DNA from: Sphaerolaimus hirsutus
Lineage: Eukaryota > Nematoda > Chromadorea > Monhysterida > Sphaerolaimidae
DNA: 64,000 nt
Assembly: GCA_964036195.1 (NCBI GenBank)
Contig: OZ038451.1
Location: 24,445,927 to 24,509,926, forward strand
Direction: 5' to 3'
Part shown: one piece after another, positions 1-64,000 of the stretch
Layout: every line of letters begins with the position of its first letter
Position numbering within the stretch: the first letter of the stretch is position 1
Notes under the pieces: generated by a model
Told to the model about the DNA's origin: nothing
What the model saw: the letters and a program-made list of their open reading frames with translations, nothing else
The model's database searches: none
Made by a program: the position numbers and the translations under genes

Positions 1-1185
1 TCATTACAAAAGGATCAAAGTAAAAACAATACTCTGAATTTAGCAAAATGGATCTGTGATGTAACATAACAGTAATCAGTATAGGAGTACACTCAGCAGA
101 CTGCAATGTATGCAATCAAAATGTCAGGGCTGAGTTGGATACAAGTGATCTTTCATGGAGATGGTATCATTATGATACATTTTCTTCTGAAAAACATGGC
201 ATGCAGGCTGCAAAGCATGTGAGACAATATAATGCCACATAGTGCCACAAAAAATCACTCACAGCAAAAGATGCGCTGGTGATCTGCCGTGATCTGCGGT
301 GAAGTGCCTTCACGCAGACGCTCGCAGGCACTTCAACGCACTTCACGAATTACTGATTTTTTATTTCTGTAAACAATTTAGTAAACATATCCGTGAAGTG
401 TCGGTGAAGTGTATTCCAACGGTGATCAGGCGTGATCAGTCTCTGAAGTGTGATCATGAGCGTTGAAGTGCCTGGTGATCAGGCGTGATCAGGGTCTGAA
501 GTGTGATCACAAGGGGCACTTCAGACCACTTCAGTGCACTTCACGAGCACATTATTTGCTGTGACTGCATCAAAATCAAATGGTGTAACAATAATCAATT
601 TGAGGCAACAGTTGGTGCAACATAATCAACTTCTAAGCTGTTTCAGCCTTCAAATTGCCTCAAAGAAAGTGGGACTTCCAATGGGAAAGAAATACCAGTG
701 GAATAAGATTAAATACAGAGCAGAAAAATAATGGGAAAATGTCAGAAAACTGAAAATCTAGCCAGAAAATGGAAACTTGGTCCGAAAAAATGAAATGGAT
801 CTAGCTGGAAAACGGAAAAATGGTCCGGAAAAACGGAAATGGATCTAGCTGGAAAACGAAAAAATGGTCCGGAAAAACGGAAACGGAAAGGGTAAAAAAT
901 TTTAGCTCCCGGAAAACGGAAACCGGAAAGGGTAAAAATTTTCAGCTGCCGGAAAACGGACAACGGAAAGGATAAAAAATTTCAGCGGCCGGAAAATGGA
1001 AAACGGAAAGGGTAAAAAAATTTATTAGCCAGAAAACGGAAAATGGAAAAATGAAACGCCGGAAAACGGAAAGCGAACTTTGCACGGAAATGGAAAAGTT
1101 AACAAAATTTTGCTAGAAATGGAAAAATTAACATGAAACACCTGCATGCCGGTTTGCCTGTTTAGCTATGATTATGGTATCTGTA
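1..1185. mobile_element. Truncated TAGGGTGTC-type hAT-like element
   Basis: This is a partial copy, running off the left edge, of the element seen complete at 16314-18278 and 10225-10776, in the opposite orientation. Bases 660-780 match, as reverse complement, the segment at 16570-16650 where reverse-transcriptase sequence meets the ACGGAAA arm. Bases 20-110 match 10585-10650 inverted, and 1080-1180 match 17940-18060 inverted. The block at 745-1120 is the family's degenerate GGAAAACGG word array. The start lies outside the window and the right terminus was not found. Confidence 0.7.
245..545. repeat. GTGATC / GAAGTG word-repeat block
   Basis: Degenerate, partly inverted array of the words GTGATCAGG, TGAAGTG and CACTTCA. 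It interrupts the truncated element of 1-1185 and has the same foldback, word-based organisation as the other elements here. Its exact ends and a target duplication could not be fixed. Confidence 0.6.
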
Positions 1186-1429
1186 TAGTTTCGAATTTTT
1201 GATTGTACCAGTGTACCTTGTACTGAGCATATGTAAATTGAACTAAAATCGAGTTGACACCGAAACGAGTTGACATCCAGTGTGTGGCACCAATGAACCA
1301 TAATCGGCTTCCAAAATTTTGGTCGCAAACTAGTGTGTAGAGCGACAATGGCACTACACACACTACTTTTTACCGTGACTTCTGTGAAAACTGAAATAGC
1401 AACATAGCGACATTCAGCCGAGAGTGCTA

Positions 1430-2376
1430 CATGAAACATACAAGCCCATGAAACATGTTGTATCATTCATTACACATGCCCATGCGCCCATGAAACAGTT
1501 TGTATCTTTACACATGCCCATGCGCCCATGAAACATGCCGGTGTGCCCATGAAACACACATGGTGGCAATCCCAAGCCCTGTAAAGTGTAAAGTAAAGTG
1601 TCAAATGTAAAGTCAAATGCAAAGTAAAGTGTCAAATGTAAAGTCAAATGCAAAGTAAAGTGTCAAATGTAAAGTCAAATGCAAAGTAAAGTGTCAATTG
1701 TCATGCAAAGTTCAGTAATAAAATATTTTCTTTTTTGTTTTGATTGACACTTTACTTTGCATTTGACTTTACATTTGACACTTTACTTTACACTTTACAG
1801 GGCTTGGGATTGCCCCATGCATGTGGTGTTATACCAATGTATGTGGGCATGTTACATCTACGTATTTCTTCTGTGGATATAATGAACCATTTTCAACGCT
1901 GTTAGTTAAGCGTGCACGAGCAAAAATTGTTAGATTGTGTAAATTGTGTCAAAATTAGTTGATTCAAAAACCTGTATGCATTCATTAGTTAATTGTGCAT
2001 GATTTCAATTGCAAGTGCAATTCCTCCTCTTGGATAATCTGCCCCCCCAAAGAAAGTCTGACAAAAAAATAGTTTTTCCCCTTCATAAATTCCCCCTCAT
2101 ATAGTTCCTCAAAAAGTATCTAGGTATGATGTTTATACACTTAAAACCTTATATCACTGTTGAAAATTTAAGACAAAATACAATGTTGAATTATGGTTAA
2201 AATGAGTAATCTACTCTAATTTTCAGTACACACATTGCAGCACTTATACATTGCTATAACACCGCGTGCGTGTATGTTTCATGGGCGCATGGGCATGTGT
2301 AAAGATACAAACTTTTTCATGGGCGCATAGGCATGTGTAAAGATACAACATGTTTCATGGGCTTGTATGTTTCATG
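1430..2376. mobile_element. Foldback with CATGAAAC arms enclosing another foldback
   Basis: The arm at 1430-1556 (repeated CCCATGAAACA and TTTACACATGCCCATGCG) is the inverted complement of 2277-2376. The interval contains the TGTAAA foldback at 1563-1819 and a C-rich stretch near 2028-2110 resembling a decayed CCCC-type MITE. No gene is seen. A further outer inverted pair, CCTCTAGCTCCACCC at 2386-2400 and its complement at 2751-2766, suggests a second element beside it. Confidence 0.6.
1563..1819 (+). mobile_element. TGTAAAATGTC foldback (introner-like family)
   Basis: Begins GTGGCAATCCCAAGCCCTG and ends CAGGGCTTGGGATTGCCCC. Between these lie arms built from TGTAAAGTGTCAAATG and its complement, separated by a short AT-rich loop. 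The ends match the copies at 3523-3655, 18738-18910 and 45947-46145. Read on the plus strand it starts with GT, as the intron copies do, but no flanking coding exon is recognised here. Confidence 0.6.
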
Positions 2377-2933
2377 GGATCCTCACCTCTAGCTCCACCC
2401 AAAATTAATTAACATTATTATTTACTGAACATTTCAAAACAACATAAAAATCACTGCAATACAACATTATCTCAGATGATCACCAAAGACATCCATCACA
2501 GTTCCCACGTTTCTTGCAGATCACCCTGATCTGCATATTAATTTTACCTTAATGGCAATGATATGATGAAAGTGTTGAATACTATCAGCACATTGCCAAC
2601 ACTGCTAAAGTATTTCTTTCAGGCTTCATCTAGGCTAGGCTTACACTAGCCAAAGTTTCATGACCACAACTTAAAGCAGCGTTGAGCTAGAGCACCATGT
2701 GCATTTACAGTACAAAATGACCGAAATTGTAACACCCACAGTTCCGCAGTGGGTGGAGCTAGAGGGGTGAAATTTTGGGTGAAAACTCAAAACACCTGAT
2801 ATATTAACGTGTCAAAATTTTATGACTGTAGCTTACCCCTAGCGCGAATGGCGAGCACTGTCCAGGGACTTTTCAGCCCGACCATGCATGCAAAGTTTCA
2901 GGTTATTTCTTCTTGTCGTTCATAAGTTACATG

Positions 2934-3090
2934 CAACGATGGAAAACACAGAAATTAAACACAGAAACACATTGAGTTTTTGTTTTACACAGAAACACGA
3001 AAACTCAATTTTTTTGAAAAACTCAAAACTCAAATGAGTTTTTTTATTTGAGAACACATAAACAGAGAAACACGGAAACACTGACTTGTT
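2934..3090. repeat. Fragment of CAACGATGG / AAAACTC element
   Basis: Starts CAACGATGGAAAACACAG and continues as an AACACAGAAACAC / AAAACTC word array, like one arm of the complete elements at 23212-24346 and 49899-50732. The other end is missing. The flanks at 2770-2933 and 3090-3360 hold nothing recognisable as a gene. Confidence 0.6.
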
Positions 3091-3522
3091 TCAATTCATA
3101 TTTTATGAAAACTGTGAAGTAACACTGAACGCAGGAACCGCGGTTGTAGAACTTAGAATTTTTGTCTGTCAAAATGGCCAAAAATTAAAAGGGCGATTTC
3201 CAATAAAAAGCCGTTACGAATAAAAGGGCGCGTGAAAAAGTTCATGAAAAAGTAATAGGGCGCTCTTTCAAATAATTATTTTAGAAGAAATACGGGGTTT
3301 GGTTTTAACTGAACCGATTCCACAAATGGACGAGTAAAGATTAATAAACATGTCAAATCACAAGTTATAAGCGATAACCGAAAATAAAATAAAATACAGT
3401 ATCGTTAAATGTTTCGAATAGGTCATGATATCTTCTGAAACGTTGGAACGGTGCCAAATGGTTTGCATTTCTCCTTAAGTACACGACGCATCCGCAAAAA
3501 ATTGCGTCAAAGTACCATTCCC

Positions 3523-3655
3523 CAGGGGGGCAGCCCCAAGCCCTGTTAAATGTCAATTGCCATGCAAAGTTCAATAATATTTTTTTGTTTTGTTTGATAC
3601 TTTACATGACATTTGACAATTGATTTTACAATTTTACAGGGCTTGGGACTGCCAC
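3523..3655 (-). mobile_element. Introner-like TGTAAA foldback
   Basis: On the minus strand it starts GTGGCAGTCCCAAGCCCTG directly after a GGGCAG exon end, and finishes GGGGCTGCCCCCCTG. The arms are TGTAAAAT, TGTCAA and their complements. The start is a good donor, but the 3' end reads TG where related copies have AG, so splicing here may be lost or use another acceptor. Confidence 0.55.
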
Positions 3656-3789
3656 CTGCCCGTTGCTTGTAAAATAAATCGTTTCTTATCTCCTGACTTG
3701 TTACTTGTATCTTTACTTGTCCGCTTGCGCACTCGGCCCCTGGCCTGGAACAAAATCGCTTCAGAAGTCTGTCGAGGTTAACACCAGAG

Positions 3790-5151
3790 TAGTGATGTAA
3801 AGGCACCGGGGCACCGGTGCCCCGGTGCTGGGCACCGAAGGGCACCAGCACCGGTGCTGGTGCGGTGCCATTGCAATCTTCAGGGGTGCCATGCCGGTGC
3901 CAGTGCCATTTTTTTCAGAATAGCACCGGTGCCGGTGCGGTGCGGTGCCATTTTTTTGCCGGTGCCAAAGGTGCTAGCACCAGGGCCTAAGTAAAAGGCA
4001 CCGGGAAAGGCACCGGCCAAGGCTTCATGTGCTGTGCAATTTTGTCCATAGTATGTGCTTATTCATATTTCAAAAAACAGCGATATATTTATTTACCCAA
4101 CCGTTTTTGCCTATTTTGTAAACCTCCCATCAAATAAATATACCTACTGTGAAATCCATTATACCCGATACGTGATCTGATGACCGAATCTAAAATTTTG
4201 TTGAATTTTAAATCATTTTTATATTTCATATTTATGTTACTTGTTTGTTCAAAATTTGTTGTCAGTTTATGACAGAGATATCGTATTACCTCGAATTAAC
4301 CCCCCTTGAATTAACCCCCCCCCCCTCGAAATACCCCCCTAAATTTCGGCTGAGGAAAAAATAAACCCCCCCTCGAAATACCCCCCCTAAAATTGAGTGT
4401 AACGTGAACGTACATGACAGATACCGCAGTTTGTGATCTGTACAATGCAGAACATACGTTAAAACTGATGATTAAGTGACGATAGGGAAGGGTTTTTGTG
4501 TATTTACAGTTATATATGCCTATAAACACATATACATCTGTGTAATTGTTTGATTTTTCTACGTCTGCGAATGGGGAATTTCCGAAAATTTCTGGCGAAA
4601 TAATAGACCCCCCCCTCGAATAAACCCCCCTCGAATTATCCCCCCTCAAATTTTGCTGGCGAAATAATAAACCCCCTGGGGGTATTTCGAGGTAATACAG
4701 TAGTTCCATTATCTGTACAGCAACGACTCCGATCAGTAGACAATAGTGGCTATGTGCAATTTAGTGCATTAAATATTTTATATTTCATTTGTAATCATTG
4801 TAATTGCTTCATAAAAGTGATTGCCACATCATTCTGATCATTTTAAGTGCTCAACCATCAAAATCGGTTGAAAATTCATGGAAATATGCACTTCCAAAGG
4901 TGAGACCACTGCGAAACTGCTCGATATTTATTCGGAAATTCCAGCCCGGTGCGGTGCCTTTCGGTGCTAGCACCGGCTACCCGCCGGTGCCCTTCGGTGC
5001 CGGTGCCATTTTTTCCAAAAGGCACCGGTGCCGGTGCGGTGCGGTGCCATTTTCTGGCCGGTGCCCCAGGGTGCCAGGTGCCCTTTTCATGCGTTGGCAA
5101 AGGTGCCGGTGCGGTGCGGTGCCATTTTTCCCGGTGCCTTTAACATCACTA
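3790..5151. mobile_element. TAGTGATG / GGCACC hAT-like element (middle level)
   Basis: Ends TAGTGATGTAAAGGCACC and GGTGCCTTTAACATCACTA, flanked by the perfect 8-bp duplication CACCAGAG at 3782-3789 and 5152-5159. Both arms are degenerate GGCACCGGTGCC arrays (3800-4030 and 4945-5145). The core is homologous to the inverted copy at 32758-33676, which lacks the inserted MITE of 4281-4700. Non-autonomous: the only open frames are translations of the word arrays. Confidence 0.92.
4281..4700. mobile_element. CCCC-rich TA-type MITE (inner level)
   Basis: Ends TCGTATTACCTCGAA and TTTCGAGGTAATACAG, flanked by TA on both sides. The empty site survives in the related element at 32758-33676, where the sequence reads GAGATAGTTCC; here it is GAGATA, element, TAGTTCC. 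The target duplication is therefore TA. The core (about 4395-4600) is closely related to 28119-28547 and 44995-45426. Confidence 0.92.
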
Positions 5152-6038
5152 CACCAGAGTTGTTAAAATACTGGTATTTTTGTAAAGTGTAAGTGTAAGT
5201 GTAAATACACTTTCTGAATTTTAAATATAGATACCAAAAGTGTACGGTATTTTTAAAATACCCAGGAAAGTGTAAAAAAGTGTAAGTTAAAAATTTTTTT
5301 AGAAAGAGCTCTCTTCTCACTGTTGAGCATTAGAAAACACCTCTGTTTTCACCTTTAGATCCATTTATCTATCATTTTCGTTCATTATTTCACATTTTAC
5401 TGCCACTTATGAAACATTTCAGACTGTAACAAATTTAGTGGTATGAAGTTTCCTAATAATGTCACTTTTTCAGTGTTGATATTTTACTGATTAAGCAATG
5501 TGATACACACTGTTTGAATGCAAGAATGTACATGCAGCAAATATCAATGCAAAAGCCAGTCGAATTTGTGTCCAGCTGGTGAATTTCCATTGATCTTGTC
5601 CTTTTTACAAAAGTATGATGAAACTGTAGAATACCATGAGTACTGTTCAAAGGTCAGATATAGTGCTAGTTTGCACATTTGCCATATTTTCTACATTCAA
5701 TGCATAAATGCATATTTATGTGCACTGTGCAGTTATTTTTTGTACATTAACCTGTTTTATGCTTTCTCAACAGCATAAAACAGGGCCATCGGAAAGAAAA
5801 AATACACTTTCTGTACCTGGGTTTTTTGCCCAGAAAAGTGTAAAAAGTGTACGGGTATTTTTTAAAAGTGTAAGTGTAAGTGTAAATATAAATACCCATT
5901 TACCCGGGTATTTCGGGTAAGTGTAAATACACTTTCACAACTCTGGTTAACACTTCCAGATTTTGTCACTGGGCGCAAATTTTCTCTCTTTGATACTGAT
6001 AGAAAGAACGAAGGATAGGTGGATAGGGTAGTCCTAGA

Positions 6039-6255
6039 TAGTGATAGAAAAGCGCCATGGCGCTGGCGCCTGGAGCTAGCGCCAAAGCAAAAAGCGCCAT
6101 GGCGCTTTTGGCGCTTGGCGCTAAAACGCTCTGGCGCCATTGGCGCTTGGCGCCTGGACCTGAAAAAGCGCCATGGCGCTCGTGACGCTTGGCGCCATTT
6201 TCTGGTGGCGCTATTGGCGCCTGGCGCCAGCGTTTTGAATGGCGCCAAAAAAGTG
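6039..6255. mobile_element. GGCGCC word-repeat element, right end decayed
   Basis: Begins TAGTGATAGAAAAGCGCCATGG and continues as a GGCGCCATGGCGC array. The opposite CATCACTA terminus is not recognisable, so the element is decayed or truncated. Same family as 29368-29464 and 30128-30303. Confidence 0.7.
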
Positions 6256-6305
6256 CCAATGGTGATTATATAAAGTTCTTATAATGCAATGAAATCGACA
6301 CTCCA

Positions 6306-7022
6306 GGTGCCGGTTCCGCAAGTGGACAAGTTAAGAGTTAAAAGTTAAGAGTTGAGTAAAAAGACAAATGGCGAGTTAAGAGTAAAGTTAAAGTTTAAGA
6401 GAAAAGTTAAAGTTTAAGAGAAAAGTTAAAATTTAAGAGAAAAGTTAAAAGTTGAGTTAAAGGTTAAGAGTTGAGTTAAGGGTTAAAAGTTGTGTTAAGA
6501 GTTAAAAGTTGAGTTAAGAGTTGAGTTAAGAGTTAAGAGACAAGTGGAAAATGAAGGTAAAAAAATATAAAAAAATAAAAATATGAAATTGGTATCGATA
6601 CGGCTGTTCGCTGGCATGGTGCCAATGTTGTATGCACGTCATTTGAAAATAACGTATCCAAAAAAATTATCGCTAAAAAAAGAAAAAATCGCCGAACGTT
6701 GTTTCGAAATGGCCGTGCGGGGACAAAATATCATTGAAGATCAGCGTATGGCGCTTTTGCAACGAATGACCCATTTGTCTTTTAAATCAACTTTTAACTC
6801 ATCTTTTAACCTTTAACTCAACTCTTAACATTTAACTCAACTTTTAACATTTAACTCAACTTTTAACCTTTAACTCAACTCTTAACTTTTAACTCAACTT
6901 TTGACTCAACTTTTAACCTTTAACTCAACTCTTAACTTTTAACTCAACTTTTGACTCAACTTTTAACCTTTAACTCAACTCTTAACTTTTAACTCTTAAC
7001 TTGTCTACTTGCGGAACTGGCC
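6306..7022. mobile_element. GGTGCCGGTTCCGCAAGT foldback with TTAAGAGTTAAAAG arms
   Basis: The left end GGTGCCGGTTCCGCAAGTGG is inverted as CTACTTGCGGAACTGGCC at the right. The arms are long arrays of GTTAAGAGTTAAAA and its complement. The core carries a 77-codon frame (6583-6816) that I do not recognise. A second, partial element with the same end (GGTGCCAGTTCCGCAAAATG) starts directly after it and runs to about 7150. Relatives lie at 12850, 26368-26614 and 54207. Confidence 0.7.
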
Positions 7023-7189
7023 CCAGGTGCCAGTTCCGCAAAATGAGAAGTGAGAAGCGAAACGGCAAAGGCGAAGTAAAAGCGCAAAGGCGAAGTGAAA
7101 TGGCAAGTGAATTGGCAAGTGAAATGGCAAAAGCGAAGAGATATTACTTTTTATTTTCAAAGGGGTGTTTTTATCCCAGCTCGAAACCA

Positions 7190-7235
7190 CGGTGTTTCGA
7201 GGGGGTAGTTCGAGGAAATATGGTATATTGGAAGA
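7190..7235. repeat. Right-end fragment of CCCC-type MITE
   Basis: Carries GTTTCGAGGGGGTAGTTCGAGGAAATATGGTA, i.e. a stretch of TTTCGAGGGGG words followed by GAGGAAATATGG and TA, the typical right end of the TA MITE family. No left partner was found. Confidence 0.6.
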
Positions 7236-7503
7236 AAATCATGTAAAGCTGAAAATCATGTATCACTTTCATTCTTCGGGAACCTTCTCAAAGCTGATAT
7301 CGCAGAAACATCTTTAAAATCACTTGCAGCAAGGACATGCGACAGCGCAGTTCGTCTTCTCCACTGTGGACGAACGTTCGGGCAATGTCCAGCGGAGTTT
7401 GTGAAGTTCTTCGCGTTCCATGACGCATCCGCCAATTTTCTTGTCGCAGAATGCTTTTTTTCTGTGTTTTGTCAATGTTGGTGCACACCGTAGTTTACCG
7501 GCA

Positions 7504-7676
7504 GAGTAAACTCGGATTTGGTAAACTCATAGTTAAATCGACATTGAATGCATCTGAGTTTACCACAATGAGTTATTTTATATCTTTGTCAACTGTAGTT
7601 GACGGATACCTCATTCTGGTAAACTCGAATGCATTCAATGTCAATTTATGAGTTTACCAAATCTGAGTTTACTGAG
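7504..7676. repeat. Inverted repeat with TTTGGTAAACTCA arms
   Basis: GAGTAAACTCGGATTTGGTAA at the left is inverted as TTACCAAATCTGAGTTTACT at the right, with a GTCAACTGTAGTTGAC palindrome near the centre. Partial relatives occur at 8305-8360 and, more diverged, at 24390-24560. The ends and any target duplication are unclear. Confidence 0.65.
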
Positions 7677-7830
7677 CAGGTAAAATATTGTCGGCCGCAC
7701 CAATGAATGAAAGAAATTGTGTTTATGCATAGTTCGTAGGTGCCTAAATATAAGAAATTCATATAATACCTATTAGGTAAATATGTTTAAATGGCGTTGG
7801 ATTCACCTGCTTTTAAGCTTGTTTTATCAT

Positions 7831-9308
7831 CTAATGTGCATTTATGCACAGTATGGTTTTGTGCAAATTTTGTTTCGTGTTGAAAATGGCTCGCGAAGGC
7901 GTAACAAACTTGCTCCACTTGTGTTTAAAGCCGCTCTTGCTTTCGTCCATGCAGCAGTACCACTCGACCGGCTCGCGGTATTTTTTGCAGTCGTCGTCAT
8001 CTTCGCACTTCTTCCATACGCCTGCGTGTCGTTCAATCGTTCATAACGTTTATAACGTTGCCTCTTCGGTAACACGTACAAACGTTCCACTGCGAACCGA
8101 CCTCCAATATTGTTCCCATCAAAAATGGCGTCGTTCTCGTTCAGGATTTTCACGCAACGCCTCTTGCCGTAGCGTTCGGGCACGCACACCTCGTTTTTTT
8201 TGCACTCGTTGTTGCAGCGACCTGCGCGCGTTTGTAGGGTTCGCGCCTAAATGGCGCCGCGCACAAAAGTACACCACACCGCCGATAATTGGGCAACTCA
8301 TAAATCTGTTTTGCACACATTTGAGTTTACCAGAATGGGGAATCTGTCAACTGCTGTTGATGGCGAGGATTTTGGCGCCAAGCGCCAAAAGCGCCATGGC
8401 GCTTTTCCCAACTCCGGTGTTATGCTCCAATGGCGCCAAGCGCCAGAATCGCCATGGCGCTAATTGCTTTGGTGCTAGTGCCAAGCGCCAGCGCCAGGCG
8501 TTTTGTTCTTGGCGCCACACAAAAATAACGCAAAGCACCAAGAGCGCCATGGCGCTTTTCATAGGTGTAGCGCTAAGCGCCAATGGCGCCACGACAATAT
8601 AGCACCAAGGGCCAACGCCATGGCGCTTTTCCATCACTACTCATGGGATACATTAGTAAATACAAGCATGTCTACAAACCAAAGGTGACCAACTGGATGT
8701 GCATTTGTATTTTAGACCGGCTTTTCTTTCCTTCTTAGTGGATCTGCACTTCTCTCCCAATGGACACATGTTGTGGTCGCAAGGTTCTTTTTCTGATATC
8801 GGGATGGAATCGATTAGCTCGTTAACAATAAAAACAAGTATACTCGGCGGACTTCACACTTAGTATGGAAACCTACCATAACCCACCTGAAAAATGAACC
8901 AAAAATTTGACAGCTTTTTCATCATAAATATTTCGCTTTTACTATGGAATAATTAATCGCAAAATATATCACAAGATTTTACTCATTAAATTATGGTAGG
9001 ATTTTGCACATATATACTTTGCGGCCCGCCGAGCATACAAGCAAACTTACCGTGTGCAGCAAGGCACAGGTCATTCGGACAGGTGGCTTTTCCCACATAT
9101 CTGCACCTCCCTTCCGGCCTATGGATGCACCAGGCACTGTACTTACTGCACTTTTTGCCGCCGCAGGATCATGAAAAAAGTGATGCCGTTTTTTCGCGTT
9201 TTTTTACTGTGTGTTGATGGGGTAAAAATGAGACCGCGACCTACTGTAAGCGTCTGAAGGTGCTGCGAAAATTGCCAGTGCCAGCAGTGGAAGCAACGTT
9301 CGAAGCAT
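7831..9308 (-). CDS. Secreted cysteine-rich protein, four exons
   Basis: On the minus strand, exon 1 (9308 to about 9245) starts at an ATG and encodes a signal peptide, MLRTLLPLLALAIFAA followed by a small-residue cleavage region. Exon 2 ends at 9051 with a strong donor GTAAGT; its start is uncertain (about 9136 if acceptor TACAG is used). Exon 3 is 8221-8102 (acceptor GCGCAG, donor GTCGGT). Exon 4 is 8021-7831 and ends in TAG. Phases agree at both later junctions (1 and 1), with no internal stop. The product is roughly 160 residues and carries cysteine clusters such as CNNECKKNEVCV and WYCCMDE. No membrane segment follows the signal, so secretion is inferred. The family is not recognised; the spacing loosely recalls EB or colipase-like modules. 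A GGCGCC transposon lies in intron 2. Confidence 0.7.
8360..8639. mobile_element. GGCGCC word-repeat element in an intron
   Basis: GGCGCCAAGCGCCA array ending GGCGCTTTTCCATCACTA at 8639, the terminus of the TAGTGATG / GGCGCC family. The left terminus is not clear and the right flank CTCATGGG has no partner, so the left end may be deleted. It lies in the second intron of the cysteine-rich gene. Confidence 0.7.
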
Positions 9309-9710
9309 GGCGGTAAACGGACCTGGCGTTATATTTTTTTAGGGAGACACTGTAAATGGTTGAAGCTGTATCAGAAACAATCAAAAATAAGATCAAAAAT
9401 GTGGGCATGGTTGACAATCGGTGACAAAATCACATAAGCTTTTAAAATGTTTAAAAAAGATTTTCTGGAAGCGTGATGTAAATATGTGGGAATGGATTAC
9501 CTCTGCCCATTCTAGCAGCTTTATATAACTACATAAATATCTTTTTACATTGAACAGACACATAAAATTCTGGGTGTCAATCATAAAATTTTATCTACTG
9601 GATAGATCTTAAAGTACATTGTGTTGTTATAACGAGAAATTTTTTTAATCGGCTCAAATAATGCCACTGATAAATGCACAAATAGATCTGGGAATGAGGA
9701 GTAGTAATGA

Positions 9711-9797
9711 AAAATTGTGGCTAAAATCGGCACAAGTTTTGAAACACACTATATCCATCTACGATCCCAGGATCCTAGATGGATATAGGTACTTACA
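9711..9797 (+). repeat. Direct repeat, first copy
   Basis: About 75 bases beginning AATTGTGGCTAAAATCGGCAC and ending near GATGGATATAGGTAC recur at 10144-10219 in the same orientation with scattered differences. The second copy abuts the hAT-like element at 10225. Nothing gene-like lies between. Confidence 0.6.
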
Positions 9798-10224
9798 ACA
9801 AAAACGTTGTGGTAAGTTCAATTAGGTAACTACTAATTACATACGGTTCCAGTTCTATATCTTTTCCACTCTTCTACATTTCGTATTCCGATTCTTTTTG
9901 AAATGTTGTTTTTAAAACATGATTGAAAAAGAGATGTCAACCCCTAGTCATGTTCACATCTGGCTGACAAAGGGTGTGTAATAAAATACACGAGAAAAAC
10001 TGTCATTTTTCAGCAGCTTTCGAAAACCTTTGTTATTTTTATCATCTGTGTAAATGATTCCCCTTTTTAAATGCCGTCTAACAATTTTTATTGTTTTTTT
10101 CCATTGTATTCATCAATGACTTTATTATGCTCGTTTTATTATAAAAAATTGTGGCTGAAATCGACACAAGTTTTGAAACGCACTGAGATGGATACCAGGA
10201 TCCTAGCTAAATATAGGTACTGCC

Positions 10225-10776
10225 TAGGGTGTCAAATTTCCGTTTCCGTTTCCGCCTTTCCGCGGGTAAATTTTTTACCTTTCCGTTTTCTGTTTTCTGG
10301 CAGCCGAAAAAATTTTACCTTTCCGTTTCCGTTTTTCCGGGCCATTTTTCCGTTTTCTGGCTGAAAATTGTTTTAACTTTCCGTTTCCATTTTTCCAGGC
10401 CATTTTTCCATTTTCTGGGTCGATTTTAAGTTTACTGGCATTTTTCAATTGTTTTTCCAATCTGTATTTATCTTTTTCCACTATGGTGTTTTTAACTACC
10501 AGGTTCTTTTGTCATTCATAATTTTTATCTGTATCCAAATCTGTAAAAAACACAAAGTAATTTTGGACACATACTTTTCAGTCCGCTGAGTATACTTTTT
10601 ACTGTTCAGTTACATCAATGTTCACTTTTGCTAAATTCTTATTGTTGTTGTAGTGTATTTTTGCTACCTTTTGATGATTTTTTGTTGGTTCAGTTAAGCT
10701 TGAACTACAAGTGAAGTTACTGGCATGATCCATAGTTGCTTTTTTTTTTTTTTTTTTTTTTTTTTTGGACACCCTA
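10225..10776. mobile_element. TAGGGTGTC hAT-like element, internally deleted
   Basis: Ends TAGGGTGTCAAATTTCC and GGACACCCTA, with the perfect 8-bp duplication GTACTGCC at 10217-10224 and 10777-10784. The left arm is the CCGTTTTCC word array. The interior keeps both borders of the captured BEL/Pao segment found in 16314-18278 (compare 10440-10480 and 10670-10740) but lacks the reverse-transcriptase body. A T-run of about 30 lies near the right end. Confidence 0.9.
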
Positions 10777-11052
10777 GTACTGCCTGCAGTTTTTCCATTT
10801 TTTAGTCCATTTGAATGTTCAGCAGTTCCGCCAGTGACACCACAAGTGTAAATATGGTAACTAGGTAGTATTTTTCATGCAAATCCAATGGCAAATTTAT
10901 ACTGAAGAATCTCGTGCATTTCTCTGGGTACAATAATTACCCAATTTGCATTCGATTCGTATGGAACATTCGATGCAAATTTAATTCATCGGCCCGGGCA
11001 GCAGCTGTATCCTGTAGTGTTTTGTCAACCAAAAAGTGCAAAAAATTAGATC

Positions 11053-11125
11053 TGATTGCGCCCGGGATCGAACCGGGGACCTCTCGCGTGTGAGGCGAGC
11101 GTGATAACCGCTACACCACGCAACC
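11053..11125 (-). tRNA. tRNA-Val (anticodon CAC)
   Basis: The minus strand folds as a 73-nt tRNA. The acceptor arm pairs GGTTGCG with CGCAATC, the D-arm holds GTGGTGTAGCGGTTATCAC, the anticodon loop CTCACAC carries CAC, and the T-arm contains GGTTCGATCCC. The sequence follows animal tRNA-Val closely. No intron and no encoded CCA, as expected for a nuclear gene. Confidence 0.93.
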
Positions 11126-11333
11126 GATGAGCGACCGGCATTTAAACCTCGTTGTGAATTGCATTTGACCTTGCAGCTGCTTTGAAGAAATGTCACGTTC
11201 ACTCTGAGCATACCCGCTTCATTTCAGTACTCCCTCATTTCATAACGACCGATTAATATCGTAGCTAAGTACATAATAATGTACCACAATTAGTGGGGCG
11301 GTGCGTTTCGGAAGTTCGCGGACCGTCGATGTA

Positions 11334-11884
11334 CAGGGTGCGGCAATTTAGACCTGCGCTCTAGATTTCGATTAACTTGTCACTGGGTCGTCGGATTCAC
11401 TTCAAATTATAGGTCAACATTAAAAACTAAATAGGAAAGGATCCCTGAAAATATGGCTGCGATAGCTCCACTCGTTCTCAAGCTATTGATGCAAACACCA
11501 ATAATTGTTGCTTTACTACCACCTTGCTTTACAACCAATTACGCAAGCGTCATCTGCCGATTTCCTTATCGGTAAGGCGGATTAGTGGCGCGCGCACGCA
11601 TTTTGGCATGCCGCTGCGAAAAAAAGCGAGAAAAAAAAACAATCCCAATCCCGATCCGGGTCCCGAAAAGTGGATCCCGTTTGAAACCTATCACGGGGTG
11701 GTGGTAAAGTGACAATTATGCGTTTGCATGAATAACTTGAGAACGAGGTGAGCTATCGCAGCCATATTTTCAGGGATCTTTTCCTTTTTAGTTGTTAATG
11801 TTGACGTAAAATTTGACGTTAATCCGACAACCCAGTGACAAGTTATTCGAAATATAGAGCGCAGGTCTAAATTGCCGCACCCTG
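11334..11884. mobile_element. CAGGGTGCGGCAA foldback, TA-flanked
   Basis: CAGGGTGCGGCAATTTAGACC at the left is inverted at the right, and the arms stay complementary for about 170 bases each (CTGAAAATATGGCTGCGATAG is shared). TA flanks both sides, as in Tc1/mariner insertions. The core contains a CCCGATCCGGGTCCCG stretch but no transposase. Outside it, GGCGGTGCG near 11297 and its complement near 11925 suggest insertion into an older inverted repeat. Confidence 0.8.
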
Positions 11885-11968
11885 TATATGATAATATTTA
11901 TGTGCGAACTGTAAAAAAATGGCTCACAAAGCGCACCGCCTCCAACTATTTGTGATGCTAACAAAGTA

Positions 11969-12016
11969 CCGTATTACCTCCAATATAAGGTATAACTTGT
12001 ATTGGAGGTAATACGG
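11969..12016. mobile_element. 48-bp minimal TA-flanked hairpin
   Basis: CCGTATTACCTCCAATA and its inverted copy are separated by about 12 bases, with TA on both sides. It carries the terminal sequence of the CCCC-type MITE family with almost no interior. Confidence 0.8.
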
Positions 12017-12186
12017 TATTCCTGTTCAATATTATAAATACATACCTCAATAATTAATCCTGATTAAAAATTGCTTCTGATTACGTTCTGAGTGGTTGAC
12101 GCTATCTAGAATTTTTCCGCATCCAAAATTGATTCAGGAAGGCTAAATCCTCGGCATGCACCCCAAATGTCAATGTGCATGGGGGG

Positions 12187-12818
12187 TAGGGTTCAAACGG
12201 GATTGACTTTTCGGGATCGGGATCGGGATCGGGATTCACTTTTTGAGATTTCGGGATCGGGATCGGGATCGGGATTGGGGTTTCGGGATCGGGATCGGGA
12301 TCGGGATTGGTATTTTGAGATTTCGGGATCGGGATCGGGATCGGGATTGGGCGGGATTGGGGTCACGGGATCGGGATCGGGATCGGGATCGGGATTGGCA
12401 TTTTTTCGGGATCGGGATTGGGGTCTAGGGATAGAGATTTTTGTCACTGTTCTGGCATTCACAGTTGTTCATAAAGGTCTCAAAACACTGTTGGATGCCA
12501 GAAAAGTGACATAAAATGGACGCTGGGGGTTTGCGTTCACATTTTTGCATGCAAAAATGTCATTTTTTCACTTTTTATAATTTCCACTATTTTTTCCGGG
12601 ATCGGGATCCCGGACTTGGGAGATTCTCGGGATCGGGATCGGGATTTGAAAGTTTTCGGGATCGGGATCGGGATCGGGATTGGTATTTTTGGATTTCGGG
12701 ATCGGGAACGGGATCGGGATCGGGATTGGGTTTTCGGGATCGGGATCGGGATCGGGACTGCCAAATCCCGGAATTTCACGGGATCCGGGATCGGGATCGG
12801 GATCCCGTTTGAACCCTA
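12187..12818. mobile_element. TAGGGTTCAAACGGGAT hAT-like element (GGGATC words)
   Basis: Ends TAGGGTTCAAACGGGAT and ATCCCGTTTGAACCCTA, with the perfect 8-bp duplication ATGGGGGG at 12179-12186 and 12819-12826. Arms are near-pure GGGATC hexamer arrays. Their translations (Arg-Asp, Gly-Ile or Asp-Pro repeats) are not real proteins. Confidence 0.92.
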
Positions 12819-12849
12819 ATGGGGGGTCGGGCAATCGAGGCTGGAATGT

Positions 12850-13075
12850 GCGGTGCCCATTCCGCAAGTAGATAAGAGACGTAAATGTCAAGTGTATCGT
12901 GAAGTAAAAACGTAATGGCTCTGGCTCCAGGCGTAGAGCCCGTTTTTTGCACTCGCGCCATTTTTCCGTGGCGCTATTGGCGCTTGGCGCCGTGCCTATG
13001 AAAAGCGTCACGGTACTTTTGGTTATTTTGGCGCCGATTTTTGTAGATGTAGTAGATAGATGGCGCTTTCGGTTC
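12850..13075. repeat. GTGCCCATTCCGCAAGT end plus GGCGCC block
   Basis: Starts with a relative of the GGTGCCGGTTCCGCAAGT terminus, followed by AT-rich words and then a decayed GGCGCC array at 12950-13075. No matching opposite end. The stretch 13080-13800 holds no gene I can support; a short frame after CTACTTTACAG at 13120-13175 is too short to call. Confidence 0.5.
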
Positions 13076-13809
13076 GGGTGGAGACAAAACTTCTTATGAA
13101 TTTCGTGCCAAAAATTCCTGCATCTACTTTACAGCCTTACGGGCACGTCATCCACCCAGAGAACGCATTTCGATAGGGTCAAATTACTTTACTCGGCGCA
13201 CCGCAAAGTATGCGTCCAAAATTACCTATGTCTTCGTTGATAACGCGCAAGCAGGATACTTATGCACGCAGTTTCCAAAAAAGGAAAAAAATTCAAAAAG
13301 AAAAAGGTGGAGTCGCGTAAAAGAGACAAAAGTTTTCTTTCTGCAACATTTCTTCCTTCTTTTTTTGAACAATTTTTATTTTATAAACGATGACGTCATG
13401 ATGGAGTGTTTCCTTCCGAAAGATGCATAGCCTGCGGTCCACCGAGTAAATATATCAATGAACAATATGAATAAACTGAAGGTTGTTTGATGGAATTTCG
13501 ACAGGATCGACAGAGCACAGGTGCTAAAACGTACCCATTAACTTTTAATCGGAAAATGGTATGCTAAAGTACCGAGTGAATATGTTTACGTTTTCTCTGT
13601 ACCTGTACTTGTTTTTATGTACCATGTACCCACAAAATTTCGCTAAATGAATCGCATCTTACGCACCGATTTTTTGGCATAGAGCACTCGAGTCGAGAGC
13701 AAAACACTCTAAGTGGCATTTATATTCAAAACATAAACGGGCAGTGACGAAACTCTCCACACTTGGCGCTCTGCCAACAGTCCACAAGTTCCAACGTCCC
13801 CATCCAAGT

Positions 13810-16800
13810 TCACAACTCCCCGTGGAACCTATGCCTGTGTCCGTACTCCTCCACGGGCCACATGCACTCGCAGCCGCTCGGCACCGACTCCTTCGAGTGC
13901 GGCAGCCAGGCGACGTTTGTGCCGCGCGGCCGCCGACGCACTTGAATCGTGCTGTACACTTGCACGCAGTCGAACAGGCCCATGCCGCATTTCTGGGATG
14001 GGTGGGGGGGTGTTGGGGTTGGATTTTTGGAGTTGTGTGGCGATGGCAAAACATGATAATTTTTTTCTAGTTTTAAGTTTTTTTCTGACATAATTTGAAA
14101 TTTCATATTTTTGCTAAAAAATATTTATAAAATATTTTGTAGTCACCCCACCATCTAATCCAAAATGTGTTGATATTATGCGTGCAGCTACCGCACAGCA
14201 TAGTTGTTAAAACGTATTTACATTTACGTGAAAAATATTTATACTCGGGTACTGGGTAAATATGTTTCCCCTGAAACAAGTACCTATACAGAAAACGTAT
14301 TTTAAATAACTATGTAGTTTTTCACGGCATATCAGTGAAAAAATGGTGATAAAAGCTAAAAATAGGACATGTATACAGCCATAAATAGCTGAAAATAGGA
14401 ATAAGTGCTAGCTACTGTATATCCTTAAAAAACCCTTGAAAAACAGCCCCATGCAAAACACCCCCTGTTGGCCGGGTGAGGAAAAATAACAGCTGTTGAA
14501 TAACTCCCACTCTTAAATAACTCCCCCTCTGTGTATGTATTATGTGTATCCACAATGTGTATTTGAATTATTTGGATGCCAGCAATGAACACAAATTTAA
14601 CAAAAATATTCACTTTTACTTTTTCTGGGAAACAAAGTACAGGGGTGGTCATCTTCAGTTTCCGCTGAAAAAACATGATAGCTGAAGCTATCACAATGAA
14701 ATTTTAACACAAAACAGTAGACTCCATTGGACCCATATTCTGAAGTTTGCAACCCCAACGGCCACATTTTGGGTGAGTTGTGGAACACACAGTTTTTAGT
14801 GTAATTTTGTGACTTGGTGTCACCAGCTCTTGCTTGTTCTTCATTGAGGGGAAATGTTGAAAAAAGTTGTTTTTTTATAGATTCATTTCACTCAATACAA
14901 TCACAACACTTTACAGTTACAACAACTATCATTCGGTATATCCACCATACTTCTCCTCTCCAATGTCAAATTCAAATGGTTCTCGAATGACAGGAGAGCT
15001 TTCACTCTGATCTCAGTGCTCAACTCTTCGAATGACTCCTAAATGTCCTAAATCAACATGTCAACTGTGTCACATGTTGTCTTCTTGTTGTAGACAAGCT
15101 GCTTGACATGTCACACACAAGCAAGAGGTGATACCAAGTTACAAAATTACACTAAAAACTGTGTGTTCCACAACTCGCCCAAAATGTGGCCATTTGGGTT
15201 GCAAACTTCAGAATAGGTGTCCATGGGAGTCTACTCTATGGTGTTTAAATTTCACTGTGAGATCTCAACCGTAGCTCAAGCTATCGCGTTTTTCCAGCGG
15301 CAACTGAAGATGCCCACCCCTGTATTTTACTCACATCTTCTGAGTAAAGGTAAATAAAATTACTTTACGTTTTCTGTTCTCTGTTGGTGCGTGTAAAAAA
15401 TACTTTACGTTTACGTATACTTTGAAAACGTGTGCTACTTTTAACAACTCTGGTGCACAGGTGAGCCCGCATTACTGAATTCTGGGCTTACTCAATTTCA
15501 CAGTGTCATTTGGTAATCTCCCAAGTCACATTTTGCGTGGGTGTATGGAAACAATTTCGATGCAGATTTATGCAATGTCGCACATTTGCAGCTGTCTTTG
15601 TTTCAGCTGCCGAATTACGTGTCATGTTGGTGCAACAAAATGAGGTACGTATTTAAATACGTACCTTTGCCGCCAAAATTAGTTTTTCGGGCAAAATGGT
15701 TGTTTGTCATATTCCAGGTGGCCAACGAGAAGTTTGGCTTTAGGTATGAACACATCGTTTTGTGTTCCTTCTGAAAGAAATTACATTTTATGTTGCACCT
15801 TTATGTCTGACACTCCAGAAACACAACATCTAGTTCCTATATACGGTATTTCCTCGACATACCCCCGGCGGGGGGGGGGAGGTTCATTTTTTTCAGAGTG
15901 AGAATTTTGAGGGGGTTAAACGAGGATAGTCGAAGAAATGGTTATAAAATTGTGGAAATTTTTTTCTTCTAGAAAACGAAAAAAGTGACCCAAACGTCAC
16001 CCCGACCGCACTAACCCGGGGTCTCAAAAAGTCCGCCCAAGGCAGCAATCGATTCTGATCGTCCACCAAATGCTCGCACTTGATCTCGGTCATGAAAGGC
16101 GGGTCGAATTCGTAGGCGCGCGAGTTCAAATGGTGCGTGCTGCTCACAGAGCTGCACAGGTGCTCGTAGCGCCGTCGAGAGTTTGGTATCGATTGAAGCG
16201 GATCCACGATGGGGGAGGCTGTGGAAATGGGGGGGTGTAGCGTTGAATACGGACTGAAAGTTTAAGGTGAAAGATTTCCAAATAAATTTGATATACTCGG
16301 CGGACATCACACATAGGGTGTCAAATTTCCGTTTCCGTTTTCCGTTTCCGCCTTTCCGCAGGAAAATTTTTTACCTTTCCGTTTTCCGTTTTCCGGCAGC
16401 CGAAAATTTTTTACCTTTCCGTTTTCCGTTTTCCGGCAGCCGAAAAAATTTTACCTTTCCGTTTTCCGTTTTCCGGCAGCTGAAAATTTTTTACCTTTCC
16501 GTTTCCGTTTTTCCGGCCCATTTTTCCGTTTTCCGGCTGAAAAATTTTTACCTTTCCGTTTCCGTTTTACCAGGCCATTTTTCCATTTTCTGGCTCGATT
16601 TTCAGTTTTCTGGCATTTTGCCATTGTTTTTCCAATCTGTATTTATCTTCAATTGGCTCATCCCATTGTGTTGTTTTTGTCTCTTTGAGCAGCATTGACA
16701 ACTGGGATTTCAGGGTCAGTGAAACAGGTGCTGTGAACCCAATTGGGTCATATGCTGACACCAATAATTTATTCAAGTTTCGTCTGGTTGGTGTTGTGAT

Positions 16801-19111
16801 GCTGTCAATTTGCAATTTTGGTGTTGATATTGCCAGCATGTCTGTTCATTGATTTTATTTCATGCCCATTACTGCGACAATTTTATTCACCTTTGGACTC
16901 CTGTCATTTTCTGCTATTTCATTCATGACTGATCTGGAGTTTGACAGCCATTCCCTGATGTTCATAGAACATTGGTTAAATAAAGCTTTGACTTTGTAAT
17001 ATAGTTCTAAAGCTTCAACTCCATTCGTGACACTCATGATGAAGTTATCTATGTAAATGTTGTTTATTATCATCGCCAACTGGTTTCGTTCCCCTTCATT
17101 TTCTTCATATTCATTCATGTTGTTTATTGTCACATTTAAATGGTATTTTATGACTGCTCCCAAAATTGCTGGGCTGCAGACAAGTCCAAACAGTACACGT
17201 TTAAAACAAAGTACTATTAAGTTATTTTCAGTTACTGGTTTTGAGGCATCTTTCAGCCAGAAAAATTGTGTGTAGTCTCTAGCTTGGTCATGCAATCCTA
17301 TTTGCAAATATGCTTTTTCAATATCAGCAATTAATGCTATATTGCCTGCCCTGAACTGCAGGTGTAGGCCCTGTGCTAATGGTGTTGTAATTGGTCCTCT
17401 AAAAAGGCACTCGTTGAAACTGGGCTTACCTGCTGACCCATCGTACACAATTCTGCATGATGTCGATTTGCCCGGCGTGATTACTGGCTGGTGTGGCAAA
17501 TAATGAATCCCCTTGTTGTCTGTTTTGTCGTCACAGATCTCAATTATTCCCTTTTCTAGTTGGTTGTCCAAAACTTTCCGGTATTGTTCGAATAAGTTTG
17601 GATCTTTGTTGAATCTTCATATCAGTGATTTAAACTGCACCAAGGCTTCTGCTTTTCCCGTGGGCAGGTCACTGATACTCTCTTTATACGGCCAGTCAAT
17701 ATAGTATCATTTGTTGTTGTTGTTGAATTTTATGCTATTTATTATCATCTCCTCTGCAATGTTGTCATCAATTGCATAGGGGTCATCAGTGATTACCACT
17801 TCTTCTAGACTGTGAAATTGTCATAGTGTTTCCTTTCCTATGGCCACTATGGCTACTTTTTGATGATTTTTTGTTGGTTCAGTTAAGCTTGAACTACAAG
17901 TGAAGTTACAGGCATGATCCATAGTTGCAGAATGAACAGCTACCACAATCAAAGCCAAACAGGCAAACCTGCATGCAGGTTTTCCTTCTGCAAATTTGTA
18001 TATTACCGTGCTAATTTCACTTTATTTTTTTCCGTTTCCGTGAAAATTTTGCTTTCTGTTTTCCGTTTTCCGGCATTTCATTTTTCCGTTTTCCGTTTTC
18101 CGGCCGACATTTTTTTTTTACCTTTCCGTTTTCCGTTTTCCGCTGAGTGAAATTTTTTACCTTTCCGTTTTCCGTTTTCCGGCAGAAATTTTTTTTTTAC
18201 CTTTCCGTTTTCCATTTTCCGTAAAGTGAAAAAATTTTACCTTTCCGTTTTCCGTAAAAAAAATTTTTTGACACCCTAATCACACATAAATAGTATGGAT
18301 CCTACCTACCATAACCCATCTGAATAATCAACCAAAATTATACAGTTTTTCATCACAATATTTAGTATTCACTATGGAATGATTAAATTCGGAATTTATC
18401 GCACGATTTTATTCATTAAATTACGGTAGAATTCTGCGCATGCTTTGCGGTCCTAAACCTAAATGTGTTTTTTTTGGCATTTTGAGTCCTGAAGACGGCC
18501 GTTTTCGTTGACAAGTTTATGTCGTTTTTCAAACATAGAACATAACCAGTTCCCAACTTTCATCGAGAAAAAAAACACAAAATTGAAATAATGCGAGTTG
18601 ACCGCGCGCAACCGACAAAGTGCCGCAACTCTGCTCGTTGTCGGTGTGGGCAGCGTGGGCGTGGTCTGCGGACGCAGCGCGGCAGTAACTCGCAAGTCTG
18701 CGTCGGTGGCGTCGCCGGGCCGCTGCAACGAGTCGTCCTGGGGGCAGTCCCAGACCCTGTAAAATGCCCTGTAAAGTGTAAAATGTCATGCAAAGTGTCA
18801 AAAGTTGTCAAAACTGTGTTGCCATTTTGCAGGGCATTTTACATGACTTTTGACACTTTGCATGACATTTTACATTTTACAGAGCATTTGACAGGGTCCG
18901 GGACTGGCACCTGCCGTCGATGCCACCGGTCGCGTCCGTGGTGCCGCAATCGGTGGACTGGTTCGGTTTTCTTTCCGGGCTCCGACAGCTCGTCGTAATG
19001 GGCGGAGATGGCCGCGTCGCGGTCGATCGGCGCCCCGCTGCAGTTCCAGTCGGACACGCTCGCCAGTGTGCAGCATAGGACAGTCATGACCTGCGCGGTG
19101 TTTGAGTGCCA
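13810..19111 (-). CDS. Candidate secreted cystine-knot factor, four exons
   Basis: On the minus strand, exon A (19111-18911) contains an ATG at 19087, a short hydrophobic start and a basic HRR end. Exon B begins at 18737 and continues in phase 0 to about 18590; its donor is unresolved. Exon C is 16218-16016 (acceptor TTTCCACAG, donor GTTAGT). Exon D is 13992-13810 (acceptor CATCCCAG, stop TGA). C and D join in phase 0. The C-D region has cysteines in EHLCSS, EIKCEH, KCGMGLFDC and VPSGCECMWP, with an aromatic/basic strand VQVYSTIQVRRR before the last CEC. This recalls trunk/PTTH-like or IL-17-like cystine-knot ligands, an assignment from memory of pattern only. Whether A-B belong to the same gene as C-D is inference. 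Introns hold transposons. Confidence 0.5.
14199..15452. mobile_element. CAGAGTTG-type hAT-like element in an intron
   Basis: Ends CATAGTTGTTAAAACG and CTTTTAACAACTCTG, with imperfect 8-bp flanks CCGCACAG (14191-14198) and GTGCACAG (15453-15460), 6 of 8 matching. Arms use TTTACGTTTTC and GTAAATAC words. It encloses the CAGGGGTGG foldback 14640-15322 and a decayed CCCC-type stretch at 14413-14540. Confidence 0.8.
14640..15322. mobile_element. CAGGGGTGGGCATCTTCAGT foldback, TA-flanked
   Basis: The terminal sequence is inverted at the right end and the arms are complementary for about 200 bases (for example GTGTAATTTTGTGACTTGG and its complement near 15145). TA flanks both sides. A second copy is at 49225-49784. 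No transposase; the core is an AT-rich unique stretch. Confidence 0.85.
15842..15940. mobile_element. Short CCCC-type MITE
   Basis: CGGTATTTCCTCGACATACCCCC at the left and GGGGGTTAAACGAGGATAGTCG with GAAGAAATGG at the right form a short imperfect inverted repeat of the TA MITE family. Confidence 0.6.
16314..18278. mobile_element. TAGGGTGTC hAT-like element carrying BEL/Pao sequence
   Basis: Ends TAGGGTGTCAAATTTCC and TTGACACCCTA, with the perfect 8-bp duplication ATCACACA at 16306-16313 and 18279-18286. Word arms of CCGTTTTCCG occupy 16320-16620 and 18000-18270. Between them is about 1.3 kb of BEL/Pao reverse-transcriptase sequence on the minus strand. The same borders occur in 10225-10776 and 1-1185, so the capture preceded transposition. 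Confidence 0.9.
16600..17710 (-). pseudogene. BEL/Pao retrotransposon reverse-transcriptase fragment
   Basis: Read leftward, the frame from 17571 carries hallmarks of BEL/Pao polymerases: a HYLPHQPVI block, CRIVYDGSAG, an FNECLFRGP block, ADIEKAYLQI and a catalytic box reading YIDN where YVDD is usual. Downstream, 16839-16600 holds the conserved SAYDPIGFTAPV block. Upstream (17572-17710) the similarity continues but with a stop. A stop near 16855 splits the frame. Gag, protease, RNase H and integrase are absent, and the fragment sits between the word arms of a hAT-like element. It is a dead passenger, not a complete retroelement. Confidence 0.85.
18738..18910 (-). mobile_element. Introner-like foldback, exactly an intron
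   Basis: On the minus strand it starts GTGCCAGTCCCGGACCCTG and ends CAGGGTCTGGGACTGCCCCCAG, so the element's own inverted ends supply donor GT and acceptor AG. Arms are TGTAAAATGTCATGCAAAG and its complement around a short loop. The flanking exons (ending CGGCAG, starting GACGAC) are GC-rich and open in phase 0 across the junction. Confidence 0.7.
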
Positions 19112-19121
19112 CTGTGGTTAA

Positions 19122-19224
19122 GAACCTGTGAAATGCCCTGTAAACTGGTAAATGTCATGCAAGTTTACAAACGTGACTTTTGGCACTTTGCATGACATTT
19201 TACATTCCATTTTACAGAGTCTGG
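19122..19224. mobile_element. TGTAAA foldback, decayed copy
   Basis: AACCTGTGAAATGCCCTGTAAA at the left and TTTTACAGAGTCTGGGGG at the right flank GTCATGCAAGTTTAC and its near-complement. It lies just upstream of exon A of the minus-strand gene; the CACAG at its edge could serve as that exon's acceptor. Confidence 0.6.
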
Positions 19225-19708
19225 GGGAGTGTCCCCAGTCCAGTGTAAAGTGCCTATCACCTTTGTTCGGCATTGGTTCAGTTTGACGGTCAAACTTTGA
19301 CCTACCTGAAACCGCATATCATATTGTATTGAAAACTTTTTTGTTCAGGTACGCGCCCTCCAGCAACAATTTGTATTACTCATTGATATAAAGTTCTGAA
19401 TTTAGCGTTGTAGAATAATAAATGATTTGTGTGAAGCATTATTCACATCTCATCTTTACTCCATTAACAATCAAAATATTCTGCGCATTCGGGAGCTCTT
19501 TCAAATGGCGCGGTATGCTATTGAATGAATAAAGTTACGTAGCCAAGCCTGTGAAAACGGGGGCATTTGACGCGCGTTTGTTTGTATAAATAGACGACGA
19601 CATTTTATTTTCATCTGAGTCGTAGGCGGATAATTAGGCATTGTGCGGTTCCTCCAGATGAACCCAGTCTCACAGTTAGCGTTCCAAAAAGCTTATATTT
19701 TTTAAATA

Positions 19709-19855
19709 CCGCATTTCCTAGAATTACCCCCGGGGGGTTTATTTGGGGGTATTTCGAGGGGGGGAGGTGTATAAACGGGTTTCATTGTGTCCATTTTGAG
19801 GGGGTATTTCGGGGGAGGGGGTATTCCGAGAGGGAGGTATTTCGAGGAAATACGG
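19709..19855. mobile_element. Short CCCC-type MITE
   Basis: CCGCATTTCCTAGAATTACCCCC at the left, TTTCGAGGAAATACGG at the right, TA on both sides. The G-rich body is TTTCGGGGGAGGGGG words. An AT-rich stretch with a TATTTATATTTT character separates it from the next MITE. Confidence 0.8.
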
Positions 19856-20054
19856 TAAAAGAAAATATACAAAAATGTATACCGTATTTACTTATATTTT
19901 ATCCATGTTTTTCTGGTGAAATATAATTATATTTTTATACGAGAAGAAGGTATAAAAAATCTCTCATTTATATTTGTTTATATTTTTTTCTGAATTTTTT
20001 CAGAGAAATTTGATTACCTGGTATATATTTTTTTTGGGAGTTTCTCAGAGATTA

Positions 20055-20550
20055 CCATATTTACTCGAAATACCCCCAGGGGGTTTATTTTTGGAAATTT
20101 GTGGAAATTTTAAGAGGGGTATTTCGAGGGGGGGCTTATTCGAAGGGGGGGTATTATTTCGCCAGACATTTTCGTACATATTGTAGTAAAGAATGGGCTT
20201 TTACATACCCAAAACTGGTAATAAACGTCACCAAACGGGACATATCAGAGCATTCAAACGTAGACAGCCATACAAACTACTCAATGTATAGCAGCGATGA
20301 GATTTGTCCCCAATAAATACATCATGTACATTGTATACATGATGTATTTCATTTAAGATGGGGGGTATTTCGTGGTGGGGGTTCAATTATTCCTCAGCTC
20401 GAAAACACCTGGGGGTATTTCGAGGGGGGTTAGTTCAAGGGGGGTATTTCGAGGGGGGTTAGTTCAAGGGGGGTATTTCGAGGGGGGTTAGTTCAAGGGG
20501 GGTATTTCGAGGGGGATTAGTTCAAGGGGGGTTATTTCGAGGAAATACGG
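20055..20550. mobile_element. CCCC-type MITE, second core type
   Basis: CCATATTTACTCGAAATACCCCC at the left and TTTCGAGGAAATACGG at the right, TA-flanked. Its core (TACCCAAAACTGGTAATAAACG to ACATCATGTACATTGTATAC) matches 23750-23900, a core different from the 4281-4700 type. The right part holds four tandem GGGGGTTAGTTCAAGG units. Confidence 0.85.
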
Positions 20551-21033
20551 TATATTTATCATTATTAAATTTACTGAAAACACATTTTTGCAACGCTATT
20601 CACAGTTCACACCGAATAAAGCGGCCATTTTCTAAAACGCTCACTTCCCCGGCGCTGCCGCGCGACGGCCAGGTATAAGGCGCATATGAGCGGCGACAAT
20701 CCTTCACACTGGTAATGCGGCAATGGCACCGGAGTCCACCAGCGGAGCTGAATGGATCGGGGGCAAAACTGCGTGATGCTTTGGTTACGCTATTCTTGGC
20801 GGCGTATTGATGAATGACTTCTCATTTCCTTAAATGCATTATGCGTAGATATGCCGTCGGCATTTTGGTACTCTTTATTGAAATGGAACTTTTAGGTTGG
20901 TATTTATTTACTAGACAAGTGAGATTTGGTGTGTGTGGGATGCGGTTTTCAGTATAAATACGTAAACTGGCTATTTACTGTTAAGGACTTTGCCGACGCA
21001 GCGTGTCAGCCCCTAATACTGAAGAGCCCAGCC
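20551..21033. other. No gene seen
   Basis: AT-rich with a short GC patch near 20650-20720. No open frame, repeat family or RNA was recognised before the tRNA-like gene. Confidence 0.6.
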
Positions 21034-21105
21034 GCCTCTGTAGTCTAGTGGTTAGGGCACTCGTGTTCTATACGAGAGGTGCGGGTTCGATTCCCCCCTG
21101 AGGCA
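21034..21105 (+). tRNA. tRNA-Arg-like (anticodon TCT), imperfect
   Basis: The 72-nt sequence starts GCCTCTG and ends CTGAGGC plus A. The D-arm has TAGTCTAGTGGTTAGGG, a perfect CTCGT/ACGAG anticodon stem encloses loop GTTCTAT with anticodon TCT, and the T-loop is TTCGATT. Acceptor position 6 is a T-T mismatch and the T-stem has a C-C mismatch, so it may be a decaying gene or pseudogene. A small hairpin and T-rich stretch (21108-21130) follow, as for polymerase III termination. Confidence 0.75.
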
Positions 21106-21359
21106 AGTGCAATTTTGCACTCTTTCTTTACTGTTACACATTTAATTCGCTCTTCAGTGTGTAATTGAGCGCTTTGCGATTCAGAAACTGACTGAAACGT
21201 AGCCATAGTAGCAGTAGATCGCTGGACGCTGCAGGAAGCTGCTTACTCAGCATCACCTCAAGTCATTTGACATGCTGGCCACTGTTAACATGCTGATAGA
21301 CAAAAATCTAATTTACTGACTGCAGCGAATTTTCAGTGTGCTATTGAGTGAAATCTACT

Positions 21360-21790
21360 CTTATTTAGTAATGGGAAAATAAATTTGAAAATTCTAAATT
21401 GTTTTTGAATTTTTGATTATTTTTATGTTTTCAAATTTTTATTTCATGACAAGAAAAATACTTAAAATAAATTTGAAACGAGTTTGTATTTTTGCACTAT
21501 TTTTGGTCGAAGATCCAAATAAAATGCAGAAGCATACTTCAAAACATCAATTTCATATGGATCAATTTGTAGTGGCAGAACAAAAATGTGCAAATGTGTC
21601 TGTGGTAAGCATGTCGAATGCCACAAAACATAAATGTGTATTCAGAACTCAATCGAAAAAATTAAAAATGCAATAATTTACTTGAAAAAAACATTTGAAA
21701 ATTCCAAAACTATGTTCAAAAATTAAGACTACCTATCTAAATTGATGGAGAATGTTGCAAAAAAACTCTACAGTAGTATTGGTCAAAGAT
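21360..21790. repeat. AT-rich TTTGAAAATTC-like block
   Basis: Degenerate AAATTTGAAAATTC words resemble the TTCGAA family without its terminal sequence. The 87-codon frame inside (21413-21676) is low-complexity AT-driven translation. Confidence 0.4.
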
Positions 21791-22029
21791 GAGGTAAATT
21801 CAAAATAATTTACATTTGATGCGTTTTATTCTAAAAGTCGACAAATCCACAAAATGCGATTTTCTGTAAATCACATTTTAAGTTTCAGACCCAATACCAT
21901 GCCCATGGTGTGTGTCCAATTGGGCTCTCTCATGCTTACCATTAAGTTCCATATGTTGACAATAAAGTGTCAAATTTTTAGCCCCTGCTCTCAAACTATG
22001 TGAAAAATGGGATGTCTATAAAATTCCAT

Positions 22030-22450
22030 TTGGTCAGAACAGAACTGTTTTGGGGGGTGAAATGGACTTGTTGACTTTTTGCTGACGAGAACATTTTTGC
22101 TCCCGGCAGCAATGAAGCTGCCTTACAGCTATGGGCAATTTATGCACTTATCGACTTTTAGAAATTGGTGTGCACAGTGGACTTGTCACATTTCTTGCTT
22201 TTTCCCAACAAAAAGGGAGACAGATGATGGACTTGTCGACTTGTAGCCCAAAACCAAGTGGACTTGTCGACTTCTTGCCCAAACTTTTTCATTTTTCTCA
22301 AAAAATGTCAAATTTAGCACTATTGTATATAGGCATGTGAGTGCCAAAAATCTATTGAAAATAATGAAAAATGTGCGGGAGTAGCCCCAGATGACGTTTC
22401 TGGGCCTAACTCGAATTTTTCATATTTTGGACTTGTCAACCTTTAGAATT
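22030..22450. repeat. GGACTTGTCGACTTTTAGAA word block
   Basis: At least six spaced copies of GGACTTGTCGACTTTT (some GGACTTGTCACATTT) within AT-rich sequence. It is followed by AGAATTGGACGCCTCATTTAC, related to the arms of the adjacent palindrome at 22603-22737. Confidence 0.6.
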
Positions 22451-22602
22451 GGACGCCTCATTTACATTCATTTATTCAATATACAAACACACAATTTCAG
22501 TACTTTTAACAACTCTGGTAAAAAATGCAGCCTGGTCAGTATAAGTGGGTAAAGTGCACTGGCATGAAAAGTTATTATACTTCGTTCACTTTACGCGCTG
22601 CA

Positions 22603-22737
22603 CGTAAAAAATCGTTGGCACGCTTCCAGCGGGAATTTACATTTGAGGCGTCTAATTCTTAAAGACTTTTCTTAACTTTTAGAATTAGACGCCTCAAATG
22701 TAAATTCCCGCTGGAAGCGTGCCAACGATTTTTTACG
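22603..22737. repeat. Perfect 57-bp inverted repeat
   Basis: CGTAAAAAATCGTTGGCACG begins the left arm (22603-22659), and the right arm (22681-22737) is its exact complement around a 21-base loop. Perfect identity over 57 bases suggests recent origin or gene conversion. No 8-bp duplication seen. Confidence 0.85.
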
Positions 22738-23211
22738 CATGCGATTTTCATAAAAAGTTGAAAACATTTCATCTCTGTTATAACACTATAGGTCAACTTA
22801 TTCACCACAATGATTTTTCATTTTATATACAAAAATTGCATGCTTTATCACAATTGGCACGCTTTCAACGTGAGACATAAATGAGTGCGAGGGCAGAGTA
22901 TAATGTCAGCCGAGTATTGCATGTAAGGTGGGATGAGCGCTGTGGTGAAGACTGGAAGGGGAAACGATTGGTTTTTCAAATATTTACACGATTATTTTTT
23001 ATCATATAGACATTACAATGCATAGGTATCTTACTAAAATATGTGCCCGTTTGATATGTCTTATTACATTTCTCTCTGCATAGGGGAAGTAAATTTTGGT
23101 AATTTTTTCATTTCAGTCAATACGGTTCATAATAAATAATTACACCGGTCGGTCGTGCTGTCTGGAAAGATGAGTATTAACATAGAAAAAGTGAATTCTG
23201 TATTACCTACC

Positions 23212-24346
23212 CAACGATGGGTAAGTTCTCCAAAAAAAACACTTTCTGTGTTTTGAGTTTTACAAAAATGAATACCTGTGTTTTGAGTTTTGTTCTTGAA
23301 AAAAACTTGAGTAACTCTGTTTTTATTTCTGTGTTTTTTTGTAAAAACTCGAGTTTTTTGAGTTTTTTCTAAAAAAACCTGAGTTTTTTTCCAAAAAATT
23401 TAAGGTTTTCCCAAAAAAATTTTGATTTACAGCATTTCGATCTGGAAACAGTGGTTTTCTTATAAAATATTGGTTTTGCACATGTTTTAACCCCACATAA
23501 TATTTGTGTATTCATTCAAGTGTCAAAAAAGTCCATAAAAATGTCCACAATGAGGACATCAACATCACAACACCAGCAACAAAATGCCCAGAAACGACAA
23601 TTTACGCAGTACTCCAAAATTTTTCAATGGATGTGCACTGTATGGAAGACTACGGAATTGATTTGAACTACAACTACCATATTACCCCAAAATACCCCCA
23701 TGGGCATTATTATTTTGTCAGAAGGTTTTGTGAAGGTCATAGAAAATAGTAGGCATTTACGCACCCAAAACAGGTTATAAATGCGTACAAACAGAATATA
23801 TTTGAAATAAACACGTAGATAGCTACACAACCTTGTACAGTCTATGTGTAGCTGTGATGCAAATTAGCAGTAATAAATACATCATGTACATTGGATACAT
23901 GATGTACATCATCCCGGAGGGGGGTATTTCGAGGGGGGCGGAGCTTATTACTTCACCAGTCCATTTTGAGGGGAGTTAATTCCAGGGGGGTTAATTCAAG
24001 GTAATAAGGTATACTTAAATGTCAAAACTTAAATTGTCAAATCCACCATGAGATGTGCATGCCATCTTGAATTTCTTTTTTCTACTATTTTAAAATATGA
24101 ATACATTATGTACATATTTACATACTATAGATGCTTATCTTATCTTGTTTAGTTTAACTGAATAAATGTGCATTCAACCACTTCGCTGAAAAAAACACAA
24201 AAACTCAAAAAACTTTTCTGTGTTTCTGTGTTCTCCAAAAAAAAACTCATTTGAGTTTTGAGTTTTTCAAAATTTATGAGTTTCTGTGTTTCTGTGTAAA
24301 CTCAATGAGTTTCTGTGTTCAATTTCTGTGTTTTTTTCCATCGTTG
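23212..24346. mobile_element. CAACGATGG hAT-like element (AAAACTC words)
   Basis: Ends CAACGATGGGTAAGTTC and TTTCCATCGTTG, with the perfect 8-bp duplication TACCTACC at 23204-23211 and 24347-24354. Arms are TTTCTGTGTTTTGAGTTTTT arrays and complements. It contains the MITE 23677-24009; the homologous element 49899-50732 lacks it. Confidence 0.92.
23677..24009. mobile_element. CCCC-type MITE nested in CAACGATGG element
   Basis: CCATATTACCCCAAAATACCCCC at the left, TTCAAGGTAATAAGG at the right, TA on both sides. The empty site at 50369-50380 reads CAACTATATTTAAA; here it is CAACTA, element, TATACTTAAA, proving a TA duplication. Core is of the 20055-20550 type. Confidence 0.9.
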
Positions 24347-24597
24347 TACCTACCAACGAAGTATTGTTGCGCAATATTTGCTTAGCTCATCACACTTAGT
24401 TTACAACTTAAATTTCGGAAACTAATAAATTGGTTTTTGACGCATTTTAGTTTATCGATATAAGGAATTTGTCAACTACTGTTCGAGGGAATCAAAACTG
24501 ATTATTGGTGAACTCAAATGTGTTCAAAGTCTGTTTACGAGTTTCCGAAATTTCGGCCGTAAACTATTGTGTAGCACATTTGGTAGCCATAACTACC

Positions 24598-24694
24598 GTA
24601 TTTCCTCGAAATACCCCCAGGGGGTTTATCATTTCGCCAGCAAATTTCGCAGGGGGGTTAATTCGAGGGGGGGGGGTAATTAGAGGAAATACGG
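24598..24694. mobile_element. Short CCCC-type MITE
   Basis: CCGTATTTCCTCGAAATACCCCC and GAGGAAATACGG ends around a GGGGGTTAATTCGAGGGG body. TA is present at the left only; the right flank has drifted. Confidence 0.8.
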
Positions 24695-26138
24695 AAAGTA
24701 GTTCAAGTAGAAAGTTCGCAATCGCATCCAGTAATTTAATGGAGGTTAAAATAAGTTGGCCGACATTGATAAAACAGCTGTGACGAGAAACAACGGTGTA
24801 TGTTTGTCATTGTTCAATATGATAACTGATGTTCTTATTATCCGGAGCCAACATTTGAATCCAAAAAACAACCCAAAACCTGACTTTATTTAATACCCAA
24901 ACCCAATACATACAGAAATTTTGGAATCGATATCGATACCCGCCCTGAACTTTCTTTGACCCGATACCCAATGCCGAAACCCGAAAACTTCCAAATCAAA
25001 CTGGTGCATACGAACGGCAGACTGGTGGAAAAATGGGGACCGCTCAACTATAAAAATCGAGTACATATCAACTTCAGAACGATTTCTGCGCTGTTCAGAA
25101 CATGTAAATTTTAATGTAAATCTATGATGTTTGCGGGTGTCTGAACGCTCATACAGAAAAAAAGAACAGTAAATTTCTGATCGCTTTTTTGTAAGCTACT
25201 ACATGTGGGTAAAATCGAACGGAATGTTTCTACAATGGAAATACTGGCGAGTAGTGATGGAAAAGCGCCAGAAAAAAGGGCGCCGCATGGCGCCGTCCAA
25301 AAAACATGCAGCTGGGCGCTAAAGTAAAAAGGTGTGTAACCGTTTTATATCCTATTTTTTATGGCAAACAAACAGTGTACAAACTGCACTGTCTGTTCAC
25401 CACCTTCACATCAATGTGGCCACACAAGCTAGTTTTCATGGTTCCAATTTGAAAACTCGTTCAAAAACTGAATGGCGATGAGAATGCTGATTGACTATTG
25501 TTATGATTTTACCATCCTGCAACTGACCACTTAGCCACATATTAGGATGCAACTATTAGTTTACAGAAATGATCAGTCCATGAACTACTGTTTGAGGAGA
25601 TGGACAAGATTTTGGCCAAATTTTCAAATTGGATCCGTGAAAACTAGCTTGTGTGCAATCATATATTTGACAATACAAAAATATTGGCTTGGTGCAAATT
25701 TTTTTGCCATTTCAGGATCGCCCCCCATTGGATCATTCTGGATTGTGAGGTTTCAGTGGGGGTATATTAGCTGGAATTACAGCTCCACTTAAATTCATGA
25801 ATACAAGTCTAGCGCGACATTGATTACATAAAAGTAGATGATTATAAATGTCACCAACTTCATGTTTCCAACTGATCTTACATTGGAATTTCACTGAAAA
25901 ATCAAAAACCTTGGATATGGTGAGTCATGCATGTAGAGTTTTGGACATTATTGAGAGATGGATCAGGACTCTTTTACGTGATCAATTTTACAGTAAATGT
26001 TACACTTTAGTTAATGCCACCATTTACATGGCCCACATGGCGTTACAATGGGGGATGGCCGTATGGCATTTTAGACAACTGTTTTGACTAACGATTGTAC
26101 GGGATGGAATTCGCTGTAAAGTTAAGTGGGGGGCACGA

Positions 26139-26974
26139 CAGAGTTGCAAAAACGTATTTACGTTTACCCGAAATACCCGGTTATTCGGGTATTTATACTT
26201 ACATTTACGTTTACGCTTTCCAAAAATACCATTACGTTTTGTTACGTTTTCCTGGCACAATTACCCGGGTACCAGAGAAAACGTAAAAAATAAGTTAACG
26301 GAACTGTAAATATTATTTGACAAATGTAGTGTATTATGATGAGTTCATCATGCTTGAATGATGAGAGGGTGCCAATTCCGCAAGTGGTGAACTGAAACAA
26401 TTTAAAAATTATAAGTAAAAATTTGAGAGGAATGTAAATTTATGAGTGAGAAGTAAAATGAAGTCAAAAGTCAAAAACGTTTTTAGTGTATTAATTTGTG
26501 ACCTGCCATGTGTCCTTTAACTTGCCATTACATTTGCCACTTATAAATTTACTGTTTTTTTCTACTTTTCACTTGCCATTGAACTTGCCATTCTTCACTT
26601 AAGGAATTGGCACCATATGACCCTACACGCACTAGTTGACAACGATGCCAAATCTCAACCGGTTTCGATCCGATCCCAATTCAATATCCCGATCCCATAA
26701 TTCTATATAAAATATAGGTAAAATACAGGTATGTAGGTAAACACATGATGTCAATAAAGATCATAGGAACATACATAATGTTGTAAAACATGTTCTTTTT
26801 AAATTCAGTGATAGTGGAAGCACTTAATATTGATTTTTACGTTTACGTTTTATTTTACGTATTCCCAGGTATTTTAAAAATACCTTACGTTTTAGTATTT
26901 ATACTCCAAAATTTGAAAAGGTATTTACGTTTACATTTACGTTTTCCAAAAATACCAGTATTTGTACAACTCTG
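26139..26974. mobile_element. CAGAGTTG hAT-like element, nested
   Basis: Ends CAGAGTTGCAAAAACG and GTACAACTCTG, with the perfect 8-bp duplication GGGCACGA at 26131-26138 and 26975-26982. Arms are GTATTTACGTTTAC and CCCGGGTA words. It encloses the foldback 26368-26614. Confidence 0.92.
26368..26614. mobile_element. GGTGCCAATTCCGCAAGTGG foldback
   Basis: GGTGCCAATTCCGCAAGTGG is inverted as CACTTAAGGAATTGGCACC at the right. Arms are AAGTAAAA and GTCAAAAG-type words. Same terminal family as 6306-7022. Innermost level of a three-level nest. Confidence 0.75.
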
Positions 26975-27245
26975 GGGCACGACAAAACGTTTATTAAAAA
27001 TTTCGTGAAGGTACGGACTGAGGTAAACAGGGGTTTATACTGATCTAAATAGTAGTGAACCCTTTTTCAAATGTTGCCAATGTTGGTGACATTCGGAAAC
27101 AGGGCGACAGGCGTTTTTGACGTCCCCAAATTGCGCCAGCGCCATGGCGCCATTCCATTACTACTGGCGAGCTATTTTTTTCTGCTATGTATCCGCCATT
27201 TTCCAAGTGTTTGCATTGGCAATTGACATGTAAAGGTATTTATGT

Positions 27246-27420
27246 ACACCCATGTTCATATGAGTTCGGACACTTCAGAATTTTTCATTCAAACATTAAT
27301 TCCACTGGAACGGGTAACCCCTAAAGGTTTTGGGTTGTATCAAATGTTGTTCCAGTTCCAGTGGAATAATTGTTTGAATGGAAAATTTTCAAGTGTCCGA
27401 ACCCATATCAACATGGGTGT
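27246..27420. repeat. Inverted repeat with ACACCCATGTT arms
   Basis: ACACCCATGTTCATATGAG and AAGTGTCCGAACCCATAT-type arms are complementary for about 75 bases each, around a TTTTGGGTTGT loop. No target duplication recognised. Confidence 0.75.
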
Positions 27421-28118
27421 ATTGCCAGACACTAAAGGAGGGACTGCAAATGTTACTGCCAGTGTGCAGCGTCAAATGCATTGTCAAATATTTATCTGGT
27501 TGGCTAAAGTTCAGAATTGTTTTGCCAAGGGTTGGACATAAATGTACGTTGGCATTTGGCAAGGTTAAAGGTACCTAAATAGTAGCTGGCGCTCGTAGTA
27601 GCTGAAGAACTGGGATGGAATGATATTATTTAACGGGAACACAAAAACACTTTCCGTACTGCGGATTTGTCATTGGCAATTTACAATTTTTACACAGTTA
27701 CCTGGGAACAAATTCAATAAATCTCACAACATTTTTTCGGGTACTCCAGATGCGAATCGCAACTAAATATTTACATTGCTTCGGGTAGTAGCGCTTTATT
27801 TCGAATAAGATTGATCGGGCTGTCTGAAAAAACATGGACTATTTAATTTTGGTCCCAGGCCTACCGGGACGATGTTTGGTACGTGAGCGCTGTCTAGATA
27901 TGTTGATTTTCAGAATCAATTCTAATTGATCGTTATCTTTGTCGTGTTTTTTATATTTTCATGCATGCTCCATTTACCATCCATATTGAATAAAACGTGT
28001 CTGCTAAGTGTAAATTTGAACGCACAATGTTCTCAACGTGTCAATTTCGATTTGTGAGTTCTATTCAACTGTTTGCTCAATTCAAAGTGGAGAATTTGTC
28101 GAAAACTATAGTAATGTA

Positions 28119-28547
28119 CCGTATTACCTCGAATTATCCCCCCTTGAATAAACCCCCTCCCCTCGAAATACCCCCCTAAAATTCGGCTGAGGAAATAATA
28201 AACCCCCCCCTCAAAATACCCCCCCCCTAAAATTGAGTGTAAAGAGAACGTACATGACAAATACCGCAGTTTGTCATCTGTACAATGCGGAACACACGTA
28301 AAAAATGATGATTGAGTGATGTTAGGGAATTGTTTATGTGTAGATACAGTTATATATGCCTATAAACACATATACATCTATGTAATTGTTTGATTTTTAT
28401 ACGTCTGAGAATGGGGAATTTCTGAAAATTTCTGGCGAAATAATAGACCCCCCCTCGAATAAACCCCCCCTCGAATTATCCCCCCCCCCCCCTCAAATTT
28501 TGCTGGCGAAATAATAAACCCCCTGGGGGTATTTCGAGGTAATACGG
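28119..28547. mobile_element. CCCC-type MITE, first core type
   Basis: CCGTATTACCTCGAATTATCC at the left and ATTTCGAGGTAATACGG at the right, TA on both sides. Its roughly 200-bp core is a close relative of 4281-4700 and 44995-45426. Confidence 0.9.
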
Positions 28548-29367
28548 TAAATGAAATAGTGGGGTTCACCTGACCTTAAAATACCTACCTATACATTTTA
28601 TTCGTACTGTACAATTTCATTTTCCAGTTTCGATTTTTCGCTCAATCTCAATCTCAATTTCAATCTCTGTCCATTCGCAAAACAATCGCCAGTGTGTTTC
28701 TGAGCGATAGAGCTACACGTCTGATATTTTTTGTAATTTAATTTTCGGTATGCTTTTCATTGTAGACATGTACATCAGTTAACCGACGACCAGTTGTCAA
28801 CTGAAAAAGAACGTCAAACGGTTTTTGGGTTTAAAATGTAACGTAAATTTTTTTTGGAACACCTTACATGCTCACAGTTTTCATGCTGGAATGTGCCACT
28901 TGACTCAAATGTGACTATTAAAACGTTTTAAATGAACTTTCAATTTACCTAGATACGTGAGTGAGTACATAAATACCTTTATGATATTGTAAATCCAGCT
29001 TAATTGACACAGACGTTAAACTTGCTTCACTTTGTAGTGCTGTGCATTTTGCATGTGCGTGACTTTGGGTATCTCAACGGAACAGATTTTGCTCATTCAG
29101 CATTTTTATTACTAAAGACTTCAGACAATTATGCACAGAGATTGCGCATCCGGTACGTAGAAAAAAATTGCGCGAGATTGCGCATCCGCTCTAGAAAAAA
29201 TATCAAGCAATATATATATACGCAGGCATTTTCTATTGTATGATATTTTTCTCACACCATCCAGCTCAGTACTGAAACATGACATGTGTAGCGGGTTCCA
29301 TTTTCACCAAAACGTCAACAATTGAAATTCCCGCACAACAACCATTTTTGCGTACGTTTCATCTGGG
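28548..29367. other. No gene seen
   Basis: AT-rich single-copy-looking sequence. A 79-codon frame at 29004-29243 has neither coding-like composition nor splice context. Confidence 0.5.
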
Positions 29368-29464
29368 TAGTGATGGACAAGTGCCATGGGGCTAGCGCCA
29401 AAGCAAAAAGCGCCCATCGTTTTTGGCGCTTGGCGCCAAAGTCCTGGCGCTTTTTCCATCACTA
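29368..29464. mobile_element. 97-bp TAGTGATG / GGCGCC element
   Basis: Ends TAGTGATGGACAAG and CTTTTTCCATCACTA, with the perfect 8-bp duplication CATCTGGG at 29360-29367 and 29465-29472. The smallest complete member, so very little besides the ends is needed for mobility. Confidence 0.92.
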
Positions 29465-29565
29465 CATCTGGGCATTGGTATTCGCGAGGCAATCTACGTG
29501 AAAACCATTTGATAAAAGCGTTTGGAGCGACGGATGGACATTCAAACTAAAACGTCTGCGGTATG

Positions 29566-30739
29566 TAACGATGGCAAACAGTCGGAAAAAAAGTATTTAA
29601 ATTTTTAAGTGTTTTTTCTGAAATGAATTTTCGAATTTTCGAATTTTTGACCAAAATAATTTTCGAATTTCGAATTTAATTTTCGAATTTCGAATTTTCG
29701 AATCTTTTTTGGCAATTTTCGAATTTTTTTGGCTATTTTTCGAATTTTTTAAAATAATTTTCGAATTTTTTTTAAAGAATATTGAATCCGAAGCTTAAAA
29801 CGCAGAATTTGGACTGTTCTAATGTTTTGATAACTTTTAAACCTTACTCACCATAATAAAGCATTAAAAATGGTGGAAGGAAGGAGTTATGGGGACCAGT
29901 GTGCTGCATTGCGTGTTTGCACATTGGCCCTACACACTCTAGTTTTCATGGTGACATGGGTGAAAACTGAAATGACGTCATGGCAACATTTATTTTACTG
30001 TATGTTATTGTATGCTAAATGTGTTTTTGTTTTCAAATTTTTTAATTTAAACTTTCATTAATTAAAATTAAATTGAATCACCCCACTGTGATGATTATTT
30101 TACATTTGAAAAATCTTCAGTTTTCACTAGTGATGTGAAAAGCGCCAGAACTTTGGCGCCAAGCGCTATGGCGCTTTTCTGACACCTAGCGCCAATCGCC
30201 AATGGCGCCAGAACAAAATGGCGCCAAGTGCCAGAAGCGCCATGGCGCTTTTTGCTTTGGCAGTAGCGTCAGGCGCCAGCGCCATGGCTCTTTCACATGA
30301 CTAGTTTTCACTGAAGTCATGGTGAGAACTAGTGTGTGAGGCACAATGCGGCATCATTTTCCCCGGGGCTGAATGCCTTCCAAAAAACACATGTCAGACA
30401 CAACAAATATTCAATTTTCATGACATGAAAGCCAGTAAATTTTTGTCGGCACACGTGAAAGTGTAAACGCCGCTAACGTTTCCCTTTTTCATACGCGCCG
30501 CGTATCAATTGTCGATTTATTTCACACGTTGAACTTAAGAGTGTATTTTTGCATTGAATTCCCTGAAAAATTCGAAAACTATTTTCGAATTTTTGAATTT
30601 TCGAATTTTCGAATTTTTTAAAAAATAAATCGATTTTTAAGTGTTTTTTCTAGGGGTGAAATAAAAATTCGAAAATTCCAAAAAAATTCGAAAATTCGAA
30701 AATGTTTTCGAATTTTCGAATCTTTTTTTGCCATCGTTA
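29566..30739. mobile_element. TAACGATGGCAAAC hAT-like element (TTCGAA words)
   Basis: Ends TAACGATGGCAAAC and TTGCCATCGTTA, with the perfect 8-bp duplication GCGGTATG at 29558-29565 and 30740-30747. Arms are TTTTCGAATTTTCGAA arrays. It carries the GGCGCC element 30128-30303. Confidence 0.92.
30128..30303. mobile_element. TAGTGATG / GGCGCC element, nested
   Basis: Ends TAGTGATGTGAAAAGCGCC and CTCTTTCACATGACTA, with the perfect 8-bp duplication GTTTTCAC at 30120-30127 and 30304-30311. The whole body is a GGCGCC word array. Confidence 0.92.
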
Positions 30740-30859
30740 GCGGTATGATATCCGTGAATTCGGACGCGCCCCACAACTCGCTATTTATAGGCCTGTATAT
30801 ATATATTTACGTTGCGGTAAGATGGAGCTTTTTCCATCGTTAAATACGTCCGCGCAAAA

Positions 30860-32214
30860 CATATGGGAGGTGGAAGTGAATACTTTCATTTCAAGGCGGC
30901 CATGACGAATTGCCGCTTCTCAAGCGGGCCGCCGGCTGAGCTGTGGTAAGCATTGAAAAAATCATCAATTTTTGTGAAATATAATTAAAATCAGAAAATC
31001 TCTCAAGAATAAAATATACCTAATTAAATCTCTCTCAAAAATACCTGAAAAAAATATAAATAAATAAATATCAGTATTTGAGAGATTTTCTGAGATTTTT
31101 AAAAATATAAGAAAATCCCTCCAATTCTGATATTTATATTTTTTCTACGTTTTTGGGAGAGATTTAGTTATATATTTTTCTTGAGATATTTTCTGTGATT
31201 ATATTTTCCAAAAGTTGACGATTTTTTTCAATGCTAGCTGTGGTGTTTCTGGCGATGGCAAACAAACGTTTTCGAATTTTTATCCCACCATGAGAAAGAA
31301 ACACACTTTCGATTTTTCAAATCCATTTTTTTCTCTAGAAAAATACCGAAAAATCGAAAATTCAAACGAATTTTCGACGTTTTTGTGTAATATTTTTGGT
31401 ATAAAGTCGATAAAAATTTGAAAACTAAATTTGAAAACGTTATTTCGAAAAATTATTTAAGAAAAAAACACTTAAAAATTTAAGCACCTTTTCCAGAGGG
31501 TTTACCATCATTAAGCGTCTCTCATCGCTGCTTGCCGGTTGCTGTCTTACAGCGAATCAGTCGGGTACTGGCTTCATTCGCACCCATTTGTTGTTATCAA
31601 GCCGTCGTTGAGCTGGTACCACTCGCAGACCCTGTAAAAGACCCTGTGAAATGTAATGCGTCATGTAGAAGACCCTGTAAAATGGCATGACCCTGTAAAG
31701 TGTCAAATGTCAAGTAAAAAGCCTGTAATGTGTCATGTGTATCCAAATCTTATGTTATTGTATCCAAATCGTTTTATAATATTTGGATACAAAAGCATAA
31801 GATTTGGATCTGATAAAATAAGATTTGGATACGATAAAATAAGATTTGGATACACATGACACTTTACAGGGTCGTTTATATGACGTTTGAAACGTTACAG
31901 GGTCTTTTACATGACACATAACATTTTACAGGGTCTTTAACATGACACAACACATTTTACAGGAGTCATTTACACTTTACAGGGTCTTTTACATGACACA
32001 ACACATTTTACAGGAGTCATTTACACTTTACAGGGTCTTTTACAGGGTCTGGGTGTGTCCCGGGCCATGGAATTTTCGTTTTGCAATGCAATTATTTTAA
32101 ATGAATTAAAACAGCTTTTCTATCGCCGCGAAGCACGAGCGGCACATTCGTTCGCGTGGGCACCACAACCGAATAGGCTTTATTTTATTGCGTTTGGTTG
32201 AGTTGATTACGTGA
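30860..32214 (+). CDS. Candidate three-exon gene, unknown product
   Basis: Exon 1 (ATG at 30860 or 30902) ends at 30945 before donor GTAAGC, in phase 2. Exon 2 is 31553-31615 (acceptor TGTCTTACAG, donor GTACCA) and keeps phase 2 on both sides with the frame ESVGYWLHSHPF. A possible last exon, 32115-32214 (acceptor AAAACAG), continues in phase 2 to a TGA. The three fragments are GC-richer than their AT-rich surroundings. The product would be about 80 residues with no recognisable domain. Intron 1 holds an AT-rich foldback and a TTCGAA fragment; intron 2 begins with the TGTAAA introner-like element. The last exon is the weakest part. Confidence 0.4.
30950..31235. repeat. AT-rich foldback in intron
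   Basis: AGCATTGAAAAAATCATCAA near 30950 is inverted as TTGACGATTTTTTTCAATGCT near 31215. The arms carry AGAAAATCTCTC words and complements. Immediately after it, 31250-31515 is a TTCGAA-word fragment starting GGCGATGGCAAAC and ending TTTACCATCATTA, a decayed TAACGATGG relative. Confidence 0.65.
31616..32060 (+). mobile_element. TGTAAA foldback at exon border
   Basis: Starts GTACCACTCGCAGACCCTG directly after exon 2 of the candidate gene and ends CAGGGTCTGGGTGTGTCCC. Arms are repeated GACCCTGTAAAAT units. The centre contains a secondary palindromic array of TTGGATAC / AAGATTTGG words, also seen at 35960-36115. There is no AG at its right end, so splicing would need an acceptor further on. 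Confidence 0.65.
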
Positions 32215-32757
32215 ACGGGGGGGGGGGGGGGGGACTGCGCCGCGGGGCATACTTCCTTAGTCGACAAATTCGATGGGAAGGCAAAAATTGCAATTTCAGT
32301 GTTGCTTGTTGAGTGTAGCAAATTTGACAAACATAATTATATTGTATTTCAAGTTAGGTATCTGTGCGTCCCAGAATCCCCCGTTATTCAGGCACCTCAC
32401 GTTAAAGGTAGAGTTACTGCACAATGACAAATAAAAAGTGAAACGAAAAATTCAGTTTCGACAAATTACAAGTACGCAAGAACCCTAAATTGACAGGTTG
32501 AAAGCACTACCGTATTTCTTATAATAGAAGAGCATTGTCCTATTTTTTCGTCAACTTTTACCTACCGTTCTATTTGACGCCGTCGTTCTATTTTTTTCAC
32601 CATAATTTTCACATATTTTTCATTTTCACATAGTCTTTCTAATGAAACATTTACACCATTTTAATATCAGATCATGTCAGGATCAGATCATATTTGTAAT
32701 TTGTCGACTCGACACCTAATTTGTCGCTTCAGCTCCTATTTGTCGTTGTGCTGTAAC
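32215..32757. other. No gene seen; one MITE left end
   Basis: A run of about 16 G at 32218-32233. CCGTATTTCTTATAATAGAAG at 32513 is the left terminus of the AATAGAACG MITE subtype of 34034 and 53295 without a clear right end. Confidence 0.5.
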
Positions 32758-33676
32758 TAGTGATGTTAAAGGCACCGGGAAAAATGGCACCGCACCGCAC
32801 CGGCACCTTTGCCAACGCATGAAAAGGGCACCTGGCACCCTGGGGCACCGGCCAGAAAATGGCACCGTACCGCACCGGCACCGGTGCCTTTTGGAAAAAA
32901 TGGCACCGGCACCGAAGGGCACCGGCGGGTTGCCGGTGCTAGCACCGAAAGGCACCGCACCGGGCTGGAAGTAAATATCGGGCAGTTTCTCAGCGGTCTC
33001 ACCTTTGGAAGTGCATATTTCCATGAATTTTCAACCGATTTTGATGGTTGAGCACTTAAAATGATCAGAATGATGTGGCAATCACTTTTATGAAGCAATT
33101 ACAATGACTACAAATGAAAGATAAAATATTTAATTCACTACAATGTCCATAGCCACTATTGTTTACTGATCGTAGTCGTTGCTGTACAGAGAATGGAACT
33201 ATCTCTGTCATAAACTGACAACAAATTTTGAACAAAAAAGTAAGGTAAATATAAAATATAAAAATGATTTAAAATTCAACAAAATTTTAGATTCGCTCAT
33301 CAGATCACGTATAATGGATTTCACAGTAGGTATATTTATTTGATGAGAGGTTTACAAAATAGGCAAAAACGGTTGGGTAAATATCTCGCTGTGTTTTGAA
33401 ATATGAATAAGCACATACTAGGGACAAAATTGCACAGCACATGAAGCCTTGGGTAGTGCCTTTCCCGGTGCCTTTTACTTTGGCCCTGGTGCTAGCACAT
33501 TTGGCACCGGCAAAAATGGCACCGCAGCGCGCCGGCGCCGGTGCTATTCTGAAAAAATTGCACCGGCACCGGCATGGCACCTCTGAAGATTGCAATGGCA
33601 CCGCACCAGCACCGGTGCTGGTGCCCTTCGGTGCCCAGCACCGGGGCACCGGTGCCCCGGTGCCTTCACATCACTA
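32758..33676. mobile_element. TAGTGATG / GGCACC hAT-like element, second copy
   Basis: Ends TAGTGATGTTAAAGGCACC and GGTGCCTTCACATCACTA, with the perfect 8-bp duplication GCTGTAAC at 32750-32757 and 33677-33684. The body is homologous to 3790-5151 in inverted orientation but lacks the inserted MITE, giving the empty site GAACTATCTC (complement GAGATAGTTC). Confidence 0.93.
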
Positions 33677-33684
33677 GCTGTAAC

Positions 33685-34033
33685 TCCGGCTTTATACGTA
33701 ATATGATGATGCATTTGCACCGGTAAATGTGATCTCATATATTCCGAGCATCGAATAACTGTCTAATTTATGCGCGCACACGTATTTAGTTGGCCGTTCT
33801 CACACTCATATTTCATTTTATTCGTGACGACATCGCGATGCAACGCGTCGCTACTTAGTAGAAATTCCCCTCCTGTTGCGAATGCCGCGGGCTAACTTCT
33901 CATATTTATATGCGAACTTGTGAGCTGTGCAACGCTTTCGATTACCGCCATTTACGCAGCTTTTAATTTGACAAGGAAATTGGTAAGTAAGAACCTGAGT
34001 GTAAATTGAGTATAAATATAGCGGTAAGTGATC
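33685..34033. other. No gene seen
   Basis: Mixed-composition sequence with a short GC-rich patch at 33830-33890. No frame or repeat family recognised. Confidence 0.5.
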
Positions 34034-34250
34034 ACCGTATTTCTTCTAGTAGAACGACATACCTGAACTCCAATAGAACGGCACCTCCAATAGAACGGCA
34101 GGTATAAATTACGTTGGAAGAGTGTCAAAACACAAAGATATTAGAAAAATGTGTGGTGAGAACATCGGAAATACGGTAAATTAAATGAATCATCTGTAAA
34201 AAATAGAACGGCACTTCTAATAGAAGGCAGGCAGGTGACAAAGTTTGACA
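34034..34250. mobile_element. CCGTATTTCTTC MITE with AATAGAACG words
   Basis: CCGTATTTCTTCTAGTAGAACG at the left and GGAAATACGG near 34176. Words AATAGAACGGCA are repeated and spill on to 34240. Same subtype as 53295-53555. Confidence 0.65.
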
Positions 34251-34318
34251 AAGCCAGGTAAAATAGTTCACGAAGAAAATAGCGGCGCTCTTTCGTATTT
34301 CGTTTTTTTTAGAAAATA

Positions 34319-34769
34319 ACGTATTTCCTTGAAATACCCCCCGGGGGGTGATTGTTTCAGAGTGAGAATTTTGAGGGGGGTTAAACGGGGGGAGGGGTAT
34401 TTCGAGGGGGGGGGGGCTTATTATTTCGCCAGAAATTTTTCAACATTCCAGTACTAAATTGTCGTCGGTAACGTACGCAGACGTAGAAAAATGCAACAAT
34501 AACCGCTATATATAAGAGTCTATGGACTTATATTTATATAAGTATGTAGGAAGATGGCATAAACACTGTTCTAACGTAACAATTCATCGTTTTTAACGTG
34601 TGTTTTGCATTGCCTGAATCACAAACCGCAGTTTTGTCATGTATGTTCTCTGTACACTCACTTTGGGGGGGGGTATTTCGAGGGGGAGCTAATAAATTCA
34701 TAGTGGCCATTTTAAGGGGGGTATTTCGAGACGGGGGTATTTCGAGGGGGGTATTTCGAGGAAATACGA
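34319..34769. mobile_element. CCCC-type MITE, inverted core
   Basis: ACGTATTTCCTTGAAATACCCCC at the left and TTTCGAGGAAATACGA at the right, TA on both sides. The core resembles, inverted, those of 4281-4700 and 28119-28547. Confidence 0.85.
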
Positions 34770-35431
34770 TAGGTATATAAATATATACCACATTCACGTT
34801 CCTATATTTCCGTTACTCCAAGTAGAAGTCATTCTAAATTTTCTAATCCTATTTGCCATTGACTGTCGCATGCGGCGAGCGGCGCACAGCGATGCAAATG
34901 CAATTAGAAATAGATGCGGAACAGCCGCGCGAGCGTGCGCCGTGCACCTTAATCATTGCTACGGTGCACCGTTTCGGATAAAAAACTGGCTACCGAGTTT
35001 TTTGGTCGCTCGGCGTAGATTGCACAGCTCGTCAAGTGACAAGTAATTTTTGAAAGTGGTGTGGTAAGTGAAGTGACGCGTAAATTCCGAGGGAATACAT
35101 GTGAATGAAATTACTTGTCACATAATACAGTTTTACTTGTCACCCGCGCCGCGACCCCCGCGAGATTTAGATAGGCCTTGGTTCAACAACAGTGTCTGGA
35201 CCGTTTGTCGATTTATATTTGTAGTAATATTGTAGTAATTCAATCAAATACTACATATTGAAAGTGTACTTACCTTTCCCGGCAGATAAATATTTACTTG
35301 CTCATAAATTGACTTTCCACCTGCACATGTAAGACACGCCGTACGCTGTGCTTCTTTTATTGAAAAAACCGTATTTAACATAATATTTAGGAACCTTATA
35401 AAACTTATAATAAAGTTTTAAAAATTTTATT
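34770..35431. other. No gene supported
   Basis: GC-rich patch at 34860-35050 with a 58-codon ATG frame, too short and without splice support. The rest is AT-rich. Confidence 0.5.
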
Positions 35432-35439
35432 ATCCTGAC

Positions 35440-36497
35440 CAGGGTTGGTTTTATAAAAATTCATTTTAGTAAAATTGTATAAAAATTTTATTTTATTTTA
35501 TTTTTATTTTATTCTTGTTTCATTGTATTTTATTTTATTTTATTCCCAAAAGTCATTAATAAAATAAAATGACACATTTTACAAAAATTTTACAAAAATT
35601 GTACAAAAATTTTACAAAAAATCAGAATCATGCATGCAAGGCCAAAAAAATGTTATAATTAGACCTATACATGAAAAACCTGTGACAAATTTTTCCCTTA
35701 CTTTTCAAAAGTTGCATGCAGTATGTATTGTTAGCTAGCTGCAAGTGTAAAGTTACAATTATTGATAAGAATGGTTTGCATTTTCAGTAGAAGGACTAGT
35801 GGAGTGTGCTGGGCACATTTGTAAAATGTAATGCAATTTGTCAATTGTCTTGACAAATATAAAGTAAAGTGTCAATTCTCATGCAAAATGTCAAGTGTCA
35901 TGTCAAATTTCAAGCAAAGTGGCAATTGTCATGACAAATGTCATGCAAAGTGTAAATTGTGTATCCAAATCTTGTGTTTTTGTATCCATAGTATGTTTTG
36001 TATCCAAACCTTATGTTTTTGTATCCAAATGTTCACATAAGATTTGGATACAACAACAACATAATTTGGATACAAAACATAAGATTTAGATATAAAACAT
36101 AAGATTTGGACACAATTTACTTGACAATTGATACTTTATTTTTTACATGTCATGACAATTTACACTTGACCTTAAATTTGTCATGACAATTGACACTGCA
36201 TGACATTTTACATGACATTGGACACTTTACACTTGGGACTGCTCCCAGATCCATGAATAAACAGGTAGAAACTCAAGCAACGAGATAAAATTTTACAAAA
36301 AATACGAATTTTTATACAATTTTACAAAAATACGAATTTTTATACAATTTTACAAAAATTTTACAAAAATTCGAATTTTTATACAATTTTTATTTTTATT
36401 CTTATATTTTCCAATTTATTTCATTTTATTTTATTCTTGAATATTCCATTTTATTTTTATTTTATTTTTATTTTTTTTTGAGATTTTGCCAACCCTG
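35440..36497. mobile_element. CAGGGTTGG hAT-like element
   Basis: Ends CAGGGTTGGTTTTAT and ATTTTGCCAACCCTG, with the perfect 8-bp duplication ATCCTGAC at 35432-35439 and 36498-36505. Arms are TTTTACAAAAATT and TTTTATTTTATT arrays. It encloses a TGTAAA foldback at about 35820-36240. No transposase. Confidence 0.92.
35820..36240. mobile_element. TGTAAA foldback nested in hAT-like element
   Basis: Arms of TGTAAAATGTAATGCAATTTG and complements end near ACACTTTACACTTGGGACTG. The centre holds TTGGATACAAAACATAAG words in both orientations, as at 31740-31855. Flanking exons are absent, so this family is not confined to introns. Confidence 0.65.
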
Positions 36498-36719
36498 ATC
36501 CTGACACAGGCGGCGTGGCGTGCATACTTGGCTGAAATATCAAATCATCGAAAATCTATGTCCATTCGAGATCCACAATCTCCTGCAGTCGCAGGGGTCA
36601 ATTTCTCACCTTGTCAAGTAACAAAATGCGTGCATCAAGAATGAAAAATTATCTTTACAAATAATCTGTCAAGTGTCAACCAAAAAAAGACAACCGTTTT
36701 CTTTTTTTTATTAACGATT

Positions 36720-36993
36720 TTAGTTTGCAAAAGTCTTGTATTTAATTAGAATCCATTCTTGAACATCGCAAATCCTCTTGTTTTTGTTATCCCGGCAATG
36801 TGTGGAATTTGATCCAGGTAGCCGAAGGCAGTCCACAAATTCGTTCACGTTCACCGGCGCCGCGCCGCCGAGGTCGAAGTCATCGTCGCAAGCGTTACAG
36901 CGGTCCGATTCGCTGTCCACCAGGTTGCCCCTGTGCAAGTGCGGCCGCGCCAAGCTATTGGACGACATAATGACCACTTTGGGACAGATGGGA
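36720..36993 (-). CDS. Terminal exon of unknown gene
   Basis: On the minus strand an acceptor CCTTTTTCAG precedes an open frame from 36993 to a TAA at 36720 (about 90 codons). It has GC-rich, protein-like composition. Visible features: an acidic stretch CNACDDDFDLGG, NVNEFVDCLRLPG, one NST glycosylation sequon and a C-terminal HCRDNKNKRICDVQEW with paired cysteines. Five cysteines suggest an extracellular domain. Upstream exons were not found in the window. Family unknown. Confidence 0.5.
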
Positions 36994-37349
36994 CTGAAAA
37001 AGGTACTCAGAGAGGATGGTTAGTGAGACTCTGGTCTTTAATTTTTGACTCTTGTGATACGTGCGAGTGCAGAGCAAAGCATCAAGTCTGCCGAGTCTAT
37101 GTTATCTGTGTTGTCTGCAGGGTATACTACTGTGCTATTTCTATGTTCCATCTCACCAAAAAGAGCATTTTTACATCTTTTTCACAGTTTTCTTGGTTAT
37201 TGCAGCTTCTGCGTTTTATTCTGTACCCAAAATTGATTTAGACATCTTTTTTACTGTCAACTGTCAACGGTCAAGATGGCCACTTACCTAAGCTGTTGCT
37301 CTGCGGTGCTGCGTGGCTGAATGCAGTGTGGACTGTGGATGCTGCTGAC

Positions 37350-38514
37350 CAGGGTTGGCAAAGTATCAGGAAAAAATAAATAAATGTAAAATTGAAGAAT
37401 AAAATAAAATAACATGAAATATGAATAAAATAAAACTAAAGTACAATTTTACTACAATTTTAGTAAAAATAATTTTACTAAAACCAATCCTGGTCACAAA
37501 CTAAAAAAATATATAAAAATATTCAAGAAAAAAATTAAACATGAATAAAATTAATATAAAATGCAATTTTTATACAATTTAACTACGATTTAAGTAAAAA
37601 GAATTTCACTAAAACCAACCTAAAATTCGGCTATTTACACAGGTCCCTGGCAAAAAATATAATTGTTCAAAAGTCTATAATTGGCATGTATTGGTTGTTT
37701 GCATGTGAATTAGGTGAATTATCACCAAATTAACATGTTCAAAATTTTTGCAAGACAATAACACGCGCTGATGAATTTTCTTTGGGGGAGTGTATAATTT
37801 TTAGTGGATTTTTCTGAATTTTGGCATGTGTTTACTCCTTCATTTAGTGAGTACGCATGCCAAATTTCAGCTCAGCGCGGTTACCGGTTCTTATTTTATT
37901 GATACTTTAATATTTGTCGATCACTGTATTTTTGTATAGTGATCCAAATCCTGCCAGGGACCGACATCCGTGAATTTTGGTCCCCGACTGGGGACGTTCA
38001 TCCCTGGCAGGGGACTAAAAATTTGTCCCCTGCCGGGGACAAAGGTCCCCTGTCGGGGACCAAAATTCTTTGTTTACTGAAGAAAAAAAATTTTTCTCAC
38101 CAGGGACATTTGACCCGGGTCGGGGCCATTTCGACATTGCCTGGGACCGGTCCCCAGCAGGATTTCGATCACTATACAAAAATACAGTGATCGATGAAAA
38201 TTAAAGTGTAAATAAAATAGGATTCACTAATCGCCCTTAGCTGAAATTTGGCATGCGAACTCACTAAGTGAAGGAGTACACGCATGCCAAATTTGAGCCA
38301 AATCAAAATAAATTTACACACACCCCAAAAAAATATGCATGGGTGTGTGTAACCATGTTGCAGAAATTTAGTGCATGCAAATTAGGTGTTAATTAACCTA
38401 ATTTATATGCAATCAACCCATGGCCATACACACCAATTACTGACTTTTGACAATTTTAATTTTTTGCCGGGGCCTGTGTAAATAGCCCTAAAATTCACAT
38501 GAATTCCAACCCTG
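37350..38514. mobile_element. CAGGGTTGG hAT-like element, second copy
   Basis: Ends CAGGGTTGGCAAAGTATC and GAATTCCAACCCTG, with the perfect 8-bp duplication CTGCTGAC at 37342-37349 and 38515-38522. It shares ends and AATAAAATTTTAC words with 35440-36497 but carries a different core. Confidence 0.92.
37625..38500. mobile_element. Large foldback with GGGGAC core
   Basis: GGCTATTTACACAGG near 37629 is inverted as CCTGTGTAAATAGCCC near 38472. The inner arms at 37828-37945 and 38150-38290 are complementary (ATCACTGTATTTTTGTATAG). The centre 37950-38160 is an array of GGGGACAAAGGTCCCC words in both orientations. Confidence 0.75.
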
Positions 38515-38522
38515 CTGCTGAC

Positions 38523-39315
38523 TAATTATGTTACCAGCACTATAGTATATCTCAATACATTTGTACTGGAAACATGGCCCAAATTAATTTCTTCAGACAG
38601 TCCAATTCAATCCACTGCATCAAAAATTGTGTACTTTGTACAAAATGATTATTAGTATTCAGTTATGCAAATTTAGCCAATTTCAGCCTCATTTCCCCTT
38701 TCCGTTTTTTTCGTCATTTTTTGGCATATCATTTTCCAGTCTTCCGTTTTCAACAGATGAAGGTACATTTCCCGCACCATTTTACGTTTTCCAGCAACAG
38801 ATTTTTTATAACTTTACATTTTCCAGCAGCTGAGTTCTCTTTAATTTCCGTAAAACGATTTTGACAACCCACTTCTGATCAGCTACTGAAGAAACCCAGC
38901 ACAGGTTTTTCTGCTGTATTATCTTTGCCTAATTTATATGCTTAAAAATGCATTTATATGTATAAACCGCATGTTTACATGCAACATGCAACAAAAGCTG
39001 CGTACTTCAATTATTTAAGAAAAACAAAAACACTCAAAAACATAAAAACAGAAACTTAAAACGACGAAAGAATTCTAAAAAAGTCTGTGACGTCTGACAT
39101 CATATATTTTGTGTTGTTGGGTGTCGTTTGTTTTTCTATATTTGTGTGTTGTTTTTATTTTGAACCCTATTTTTAAACTGTTTTTTTTCTTTGTTGCACA
39201 ATGCAGAGTTGTTAAAATACTGGTATGTTGATGTCGACAGGATCGAGCCTAACTCATCATGTTTCGCCTTTTCGGCGCAGCCGTTGCCACAGCATTCTGA
39301 TGGCAGAGAATTTAC
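38523..39315. other. No gene; single-end element remnants
   Basis: A CCGTTTTC-like stretch at 38690-38870, ending TTGACAACCC, looks like a decayed TAGGGTGTC arm. GCAGAGTTGTTAAAATACTGG at 39205 is a solitary CAGAGTTG left end. Confidence 0.5.
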
Positions 39316-39603
39316 TCAACTTCTGCGCCAGAAAGCTGCGGTTTCATTTGTACAGGCTTGCAGAATGTGACTGTTTGTTAGCCATAAGTCCACACCTCTG
39401 TCGTGGCACAGCGGGCAGTTTGTCCAGAGGATGCCACCTTCTTTCAAACTCACCTGTTCGAATTTAGACAGCACGCCATGACGAAATGGAAACCAATCAA
39501 TTTCGTTTATTTTTAAGACTCTACAATACAATACAATGGACTTCTCTCGCTGCTTTAAGAAATTTACACAAACACCTGCCACATAACGCCTCGCTGCACA
39601 CAT
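39316..39603 (-). pseudogene. Possible non-LTR retrotransposon C-terminal fragment
   Basis: A minus-strand open frame ends with CPLCHDRG, then H and C at spacings C-x2-C-x12-H-x4-C, followed by a tryptophan-containing tail and a stop. A terminal zinc-knuckle-like motif after a WFPFRHGVLSKFE-type segment is common at the C-terminus of some LINE polymerases. The catalytic region is absent, so this is a fragment or a false match. A zinc-binding host exon is the alternative. Confidence 0.35.
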
Positions 39604-39710
39604 TTGTTGTAAACACCTTCCCGGACAAGTTCACCACCCATTTTTTTATTTCACTTCGAATGCAATATCTCGGTCCATGGGGGTGTTATAAAGCTGAAAC
39701 TTTGTATACC

Positions 39711-39835
39711 GTAAATCCTCGAATAAGTCCCCGGGGGAGTTATTTTTTCCTCAGAATTTTTTGAGGGGGGACTTATTCGAGGGGGGGGGAGTTATTCGAG
39801 GGGGGGGGGAGTTATTTTTTCATCAGGATATTTAG
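39711..39835. mobile_element. CCGTAAATCCTCGAATAAG MITE fragment
   Basis: CCGTAAATCCTCGAATAAGTC with GGGGGAGTTATTCGAGG words. Same subtype as 48397-48816; the right end is missing. Confidence 0.6.
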
Positions 39836-39932
39836 GAAAATTGGTTCAATTGATTTGTCCGAACAGGTGAAATAAAGTTCGTCAATCAATTTCATTAAAC
39901 ATTTCATTTAACAACTTTTCAACCATTCACAA

Positions 39933-41098
39933 CTAAAACTCATGTTCGTCGGCATCAGAATCGTTCAAATACACAACATCATCATCACTATTATTCTCAT
40001 TGTTATCCAGCTGATGCTCATCTAAAATCAGCTTATCATCCATCTTCTTTTTCAACATTTCCCTCACAATTTCACACTTGTAGCCCGGCTTGAACATCGT
40101 GATGGCGTCATCGTCGCTGCCATCGGGTGGATTTGTGATGCCACATTGCGTGAAAGATGCAGCAATCATTTCCTTGCTCAGCTTCTGCATTTAAAGATAA
40201 ATATTCTATCAATGGTGTTGAGCCCACGGCTCTGAACGTTCACCGAAAAACCCGTGCGCCACGGGTTGACTGCCTAGCACGTTCCAGACCTCAACGCCGT
40301 GGTTGAGTCTGGTCACAAGTGCTCTTCTCGGCGTGTGAAGGAGATCTAGTGAGCGTGATTCTACTTGTTTTGGGGAAGGAAGTTGAGTTTTCTGAGCGCG
40401 TTTCAAGAGTCTAGAAAACCGGTCGCTTCATACCAATACGCGGGGCGCGAACTGGGGAAAACCAGTGAACTCAAAAAGAGAACCCAAAAGAACCTGTAAA
40501 AATAAGTGAATAATATCATGCACAAAGTCAGAATGTAGATGCATCCGCGAAACGTAAATGTTGCGGGTTTGCACGATGCCTGCACACCCGCTCTACTTAG
40601 TGATAAATACCCTACTATCGCTACAATGGACTTTTAACATTTTGCATGACATTTGACACTTTTATTTACATTTTACATGGTGCAGGAATGCAATGACAAA
40701 CCTGCCAGGCATCTCTAATCCACTGTAAGACAGCTACCAATGGTGGTGGTGCTGGCTTTCCACCCTTCGTGACATTTTCCGCGGTAGAGGGCAAAGCCAG
40801 CCAGGCATTTCGCATTTCCCTGATGTGTGCCTTGAACGGCGAATTCCAGCAGACATCAGCAGGCTGAAATTGTGGAAATTCATTGTGCATATGGTAAAAG
40901 AATGCATAGGTATACCTAAGTTTTGTTGTATATTGAGTTACCAACCTGTACAACAGATGTGCATCCACCTGGTATGACTGCAGTGTGAATGCCGAGCTGC
41001 TGCAACTTTTCCTTTGTTTTCACTGAAATGTGCGAGCGGAATGAGTTCCAGATGAGCAGCCGAGGCTGCTTGAACAGTGCATTTTGAGCGCCGATAAC
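39933..41098 (-). CDS. Pogo/Tigger-type transposase C-terminal half, three exons
   Basis: Minus-strand exons are 41098-40946 (acceptor CTTCAG, donor GTTGGT), 40863-40702 (acceptor AATTTCAG, donor GTTTGT) and 40184-39933 (acceptor ATGCAG, stop TGA). All junctions are phase 0, giving about 188 residues. Exon 1 has LLIWNSFRSH and AVIPGGCTSVVQ; exon 2 starts PADVCWNSPFK. These match the second and third catalytic blocks of DDE_1 (pogo, Tigger, jerky) transposases, with 35 residues between them. The residue expected to be the second catalytic aspartate is asparagine here; the third is present. Exon 3 begins KLSKEMIAASF and ends in an acidic tail. The N-terminal DNA-binding and first catalytic regions are absent. 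Confidence 0.75.
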
Positions 41099-41390
41099 CT
41101 GAAGAATGGACAAAATGTATCAATATTTATATTGATATTGGTGCTTAGTGTAATATTTATCAACAATTTTCAATAAAGCTGTACAATACAAAGCAAAACT
41201 GACTTTGTCGAGGTTTGGCTGCCAACGACCCACTAAAGCATGGGTTACTGCATATAAAATTAACCATTTTCTAAAAACAGCCCAAGTGTCCCAAAACAAG
41301 TTCATCACCCAACTGCATTAAAAAAATGTTGCAACAACATACCTAATATAAAAATGAATCGGGTTGGAACACTATGTCAGCCAAAAAAAT

Positions 41391-41828
41391 TTTTTTCAGT
41401 AGGGCACCCACCCTGTCTCAGTAACAGCCGACTGAAAATTTCACTTTAAACCAATTTTTTGTATCACAATTAAAAAGTTGGTTTACAAAGTTCACTAGGG
41501 GAGGGTCTAAGGTTCAAAGTTATGTAAACAACATAACCTCTAAAATGCTTCCATAAGGAAATTTACTTCGGGTGAATTCTATGATGTCAAAATGATGTCA
41601 TTTCAGGAAGAAAATTTGACAAAATTTTCACTTTTTCATTCACCCCAAATAAATTTCCTTATGGAAGCATTTTAGAGGTTATGTTGTTTACATAACTTTG
41701 AACCTTAGACCCTCCCCTAGTGAACTTTGTAAACCAACTTTTTAAGTGTGATACAACAAATTGGTTTAAAGTGAAAATTTCAATCTGCTGTTTATGGGAC
41801 AGGGTGGGTGCCCTACTGAGAAAATTTT
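41391..41828. mobile_element. CAGTAGGGCACCCACCCTGTC foldback
   Basis: The arms match as inverted complements for roughly 190 bases each (for example CCATAAGGAAATTTACTTCG and its near-complement at 41645). No target duplication was recognised. It lies upstream of the transposase exons, where the missing N-terminal coding sequence would be. Confidence 0.8.
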
Positions 41829-42386
41829 AATGAGCAGAAGTAGGGTTCATATCTGATTAAATTTTATATCAGGTATGTTCTCACAACATTTTTTTATAAT
41901 GCAGTTGGGTGGCAAACTTGTTTGGGACACTTGGGTTGTTCTTAAAAAAATTATCAAATTTATATGCAGCGACCCATGCTTTAGTGGGTCGTTGGCAGCC
42001 GCCCCACTGGTGGATTGTGAAGGGGGTTGTTGGCAAGACATCCCCCAAATTTCAGCTTTCTACTGCCCTCACAGCTGGAGATATAGCCTTCAAAGTGTAG
42101 CTAATCTAGTGGGTGGTGAACTTGCTTGGGACACCAAAAACGCCACAAATTTTTTTTGCATATAGGGTGACCCACCCTGTAGTGAGTCGCCGCACCTCCC
42201 CCCATTGTTGGGGAGTAAGGGGGTCTTACAACTTAATATATACAAAGTTTCACCCTTATAACACCCCCATGGACGGAGATATTGCATTCGAAGTGAAATA
42301 AAAAAATGGGTGGTGAACTTGTCCGGGAAGGTGTTTATTTAGCATTCCGTTGGGCGCACGAACAGCACTGGTAGACTTACTGTAGA

Positions 42387-42440
42387 TAGTGATGGAAAGG
42401 CACCGGGGCACCCGTGACACGGTGCTGGGCACCGAAGGAT
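42387..42440 (+). repeat. TAGTGATG / GGCACC left-end fragment
   Basis: TAGTGATGGAAAGGCACCGG followed by about 35 bases of GGCACC words, then abrupt change. Right end missing. Confidence 0.7.
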
Positions 42441-42960
42441 TTCTTCAAAGTTTCTTTATTTTAGTTACAAAAATACATTTTATGCACACGTGTACTTTTC
42501 AAAAGTACGTGTTCATGTGAGTACAGGTACTTTTTTAACATGTATGTACTCGCGTACTTTTTGAAAGTACGCGAGTACAGAAAACGTATTTCAAACAGAC
42601 TTTTTATACGCTTTTTCAGGGCATAAAGGAAACAAAAGGAGAGAAAAGTTAAAAATAGGGTCAAAATATGCAACATACCTAGCATAAAAATAGGCAAAAA
42701 CTAGTGAATTTGATGGTGAAAAAGCTCAAAAATTGGTGATTTTAGTGAAAATTGGGGCAAAATTTCTCTAACATATCCACTTTTACGTTTTCCCGGGACA
42801 AAAGTAATTTACTCGCGTTAACTCATGAGTAAAAATAAAAAATTGATACTTTACGTTTTCTGTACTCACCTGTGAGTAAAAAAAATAAATACTTTACGTT
42901 TACGTTTACTTTTGAAAAAGTTCAGTACTTTTAATAACTCTGGTATTTACTCAGTACTAA
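42440..42960. repeat. GTACTTTT / CACGTGAG word block
   Basis: Arrays of AAAGTACGTG and GAGTACAG words ending CTTTTAATAACTCTG, the right terminus of the CAGAGTTG family. The left end is not identifiable. Confidence 0.55.
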
Positions 42961-43464
42961 AGTAAATATATGTATTTTACAAGTAAATTCAAATAAAATT
43001 TAACAACTATAGTGTGCAAAGAGGCTATGAATCGAGCAGATTTTATACCCGAAAAATTCAATTCGGCAGCCCGGAAAATACAACTTGTTGTGCTAATTAA
43101 ATTTCACAACATACGGAATATGTTTCATCTTTATAGATGAGCAAACCTGTAAATACGCATCGCGTGTTCTAAGCAGAGTTGTTAAAACTAATGAACTTTT
43201 TTATGCATATCCATATGTAAAATACTCTTTTACTCACCCCGAGTACAGAAAACGTAAAATAGCTTTTTCCCTGTACCCATGAGTACATGTGAGTAAAATA
43301 CTTTTTCTCCTGAGAATGAAAAAGCGAGTACTTTTTTCTATGAAAAATGTAAAAGCGATATATTTTCTACATAGAATATGTATAAAAGTGGGTATTGTTT
43401 CATGGAAAATGAAAAAGCAACTACTTTTACATGTGAAAGTGATTTCTACACTGGAAGACACTAC

Positions 43465-44323
43465 TAATGATGTGAAAAGCGCCAGAACTTTGGCGCCAAG
43501 CGCCAAAAGCGCCATGGCGCTTTTCCGACCCCTAGCGCCAAGCGCCAATGGCGCCAGAGCAAAATGGCGCCAAGCGCCAGAAGCGCCATGGCGCTTTTTG
43601 CTTTGGCGCTAACGCCAAGCGCCAGCGCCAGACATTTTGTTCCTGGCGCCGGTCAACAATAGCGCCAAACGCCAAAAGCGCCACGGCTCTTTTTGCTTTG
43701 GCGCTAGCGCCAGGCGCCAGCGCCACGGCTAGGGTGTCAAAAAATTTTTTTTTACGGAAAACGGAAACGGAAAACGGAAAAAAATTTGCACTTGGCAGAA
43801 AACGGAAATGGAAAAAAAAATTCAGTGGCCAGAAAACGGAAAAAGGGGCCGGAAAAACAGAAAACGAAAAATGAAATTTGCTGAAATTTCACCAAAAAAC
43901 GGATAAAAATTTGCTGAAATTTTGCTGGAAGAGGGAAAAATTTGCAGAAATTTTGCTGGGAAAAGAAAAAATTTGACATTATTGACAATCTGCATGATTT
44001 TTTCCCAGTTTGGCTGGAACAGTAAACAGAAAATTGAGCCAAAAAGGTAAAATGAGGTGGAAAAACAGAAAATTGAGGCGGAAAATGGAAAAAAGGCAGA
44101 AAAACCGGAAATTGAGCCGGAATATAGAAAAAAGTGGAAAAACTTAAAATGTAGCTGGAAAATGGAAAATGAGCCAGAAAAATGTAAACGGGAAAAAATG
44201 TGGCTGGAAAACAGAACGGAAAATGGAAAAAAATTTCAGCAGCCGGAAAACGGAACAGAAAACGGAAACGGAAAACGGAAAACGGAAATTTGACACCCTA
44301 GCCACAGCGCTTTTACATCACTA
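43465..44323. mobile_element. TAGTGATG / GGCGCC element, middle level
   Basis: Ends TAATGATGTGAAAAGCGCC and GCGCTTTTACATCACTA, with imperfect flanks GACACTAC (43457-43464) and GACATAAC (44324-44331). Its GGCGCC array is split by the element 43730-44300. Confidence 0.85.
43730..44300. mobile_element. TAGGGTGTC hAT-like element, inner level
   Basis: Ends TAGGGTGTCAAAAAA and TTTGACACCCTA, with 8-bp flanks GCCACGGC (43722-43729) and GCCACAGC (44301-44308), one mismatch. The body is a GGAAAACGG word array and lacks the BEL/Pao cargo. Confidence 0.9.
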
Positions 44324-44823
44324 GACATAACAGAACAGATGTCCGTTTAAAATGATTAACTAGTAAATATTTCTACAGGAAGATTATATGTATTATTCAA
44401 GGTTTTTTTATATTTTAGAAACAAAAATTACAATTTAAGATTTCATAAACATTTATTTTCTGTACACGTGTACATTTCAAAAGTACGCGTACACGTGAGT
44501 ACAGGTACTTTTGTAAAAGTATATGTATATGTATTTACAAAGTACACGAGTATATGTATTTTTTGTGTTAACGTAAAGACATTTTAACAACTATGTGGTT
44601 CTAAGCCACTCTGAAATAGGTTCTGAAATAGGTCACTGTTTTCCAATTTGACTTGTCGTCGACATAGTCTCTCAGTTTACAGATGAAAATGATTTAACTC
44701 CACCATATTTCTTTGATTTATTTCATTCGACATCTAGGCTTATCGCTCCGTTGCACCCTGATAATAATGCAATATCAGCGAACGCCGAGTGAGCTGGTGT
44801 GGGCTAGAAAATGCCGCGCAAAA

Positions 44824-46850
44824 TTACTCCCCCCAGTGGCCGGTGCTCATGGTGATGAGCACGTACTCGAAGACCACTGGGGCCAGATTTAATTCTCCCT
44901 ACAGATTTGTAGGGTAGGGCGTACGCCCGATAGATTTTTTCAAGTTCAGCCGCATCGACGCACATGCACCGAGAGCAAGGCGGTTTGTAAAATACCGTAT
45001 TACCTCGAATTATCCCCCCTTGAATTAACCACCCCTCGAAATACCCCCCTAAATTTCGGCTGAGGAAAAAATAACCCCCCCCCTCGAAATACCCCCCCCC
45101 CCTAAAATTGAGTGTAACGTGAACGTACATGACAAATACCGCAGTTTGTGATCTGTACAATGCAGAACACACGTTAAAACTGATGATTAAGTGACGTTAG
45201 GGAAGGGTTTTTGTGTATACACAGTAATATTTATATGCCTATAAACACATATAAATCTATGTGATTGGTCGATTTTTCTACATCTGCGTATGGGGAATTT
45301 CCGATAATTTCTGGCGAAACAATAGACCCCCCCCCCCCCTCGAATAAACCCCCCCCTCAATTTATCCCCCCTCAAATGTTGCTGGCGAAATAATAAACCC
45401 CCTGGGGGTATTTCGAGGTAATACGGTATACGAAACCATCCCTTAAGGTCGCCGATATTGCAATATGACGTATATCACTTCGATTTTGGCACGGAAATCA
45501 TGATTTCGTCATTTCTTGGCCGTCTGCCAATTCGTTTTTATTTTATTTTGTCGAGCGGGTTACTCGTATAAGTCGCGCTTTTGTGTAGTCAGGTGGTCAG
45601 TCTTTTTTAGTGTTCACTGTCTGCAACCGAAACCATGAGGGCAGCGACAAGAAAGAAATGCATGCACAAGCGTACAAAAGCGCGACTTATGCGAGTAACC
45701 CGCCCGACAAAATAAAATAAAAAGCGAATTGGCAGACGGCCAAGAAATGACGAATAGTGATTTCCGGGCCAAAATCGAAGCGATATACGTCATATTGTAA
45801 TATCGGCGACCTTAAGGGATGGTTTCGTATATTTTACAAACCGCCTTGCTCTCGGTGCATGTGCGTCGATGCGGTGAACTTTAAATAATCTATCGGGCGT
45901 ACGCCCTACCCTACAAAACTGTAGGGAGAATTAAATCTGGCCCCAGGGGGCACTCCCAGACCCTGTAAAATGTCAACTGTCATGCAAATTGTCAAAAGTC
46001 ATGTAAAATGCCTCGTCATGTAAAGTGTCAAGTCAGGTAAAAACGAGTTTGCCATTTTGCAGGTCATGTTACATAAATTTTGACACTTTGCATAACATTT
46101 GACATTTTACAGGGCATTTTACTAGGCCCGGGAGTGACGTGGCACCGGCCTTCCCCTTGCCTCCGTTTTCAAGCCGTTCTTTTTCAATCAGCCACGCGCA
46201 CTTTAGCATCGTCTTCAAAATGACGTGCGTAGTAACGAGCGCCGGTGCCCCGACCAAGCAGGCGGCCGCTGCGGCGGCGGCATGAAACGATGGAAAACAA
46301 AAATTCGAAAATGTTTTCTAAATTTTCAAATTTTTGAGTTTTCGAATTTTTATTTCACCCCTATAAATACACCTAAAATCGATTTGTTCTACAAAAATTT
46401 AAATTTGAAACGTTTTCGATTTTTTTGACAATTTTTGGCGGAAAATGTGTATAAAATGCGAAACTCAATTCAAAATATAAATTTTACACTAGGTGTTTCA
46501 TTTGTAGCGGCAGAACACAAAATCTGTCCGGGGTAACAGGCTGTAAAACATGTTAGTGTTATCAAAATTCGCCAGAAAAATTCGAAAATGCAGTAATTGG
46601 ATGCAAAAAATTGAAAAGTCCTAAAAAGATTCATAAATTTGAAAATTAATGAAAACATTCAGAAATTTGAAAATTCGAAAACTAATTTCGAAAATTCGCA
46701 AACTATACTTGGAAAAAATTTGAAATTCGAAAAGTCGTTCAAGAAAAAACACTTCAAAATTTCAATACTTTTTTCTAGAGTGTTTGCCATCGTTGGCGGC
46801 ACTGCGGCACACTGCGGCGTCAAGTGGCCGCCGTCGCGGCACACGCTCAA
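44824..46850 (-). CDS. Candidate small gene with composite introner-like intron
   Basis: On the minus strand the frame starts after acceptor ATCACCAG at 46850, is interrupted by the hAT-like element 46284-46794, and continues 46283-46146 through an alanine-rich hydrophobic stretch and HVILKTMLKCAWLIEKERLE. It ends at a donor-like GTGCCACGTCAC in phase 1. After a 1269-bp intron ending GGCCCCAG, exon 44876-44824 continues in phase 1 with VVFEYVLITMSTGHWGE and a TAA. Phases agree. The alanine-rich segment could be a signal anchor. Family not recognised. The exonic transposon argues that this allele may be non-functional or that the first exon is wrongly assigned. Confidence 0.4.
44881..45943. 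mobile_element. Foldback with GGCCAGATTTAATTC arms
   Basis: The left arm GGCCAGATTTAATTCTCCC to CGGGTTACTCGTATAAG is inverted at 45640-45943. The arms match over about 240 bases once the MITE 44995-45426 is removed from the left one. The central 40-60 bases form the loop. It sits inside the intron of the minus-strand candidate gene. Confidence 0.85.
44995..45426. mobile_element. CCCC-type MITE nested in a foldback arm
   Basis: CCGTATTACCTCGAATTATCC and TTTCGAGGTAATACGG ends, TA on both sides. The uninterrupted opposite arm at 45825-45842 (complement GTAAAATATACGAAACC) shows the empty site, again giving a TA duplication. Confidence 0.93.
45947..46145 (-). mobile_element. Introner-like TGTAAA foldback
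   Basis: On the minus strand it starts GTGCCACGTCACTCCCGGG right after a coding end and finishes GGTCTGGGAGTGCCCCC, directly against the GGCCAGATTTAATTC foldback. Arms are TGTAAAATGTCAA and complements. With the neighbouring foldback it fills the whole intron. Confidence 0.65.
46284..46794. mobile_element. AACGATGG hAT-like element (TTCGAA words)
   Basis: Ends GAAACGATGGAAAAC and GTTTGCCATCGTT, flanked by GGCGGCAT (46276-46283) and GGCGGCAC (46795-46802), 7 of 8 identical. Arms are AAATTCGAAAATT arrays. It lies within a GC-rich, coding-like segment. Confidence 0.8.
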
Positions 46851-46859
46851 CTGGTGATT

Positions 46860-47340
46860 ACGCTTGCCGGCTACGGCTGGCACCGGCCACGCCAAAACTT
46901 TGCATAATGCCCCCTTTGACTATTATGCGCATTTGCATACGCGCTCGGACGTCGAGCGTTTCCGCCGCTTTTTTTTTGGTGGGGGGGGGGGTGGCCGGCG
47001 TTTCCGCCGCTTTGGGGGGTCGCCAGCGCGACGAACACGTCGACTAGCAGAAACGCGGTGATTTACTCGTCAGCACGCGGACGCGCTACTAGCCTACTAT
47101 AGGAGCCCGGCAGGCCGGCGGCCGGTTCTTATCTGCACTGGCGGGAATTTTGCCCATCGCGTTTGAGCGATCCACGCGGCGACATTAAATTCGGTCGCAT
47201 TCTAAACTTTCGATGGCACTCTGAATTCCGCCCTCTAGACAAATTTCCGGCATCCGGCGACGCGTCTGACTGCCGGCGTAGATCAGATGACACGAAATGT
47301 CGCGCCGCACTGTGCCCTGGCTTTGATTAAATCTCATGGT
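46860..47340. other. GC-rich stretch without supported gene
   Basis: GC-rich with a G-run at 46980-46990. No spliced frame could be supported. Could include 5' sequence of the minus-strand candidate gene. Confidence 0.4.
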
Positions 47341-48110
47341 CAACGATGGAAAAACACAGAAATTGAACGCAGAAACTCATGGACTTTCTGTGTTTTTGTT
47401 TTACACAGAAACACGGAAACTCAGCAATTTTGAAAAACTCAAAAATCAAACCAGTTTTTTAAAGAGAACACAGAAACACAGAAAATACAGAAAAGTTTTT
47501 TGAGTTTTTTTCATCAAATCGATTGAAGGCACATGATTTCAGTTGGACTAAGCAACAAAATTGAGCAACAAAAATAATGGTATGCATGTACGTATAATAT
47601 ATAGTTAAGCTATCCTAATTTAATTGATGGAATAAGTAAGTATCCAAACATTCAAAATTAAAAGATGGTGTCTACATCTCCTGTTGGTTTCGACTCTACA
47701 TGGCTTGGGATAGCCCTCTGGTGACCGTGATGATTTTTTGCAGACATTTTCACTAATGTGAGCCGCTTACCAGCTACAATTAGTGAAATTGTCACTTGTT
47801 CAACAGTTTGTGTTAATATGTTGTGCTGATGTTGTGGTGTGGATCTGCTTTTTGTGGACATTTTTGTGCACTTTTCAACACTTGAATGCATACGCAGATG
47901 TGAGATCAAAACATGTCAAAACCGATATTTGATATGAAAACCACTGTTTTCACATCAAAATGCTGTAAACGAAACTTTTTCCAAAAACACTGAGTTTTTA
48001 CAACAACAAAAACACAGAAATAAAAACACAATTACTCACGTCTATCAGTACCTATTCATTTGGTACCTTTCATTTGGTCATTTCATTTGGTTCAAACTCA
48101 AAACACAGGT
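47341..48110. mobile_element. CAACGATGG element, right end decayed
   Basis: Starts CAACGATGGAAAAACACAG. The body resembles, inverted, 23212-24346 and 49899-50732, and decays near 48020-48110 (ATTTGGT triplication, then CTCAAAACACAGG). The right terminus is missing, with the MITE 48116-48386 inserted just beyond. Confidence 0.75.
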
Positions 48111-48115
48111 ACCTA

Positions 48116-48386
48116 CCGTATTACCTCGAATAATCCCCCCTTGAATTAACCCCCCCCCCCCCTCGAATTAACCTTCCCTCAAAATGGGCTGGGGAAATAA
48201 TAACCCCCCCCCCTCGAAATACCCCCCCCCCCTTCGGAATGATGTACATGATGTACATCATTCCGAAGGGGGGGGGGGGGTATTTCGAGGGGGGGGGGTT
48301 ATTATTTCCCCAGCCCATTTTGAGGGAAGGTTAATTCGAGGGGGGGGGGGGTTAATTCAAGGGGGGGATAATTCGAGGTAATACGG
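48116..48386. mobile_element. Near-perfect 271-bp palindromic MITE
   Basis: CCGTATTACCTCGAATAATCC at the left is mirrored at the right, TA on both sides. The two halves are almost exact complements to the central GATGTACATGATGTACATC (centre about 48250), with essentially no loop. Confidence 0.92.
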
Positions 48387-48396
48387 TATAGGTATA

Positions 48397-48816
48397 CCCT
48401 AAATCCTCGAATGAGACCCCAGGGGAGTTTTTTTTCGTCAGATGTTTTTGAGGGGGGACTTATTCAAGGGGAGGAGTTATTCGAGAGGGGGGGGGGTATT
48501 TTTTCCTCAGAAAACTTGGACACAAATCATTGCTGACGCAGTCTGTCAACTCATGTTATTCAGGTATTTAACTGTACACAACAACAAAGAGATGTGTGTA
48601 CACTGCATACACATCATGTATTCATCTGCTGTCGCTGACGTTGGCTAATATTCATAGGTATGTATTTTGTATTGTATTCATTCATACACATGGGCAGTTA
48701 TTCAGAAGGGGGGAGTTATTCAATGGGGGGGGGGTTATTTTTTCCTCACCTCGCCAACAGGGGGGAGTTATTCAAGGGGGAGTTATTCTAGGGGGGTCTT
48801 ATTCGAGGTTTTGCGG
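48397..48816. mobile_element. CCCTAAATCCTCGAAT MITE
   Basis: CCCTAAATCCTCGAATGAGAC at the left and TCGAGGTTTTGCGG at the right, with GGGGGAGTTATTC words. TA at the left only. Same subtype as 39711-39835. Confidence 0.7.
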
Positions 48817-48819
48817 TTC

Positions 48820-49837
48820 ATATACTTTTAACGAAGTACCCATACTCAACTGTACGCGTACGTTTGAAAAGTACACGTGTACAGAAAATGTATTTTTGTC
48901 GCTAAAATAGCAATTTTTTCGTGCTAAAATAAAAAATCTTGAAGAAATCATATCATTTTTTGAAAATAAATACTAGATAATCACTAAAAAAGTACGTCTA
49001 TTATGTCGTCTAGTTCCAGTGTAAAAATCGCTCTCACATGTGAAAGAGTACTAACTTTTCCATTTCCCTGAAAAAGTACCCACTTTTACATATTCTATAA
49101 AGAAAAGTACTCACTTTTACATTTTCCCGATGTAAATGTAATTTACTCACATCACATGTACTCATGAGTACAGGCAAAAAAGGTATATTACATTTTCTGT
49201 ATTCGGGTGTGTGTAAAAAAAGTACAGGGGTGGGCATCTATCTTCAGTTACCGCTGGAAAAACGCGATAGCTTGAGCTACAGTTGAGCTATCACAATGAA
49301 ATTTTAACACAATAGAGTAGACTCCATAGGACACCTATGCTGAGGTTTGCAACCCAAACGGCCACAGTTTGGAGGAGTTGTGGAACACACAGTTTTTAGT
49401 GTAATTTTGTGACTTCACCCCCCTTATCTCGGGACTGGGGGACTATTCGAGTAAAAAAAGAATTTGGTAGTAGCCCCGACCACAACATACTCAAAGGGCA
49501 TCAAAATCGGCCGATGTACGACAGAATGGGACGACACCAACGACCGATGACCCCCCCCCCTCAAATGCCACCCTCGATTTATCCTATGGGTGACGCCAAG
49601 TCACAAAATTACACTAAAAACCGTGTGTTCCACAATTCACCCAAAATGTGGCCGTTTGGGTTGCAAACTTCAGAATAGGTGTCCTATGGAGTCTACTCCA
49701 TTGTGTTAAAATTTCATTCTGATAGCTCAACCGTAGCTCAATCTATCGCATTTTCCCAGCGGTAACTGAAGATGCCCACCCCTGTATGTTACATATACAT
49801 GGTACTTTGAAAAAGTACAGTATTTATAACAACTCTG
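48820..49837. mobile_element. CAGAGTTG-type element, left end lost
   Basis: GTACTTTT and AAAAGTAC word arrays ending TATAACAACTCTG at 49837. The left terminus is absent, possibly removed where 48397-48816 abuts it. It contains the foldback 49225-49784. Confidence 0.65.
49225..49784. mobile_element. CAGGGGTGGGCATC foldback, TA-flanked
   Basis: Inverted ends CAGGGGTGGGCATC, TA on both sides. Arms are closely related to 14640-15322 (both contain GTGGAACACACAGTTTTTAG). The loop differs: here a C-rich stretch around 49420-49590. Confidence 0.87.
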
Positions 49838-49898
49838 CTCTGAAGTCTGAATGGCTTTTTCAATCTACCACATGTTCCTTTTTTAGATGTATCACAGT

Positions 49899-50732
49899 CA
49901 ACGATGGGTAAGTTCTCCAAAAAAAAACACTTTCTGTGTTTTGAGTTTTTCAAAAATGAATACCTGTGTTTTGAGTTTTTTTATCGAAAAAAAACTTGAG
50001 TAACTCTGTTTTTATTTCTGTGTTTTTTGTTTAAACTCAAGTTTTTTGAGTTTTTCTTCTAAAAACTCGAGTTTTTGTCAAAAAAACTCGAGTTTTCCCC
50101 CATAAAAATTCTGATTTACAGCATTTTGATGTGGAAACAGTGGTTTTCTTATAAAATATTGGTTTTGCACATGTTTTAACCCCACATAACATATGTGTAT
50201 TCATTCAAGTGTTGAAAAAGTCCATAAAAATGTCCTCAATGAGGACATCCACCCACATCGCAACACCAGCATCAACAAAATGCTCACAAACGACAATTTA
50301 CGCAGTACTCCAAAATTCTTCAATGGATGTGCACTGTATGGAAGACTACAGAATTGATTTGAACTACAACTATATTTAAACATGTCCACCAGGAGATGTG
50401 CATGCCATCTTTAATTTATTTTTTGTTCCATCATAAAATATGAATACATTATGTTACATATTTACACGCTATACATGCATATCTTATATGTTTAGTTTAA
50501 CTGAATTCATGTGCATTCTGAAAATGTGTTTAACCACTTCGCTGAAAAAAGTTCAAAAACTCAAAAAACTTTTCTGTGTTTCCGTGTTTCTGTGTTTCTG
50601 TGTTCTCCAAAAAAAAACTCATTTGAGTTTTGAGTTTTTCAAAATTTGTGAATTTCCGTGTTTCTGTGTAAAACAAAAACACAGAAACTCAATGAGTTTC
50701 TGTGTTCAATTTCTGTGTTTTTTCCATCGTTG
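49899..50732. mobile_element. CAACGATGG hAT-like element, empty for the MITE
   Basis: Ends CAACGATGGGTAAGTTC and TTTTCCATCGTTG, with 8-bp flanks ATCACAGT (49891-49898) and CTCACAGT (50733-50740), 7 of 8 matching. Collinear with 23212-24346 but without its nested MITE. Confidence 0.9.
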
Positions 50733-50869
50733 CTCACAGTGTTTCGTGACGCGAACTCAGTTCTGGGTAATGGATATCACGTGTCAGCGCACTTTCATGT
50801 TTCTATGCATGGTTGCGTACGTATGTATAAGATGAAACATATTTTTAGAAGCTCAAGGTTGCGGCGCCA

Positions 50870-51160
50870 AACTCCATTTTTTCTCGAGTCTCGAGTCTCG
50901 GATCGGGTTGGATGCGTCATGTCTTTTTTATATGATAGCTTGCAGAAGTTTTAGATTTTTCACTTGTTACAGATGTTACCGATGTTACAGATGAGTACGA
51001 AACATGATTCATCGAGCATCGAGGCATCCGACTCTAAATTTGCCAAAAATTTGAGTTGAGTCAAGTTTGAGTCTTGAATTACGGTCGGTTGAGTCGAGTC
51101 GAGTTCTTTGGCACCCAATTTTTCACCGCGAGTCACGAGTCGAGTCCAGATCGAGCCCTA
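50870..51160. repeat. GAGTCGAGTC word block
   Basis: TCTCGAGTCTCGAGTCTCGG at the left and GAGTCACGAGTCGAGTCC at the right with related words between. It ends TCGAGCCCTA. Resembles another word-built element, but no duplication was identified. Confidence 0.5.
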
Positions 51161-51407
51161 CTACAGGTGCCAAACCCACCCAGTCACCTCAAGCTTAGAG
51201 ATCTAAATAGGGGAGAACTGCATGTGGAGAACTGCATTCATACTTAGTCAGCCATGCATAGGTAAATAGCAATGAATGCCACAAACAGCCGTCGGTATGC
51301 AAGAGTTGCATTTTCAGAATTTTCTCAAAAATATCCCGTCGTCACTGAATGGACTACTGGCTGAATATACACTAAATAAATACAACCAATAAAAATCAAA
51401 TTGGCAC

Positions 51408-51554
51408 CGGTCCAAAAATGGCGGGGCAGCGCGCGTCCGAATGGCGCCGATCGGTGTCCAGTCACAAGCACCGGCTGACGCAGTCCACCGACGTGCCCGA
51501 TCACCGACTGCAGCAGCCGCGCCACGTTATTGGTGGATACCTGCGTCCAGGTGC
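51408..51554 (-). CDS. Internal exon of unknown gene
   Basis: On the minus strand acceptor CGCCGCAG precedes a 147-nt open exon (phase 1 on both sides) followed by donor-like GTGCCAATTTG. The frame is protein-like: ARLLQSVIGHVGGLRQPVLV and SAPFGRALPRHFW. The donor resembles the GTGCCA start of the introner-like family, but no foldback arms follow. No family recognised; neighbouring exons were not found. Confidence 0.45.
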
Positions 51555-51878
51555 CTGCGGCGACTGAAGCCTAGTACACATCTAGACCCATTAGACACCT
51601 AAACCCGCCACGCATCTAATTCTACTCATCACGCATCTAAGTCTACTCATCACTAACACATCTAGGATTATGAGTTTGGTATATAATTTGACACACCCAT
51701 TCTAAGTGTGTGGCAGGCAAACACAAACACCTGTATGGCTTTGTGTTTGCCGTTCAGTCTAGAGCGGGCCCACTAATTTCACTATCATCCAACCATTTTC
51801 GGGCGCGCTGACAATGGAAACAATGCATGCTGCCACTGCCAGCGCCGCTTAATAATGAGCTATGTTTAATTGAATATA

Positions 51879-52138
51879 CCGTATTTCCTCGAAATACCCC
51901 CCCTCGAAATACCCCCCTCAAAATGGGCACTATGAATTGGTGGTCTGGGAAATGCATAAACAGACGTTCAAAACACTTACTGTGTTACGTTAGAACATTG
52001 TTTATACCATCTACATCCTTCCTTATATAAGGCTGTAAAAACTTATAAATGGTGGTTATTGTTGCATTTTTCACTTTTTTCTCTCAAAATTTTCACTCTG
52101 AAAAAATAAACCCCCGGGGGTAATTCGAGGAAATACGG
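51879..52138. mobile_element. CCCC-type MITE, short core
   Basis: CCGTATTTCCTCGAAATACCC at the left and TAATTCGAGGAAATACGG at the right, TA on both sides. Its core resembles 34319-34769 inverted (CACTTTTTTCTCTCAAAATT). Confidence 0.88.
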
Positions 52139-52324
52139 TAGACGTTTATCGATCCAACATGTAGATAATTGCTGTTTATCCGCAGACGTTGTCTATATGT
52201 GTAATCGGTTTAGATGTGTACCGGCACAGGGCCCCTGCGGCGGCCTTTCTGACAGGATTTTTTGGTGTTTGGTGGATTTCGTGGCCGTGATGTTATTGTG
52301 CATGGTGACTGTAATTAAAACAGA

Positions 52325-52760
52325 GCTGTAAAAACCGAGCCTGTAGCTGTACGCACAGAAACTCGGCCCGCACATAACTGATGCCATGTGCGTGCCGAGT
52401 TTCTGTGCTTACCGAGTTTCTGTGCGTACAAAGTTTGTGTGATTTTTCACATTCTCTTCTATTCTATTCCCTATGTAGCAGTAGTTGACACCCGAAATTT
52501 TGCCAACCGTTACATCTGTTTTCTACGTGTAAAATATGTAGAAAACAGCTGTAACAGTTGATGAAATTTCAGGTGTCAACTACTTCAACACACATGAAAA
52601 TCCTGAACTCAGATGGCTGACTGGGGACCCACCGCACAGAAGCCCGCCACGCACAGGGCCCAGTTGTGTGCGTAACGGGCGTCTGTGCGTGGCGGGTTTT
52701 GATTCTGTGCGTTACGGGCGCGTGTGCGTAACGGGTTTCTGTGCGTAATGAGCCTGGCCC
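52325..52760. repeat. GTGCGTAACGGGTTTCTG word block
   Basis: Repeated GTACGCACAGAAACTCGG and GTGCGTAACGGG words in both orientations, with a separate small inverted repeat at 52481-52583 (GTAGTTGACACC and its complement as outer ends). Not coding; the 70-codon frame is repeat translation. Confidence 0.6.
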
Positions 52761-53114
52761 GTAAAAACCGACGTGTCGCACTTTTCGTCCTTTCTGGTAA
52801 TAAGATCTAGGGCCTTATACCCGCGGGGTTTCCTATCAAATTTTACTCTAGCTCTATTCATTAGAGACTGCTTCATCGCCGAGTTGAGCAATTTGGTTGA
52901 ATGATGTGCGATTGCGAGTATGGACAGCCTTAGTGTAATGCAGGTGTATATAAATAGTGCCTCGGGCAGATATCTTTTACACACTACTTTTGAAGAAAAC
53001 CTACAGTCACAACTCACAACCCGCAAACGCACATCAAATCCTTGGTATATTAAAAGATATTTAATGGATCCTACTTCATTTTATCCACCTTGCCTAAAAA
53101 TCTGACGCTTCCAG

Positions 53115-54601
53115 GCGCCTCATTCGACCCGCTGACGTTGGGTTCTTCCGGCCGCCGGCTGCAGCTGCAGTGGGGCGACGCGCCCGAGCTGGACGCCGAC
53201 ACCGGCAGCACGCTCACCGTGCCGCACTACGGCGCCGGCGGTGCTAATTGGCCAAACTACAAGCGTGAGCTTTTTTTTGCCATCTCTGGTTTTACCGTAT
53301 TTCTTGTAATAGAAGGGCGCCCTTCTTATTTTTCGTCAATTTTTTAACCTGCCCTTCTATTGGAGACGCCGCGATCACTAAGCCACTAAATCACAGCGTC
53401 CGCTGATATTTTTTGTATTCATTTGGCATTTGGCACAATTCCAGCACTTTGCGTACCTTCTATTGGAGACCGCCCTTCTATTTACTTCGTGGGCTAAATT
53501 AAGTCGAAAAAGTGTACATTCTATTGGAGACGCCCTTCTATTAGAAGAAATACGATAATTGTTATGAAAAACTTTTTCAATATTTTTTTTACAAATGCCA
53601 TCTCGAGCTGTGTGAGTGCATGCGGAAGCTCAAACTTTTGTTATTGGCGTCCCGCACACTAGTTGACGGCTCACGTTGACTCAGTTGACACACGCAGTTG
53701 ACAACGGCTGAACTTCTCTGATGTGTCCACTAGGTAGTGTGCGAGTCGCCCTTAATCGCATGTCTCGCACCCCCATCACAGTGGACGTGGTGGACACTGG
53801 TCTGATGCGTACCCAATCAGTGGGCCTCTCAGCATCATCCGCGAGTGCAGCCAATGCACTCTCGCCGCCGGCACAATATGGCGCCGGCTGGCACCGGCCC
53901 ACGGCGTACAGCGAGTCGTCGAACCCGGAGCGGCACGAGCCGCTGCCGCGGCAGCCCGCCTATACGGTCGGCGCGGCGTCCGACGCCCGCTACAGCGACT
54001 ACGACAACGCGTTCGCCTATGGACAGGGGTGCTACACGCCGCCCGACAGGCTGCCCAATGCGCAGTGAGTTCAATATGAGGATAAGGATGAATTTCATTT
54101 GCCCGACGCGGTTTTTCGGGCAGCCCGATTTATTGTACCCGAAATTTCTCGCTGTATGAACTGGGATTTATCGAGGTTCCGATGGAGACGTCGATAAAAC
54201 CGTGCCGGTGCTAGTTCCGCAAAATGAGAAGTGCGACATGAAAAAGCAAAGGCGAAGTAAATAAAAAAGGTTTTAACTAAACACCTTCCCGGACAAGTGT
54301 GAGCAAAAGTGGATGTCCAAAAATTGTAAAATAAAAATTTTTTTTAAATGTAAATGTATGTACAGTTCACCTAATGAATTTATGTAGAGGGTTGTTTACA
54401 CTTCCGAGCTTACAATAATTAAAACATTTCAGTTCTACTTCGACGTTGGGTTTGGGCGATTCGGTGGGCGAACGTGGCGTTGGCATTTTCGGCGACGTCG
54501 CTACGCTACGTTGGCAACGTGCATTTCCGTTTTTCCGGTGCCCCATTGTGTTATGTATGTCCTTTTGGCCAAGGAAAGGATTGGAGGTATTGAGGATCTG
54601 A
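53115..54601 (+). CDS. Three-exon 3' end of unknown gene
   Basis: Exon A 53115-53264 (acceptor GCTTCCAG, donor GTGAGC), exon B 53734-54064 (acceptor CCACTAG, donor GTGAGT) and exon C 54433-54601 (acceptor ATTTCAG, stop TGA). Phases 1 and 2 agree at the junctions, all three are open, and A and B are strongly GC-rich in an AT-rich setting. The deduced tail is rich in Ser, Pro, Ala, Tyr and Arg, with TVPHYGAGGANWPNYK and RYSDYDNAFAYGQG. It looks disordered, without membrane segments, as in a cytoplasmic tail or scaffold protein. Family not recognised. Intron A-B holds a TA-type MITE; intron B-C holds terminal fragments of the TTCCGCAAAATG and AACACCTTCCCGG families. Confidence 0.65.
53295..53555. 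mobile_element. CCGTATTTCTTG MITE with TAGAAGGGCG words, in an intron
   Basis: CCGTATTTCTTGTAATAGAAG at the left and TATTAGAAGAAATACGA at the right, TA on both sides. CTTCTATTGGAGAC words recur. Same subtype as 34034-34250. Confidence 0.85.
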
Positions 54602-55937
54602 CACAAAGTTGACGCTGTGATGTAAATAGTTGTTTTTTCTCCTATTTAGAATTTTTATTCAATCAGGTAGATTTTTTTAAGACAAGTGAGGTGGCAACAA
54701 TTTTATTTGTGACAGACTGATTAAAAAAGTATTCTTTCCAATTTTACCAGCAGTTTAGATTGCAGAATAAAGTTTTGTTTATTTTCTCTAAGTAAAAAAA
54801 AGTGACGCTGCGGTTACTTGTCGTAGAGCGTGAATGGTCAGTGATGGCTGAGGACACATAGGTTGATATTTGACTAACTTTCGCTGTTTTTTTTGAAGTG
54901 AGGGCCGTGGCTATTGATCTAGTATGTACTGTGCATTTCTGCATTTCCGAGTTGAGAAACAAAAGTTAATTTACAAGCGATTTTACAAAAGTACACTGAT
55001 TATAGAGGTGCGGTGATGATTGGTGTTGAAAATGAGAGGTAATTAAAAGAATCGAGTCTAACTCGACAGACATGATTTCATGTTTTAATGCCTACTCCCT
55101 TGGCTTGTTGTGAGAACAGCCCAGTCCGCCGATCTCATCGAAACAAGCACCCATACAGTGACAAGTGTACTTATTTTTGAGTGAATTGAGCAGTTTGGTA
55201 TTTTCGGGGTGTGGTTTTTGCACAGTGCGTATGGGATCAAAAGCCGTGGTTGATTAATTAACATTCTGGTAGCAGAATGAGTGGTGTAGCAGCGAGAGTG
55301 GTCATTTTCTAAAGATAAGTGTCTTCGGTGGTTAGTGGCTGTTGCGTTTCGGCATGTGGCAGTGGATTCACTTAGATATTTTGTTCAGTTTCGAACTTCT
55401 AAAAAGTCATGCAATCTAAACATGCATTTGAGCTAAAAAGATTGAAGTTATCAACTCTCCAGTTGCCAATCATTTGTGTTCGTATTTTTATTTAGTGTCA
55501 TACCGATTTCACATTCATTTTAACTTTAAGTTTGGTAGGGAATAGGTAAAACTCGAGTATGTTAATTTTTATTTGATTTCTACTTTTGCAACTTCGCTGT
55601 TTTTTTTTTTTTATCTACCTAATCCTAGATTGTTTTTTTTGAGTGTTTCCTTTTCCCCTAGAAAACTGATAAGTTGACATTCGGATATTTAGGAATTTAT
55701 GCAAATTTCGTGGTTGATCTTTACTATACAAAGAGATGAAATAATAAGCCGCTTGTTTTTCCTGTTTTTTCCCCAAATATTTTGATAAGTGTAAAGGTGA
55801 TCTGATTTGAGTGCGTATTTTATCACTCTGGTGGAATTTCCACTTAGCGTCTTTAAAACGGTACCGTAATTCATTTTTTCCTTGACAGTCAGTGTGAAAG
55901 TTAATTCTATTCGCCTTACCGGTATCCTAATCTTATC
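54602..55937. other. No gene seen; may include 5' LTR sequence
   Basis: AT-rich, without foldback words. The left LTR of the Ty3/gypsy element probably begins somewhere here or in the next few hundred bases, but its start cannot be placed without the 3' LTR, which lies outside the window. Confidence 0.5.
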
Positions 55938-56144
55938 ATGGATTATCCCGCTTACGACATTTTTTCATTGTGCATTAATAATACGTGTGCGTCTTATGCT
56001 TTGGATATCAACGTTATCTTCGTTTACTATACGCTCTTTTTGCTGATGGGATTATTGTTCGCGTGTTTGTTCGTTTTGCTTATCGCTGTGTGTTTCCCCG
56101 TTCGTGGAGGTGGTTTTGGATTTTCGGTAGAGTTCGCTGAGTAA
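55938..56144 (+). CDS. 68-codon ORF with one membrane segment, in putative LTR
   Basis: ATG-started frame: about 22 residues with two cysteines and an NNT sequon, then a strong hydrophobic helix (YYTLFLLMGLLFACLFVLLI), a short glycine-rich tail and a TAA. It lies about 310 bases upstream of the TATA box, so in U3 if the LTR is long. No family recognised; it may be chance or the remnant of a 3' accessory gene. Confidence 0.3.
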   Translation: MDYPAYDIFSLCINNTCASYALDINVIFVYYTLFLLMGLLFACLFVLLIAVCFPVRGGGFGFSVEFAE

Positions 56145-56452
56145 TTTTTGAATCGCCCGCCATTTTCTTCGCGCTAAAACAAGTTTTTACAGTATCTCTT
56201 GTGTTTTTCCTGTTCTTTTTATTCTTCTCGCATTCGTTCATTTCCTATTTTCGTTCTCGTTCCCATCCCCCCCATTTTTGGCGCGTGAATTCTTTGTGTT
56301 TTTGTGTAGTTGATCGACGTATCCTGTAAACTGACGCCGTGAATAATTTTAGGTATGCCCATTTTCAAATTCCGTGTGTCCGTCAAATCGGCTGTAAGCA
56401 TGCTTCTCGTGGTATGTGGAAGTGTTGTCTGGACTTGGCTTATGTTGTTGCG

Positions 56453-56460
56453 TATAAAAG
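56453..56460 (+). promoter_or_regulatory. LTR TATA box
   Basis: TATAAAAG, followed 36 bases after its start by an initiator-like TCAGTCG at 56489. This is the expected LTR promoter and start of the R region. Confidence 0.75.
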
Positions 56461-56620
56461 CGTACCGTAATTTAGAGTAGGGGTCGATTCAGTCGAAATT
56501 GCTTCGGTTTTATTTCTTGGAGTGTTTTCGAAGGTTTTGTGCCGCTGGTTAAAAACTTGCTCTCAGTGTGTTCCCTGTGTTCTATCTGAATGTGTGAATT
56601 CTGAGTCTAAAATCGCCTAG

Positions 56621-56626
56621 AATAAA
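56621..56626 (+). promoter_or_regulatory. LTR polyadenylation signal
   Basis: AATAAA about 130 bases after the presumed start site, which would close the R region shortly after. Confidence 0.7.
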
Positions 56627-56921
56627 GTCTCTTCTAAAAAACTTCGGACCCCTTTGTGTAAATTAGACATTTAACTAATTGCTAATGCGTTGATAAAAAA
56701 CGCCATTCGCTAAAAAGCTAACTTAATTGACGTAGCGTACACCTGTGACATTCACTTCGGTGGATTCACCATTGTGCGTTGCGAATTCAATCGGTAGTCG
56801 TTTTTCCGTTGCCTTACTTTGTCGCTCATCCAACGAGTAGGTGTGAGATCGGTAAAACTTGGCAGTTTGCCATAGTAGAATTTGGTTGAGTAAAAAGTAG
56901 CCGGTGAAAATTCATGACAAC

Positions 56922-56939
56922 TGGTAGCAGCGAGTGGTT
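56922..56939 (+). other. Putative tRNA primer-binding site
   Basis: TGGTAGCAGCGAGTGG follows a CA that could end the 5' LTR (ATGACA at 56914-56919). TGG start and position fit a primer site; the tRNA species was not determined. Confidence 0.55.
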
Positions 56940-57006
56940 TGTTTAATATTCCCAGTGAGTTCAGGCGACTGATCACCGTTTGACAATCTCTGGTGAGAAC
57001 AAATGA

Positions 57007-57435
57007 ACCACCGCCCGGCTGGAGGAACGGAAGGCTACCCGATCGACGCAACTGATAAGTACGGACATTTTTGTATTGGGGCGTGAAACTGACGAAATTA
57101 TTAGTGGGCAAAAAAGGGAAAAACGGAAAAGTAAGAAAAAACCGAAATCGGTTCAGTTCAGTACGGATTGTTCTGAGCCTGGAACCGCTGAGTTGAGTGA
57201 CGAACCTAACGACTTTGACGTCAACTGCTGGGTAGACACGGAAGGACCGGTCCCTGAAAGAGGTGCGGAGGAGTCATTCCCGACCTTTGAGCAAGGCAAG
57301 CCAAGTGCGGGTGCGGAGGTGCCATTCCCGACCGCAGGGCAAAGTAAGTTAGGGCACCGAAGCGCAAGTGCCAGGTACCGAAAACGAGTACCCAGTCGTC
57401 GAGTGAGTGTGTGCTTTTCCGGTATTCTACTTTGA
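57007..57435 (+). other. ATG-less open leader frame before Gag
   Basis: About 142 codons without a stop, in a frame different from Gag, ending at a TGA just before the Gag ATG at 57438. It has a lysine-rich part (EKRKSKKKPKS) and two related units, GAEESFPTFEQGKPSAG and GAEVPFPTAGQSK. No ATG in frame. Possibly reached by splicing or non-AUG initiation, or a former N-terminal Gag extension. Confidence 0.35.
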
Positions 57436-57437
57436 GT

Positions 57438-60281
57438 ATGGCGCATGCGGGCGGTAGTGGTGTGAATACGGGTCCAGATGTGGTGCAATTGTTGATTCAA
57501 GCGAAAAATTTGACTTTGAATCAAATTAATTCGTCGATAGTGGGGAATTCGGTTCAGGGGTCCGAATGGAACCTTAGTCAGGTTGTGACTCAAATAGTGA
57601 GTATTGCCGCTTATTTGTATAATCAGCGCCCCATGAGTTCATTGGAAAATGGAAACATGAGTGATAATGATGAAAAATTGGTGGCGTTGGTAAAATTAGG
57701 TGTTGATTGTTATAATTTGCAAAATGATGTGAGTCAAATTGCGGACGCGATTAATGCATTTGCTGAGCATATTCATTTAGAGAAGCCTGACATGCAAGCA
57801 ATTAATGCTGTAATTAGTGCAGTTTCTAATTCGGGAGGGTGCTCTACCGCTACCACACCGCTTATACCTGCTGTGAGCATGGTTGCTACTAGTAGGGAGG
57901 GTTATGCCGCCGCCATGACTGCGCTTACTGGACAGGTGACACCATTTAAGGGGCACGCTGATGATAAGTTTGCTGATTGGCGTAAAAATTGGGACGCAGT
58001 TTGTGAGGCGTTGCAAATTCCGACGGATGAGCAAAAATCGCTGCTTCCGGTTTATTTGCGTGACAGCGCGCGTTCGATTTATATGTCGCATAAGAGTGAA
58101 TTGATTAATTTGGATTATGAAGAGTTCATGGACGCTTTGGAATGTTATTATACTAACCCCATTTCGGAGCATCATGCGCAAAGGGAAGTAATTAGTAGTG
58201 AGCAGGGCGAAGATGAAGATGTTTTAAATTGGTCAGTGCGGCTGGAGAAAATTATAAAGCGCGCTTTTCCGAAACTTTCAAAAATTGAACGCGAAAAGAT
58301 GGCAGTGGCGAAATTTGTTAGTGGATTGTACCCTGACATCCGTAGGAATGTATCCATTACCGCTGGGGCTAAGTTTCAAGACGTAGTCAATAATGCGCGT
58401 ACGCAAGAAAGTTTTCTGGAAATTGATAAGGACAAAGTGGGTGGTAAGAAAAAGTCAAAATCCAACGCTGAATTAGTTTCAGAAGCCACTAATTCGGTAA
58501 TTGAGCAAATTTTTGCTTTAGGGGGTGCGGGAGCTTTTGGAAATTCTCCGCCCGCTTCGTCGGCGGCGGAAAATCCAAAGTTTGAGGAACAGCAAGTGAA
58601 ATTGGAAGAACTTTCTAAGCAATTAGAGGATAAGGATAAGCGCTTAGTTGACTTGGAAAAGCAATTGATAGGTAACAATGCTGCGAAACCAGTTTCCAAA
58701 TTTAGGCCGCGTAAATTTGATGAGGGCTGTTATGAATGTGGGGCAGATGACCACTTTCGTTCTGATTGTCCTAAGTTGACAGAAGAGGAAAGAGCACGCT
58801 TTCGAAATTTTCGGCGCGGGCCGCCGCAGCGACCAATGAATAACTTTAGAGGTCCAGCAAATATGATGCGTTCTGCACAGCAACCCGTATATCCCCTGCA
58901 AGCGGCGCCTTACCTGTATTATCCCCCTCCCGCGCAAATGTCAACCACTAATTGGTCTCCAGTGCAACAAGTGCAATCATCGCAAATGGCCATTGCAGCC
59001 GCTCCGTCAACTGAATTGACTGCGTTAAATCCGACGCGCGTGTCTGCGAACTCAGTGAATCATGCACGCCGCGTGCAAGAAAGTAAGGAATATGTGCGCA
59101 TGATTAGGGTTTTGCCAGGTCTTGAAAGTTCGGATGAGGAAGCAGAGGATCCATGCAATCCGCCTGAAATAACGCCGCAAGAACATCAATTCATGCTCGA
59201 AAGGGAGGCATGGATTATGCCTTGGGTTTATGCGCGTTCGTTAGATAGTATGATTTTTCGAACGAAGTGGTGGGCTCAATTGCAACACATGGGTTTGCAG
59301 GGGTTGAACATTAGTGGGTTCTGTGAGCATGCTGATGAGCATCCGCATGATGATCCTGAGGACACGTTGACTTATGTTAAGTTGGAAGCGCTGCTAGAAT
59401 TGACCATGCATACGTTTATGTGTGAACCGCCGGACATTAGTTTGTCGCGAACATCATCTGATTCTGAGCTGTATGTGTTGTCCGATTATTGTGAAGCAAG
59501 CGTGCCAACTTTGTACCGAACGTGGTCGGAACCGAGTATGTTGCCCAGTGTGTTGAACCGTGTGTTTTTCCTGTGCTGTCTATTTACGTTTTTTGCGAGT
59601 GCTGACGCAATGGGTGTTTCAGGTGGCGGCGTTGCTAAGAAAAAAGGAGTGTCAGATGAGTGGATTTTGACCGTGCGAAATTTTCTTGAGGGATTTATCG
59701 CTGGAATGTGCACTTTTGTGTTTCTTAGATTTTTTCTGCCCGCTTGGTGTGAACTGGTGTTGTATTTGGTGTGCGTGGTGTGTGATTGGATAAAATTGAG
59801 AGTGTTGCGGTTTCAATTAAATCGCATGCAAGCGATAGAAAATAGGCGCAATACTGCAAGGGGTGCAACCCCTGTGACACCGCCGCAAAAATTGAATCCA
59901 ACCAGCGCTAACAGTTCAGGGTATAGCGCCGATGTTGAAGAAACGCCAGTGAGTATATTTAAGCGTTTGCCGCCGTTGCGCGTTCCTAAAGACTCTGCTG
60001 TCATGGAAAAAGTGAATGTAGTCACGCTGACTAGTGAAGAAATTGCAAACATCAAAAGTATTACGGCTAAGCGTAAAGAACTCGTTTCAATTTACTACAG
60101 TCCGTCGATTACGGTAGAAATTGAGGGGAATGAATATAAAAGGTGTCTGTTGGACACAGGTGCGATGAGGTCATTGTGCAGCCCGCTAGTGTTGGCTAGG
60201 CATCGAAATAATTGCATAGCGTTTGATGAAGTCACGCCTGTAGGGATTGCAAAGCGCGTCTCAATGCAAATTGCAGATTGA
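57438..60281 (+). CDS. gag: Gag-protease polyprotein of Ty3/gypsy element
   Basis: The first ATG in the frame is 57438 (947 codons). A retrotransposon Gag capsid-like region lies around residues 160-300 (FADWRKNWDAVCEALQI). A coiled coil follows at about 380-415, then a CCHC knuckle CYECGADDHFRSDC (C431, C434, H439, C444) for RNA binding. After a Pro/Gln-rich linker and an acidic, tryptophan-containing region (about 590-700) come two hydrophobic stretches, 707-724 (VFFLCCLFTFFASADA) and 753-788. The aspartic-protease box LLDTGA follows, with the catalytic Asp at codon 906. The frame ends at a TGA within the protease, and the remainder continues in the next frame. Hydrophobic segments between nucleocapsid and protease are unusual for this family. 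Confidence 0.9.
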   Translation: MAHAGGSGVNTGPDVVQLLIQAKNLTLNQINSSIVGNSVQGSEWNLSQVVTQIVSIAAYLYNQRPMSSLENGNMSDNDEKLVALVKLGVDCYNLQNDVSQIADAINAFAEHIHLEKPDMQAINAVISAVSNSGGCSTATTPLIPAVSMVATSREGYAAAMTALTGQVTPFKGHADDKFADWRKNWDAVCEALQIPTDEQKSLLPVYLRDSARSIYMSHKSELINLDYEEFMDALECYYTNPISEHHAQREVISSEQGEDEDVLNWSVRLEKIIKRAFPKLSKIEREKMAVAKFVSGLYPDIRRNVSITAGAKFQDVVNNARTQESFLEIDKDKVGGKKKSKSNAELVSEATNSVIEQIFALGGAGAFGNSPPASSAAENPKFEEQQVKLEELSKQLEDKDKRLVDLEKQLIGNNAAKPVSKFRPRKFDEGCYECGADDHFRSDCPKLTEEERARFRNFRRGPPQRPMNNFRGPANMMRSAQQPVYPLQAAPYLYYPPPAQMSTTNWSPVQQVQSSQMAIAAAPSTELTALNPTRVSANSVNHARRVQESKEYVRMIRVLPGLESSDEEAEDPCNPPEITPQEHQFMLEREAWIMPWVYARSLDSMIFRTKWWAQLQHMGLQGLNISGFCEHADEHPHDDPEDTLTYVKLEALLELTMHTFMCEPPDISLSRTSSDSELYVLSDYCEASVPTLYRTWSEPSMLPSVLNRVFFLCCLFTFFASADAMGVSGGGVAKKKGVSDEWILTVRNFLEGFIAGMCTFVFLRFFLPAWCELVLYLVCVVCDWIKLRVLRFQLNRMQAIENRRNTARGATPVTPPQKLNPTSANSSGYSADVEETPVSIFKRLPPLRVPKDSAVMEKVNVVTLTSEEIANIKSITAKRKELVSIYYSPSITVEIEGNEYKRCLLDTGAMRSLCSPLVLARHRNNCIAFDEVTPVGIAKRVSMQIAD

Positions 60282-60282
60282 G

Positions 60283-61362
60283 GGTCAGCTGGAACTTCAA
60301 GTGATGATTACCGGAAAAGCGTTTTCTATTGTGTTTCAGGTGATTAGCGGTTTGTCGGACGACATTTTATTTGGCGCTGATGTGTTGAGGCATATGGTTA
60401 TTGACATGCCTGCGCGTGAGTTACGAATTGAGAGTGGCGATGCGCGTAAAAAGTTGACTGTGCCCTTTGACAACCCGCAGCCTGTGGTGCAAGAACGGCA
60501 TGTTTATGCGGTCGTGACTGAACCTACTGAAATTAAGCCGCGGCATGAAACAATAATTAGCGCAAAATTATCCGAACCTATTGACGAATTGACGTTTGCG
60601 ATTGAGCCTTTGAGTGAATTCCATGTGAAAACGGGTGTGTTTGCAGCTAATGCTGTTTATGAAAGTGCAAGTGAATTGTTTCCGGTAAGGTGTGTTAATG
60701 TGACTGAAGTGCCGGTAAAATTGCAAGTGGGCCAGAAAATTGCTATCGTAGAACCAGTGGAGTGTGTTTTACAAGTGCGCCGAGGTGATCCGCCTGCTGA
60801 GTGGGTGCGAGAATGTCGCGAGCGCGATATGAGTTTTACCGATACTATACTTGAAACTAGTGAGGAAAAAGTACCGACGGAGGGCACTGTACCTTCTAAA
60901 GCAGCGAATACAACTATGAAAGTGGTTTGTGCTGATGGGAGGGAAATGGATTTTGAGGTACCGGTCGAATTGGACGAAATTAAGCGCCAACAATTAAAAG
61001 AGTTGATTTTAATTCATCAGGATGCTTTTGCCAGGGATAAGTATGATTTGGGATACAGTGAATTGGTTGATTATCGACTTCAATTGACTAGCAAAATTCC
61101 GGTGGCGTGTCGAATGTATAGGTTGAGTTTGGATGATCATCAGTACTTAGAAAAGCATTTAAGTTGTTTGCTTGAGCATGACGTCATTGAACATAGTACG
61201 AGTCCGTACTGCGCGCCGACATTAGTTGTTACTAAGCTGGATGGTGCCAAGCGCATGGTGATAGATTATCGACGATTAAATGCAGTAGTTCACACTCCCC
61301 AATTTCCGCTGCCCAGATTAGACGACACAATAGAGTCATTGCACAGCTGCAAGTATTTTTAG
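60283..61362 (+). pseudogene. pol: Protease C-terminus and reverse-transcriptase N-terminal part
   Basis: Shifted by one base relative to Gag. It starts with the second half of the aspartic protease (FQVISGLSDDILFGADVLR, the ILG-type flap and hydrophobic motif). A spacer follows, then the reverse-transcriptase fingers region: VPVACRMYRLS-like start, LEHDVIEHSTSPYCAP, LVVTKLDGAKRMVIDYR and FPLPRLDD. Ends at a TAG in a run of T (61353-61357), with the continuation in another frame. The shift looks like a one-base insertion, not a programmed site. Non-functional as it stands. Confidence 0.85.
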
Positions 61363-61363
61363 C

Positions 61364-61978
61364 AGTGTCAATATCAATCAAGCGTTTTACAACATTGCGC
61401 TGCATCCGGATGATAGACATATTACGTCGTTTCGTAATTGTTTTGGTCAATTTCAGATGAAACGTTTGCCGATGGGATTAAAATGTTCCCCGGCTTTAGC
61501 GCAGCGCTGTTTCAAAGTTACAATGGCTGGATTATTGCACCGGAATGTGTTGGTATATATAGATGATTTGCTTATTTACAGTAGGTCATGGGAAGATCAT
61601 TTGAGTGATATAAGTCAGGTGTTGTCGCGCTTGATAAGTAGCAGTTTTAAAATACACCCAAAAAAGTGTTTTTTCGCGCGCACAACCGCTGTTAAATTCC
61701 TGGGTTATATGGTAGGGCGTGAAGGGATTTGTATACCGGATGACAAACGAAAGTATTTGAGTGATTGGCCGCTACCCGTGTGTGTGCGTGAAGTTAAAGC
61801 GTTTTTAGGTGCCGTTGGGTTTTTCCGGAGGTTAATTCATAAATGTGCTGAATATGCCACTCCCTTGTCTAATTTAACTCGAACAAAAACTGAATTAGGA
61901 ACTGAAAAGTATAGCGGAAGTACTCCCGTAGATTTAAATGCTAATCCTGCCGCTTTGGAAGCTTTTAATAAGTGAAAA
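61364..61978 (+). pseudogene. pol: Reverse-transcriptase palm and thumb
   Basis: Contains FGQFQMKRLPMGLKCSPA, the catalytic YIDDLL (61556-61573), a HPKKCFFARTTAVKFLGY block and the connection motif VREVKAFLGAVGFFRR, all typical of Ty3/gypsy polymerases. Ends at an in-frame TGA (61976-61978), after which the same frame resumes with RNase H. Confidence 0.88.
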
Positions 61979-63982
61979 TTGATGGTGGCTGAGAGTCCCT
62001 GTATACAGTATCCTGATCCCAGTAAACCGTTTATAATTATTACCGATGCTTCTAAAGTTGTTTTAGCGTGTATTTTAGTACAGCGTGCTGAACCTGCCGC
62101 CGCTCTGCATGCGTGTTCATTTTATAGCCGAAAACTTTCTGAAACGCAATCCCGATGGCCTGCAATTACGCAAGAAGCGTGTGCTATTTTTGAGAGCATA
62201 CGCAATTGGCATTGTTATTTAGCAGGCCGGCCGTTTGAAGTGTGGACCGATGCGAAAAGTATTTCATGGGTAAAAAATCACAATTTGGAAACCCATCCCC
62301 ATACGGGTTTGCACCGATTTGCGCTTGCTATTCAATCATATCAAGTTACTTTTAAACATTTGCGCGGGAAAAGTAACGAATTGGCTGATGCTTTGTCGCG
62401 CCGGCGTGATGCACCTGTTGAATTTGATGAGCGTGTTAATTTGGATGAAGCTTTTGAAGAATATGCGTTTGATATACCTATTGATGAATTGGCGAGAATT
62501 TTGACTGAGGAAATGGCGCTGTTGACATCTGAGGAACATTTAGCTTATCAGGCAGTAACTAAGGCTATGGCGCGATTGGCTGCTGCTCAAAATTGGCTGA
62601 AACATGCAAAAATGAAGTCTTTGGAACCGTCAGTTACGGTAGCTGCTGAACCGCCAGTGGCAAGCGTTGCTACTGTGCGGGCGCCACATCCAATGACTAT
62701 GCGTGTGCGAAGTAAACCGAAGGCGGAGTCCAATTCTGAAAGTGCTTTGAAATCGCCGCCAAAAGGTGACGATGCGCCTAAATTAATGGCTGGTGGCCGC
62801 CGTTCCGCTCAATTAAGTAAGAAACCGGAAAAACTCGATGCTTTACCTCCTCCCATCACTCCAATTGAAGAGTTGTCGCGTTTGCAAAAAGAAGAACCGT
62901 ATATAATTACAATTCGACGCATGTGCGAGGAATCTACTTTGCGTAGAGCCCCACCGTTTTTTATTGATCAATTTGATGTGGTTAGGCGTGATGCGGATCC
63001 GTCAATATTAGTGGGTGAAAGGAAATACGACCCTGCGTGCATTCCCCAGTCATTAGTTGTCACTGTGTTAGAATTGGCGCATAACCACCCCACTGCTGGA
63101 CATTTAGGTGTGATGAAAACGTTTGAAAGATTGCGAGAATTTGCTTGGTTTACAAATATGCGACCAGAATGTGCTAGATGGGTTTCTACTTGCCCTTCGT
63201 GCAACGCAAAGAAGGGATTGCGTTGCTCGATGAAAACTCAAATTCAGAGCCGGAAAATCGCTAAGTTTCCCGGTGATTTTATTGCAATTGATGCAGTAGG
63301 GCCATTGCCAATTACCGAAAAAAGAAATGTGCATGTATTGGTATTTGTGGATCAATGTACGCGTTTTGGTTTAGCAGTGCCCGTTCCTAATTTGAAACAA
63401 GATACTGTGGCTATTGCGTTCTTGCAACATGTGTTACCGATTTTTGGTGCGCCTGCTGTAATCTTATCCGACAATGCGCCAAGCTTCATTGGCGGCATTT
63501 TTGCGGAGTTGCTGCGTTATTTAAACACGGTGCAGCACAAGTGCTTCAATTATACGCCAAAAGGAAATGGTTTGGTTGAGCGTAGGAATGGCGTCTTAAT
63601 GGAAATAATTTCGCATTATGTGAATGGTTCACATTCGGATTGGGACAAACACTTAGGTGCCGCTGTCTATGCGTATAATACGTCTAAGCACCCCTCTATG
63701 AAAGTAACGCCATATGCGCTGCTATTTGGATCAAATTCTTCGTCACTTTGGGAGCATATGATAGAGCCGACGGGAAATGGCACCAATAAGACCGATAAGC
63801 CGACGGTGTACAGTCCCTTTGTGTCAAATTTAGACGCGCGCCTTTCGGACGTCCGCACGGCCGCGCATTCGGCTTTACAACGCGCGCAAGAAAAAGAATG
63901 TTTTTATGCAAATCGCAGTGCGCGTCGCTTGAATTTGAAGCCCGGTCAATCAGTTCGTGTTTATTCGCCCCAAATTCTTTGA
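61979..63982 (+). pseudogene. pol: RNase H and integrase of Ty3/gypsy element
   Basis: RNase H: TDASKVVLACILVQ (catalytic Asp at 62045), WTDAKS and ADALSRR. After a basic, proline-rich linker, the integrase zinc domain AHNHPTAGHLG ... CPSC (63078-63215), then the catalytic core with Asp at 63290, Asp at 63470 and Glu at 63578, giving D-D-35-E. A TGA at 63980 cuts the C-terminal region, though similarity seems to go on to the window edge. Acts in the cDNA-containing particle to integrate the copy into chromosomes. No chromodomain or envelope gene can be judged because the 3' part is missing. Confidence 0.92.
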
Positions 63983-64000
63983 AAGTTAGGCCGCGTTAAG

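Follow-up and report, generated by a model that had tools for sequence, protein, structure and literature searches.

The foldback element and its surroundings

At 18738-18910 the window, i.e., the whole stretch of 64,000 nucleotides that was analysed, holds a near-complete foldback with arms that are 86% complementary and which on the minus strand reads CAG-GTGCCAGTCCC...GGGACTGCCCC-CAG-GACG (Table 1). The coordinates and the donor/acceptor reading of this copy given in the first-pass annotation are confirmed by the minus-strand sequence and the foldback arms, whereby the statement that its termini contain both a donor GT and an acceptor AG holds for the GT but not for the AG, which is a target-site copy and located outside of the element. 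The copy had further been described as separating two GC-rich open exons in phase 0. Its flanks are GC-rich indeed (0.65 and 0.71 over 80 nt, in a window of 40% GC) and open in the joined phase-0 frame of the minus strand, but this openness is weak evidence alone, as open frames number five out of six on the downstream and two out of six on the upstream side, and about 11% of the shuffles likewise keep the two flanks open in this phase. When trained on other loci, a codon model placed both sides of the window copy (L001) in the same frame and strand with low scores, and no relatives of the flanking peptides were found in Pfam. Considering the family to which it belongs, the window copy is likely spliced.

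Three further copies had been annotated as beginning exactly where coding frames or, for the plus-strand copy at 31616, an exon end, which proved not to be the case. The first (3523-3655) reads CAG-GTGGCAG...GCCCCC-CTG on the minus strand and has no flush AG, the second (45947-46145) reads CCG-GTGCCA...GCCCC-CTG and abuts the foldback 44874-45949, not an exon, and the third, which reads CTG-GTACCACTC..., is degenerate at its far end; three-frame translations of both strands showed no coding evidence for the flanks of the three. Foldbacks with other ends are abundant in the window (41319-41896, 37690-38421, 49240-49773, 11329-11889, 14686-15265 and 48114-48388), and a TCGGGA word array at 12198-12764, the right end of which is TTGGCAGTCCC, possibly represents another family with the same terminal motif. 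The remnant of a BEL/Pao retrotransposon (reverse transcriptase, with Peptidase_A17 nearby), which points to an animal genome, lies at 16855-17571 on the minus strand, and a Gypsy-type element with PNMA-like gag, RNase H and integrase occupies 57411-63982 on the plus strand; its 667-aa frame has 57 database matches, all at most 35% identical. A six-frame Pfam search of 12001-21000 returned nothing beyond the BEL/Pao remnants, an Rfam search a tRNA as sole match, and a scan of viral contigs did not find the element core.

Table 1. Coordinates of the foldback element, its putative exons and its relatives within the window
Feature	Position	Strand	Basis or detail
Foldback element proper (probable introner)	18741..18910	-	GTGCCAGTCCC...GGGACTGCCCC, 170 nt, 0 mismatches to both 11-nt ends
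3' CAG of the target-site duplication, putative 3' splice site	18738..18740	-	sequence; triplets agree in 57/61 genomic-order copies
5' CAG of the target-site duplication, final exonic codon ahead of the donor GT	18911..18913	-	sequence
Left arm of the foldback	18740..18816	.	arm complementarity
Right arm of the foldback	18835..18911	.	arm complementarity
Putative upstream exon	18911..19101	-	GC by codon position 0.65/0.52/0.81; open frame; codon model
Putative downstream exon, in frame with the upstream one once spliced	18604..18737	-	inferred; open frame, codon model
Diverged copy, flanks CAG/CTG, not exon-flush	3527..3655	-	arms, ends, family alignment
Diverged copy, apparent 5-nt insertion in end, flanks CCG/CTG, abuts other foldback	45947..46145	-	
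Partial relative of the family, some 20 nt 5' of the putative upstream exon	19121..19235	+	
Relative, 71-nt arms 100% complementary, ATG both sides, nested in other foldback	1563..1816	+	
Sister family, like termini (GTGCCGGTTCCGC...), different arm words, CAG both sides	6307..7023	+	
Diverged relative, CTG-GTACCACTC..., 3' end degenerate	31616..32060	+	

The genome-wide family and its target site

A genome-wide search for such elements, as advised in the first-pass annotation, was carried out on the assembly of 348,482,957 bases in 762 contigs to which the window belongs. The DNA search with the element revealed 2277 first-look candidates, 40 of which were scored (hereafter the 40 best copies), and exact 5' ends were found 772 times for CAG plus 20 nt and 655 times for CTG plus the same 20 nt, meaning that CTG, not CAG, precedes 655 of the 1,427 exact 5' ends counted. 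Exact 3' ends (20 nt of the 3' end followed by CAG) amounted to 961, and the reversed-pattern controls gave 0 for each of these counts. In the samples, copies with family ends vary in their interior and length (roughly 110-430 nt); they show the traits of foldback/MITE elements, namely long inverted arms, internal word repeats and no coding capacity, next to the transposon hallmarks of terminal repeats and a 3-bp CWG duplication.

The target was derived from the triplets left and right of the copies sampled in genomic order from contig C1, which are CAG/CAG in 40, CAG/CTG in 2, CTG/CAG in 2 and CTG/CTG in 17 cases, reading with a few nucleotides of slippage and leaving five copies (CAG/TAG 2, CAG/CCC 2, CTG/TAG 1) out of the two-by-two test. 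Left and right triplet thus agree in 57 of 61 copies (Fisher p = 5e-11), which documents a 3-bp CWG target duplication; a 4-bp duplication (CAGG, CATG) fitted some window copies and was dismissed, as the genome sample is fitted by the 3-bp CWG and not by it. Among the 46 copies with CAG to their left, 44 end in AG within a few nucleotides of flush, while 17 of the 20 with CTG to their left also end in CTG. As judged from these triplets, the element itself brings only the GT, and an AG, where there is one, comes from the duplicated CAG of the target, so that GT..AG splicing would restore the empty site.

As to the composition of the samples, L018 and L024 have no clean 5' end and were left out of the family alignment and the codon test while being kept in the triplet listing of the 40 best copies, L036 and L054 (near copies of, or identical to, L030 and L033) are likewise absent from the codon test, and L044, L057 and L060, which have no recognisable 3' end, stand outside the set of 46. 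Within that set L077, L081 and L082 were kept despite 5-6 mismatches at their 3' ends; for L034 and L080 the acceptor was placed at the AG one nucleotide past the flush position.

Several observations concern the diversity of the family. A sister family with GTGCCAGTTCCGC-type ends is flanked by CTG/CTG in three of the four locus copies for which both ends were found, and by CAG/CAG at 6307-7023 of the window. Copy L047 (435 nt including CAG) carries, nested inside the introner, a second element with GTGGCAGTCCCAAG ends, an arrangement resembling a twintron. Four pairs of near-identical loci (L108/L110, L050/L051, L081/L082 and L107/L111), located about 16-204 kb apart, have the introner at the same place, and in one such pair its length differs (168 versus 196 nt). 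At C1:30745337-30745507 and C1:30980503-30980673 (G000) a GTGCC-type end is found on both sides, one next to CAG and the other next to CTG; these two symmetric places would be GT-first in either direction and were counted in both the CAG and the CTG totals.

Conserved proteins across the junctions

The case for introns rests on protein homology and not on ORF or codon statistics. From 108 distinct places that were fetched, the window's own included, 35 promising sense joins were picked by eye and tested, and with the element and one triplet removed, 11 of the 35 joined peptides gave a junction-spanning match to a fitting protein family, while the remaining 24 gave no countable one. Matches across copies ending in AG comprise a MEKK-like kinase (MAP3K2, 7.4e-44), a homeodomain (2.4e-22), Na,K-ATPase (4.3e-22), KIF21A (9.7e-13), a PDZ domain (1.2e-7), UCH (1.7e-7), the mannosyltransferase domain Glyco_transf_22 (1e-4) and MFS (3.5e-4), whereby the latter two lie below the curated Pfam cut-offs. 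The homeodomain is matched over positions 1-57 of 57, hence this introner resides inside a homeobox. The interrupted homeodomain looks Abd-B-like.

Copies ending in TG are spanned by matches to SLC4A11 and OSCP1. A Kv3-like channel also continues across its copy (L004), a case that is ambiguous because an in-frame AG follows 9 nt downstream, which is why it is no proof of TG use. Not counted as junction support were L078 (DnaJ-like) and L091 (tudor), for which the Pfam stretch lies on one side only, L016 (COesterase, E 0.011), as well as L014 (Peptidase_C33, E 0.0072) and L074 (DUF4715, E 0.0058), which span the junction below cut-off and look spurious. At locus L021 four copies lie in the same orientation within 3 kb, two of them bounding an open stretch of 60 codons. 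For SLC4A11 the comparison of proteins revealed that the orthologous protein runs uninterrupted through the position of the introner. On the basis of these alignments, such copies are located flush within coding exons of unrelated genes, and their removal would keep the protein. That the foldback is an intron of an introner-like family, as the first-pass annotation had proposed, is thus supported genome-wide by the copy number and by the coding domains that span the junctions.

Frame, base composition and orientation

Both flanks have a GC content of at least 0.5 in 28 of the 46 genomic-order CAG copies and in 28 of the 40 best copies, as compared to 18% of single 80-nt stretches of the window. 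At least one flank falls below 0.5 in the other 18 of the 46, so a share of the copies is probably non-coding. A codon model, trained on 845 codons from nine loci that are all GT-first, found frame and strand to agree between the two sides in 16 of 54 further copies versus 184 of 1000 random window sites, a modest excess, and 15 of these 16 concordant copies, to which the window copy belongs, are GT-first. The ORF-length test compared the true join with two shifted ones and was rejected as evidence, since GC-rich exons leave it too little power: among the 40 best copies, the true join came out ahead of both shifted ones in 7 and lost in 12 (p = 0.08 versus their mean), and among 27 genomic-order copies it came out ahead in 9 and lost in 4 (p = 0.04). 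In the same tests sense beat antisense, with p = 0.001 for the 40 best and 0.013 for the genomic-order copies.

Copies at CTG targets

The most detailed view on a CTG copy comes from SLC4A11 (L072), where the match (2.5e-64) crosses the junction without a gap and the residues found at this place in C. elegans (NVRETRLASLIAHV) and Plectus (TNVRETRLA) correspond exactly to a join at CTG^GCG. No in-frame AG is present from -70 to +60 of this copy, the last three exons of the gene are intact to the stop codon, and the two neighbouring introns are AG-ended; the next ordinary intron (minus strand, 8030-8080 and 8340-8460, reading AG-GCTAGC...TCAG) is apparently a GC-AG intron with a weak donor. The best matches to an exon of this gene are nematode proteins, with 77-81% identity among the first ten, and a tree of 177 residues places the sequence in Nematoda, outside Plectus and Rhabditida and apart from Trichinella, a placement that is tentative as it derives from one gene. 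The OSCP1 copy, flanked by CTG on both sides, likewise joins without a gap, 40 residues aligning to 40 profile positions (5.8e-17). The exact position of the CTG copies in these two genes implies non-AG splicing, and the boldest well-supported inference of this work is that copies of the CTG class are removed using a TG 3' end.

The orientation of the CTG sample is not clearly biased, with 11 of 20 copies scoring best in sense and 9 in antisense. Scores above 5 were obtained in sense for seven copies (L092, L096, L097, L102, L104 and the near-identical L108 and L110, i.e., six distinct ones) and in antisense for four (L100, L103, L105 and L109); copies lying in antisense would need GG..AG, and four antisense joins that were compared with Pfam gave no match. 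Within the 40 best copies, 9 of 18 with CTG to their left have CAG to their right, while the reverse was found in 0 of 13. This provides a weak hint that an AG may have been regained by mutation at CTG copies, weak because only 2 of 20 copies of the genomic-order sample show it.

Predicted hairpin and proposed mechanism

The minus-strand RNA of the window copy is predicted to fold with -103.9 kcal/mol, as compared to -40.1 for 200 shuffles (sd 4.0; z -15.9), into one hairpin of nearly full length, with the 5' GTGC and the 3' CCCCCAG remaining unpaired. Two internal motifs, TTTACAG and TTTTACAG, located 31 and 19 nt before the end, fall within the predicted stem; their use would add 31 or 19 nt and shift the frame. 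Open ends of the same kind (GTGC and seven 3' nucleotides) were predicted for 12 of 13 folded copies and for 12 of the 20 in the CTG-left sample.

In the proposed mechanism the element, the two ends of which are GTGCC and GCCCC, inserts at CWG and duplicates these 3 bp, as shown by the sequence of the insertion sites. Where a GT-first copy occupies a CAG target, its GT would open the intron and the second CAG would close it, so that splicing of CAG^GT...CAG^ would restore the message as it was before insertion. The transcript is predicted to form a single hairpin with GTGC and CCCCCAG free and the internal TTTTACAG buried, and this stem would bring the splice sites side by side and hide cryptic acceptors. 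Copies at CTG targets, ending in CCCCCTG, would be removed just as exactly, with the TG 3' end being tolerated, as suggested by the two conserved genes.

Alternative explanations

The reading considered best is that the family consists of introners, meaning non-autonomous, MITE-like foldbacks that become introns when landing in exons, whereby CTG copies would be removed too, and this is very probably correct. A plain foldback MITE that disrupts or avoids genes and stays unspliced could owe its GT..AG ends to chance, as a CAG target automatically yields them; besides, two relatives within the window (1563 and 45947) are nested in or adjacent to other foldbacks and the open flanks at 18738 say little taken alone. 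Yet, given that conserved domains run across the element in several unrelated genes and that the frame-concordant copies are almost all GT-first, this is highly improbable for the family. Some nematodes eliminate DNA, and programmed excision from somatic DNA, comparable to that of ciliate IESs, would by exact removal at a short direct repeat account for the copies of both target classes with no need of an AG rule and would fit the orientation of the CTG sample. However, such excision is indifferent to the direction of transcription, which the GT-first bias of the frame-concordant copies in the main samples is not, and the constant GT fits splicing, hence excision in place of RNA splicing is a very unlikely explanation.

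AG is the general rule, which the introns flanking the SLC4A11 copy obey, and it might be that the AG-ended copies alone are spliced, while CTG copies either reside in genes that are dead or duplicated or make use of an AG close by, such as the one downstream of the Kv3-like copy; the CTG-left copies with CAG to their right among the 40 best look as if AG had been regained. Against this, the SLC4A11 copy has no in-frame AG between -70 and +60 and is followed by intact final exons, OSCP1 is gapless across a CTG/CTG copy, and most genomic-order CTG-left copies are still CTG-ended, so that splicing restricted to AG is possible but rather doubtful. Going beyond the removal of both classes, hairpin introns may be defined by structure more than by GT-AG, one canonical dinucleotide being enough as the hairpin brings the ends together; the genome would then hold hundreds of GT-TG introns at CTG targets and perhaps GG-AG introns in reverse orientation, whereby transposition would set the 3' dinucleotide and a later T-to-A change in the 3' copy would yield GT-AG. 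To this extension we give an even chance.

Significance and comparison with known systems

Introners are strong evidence on the bulk origin of introns, and few cases come from animals. With copies numbering well above a thousand, including one within a homeobox, the present nematode offers a tractable animal setting. The CTG class tests whether an animal spliceosome can use a non-AG end when a hairpin joins the ends, and it bears on how new introns get tuned to GT-AG. Among the titles and abstract beginnings of the matching open-licence literature listed, none reports introners in a nematode, which does not prove their absence. No source sequences were reported for 168 new Caenorhabditis introns (PMC9169325).

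The introners described in PMC9860276 have 4-bp target-site duplications and terminal inverted repeats, take one splice site from the target and usually leave the mRNA length unchanged; within animals and land plants just two groups are stated to have them, and the word nematode is absent from the main text. The present family shares with them the signatures of non-autonomous DNA transposons and the principle that one splice site is carried while the other comes from the duplicated target, and it resembles the Chrysochromulina case of the same paper in carrying the 5' site and co-opting the 3' site. It differs in that the entire element is a foldback, that the target provides many copies with a 3' end other than AG and that the host is a nematode, as compared to the algae and tunicates cited for introners in the first-pass annotation. 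The introner elements of the protist Amoebophrya (PMC7789003) likewise possess hairpin-forming inverted repeats, direct repeats at their boundaries (3-5 nt) and many non-canonical ends, with more than 60% of all introns being non-canonical; their inverted repeats span 8-20 nt, whereas the present family has a fixed 5' GT, a CWG target and stems of nearly full length.

The ends of Euglena nonconventional introns are paired via CCAGG (+3 to +7) and CCTG (-9 to -6) (PMC11170887). In the present family CAG (+5 to +7) is paired with CTG (-10 to -8), and CCAG is found at +4 to +7, i.e., a pairing of the same kind that is shifted by one position and seen in predicted folding, from which no descent is claimed. 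The Euglena introns belong to euglenids and not to animals, and GT/AG is absent at one or both of their ends, hence the likeness may be one of convergence. An animal with many introns outside the GT/AG rule is Fritillaria (PMC13326754), a chordate with a duplicated U2AF, for which the available sections describe no foldback ends. TG as a 3' end is also known from human U2 introns (PMC2374985), where it was found at alternative sites in 36 genes, whereas in the present family the class is set by the target of the transposon.
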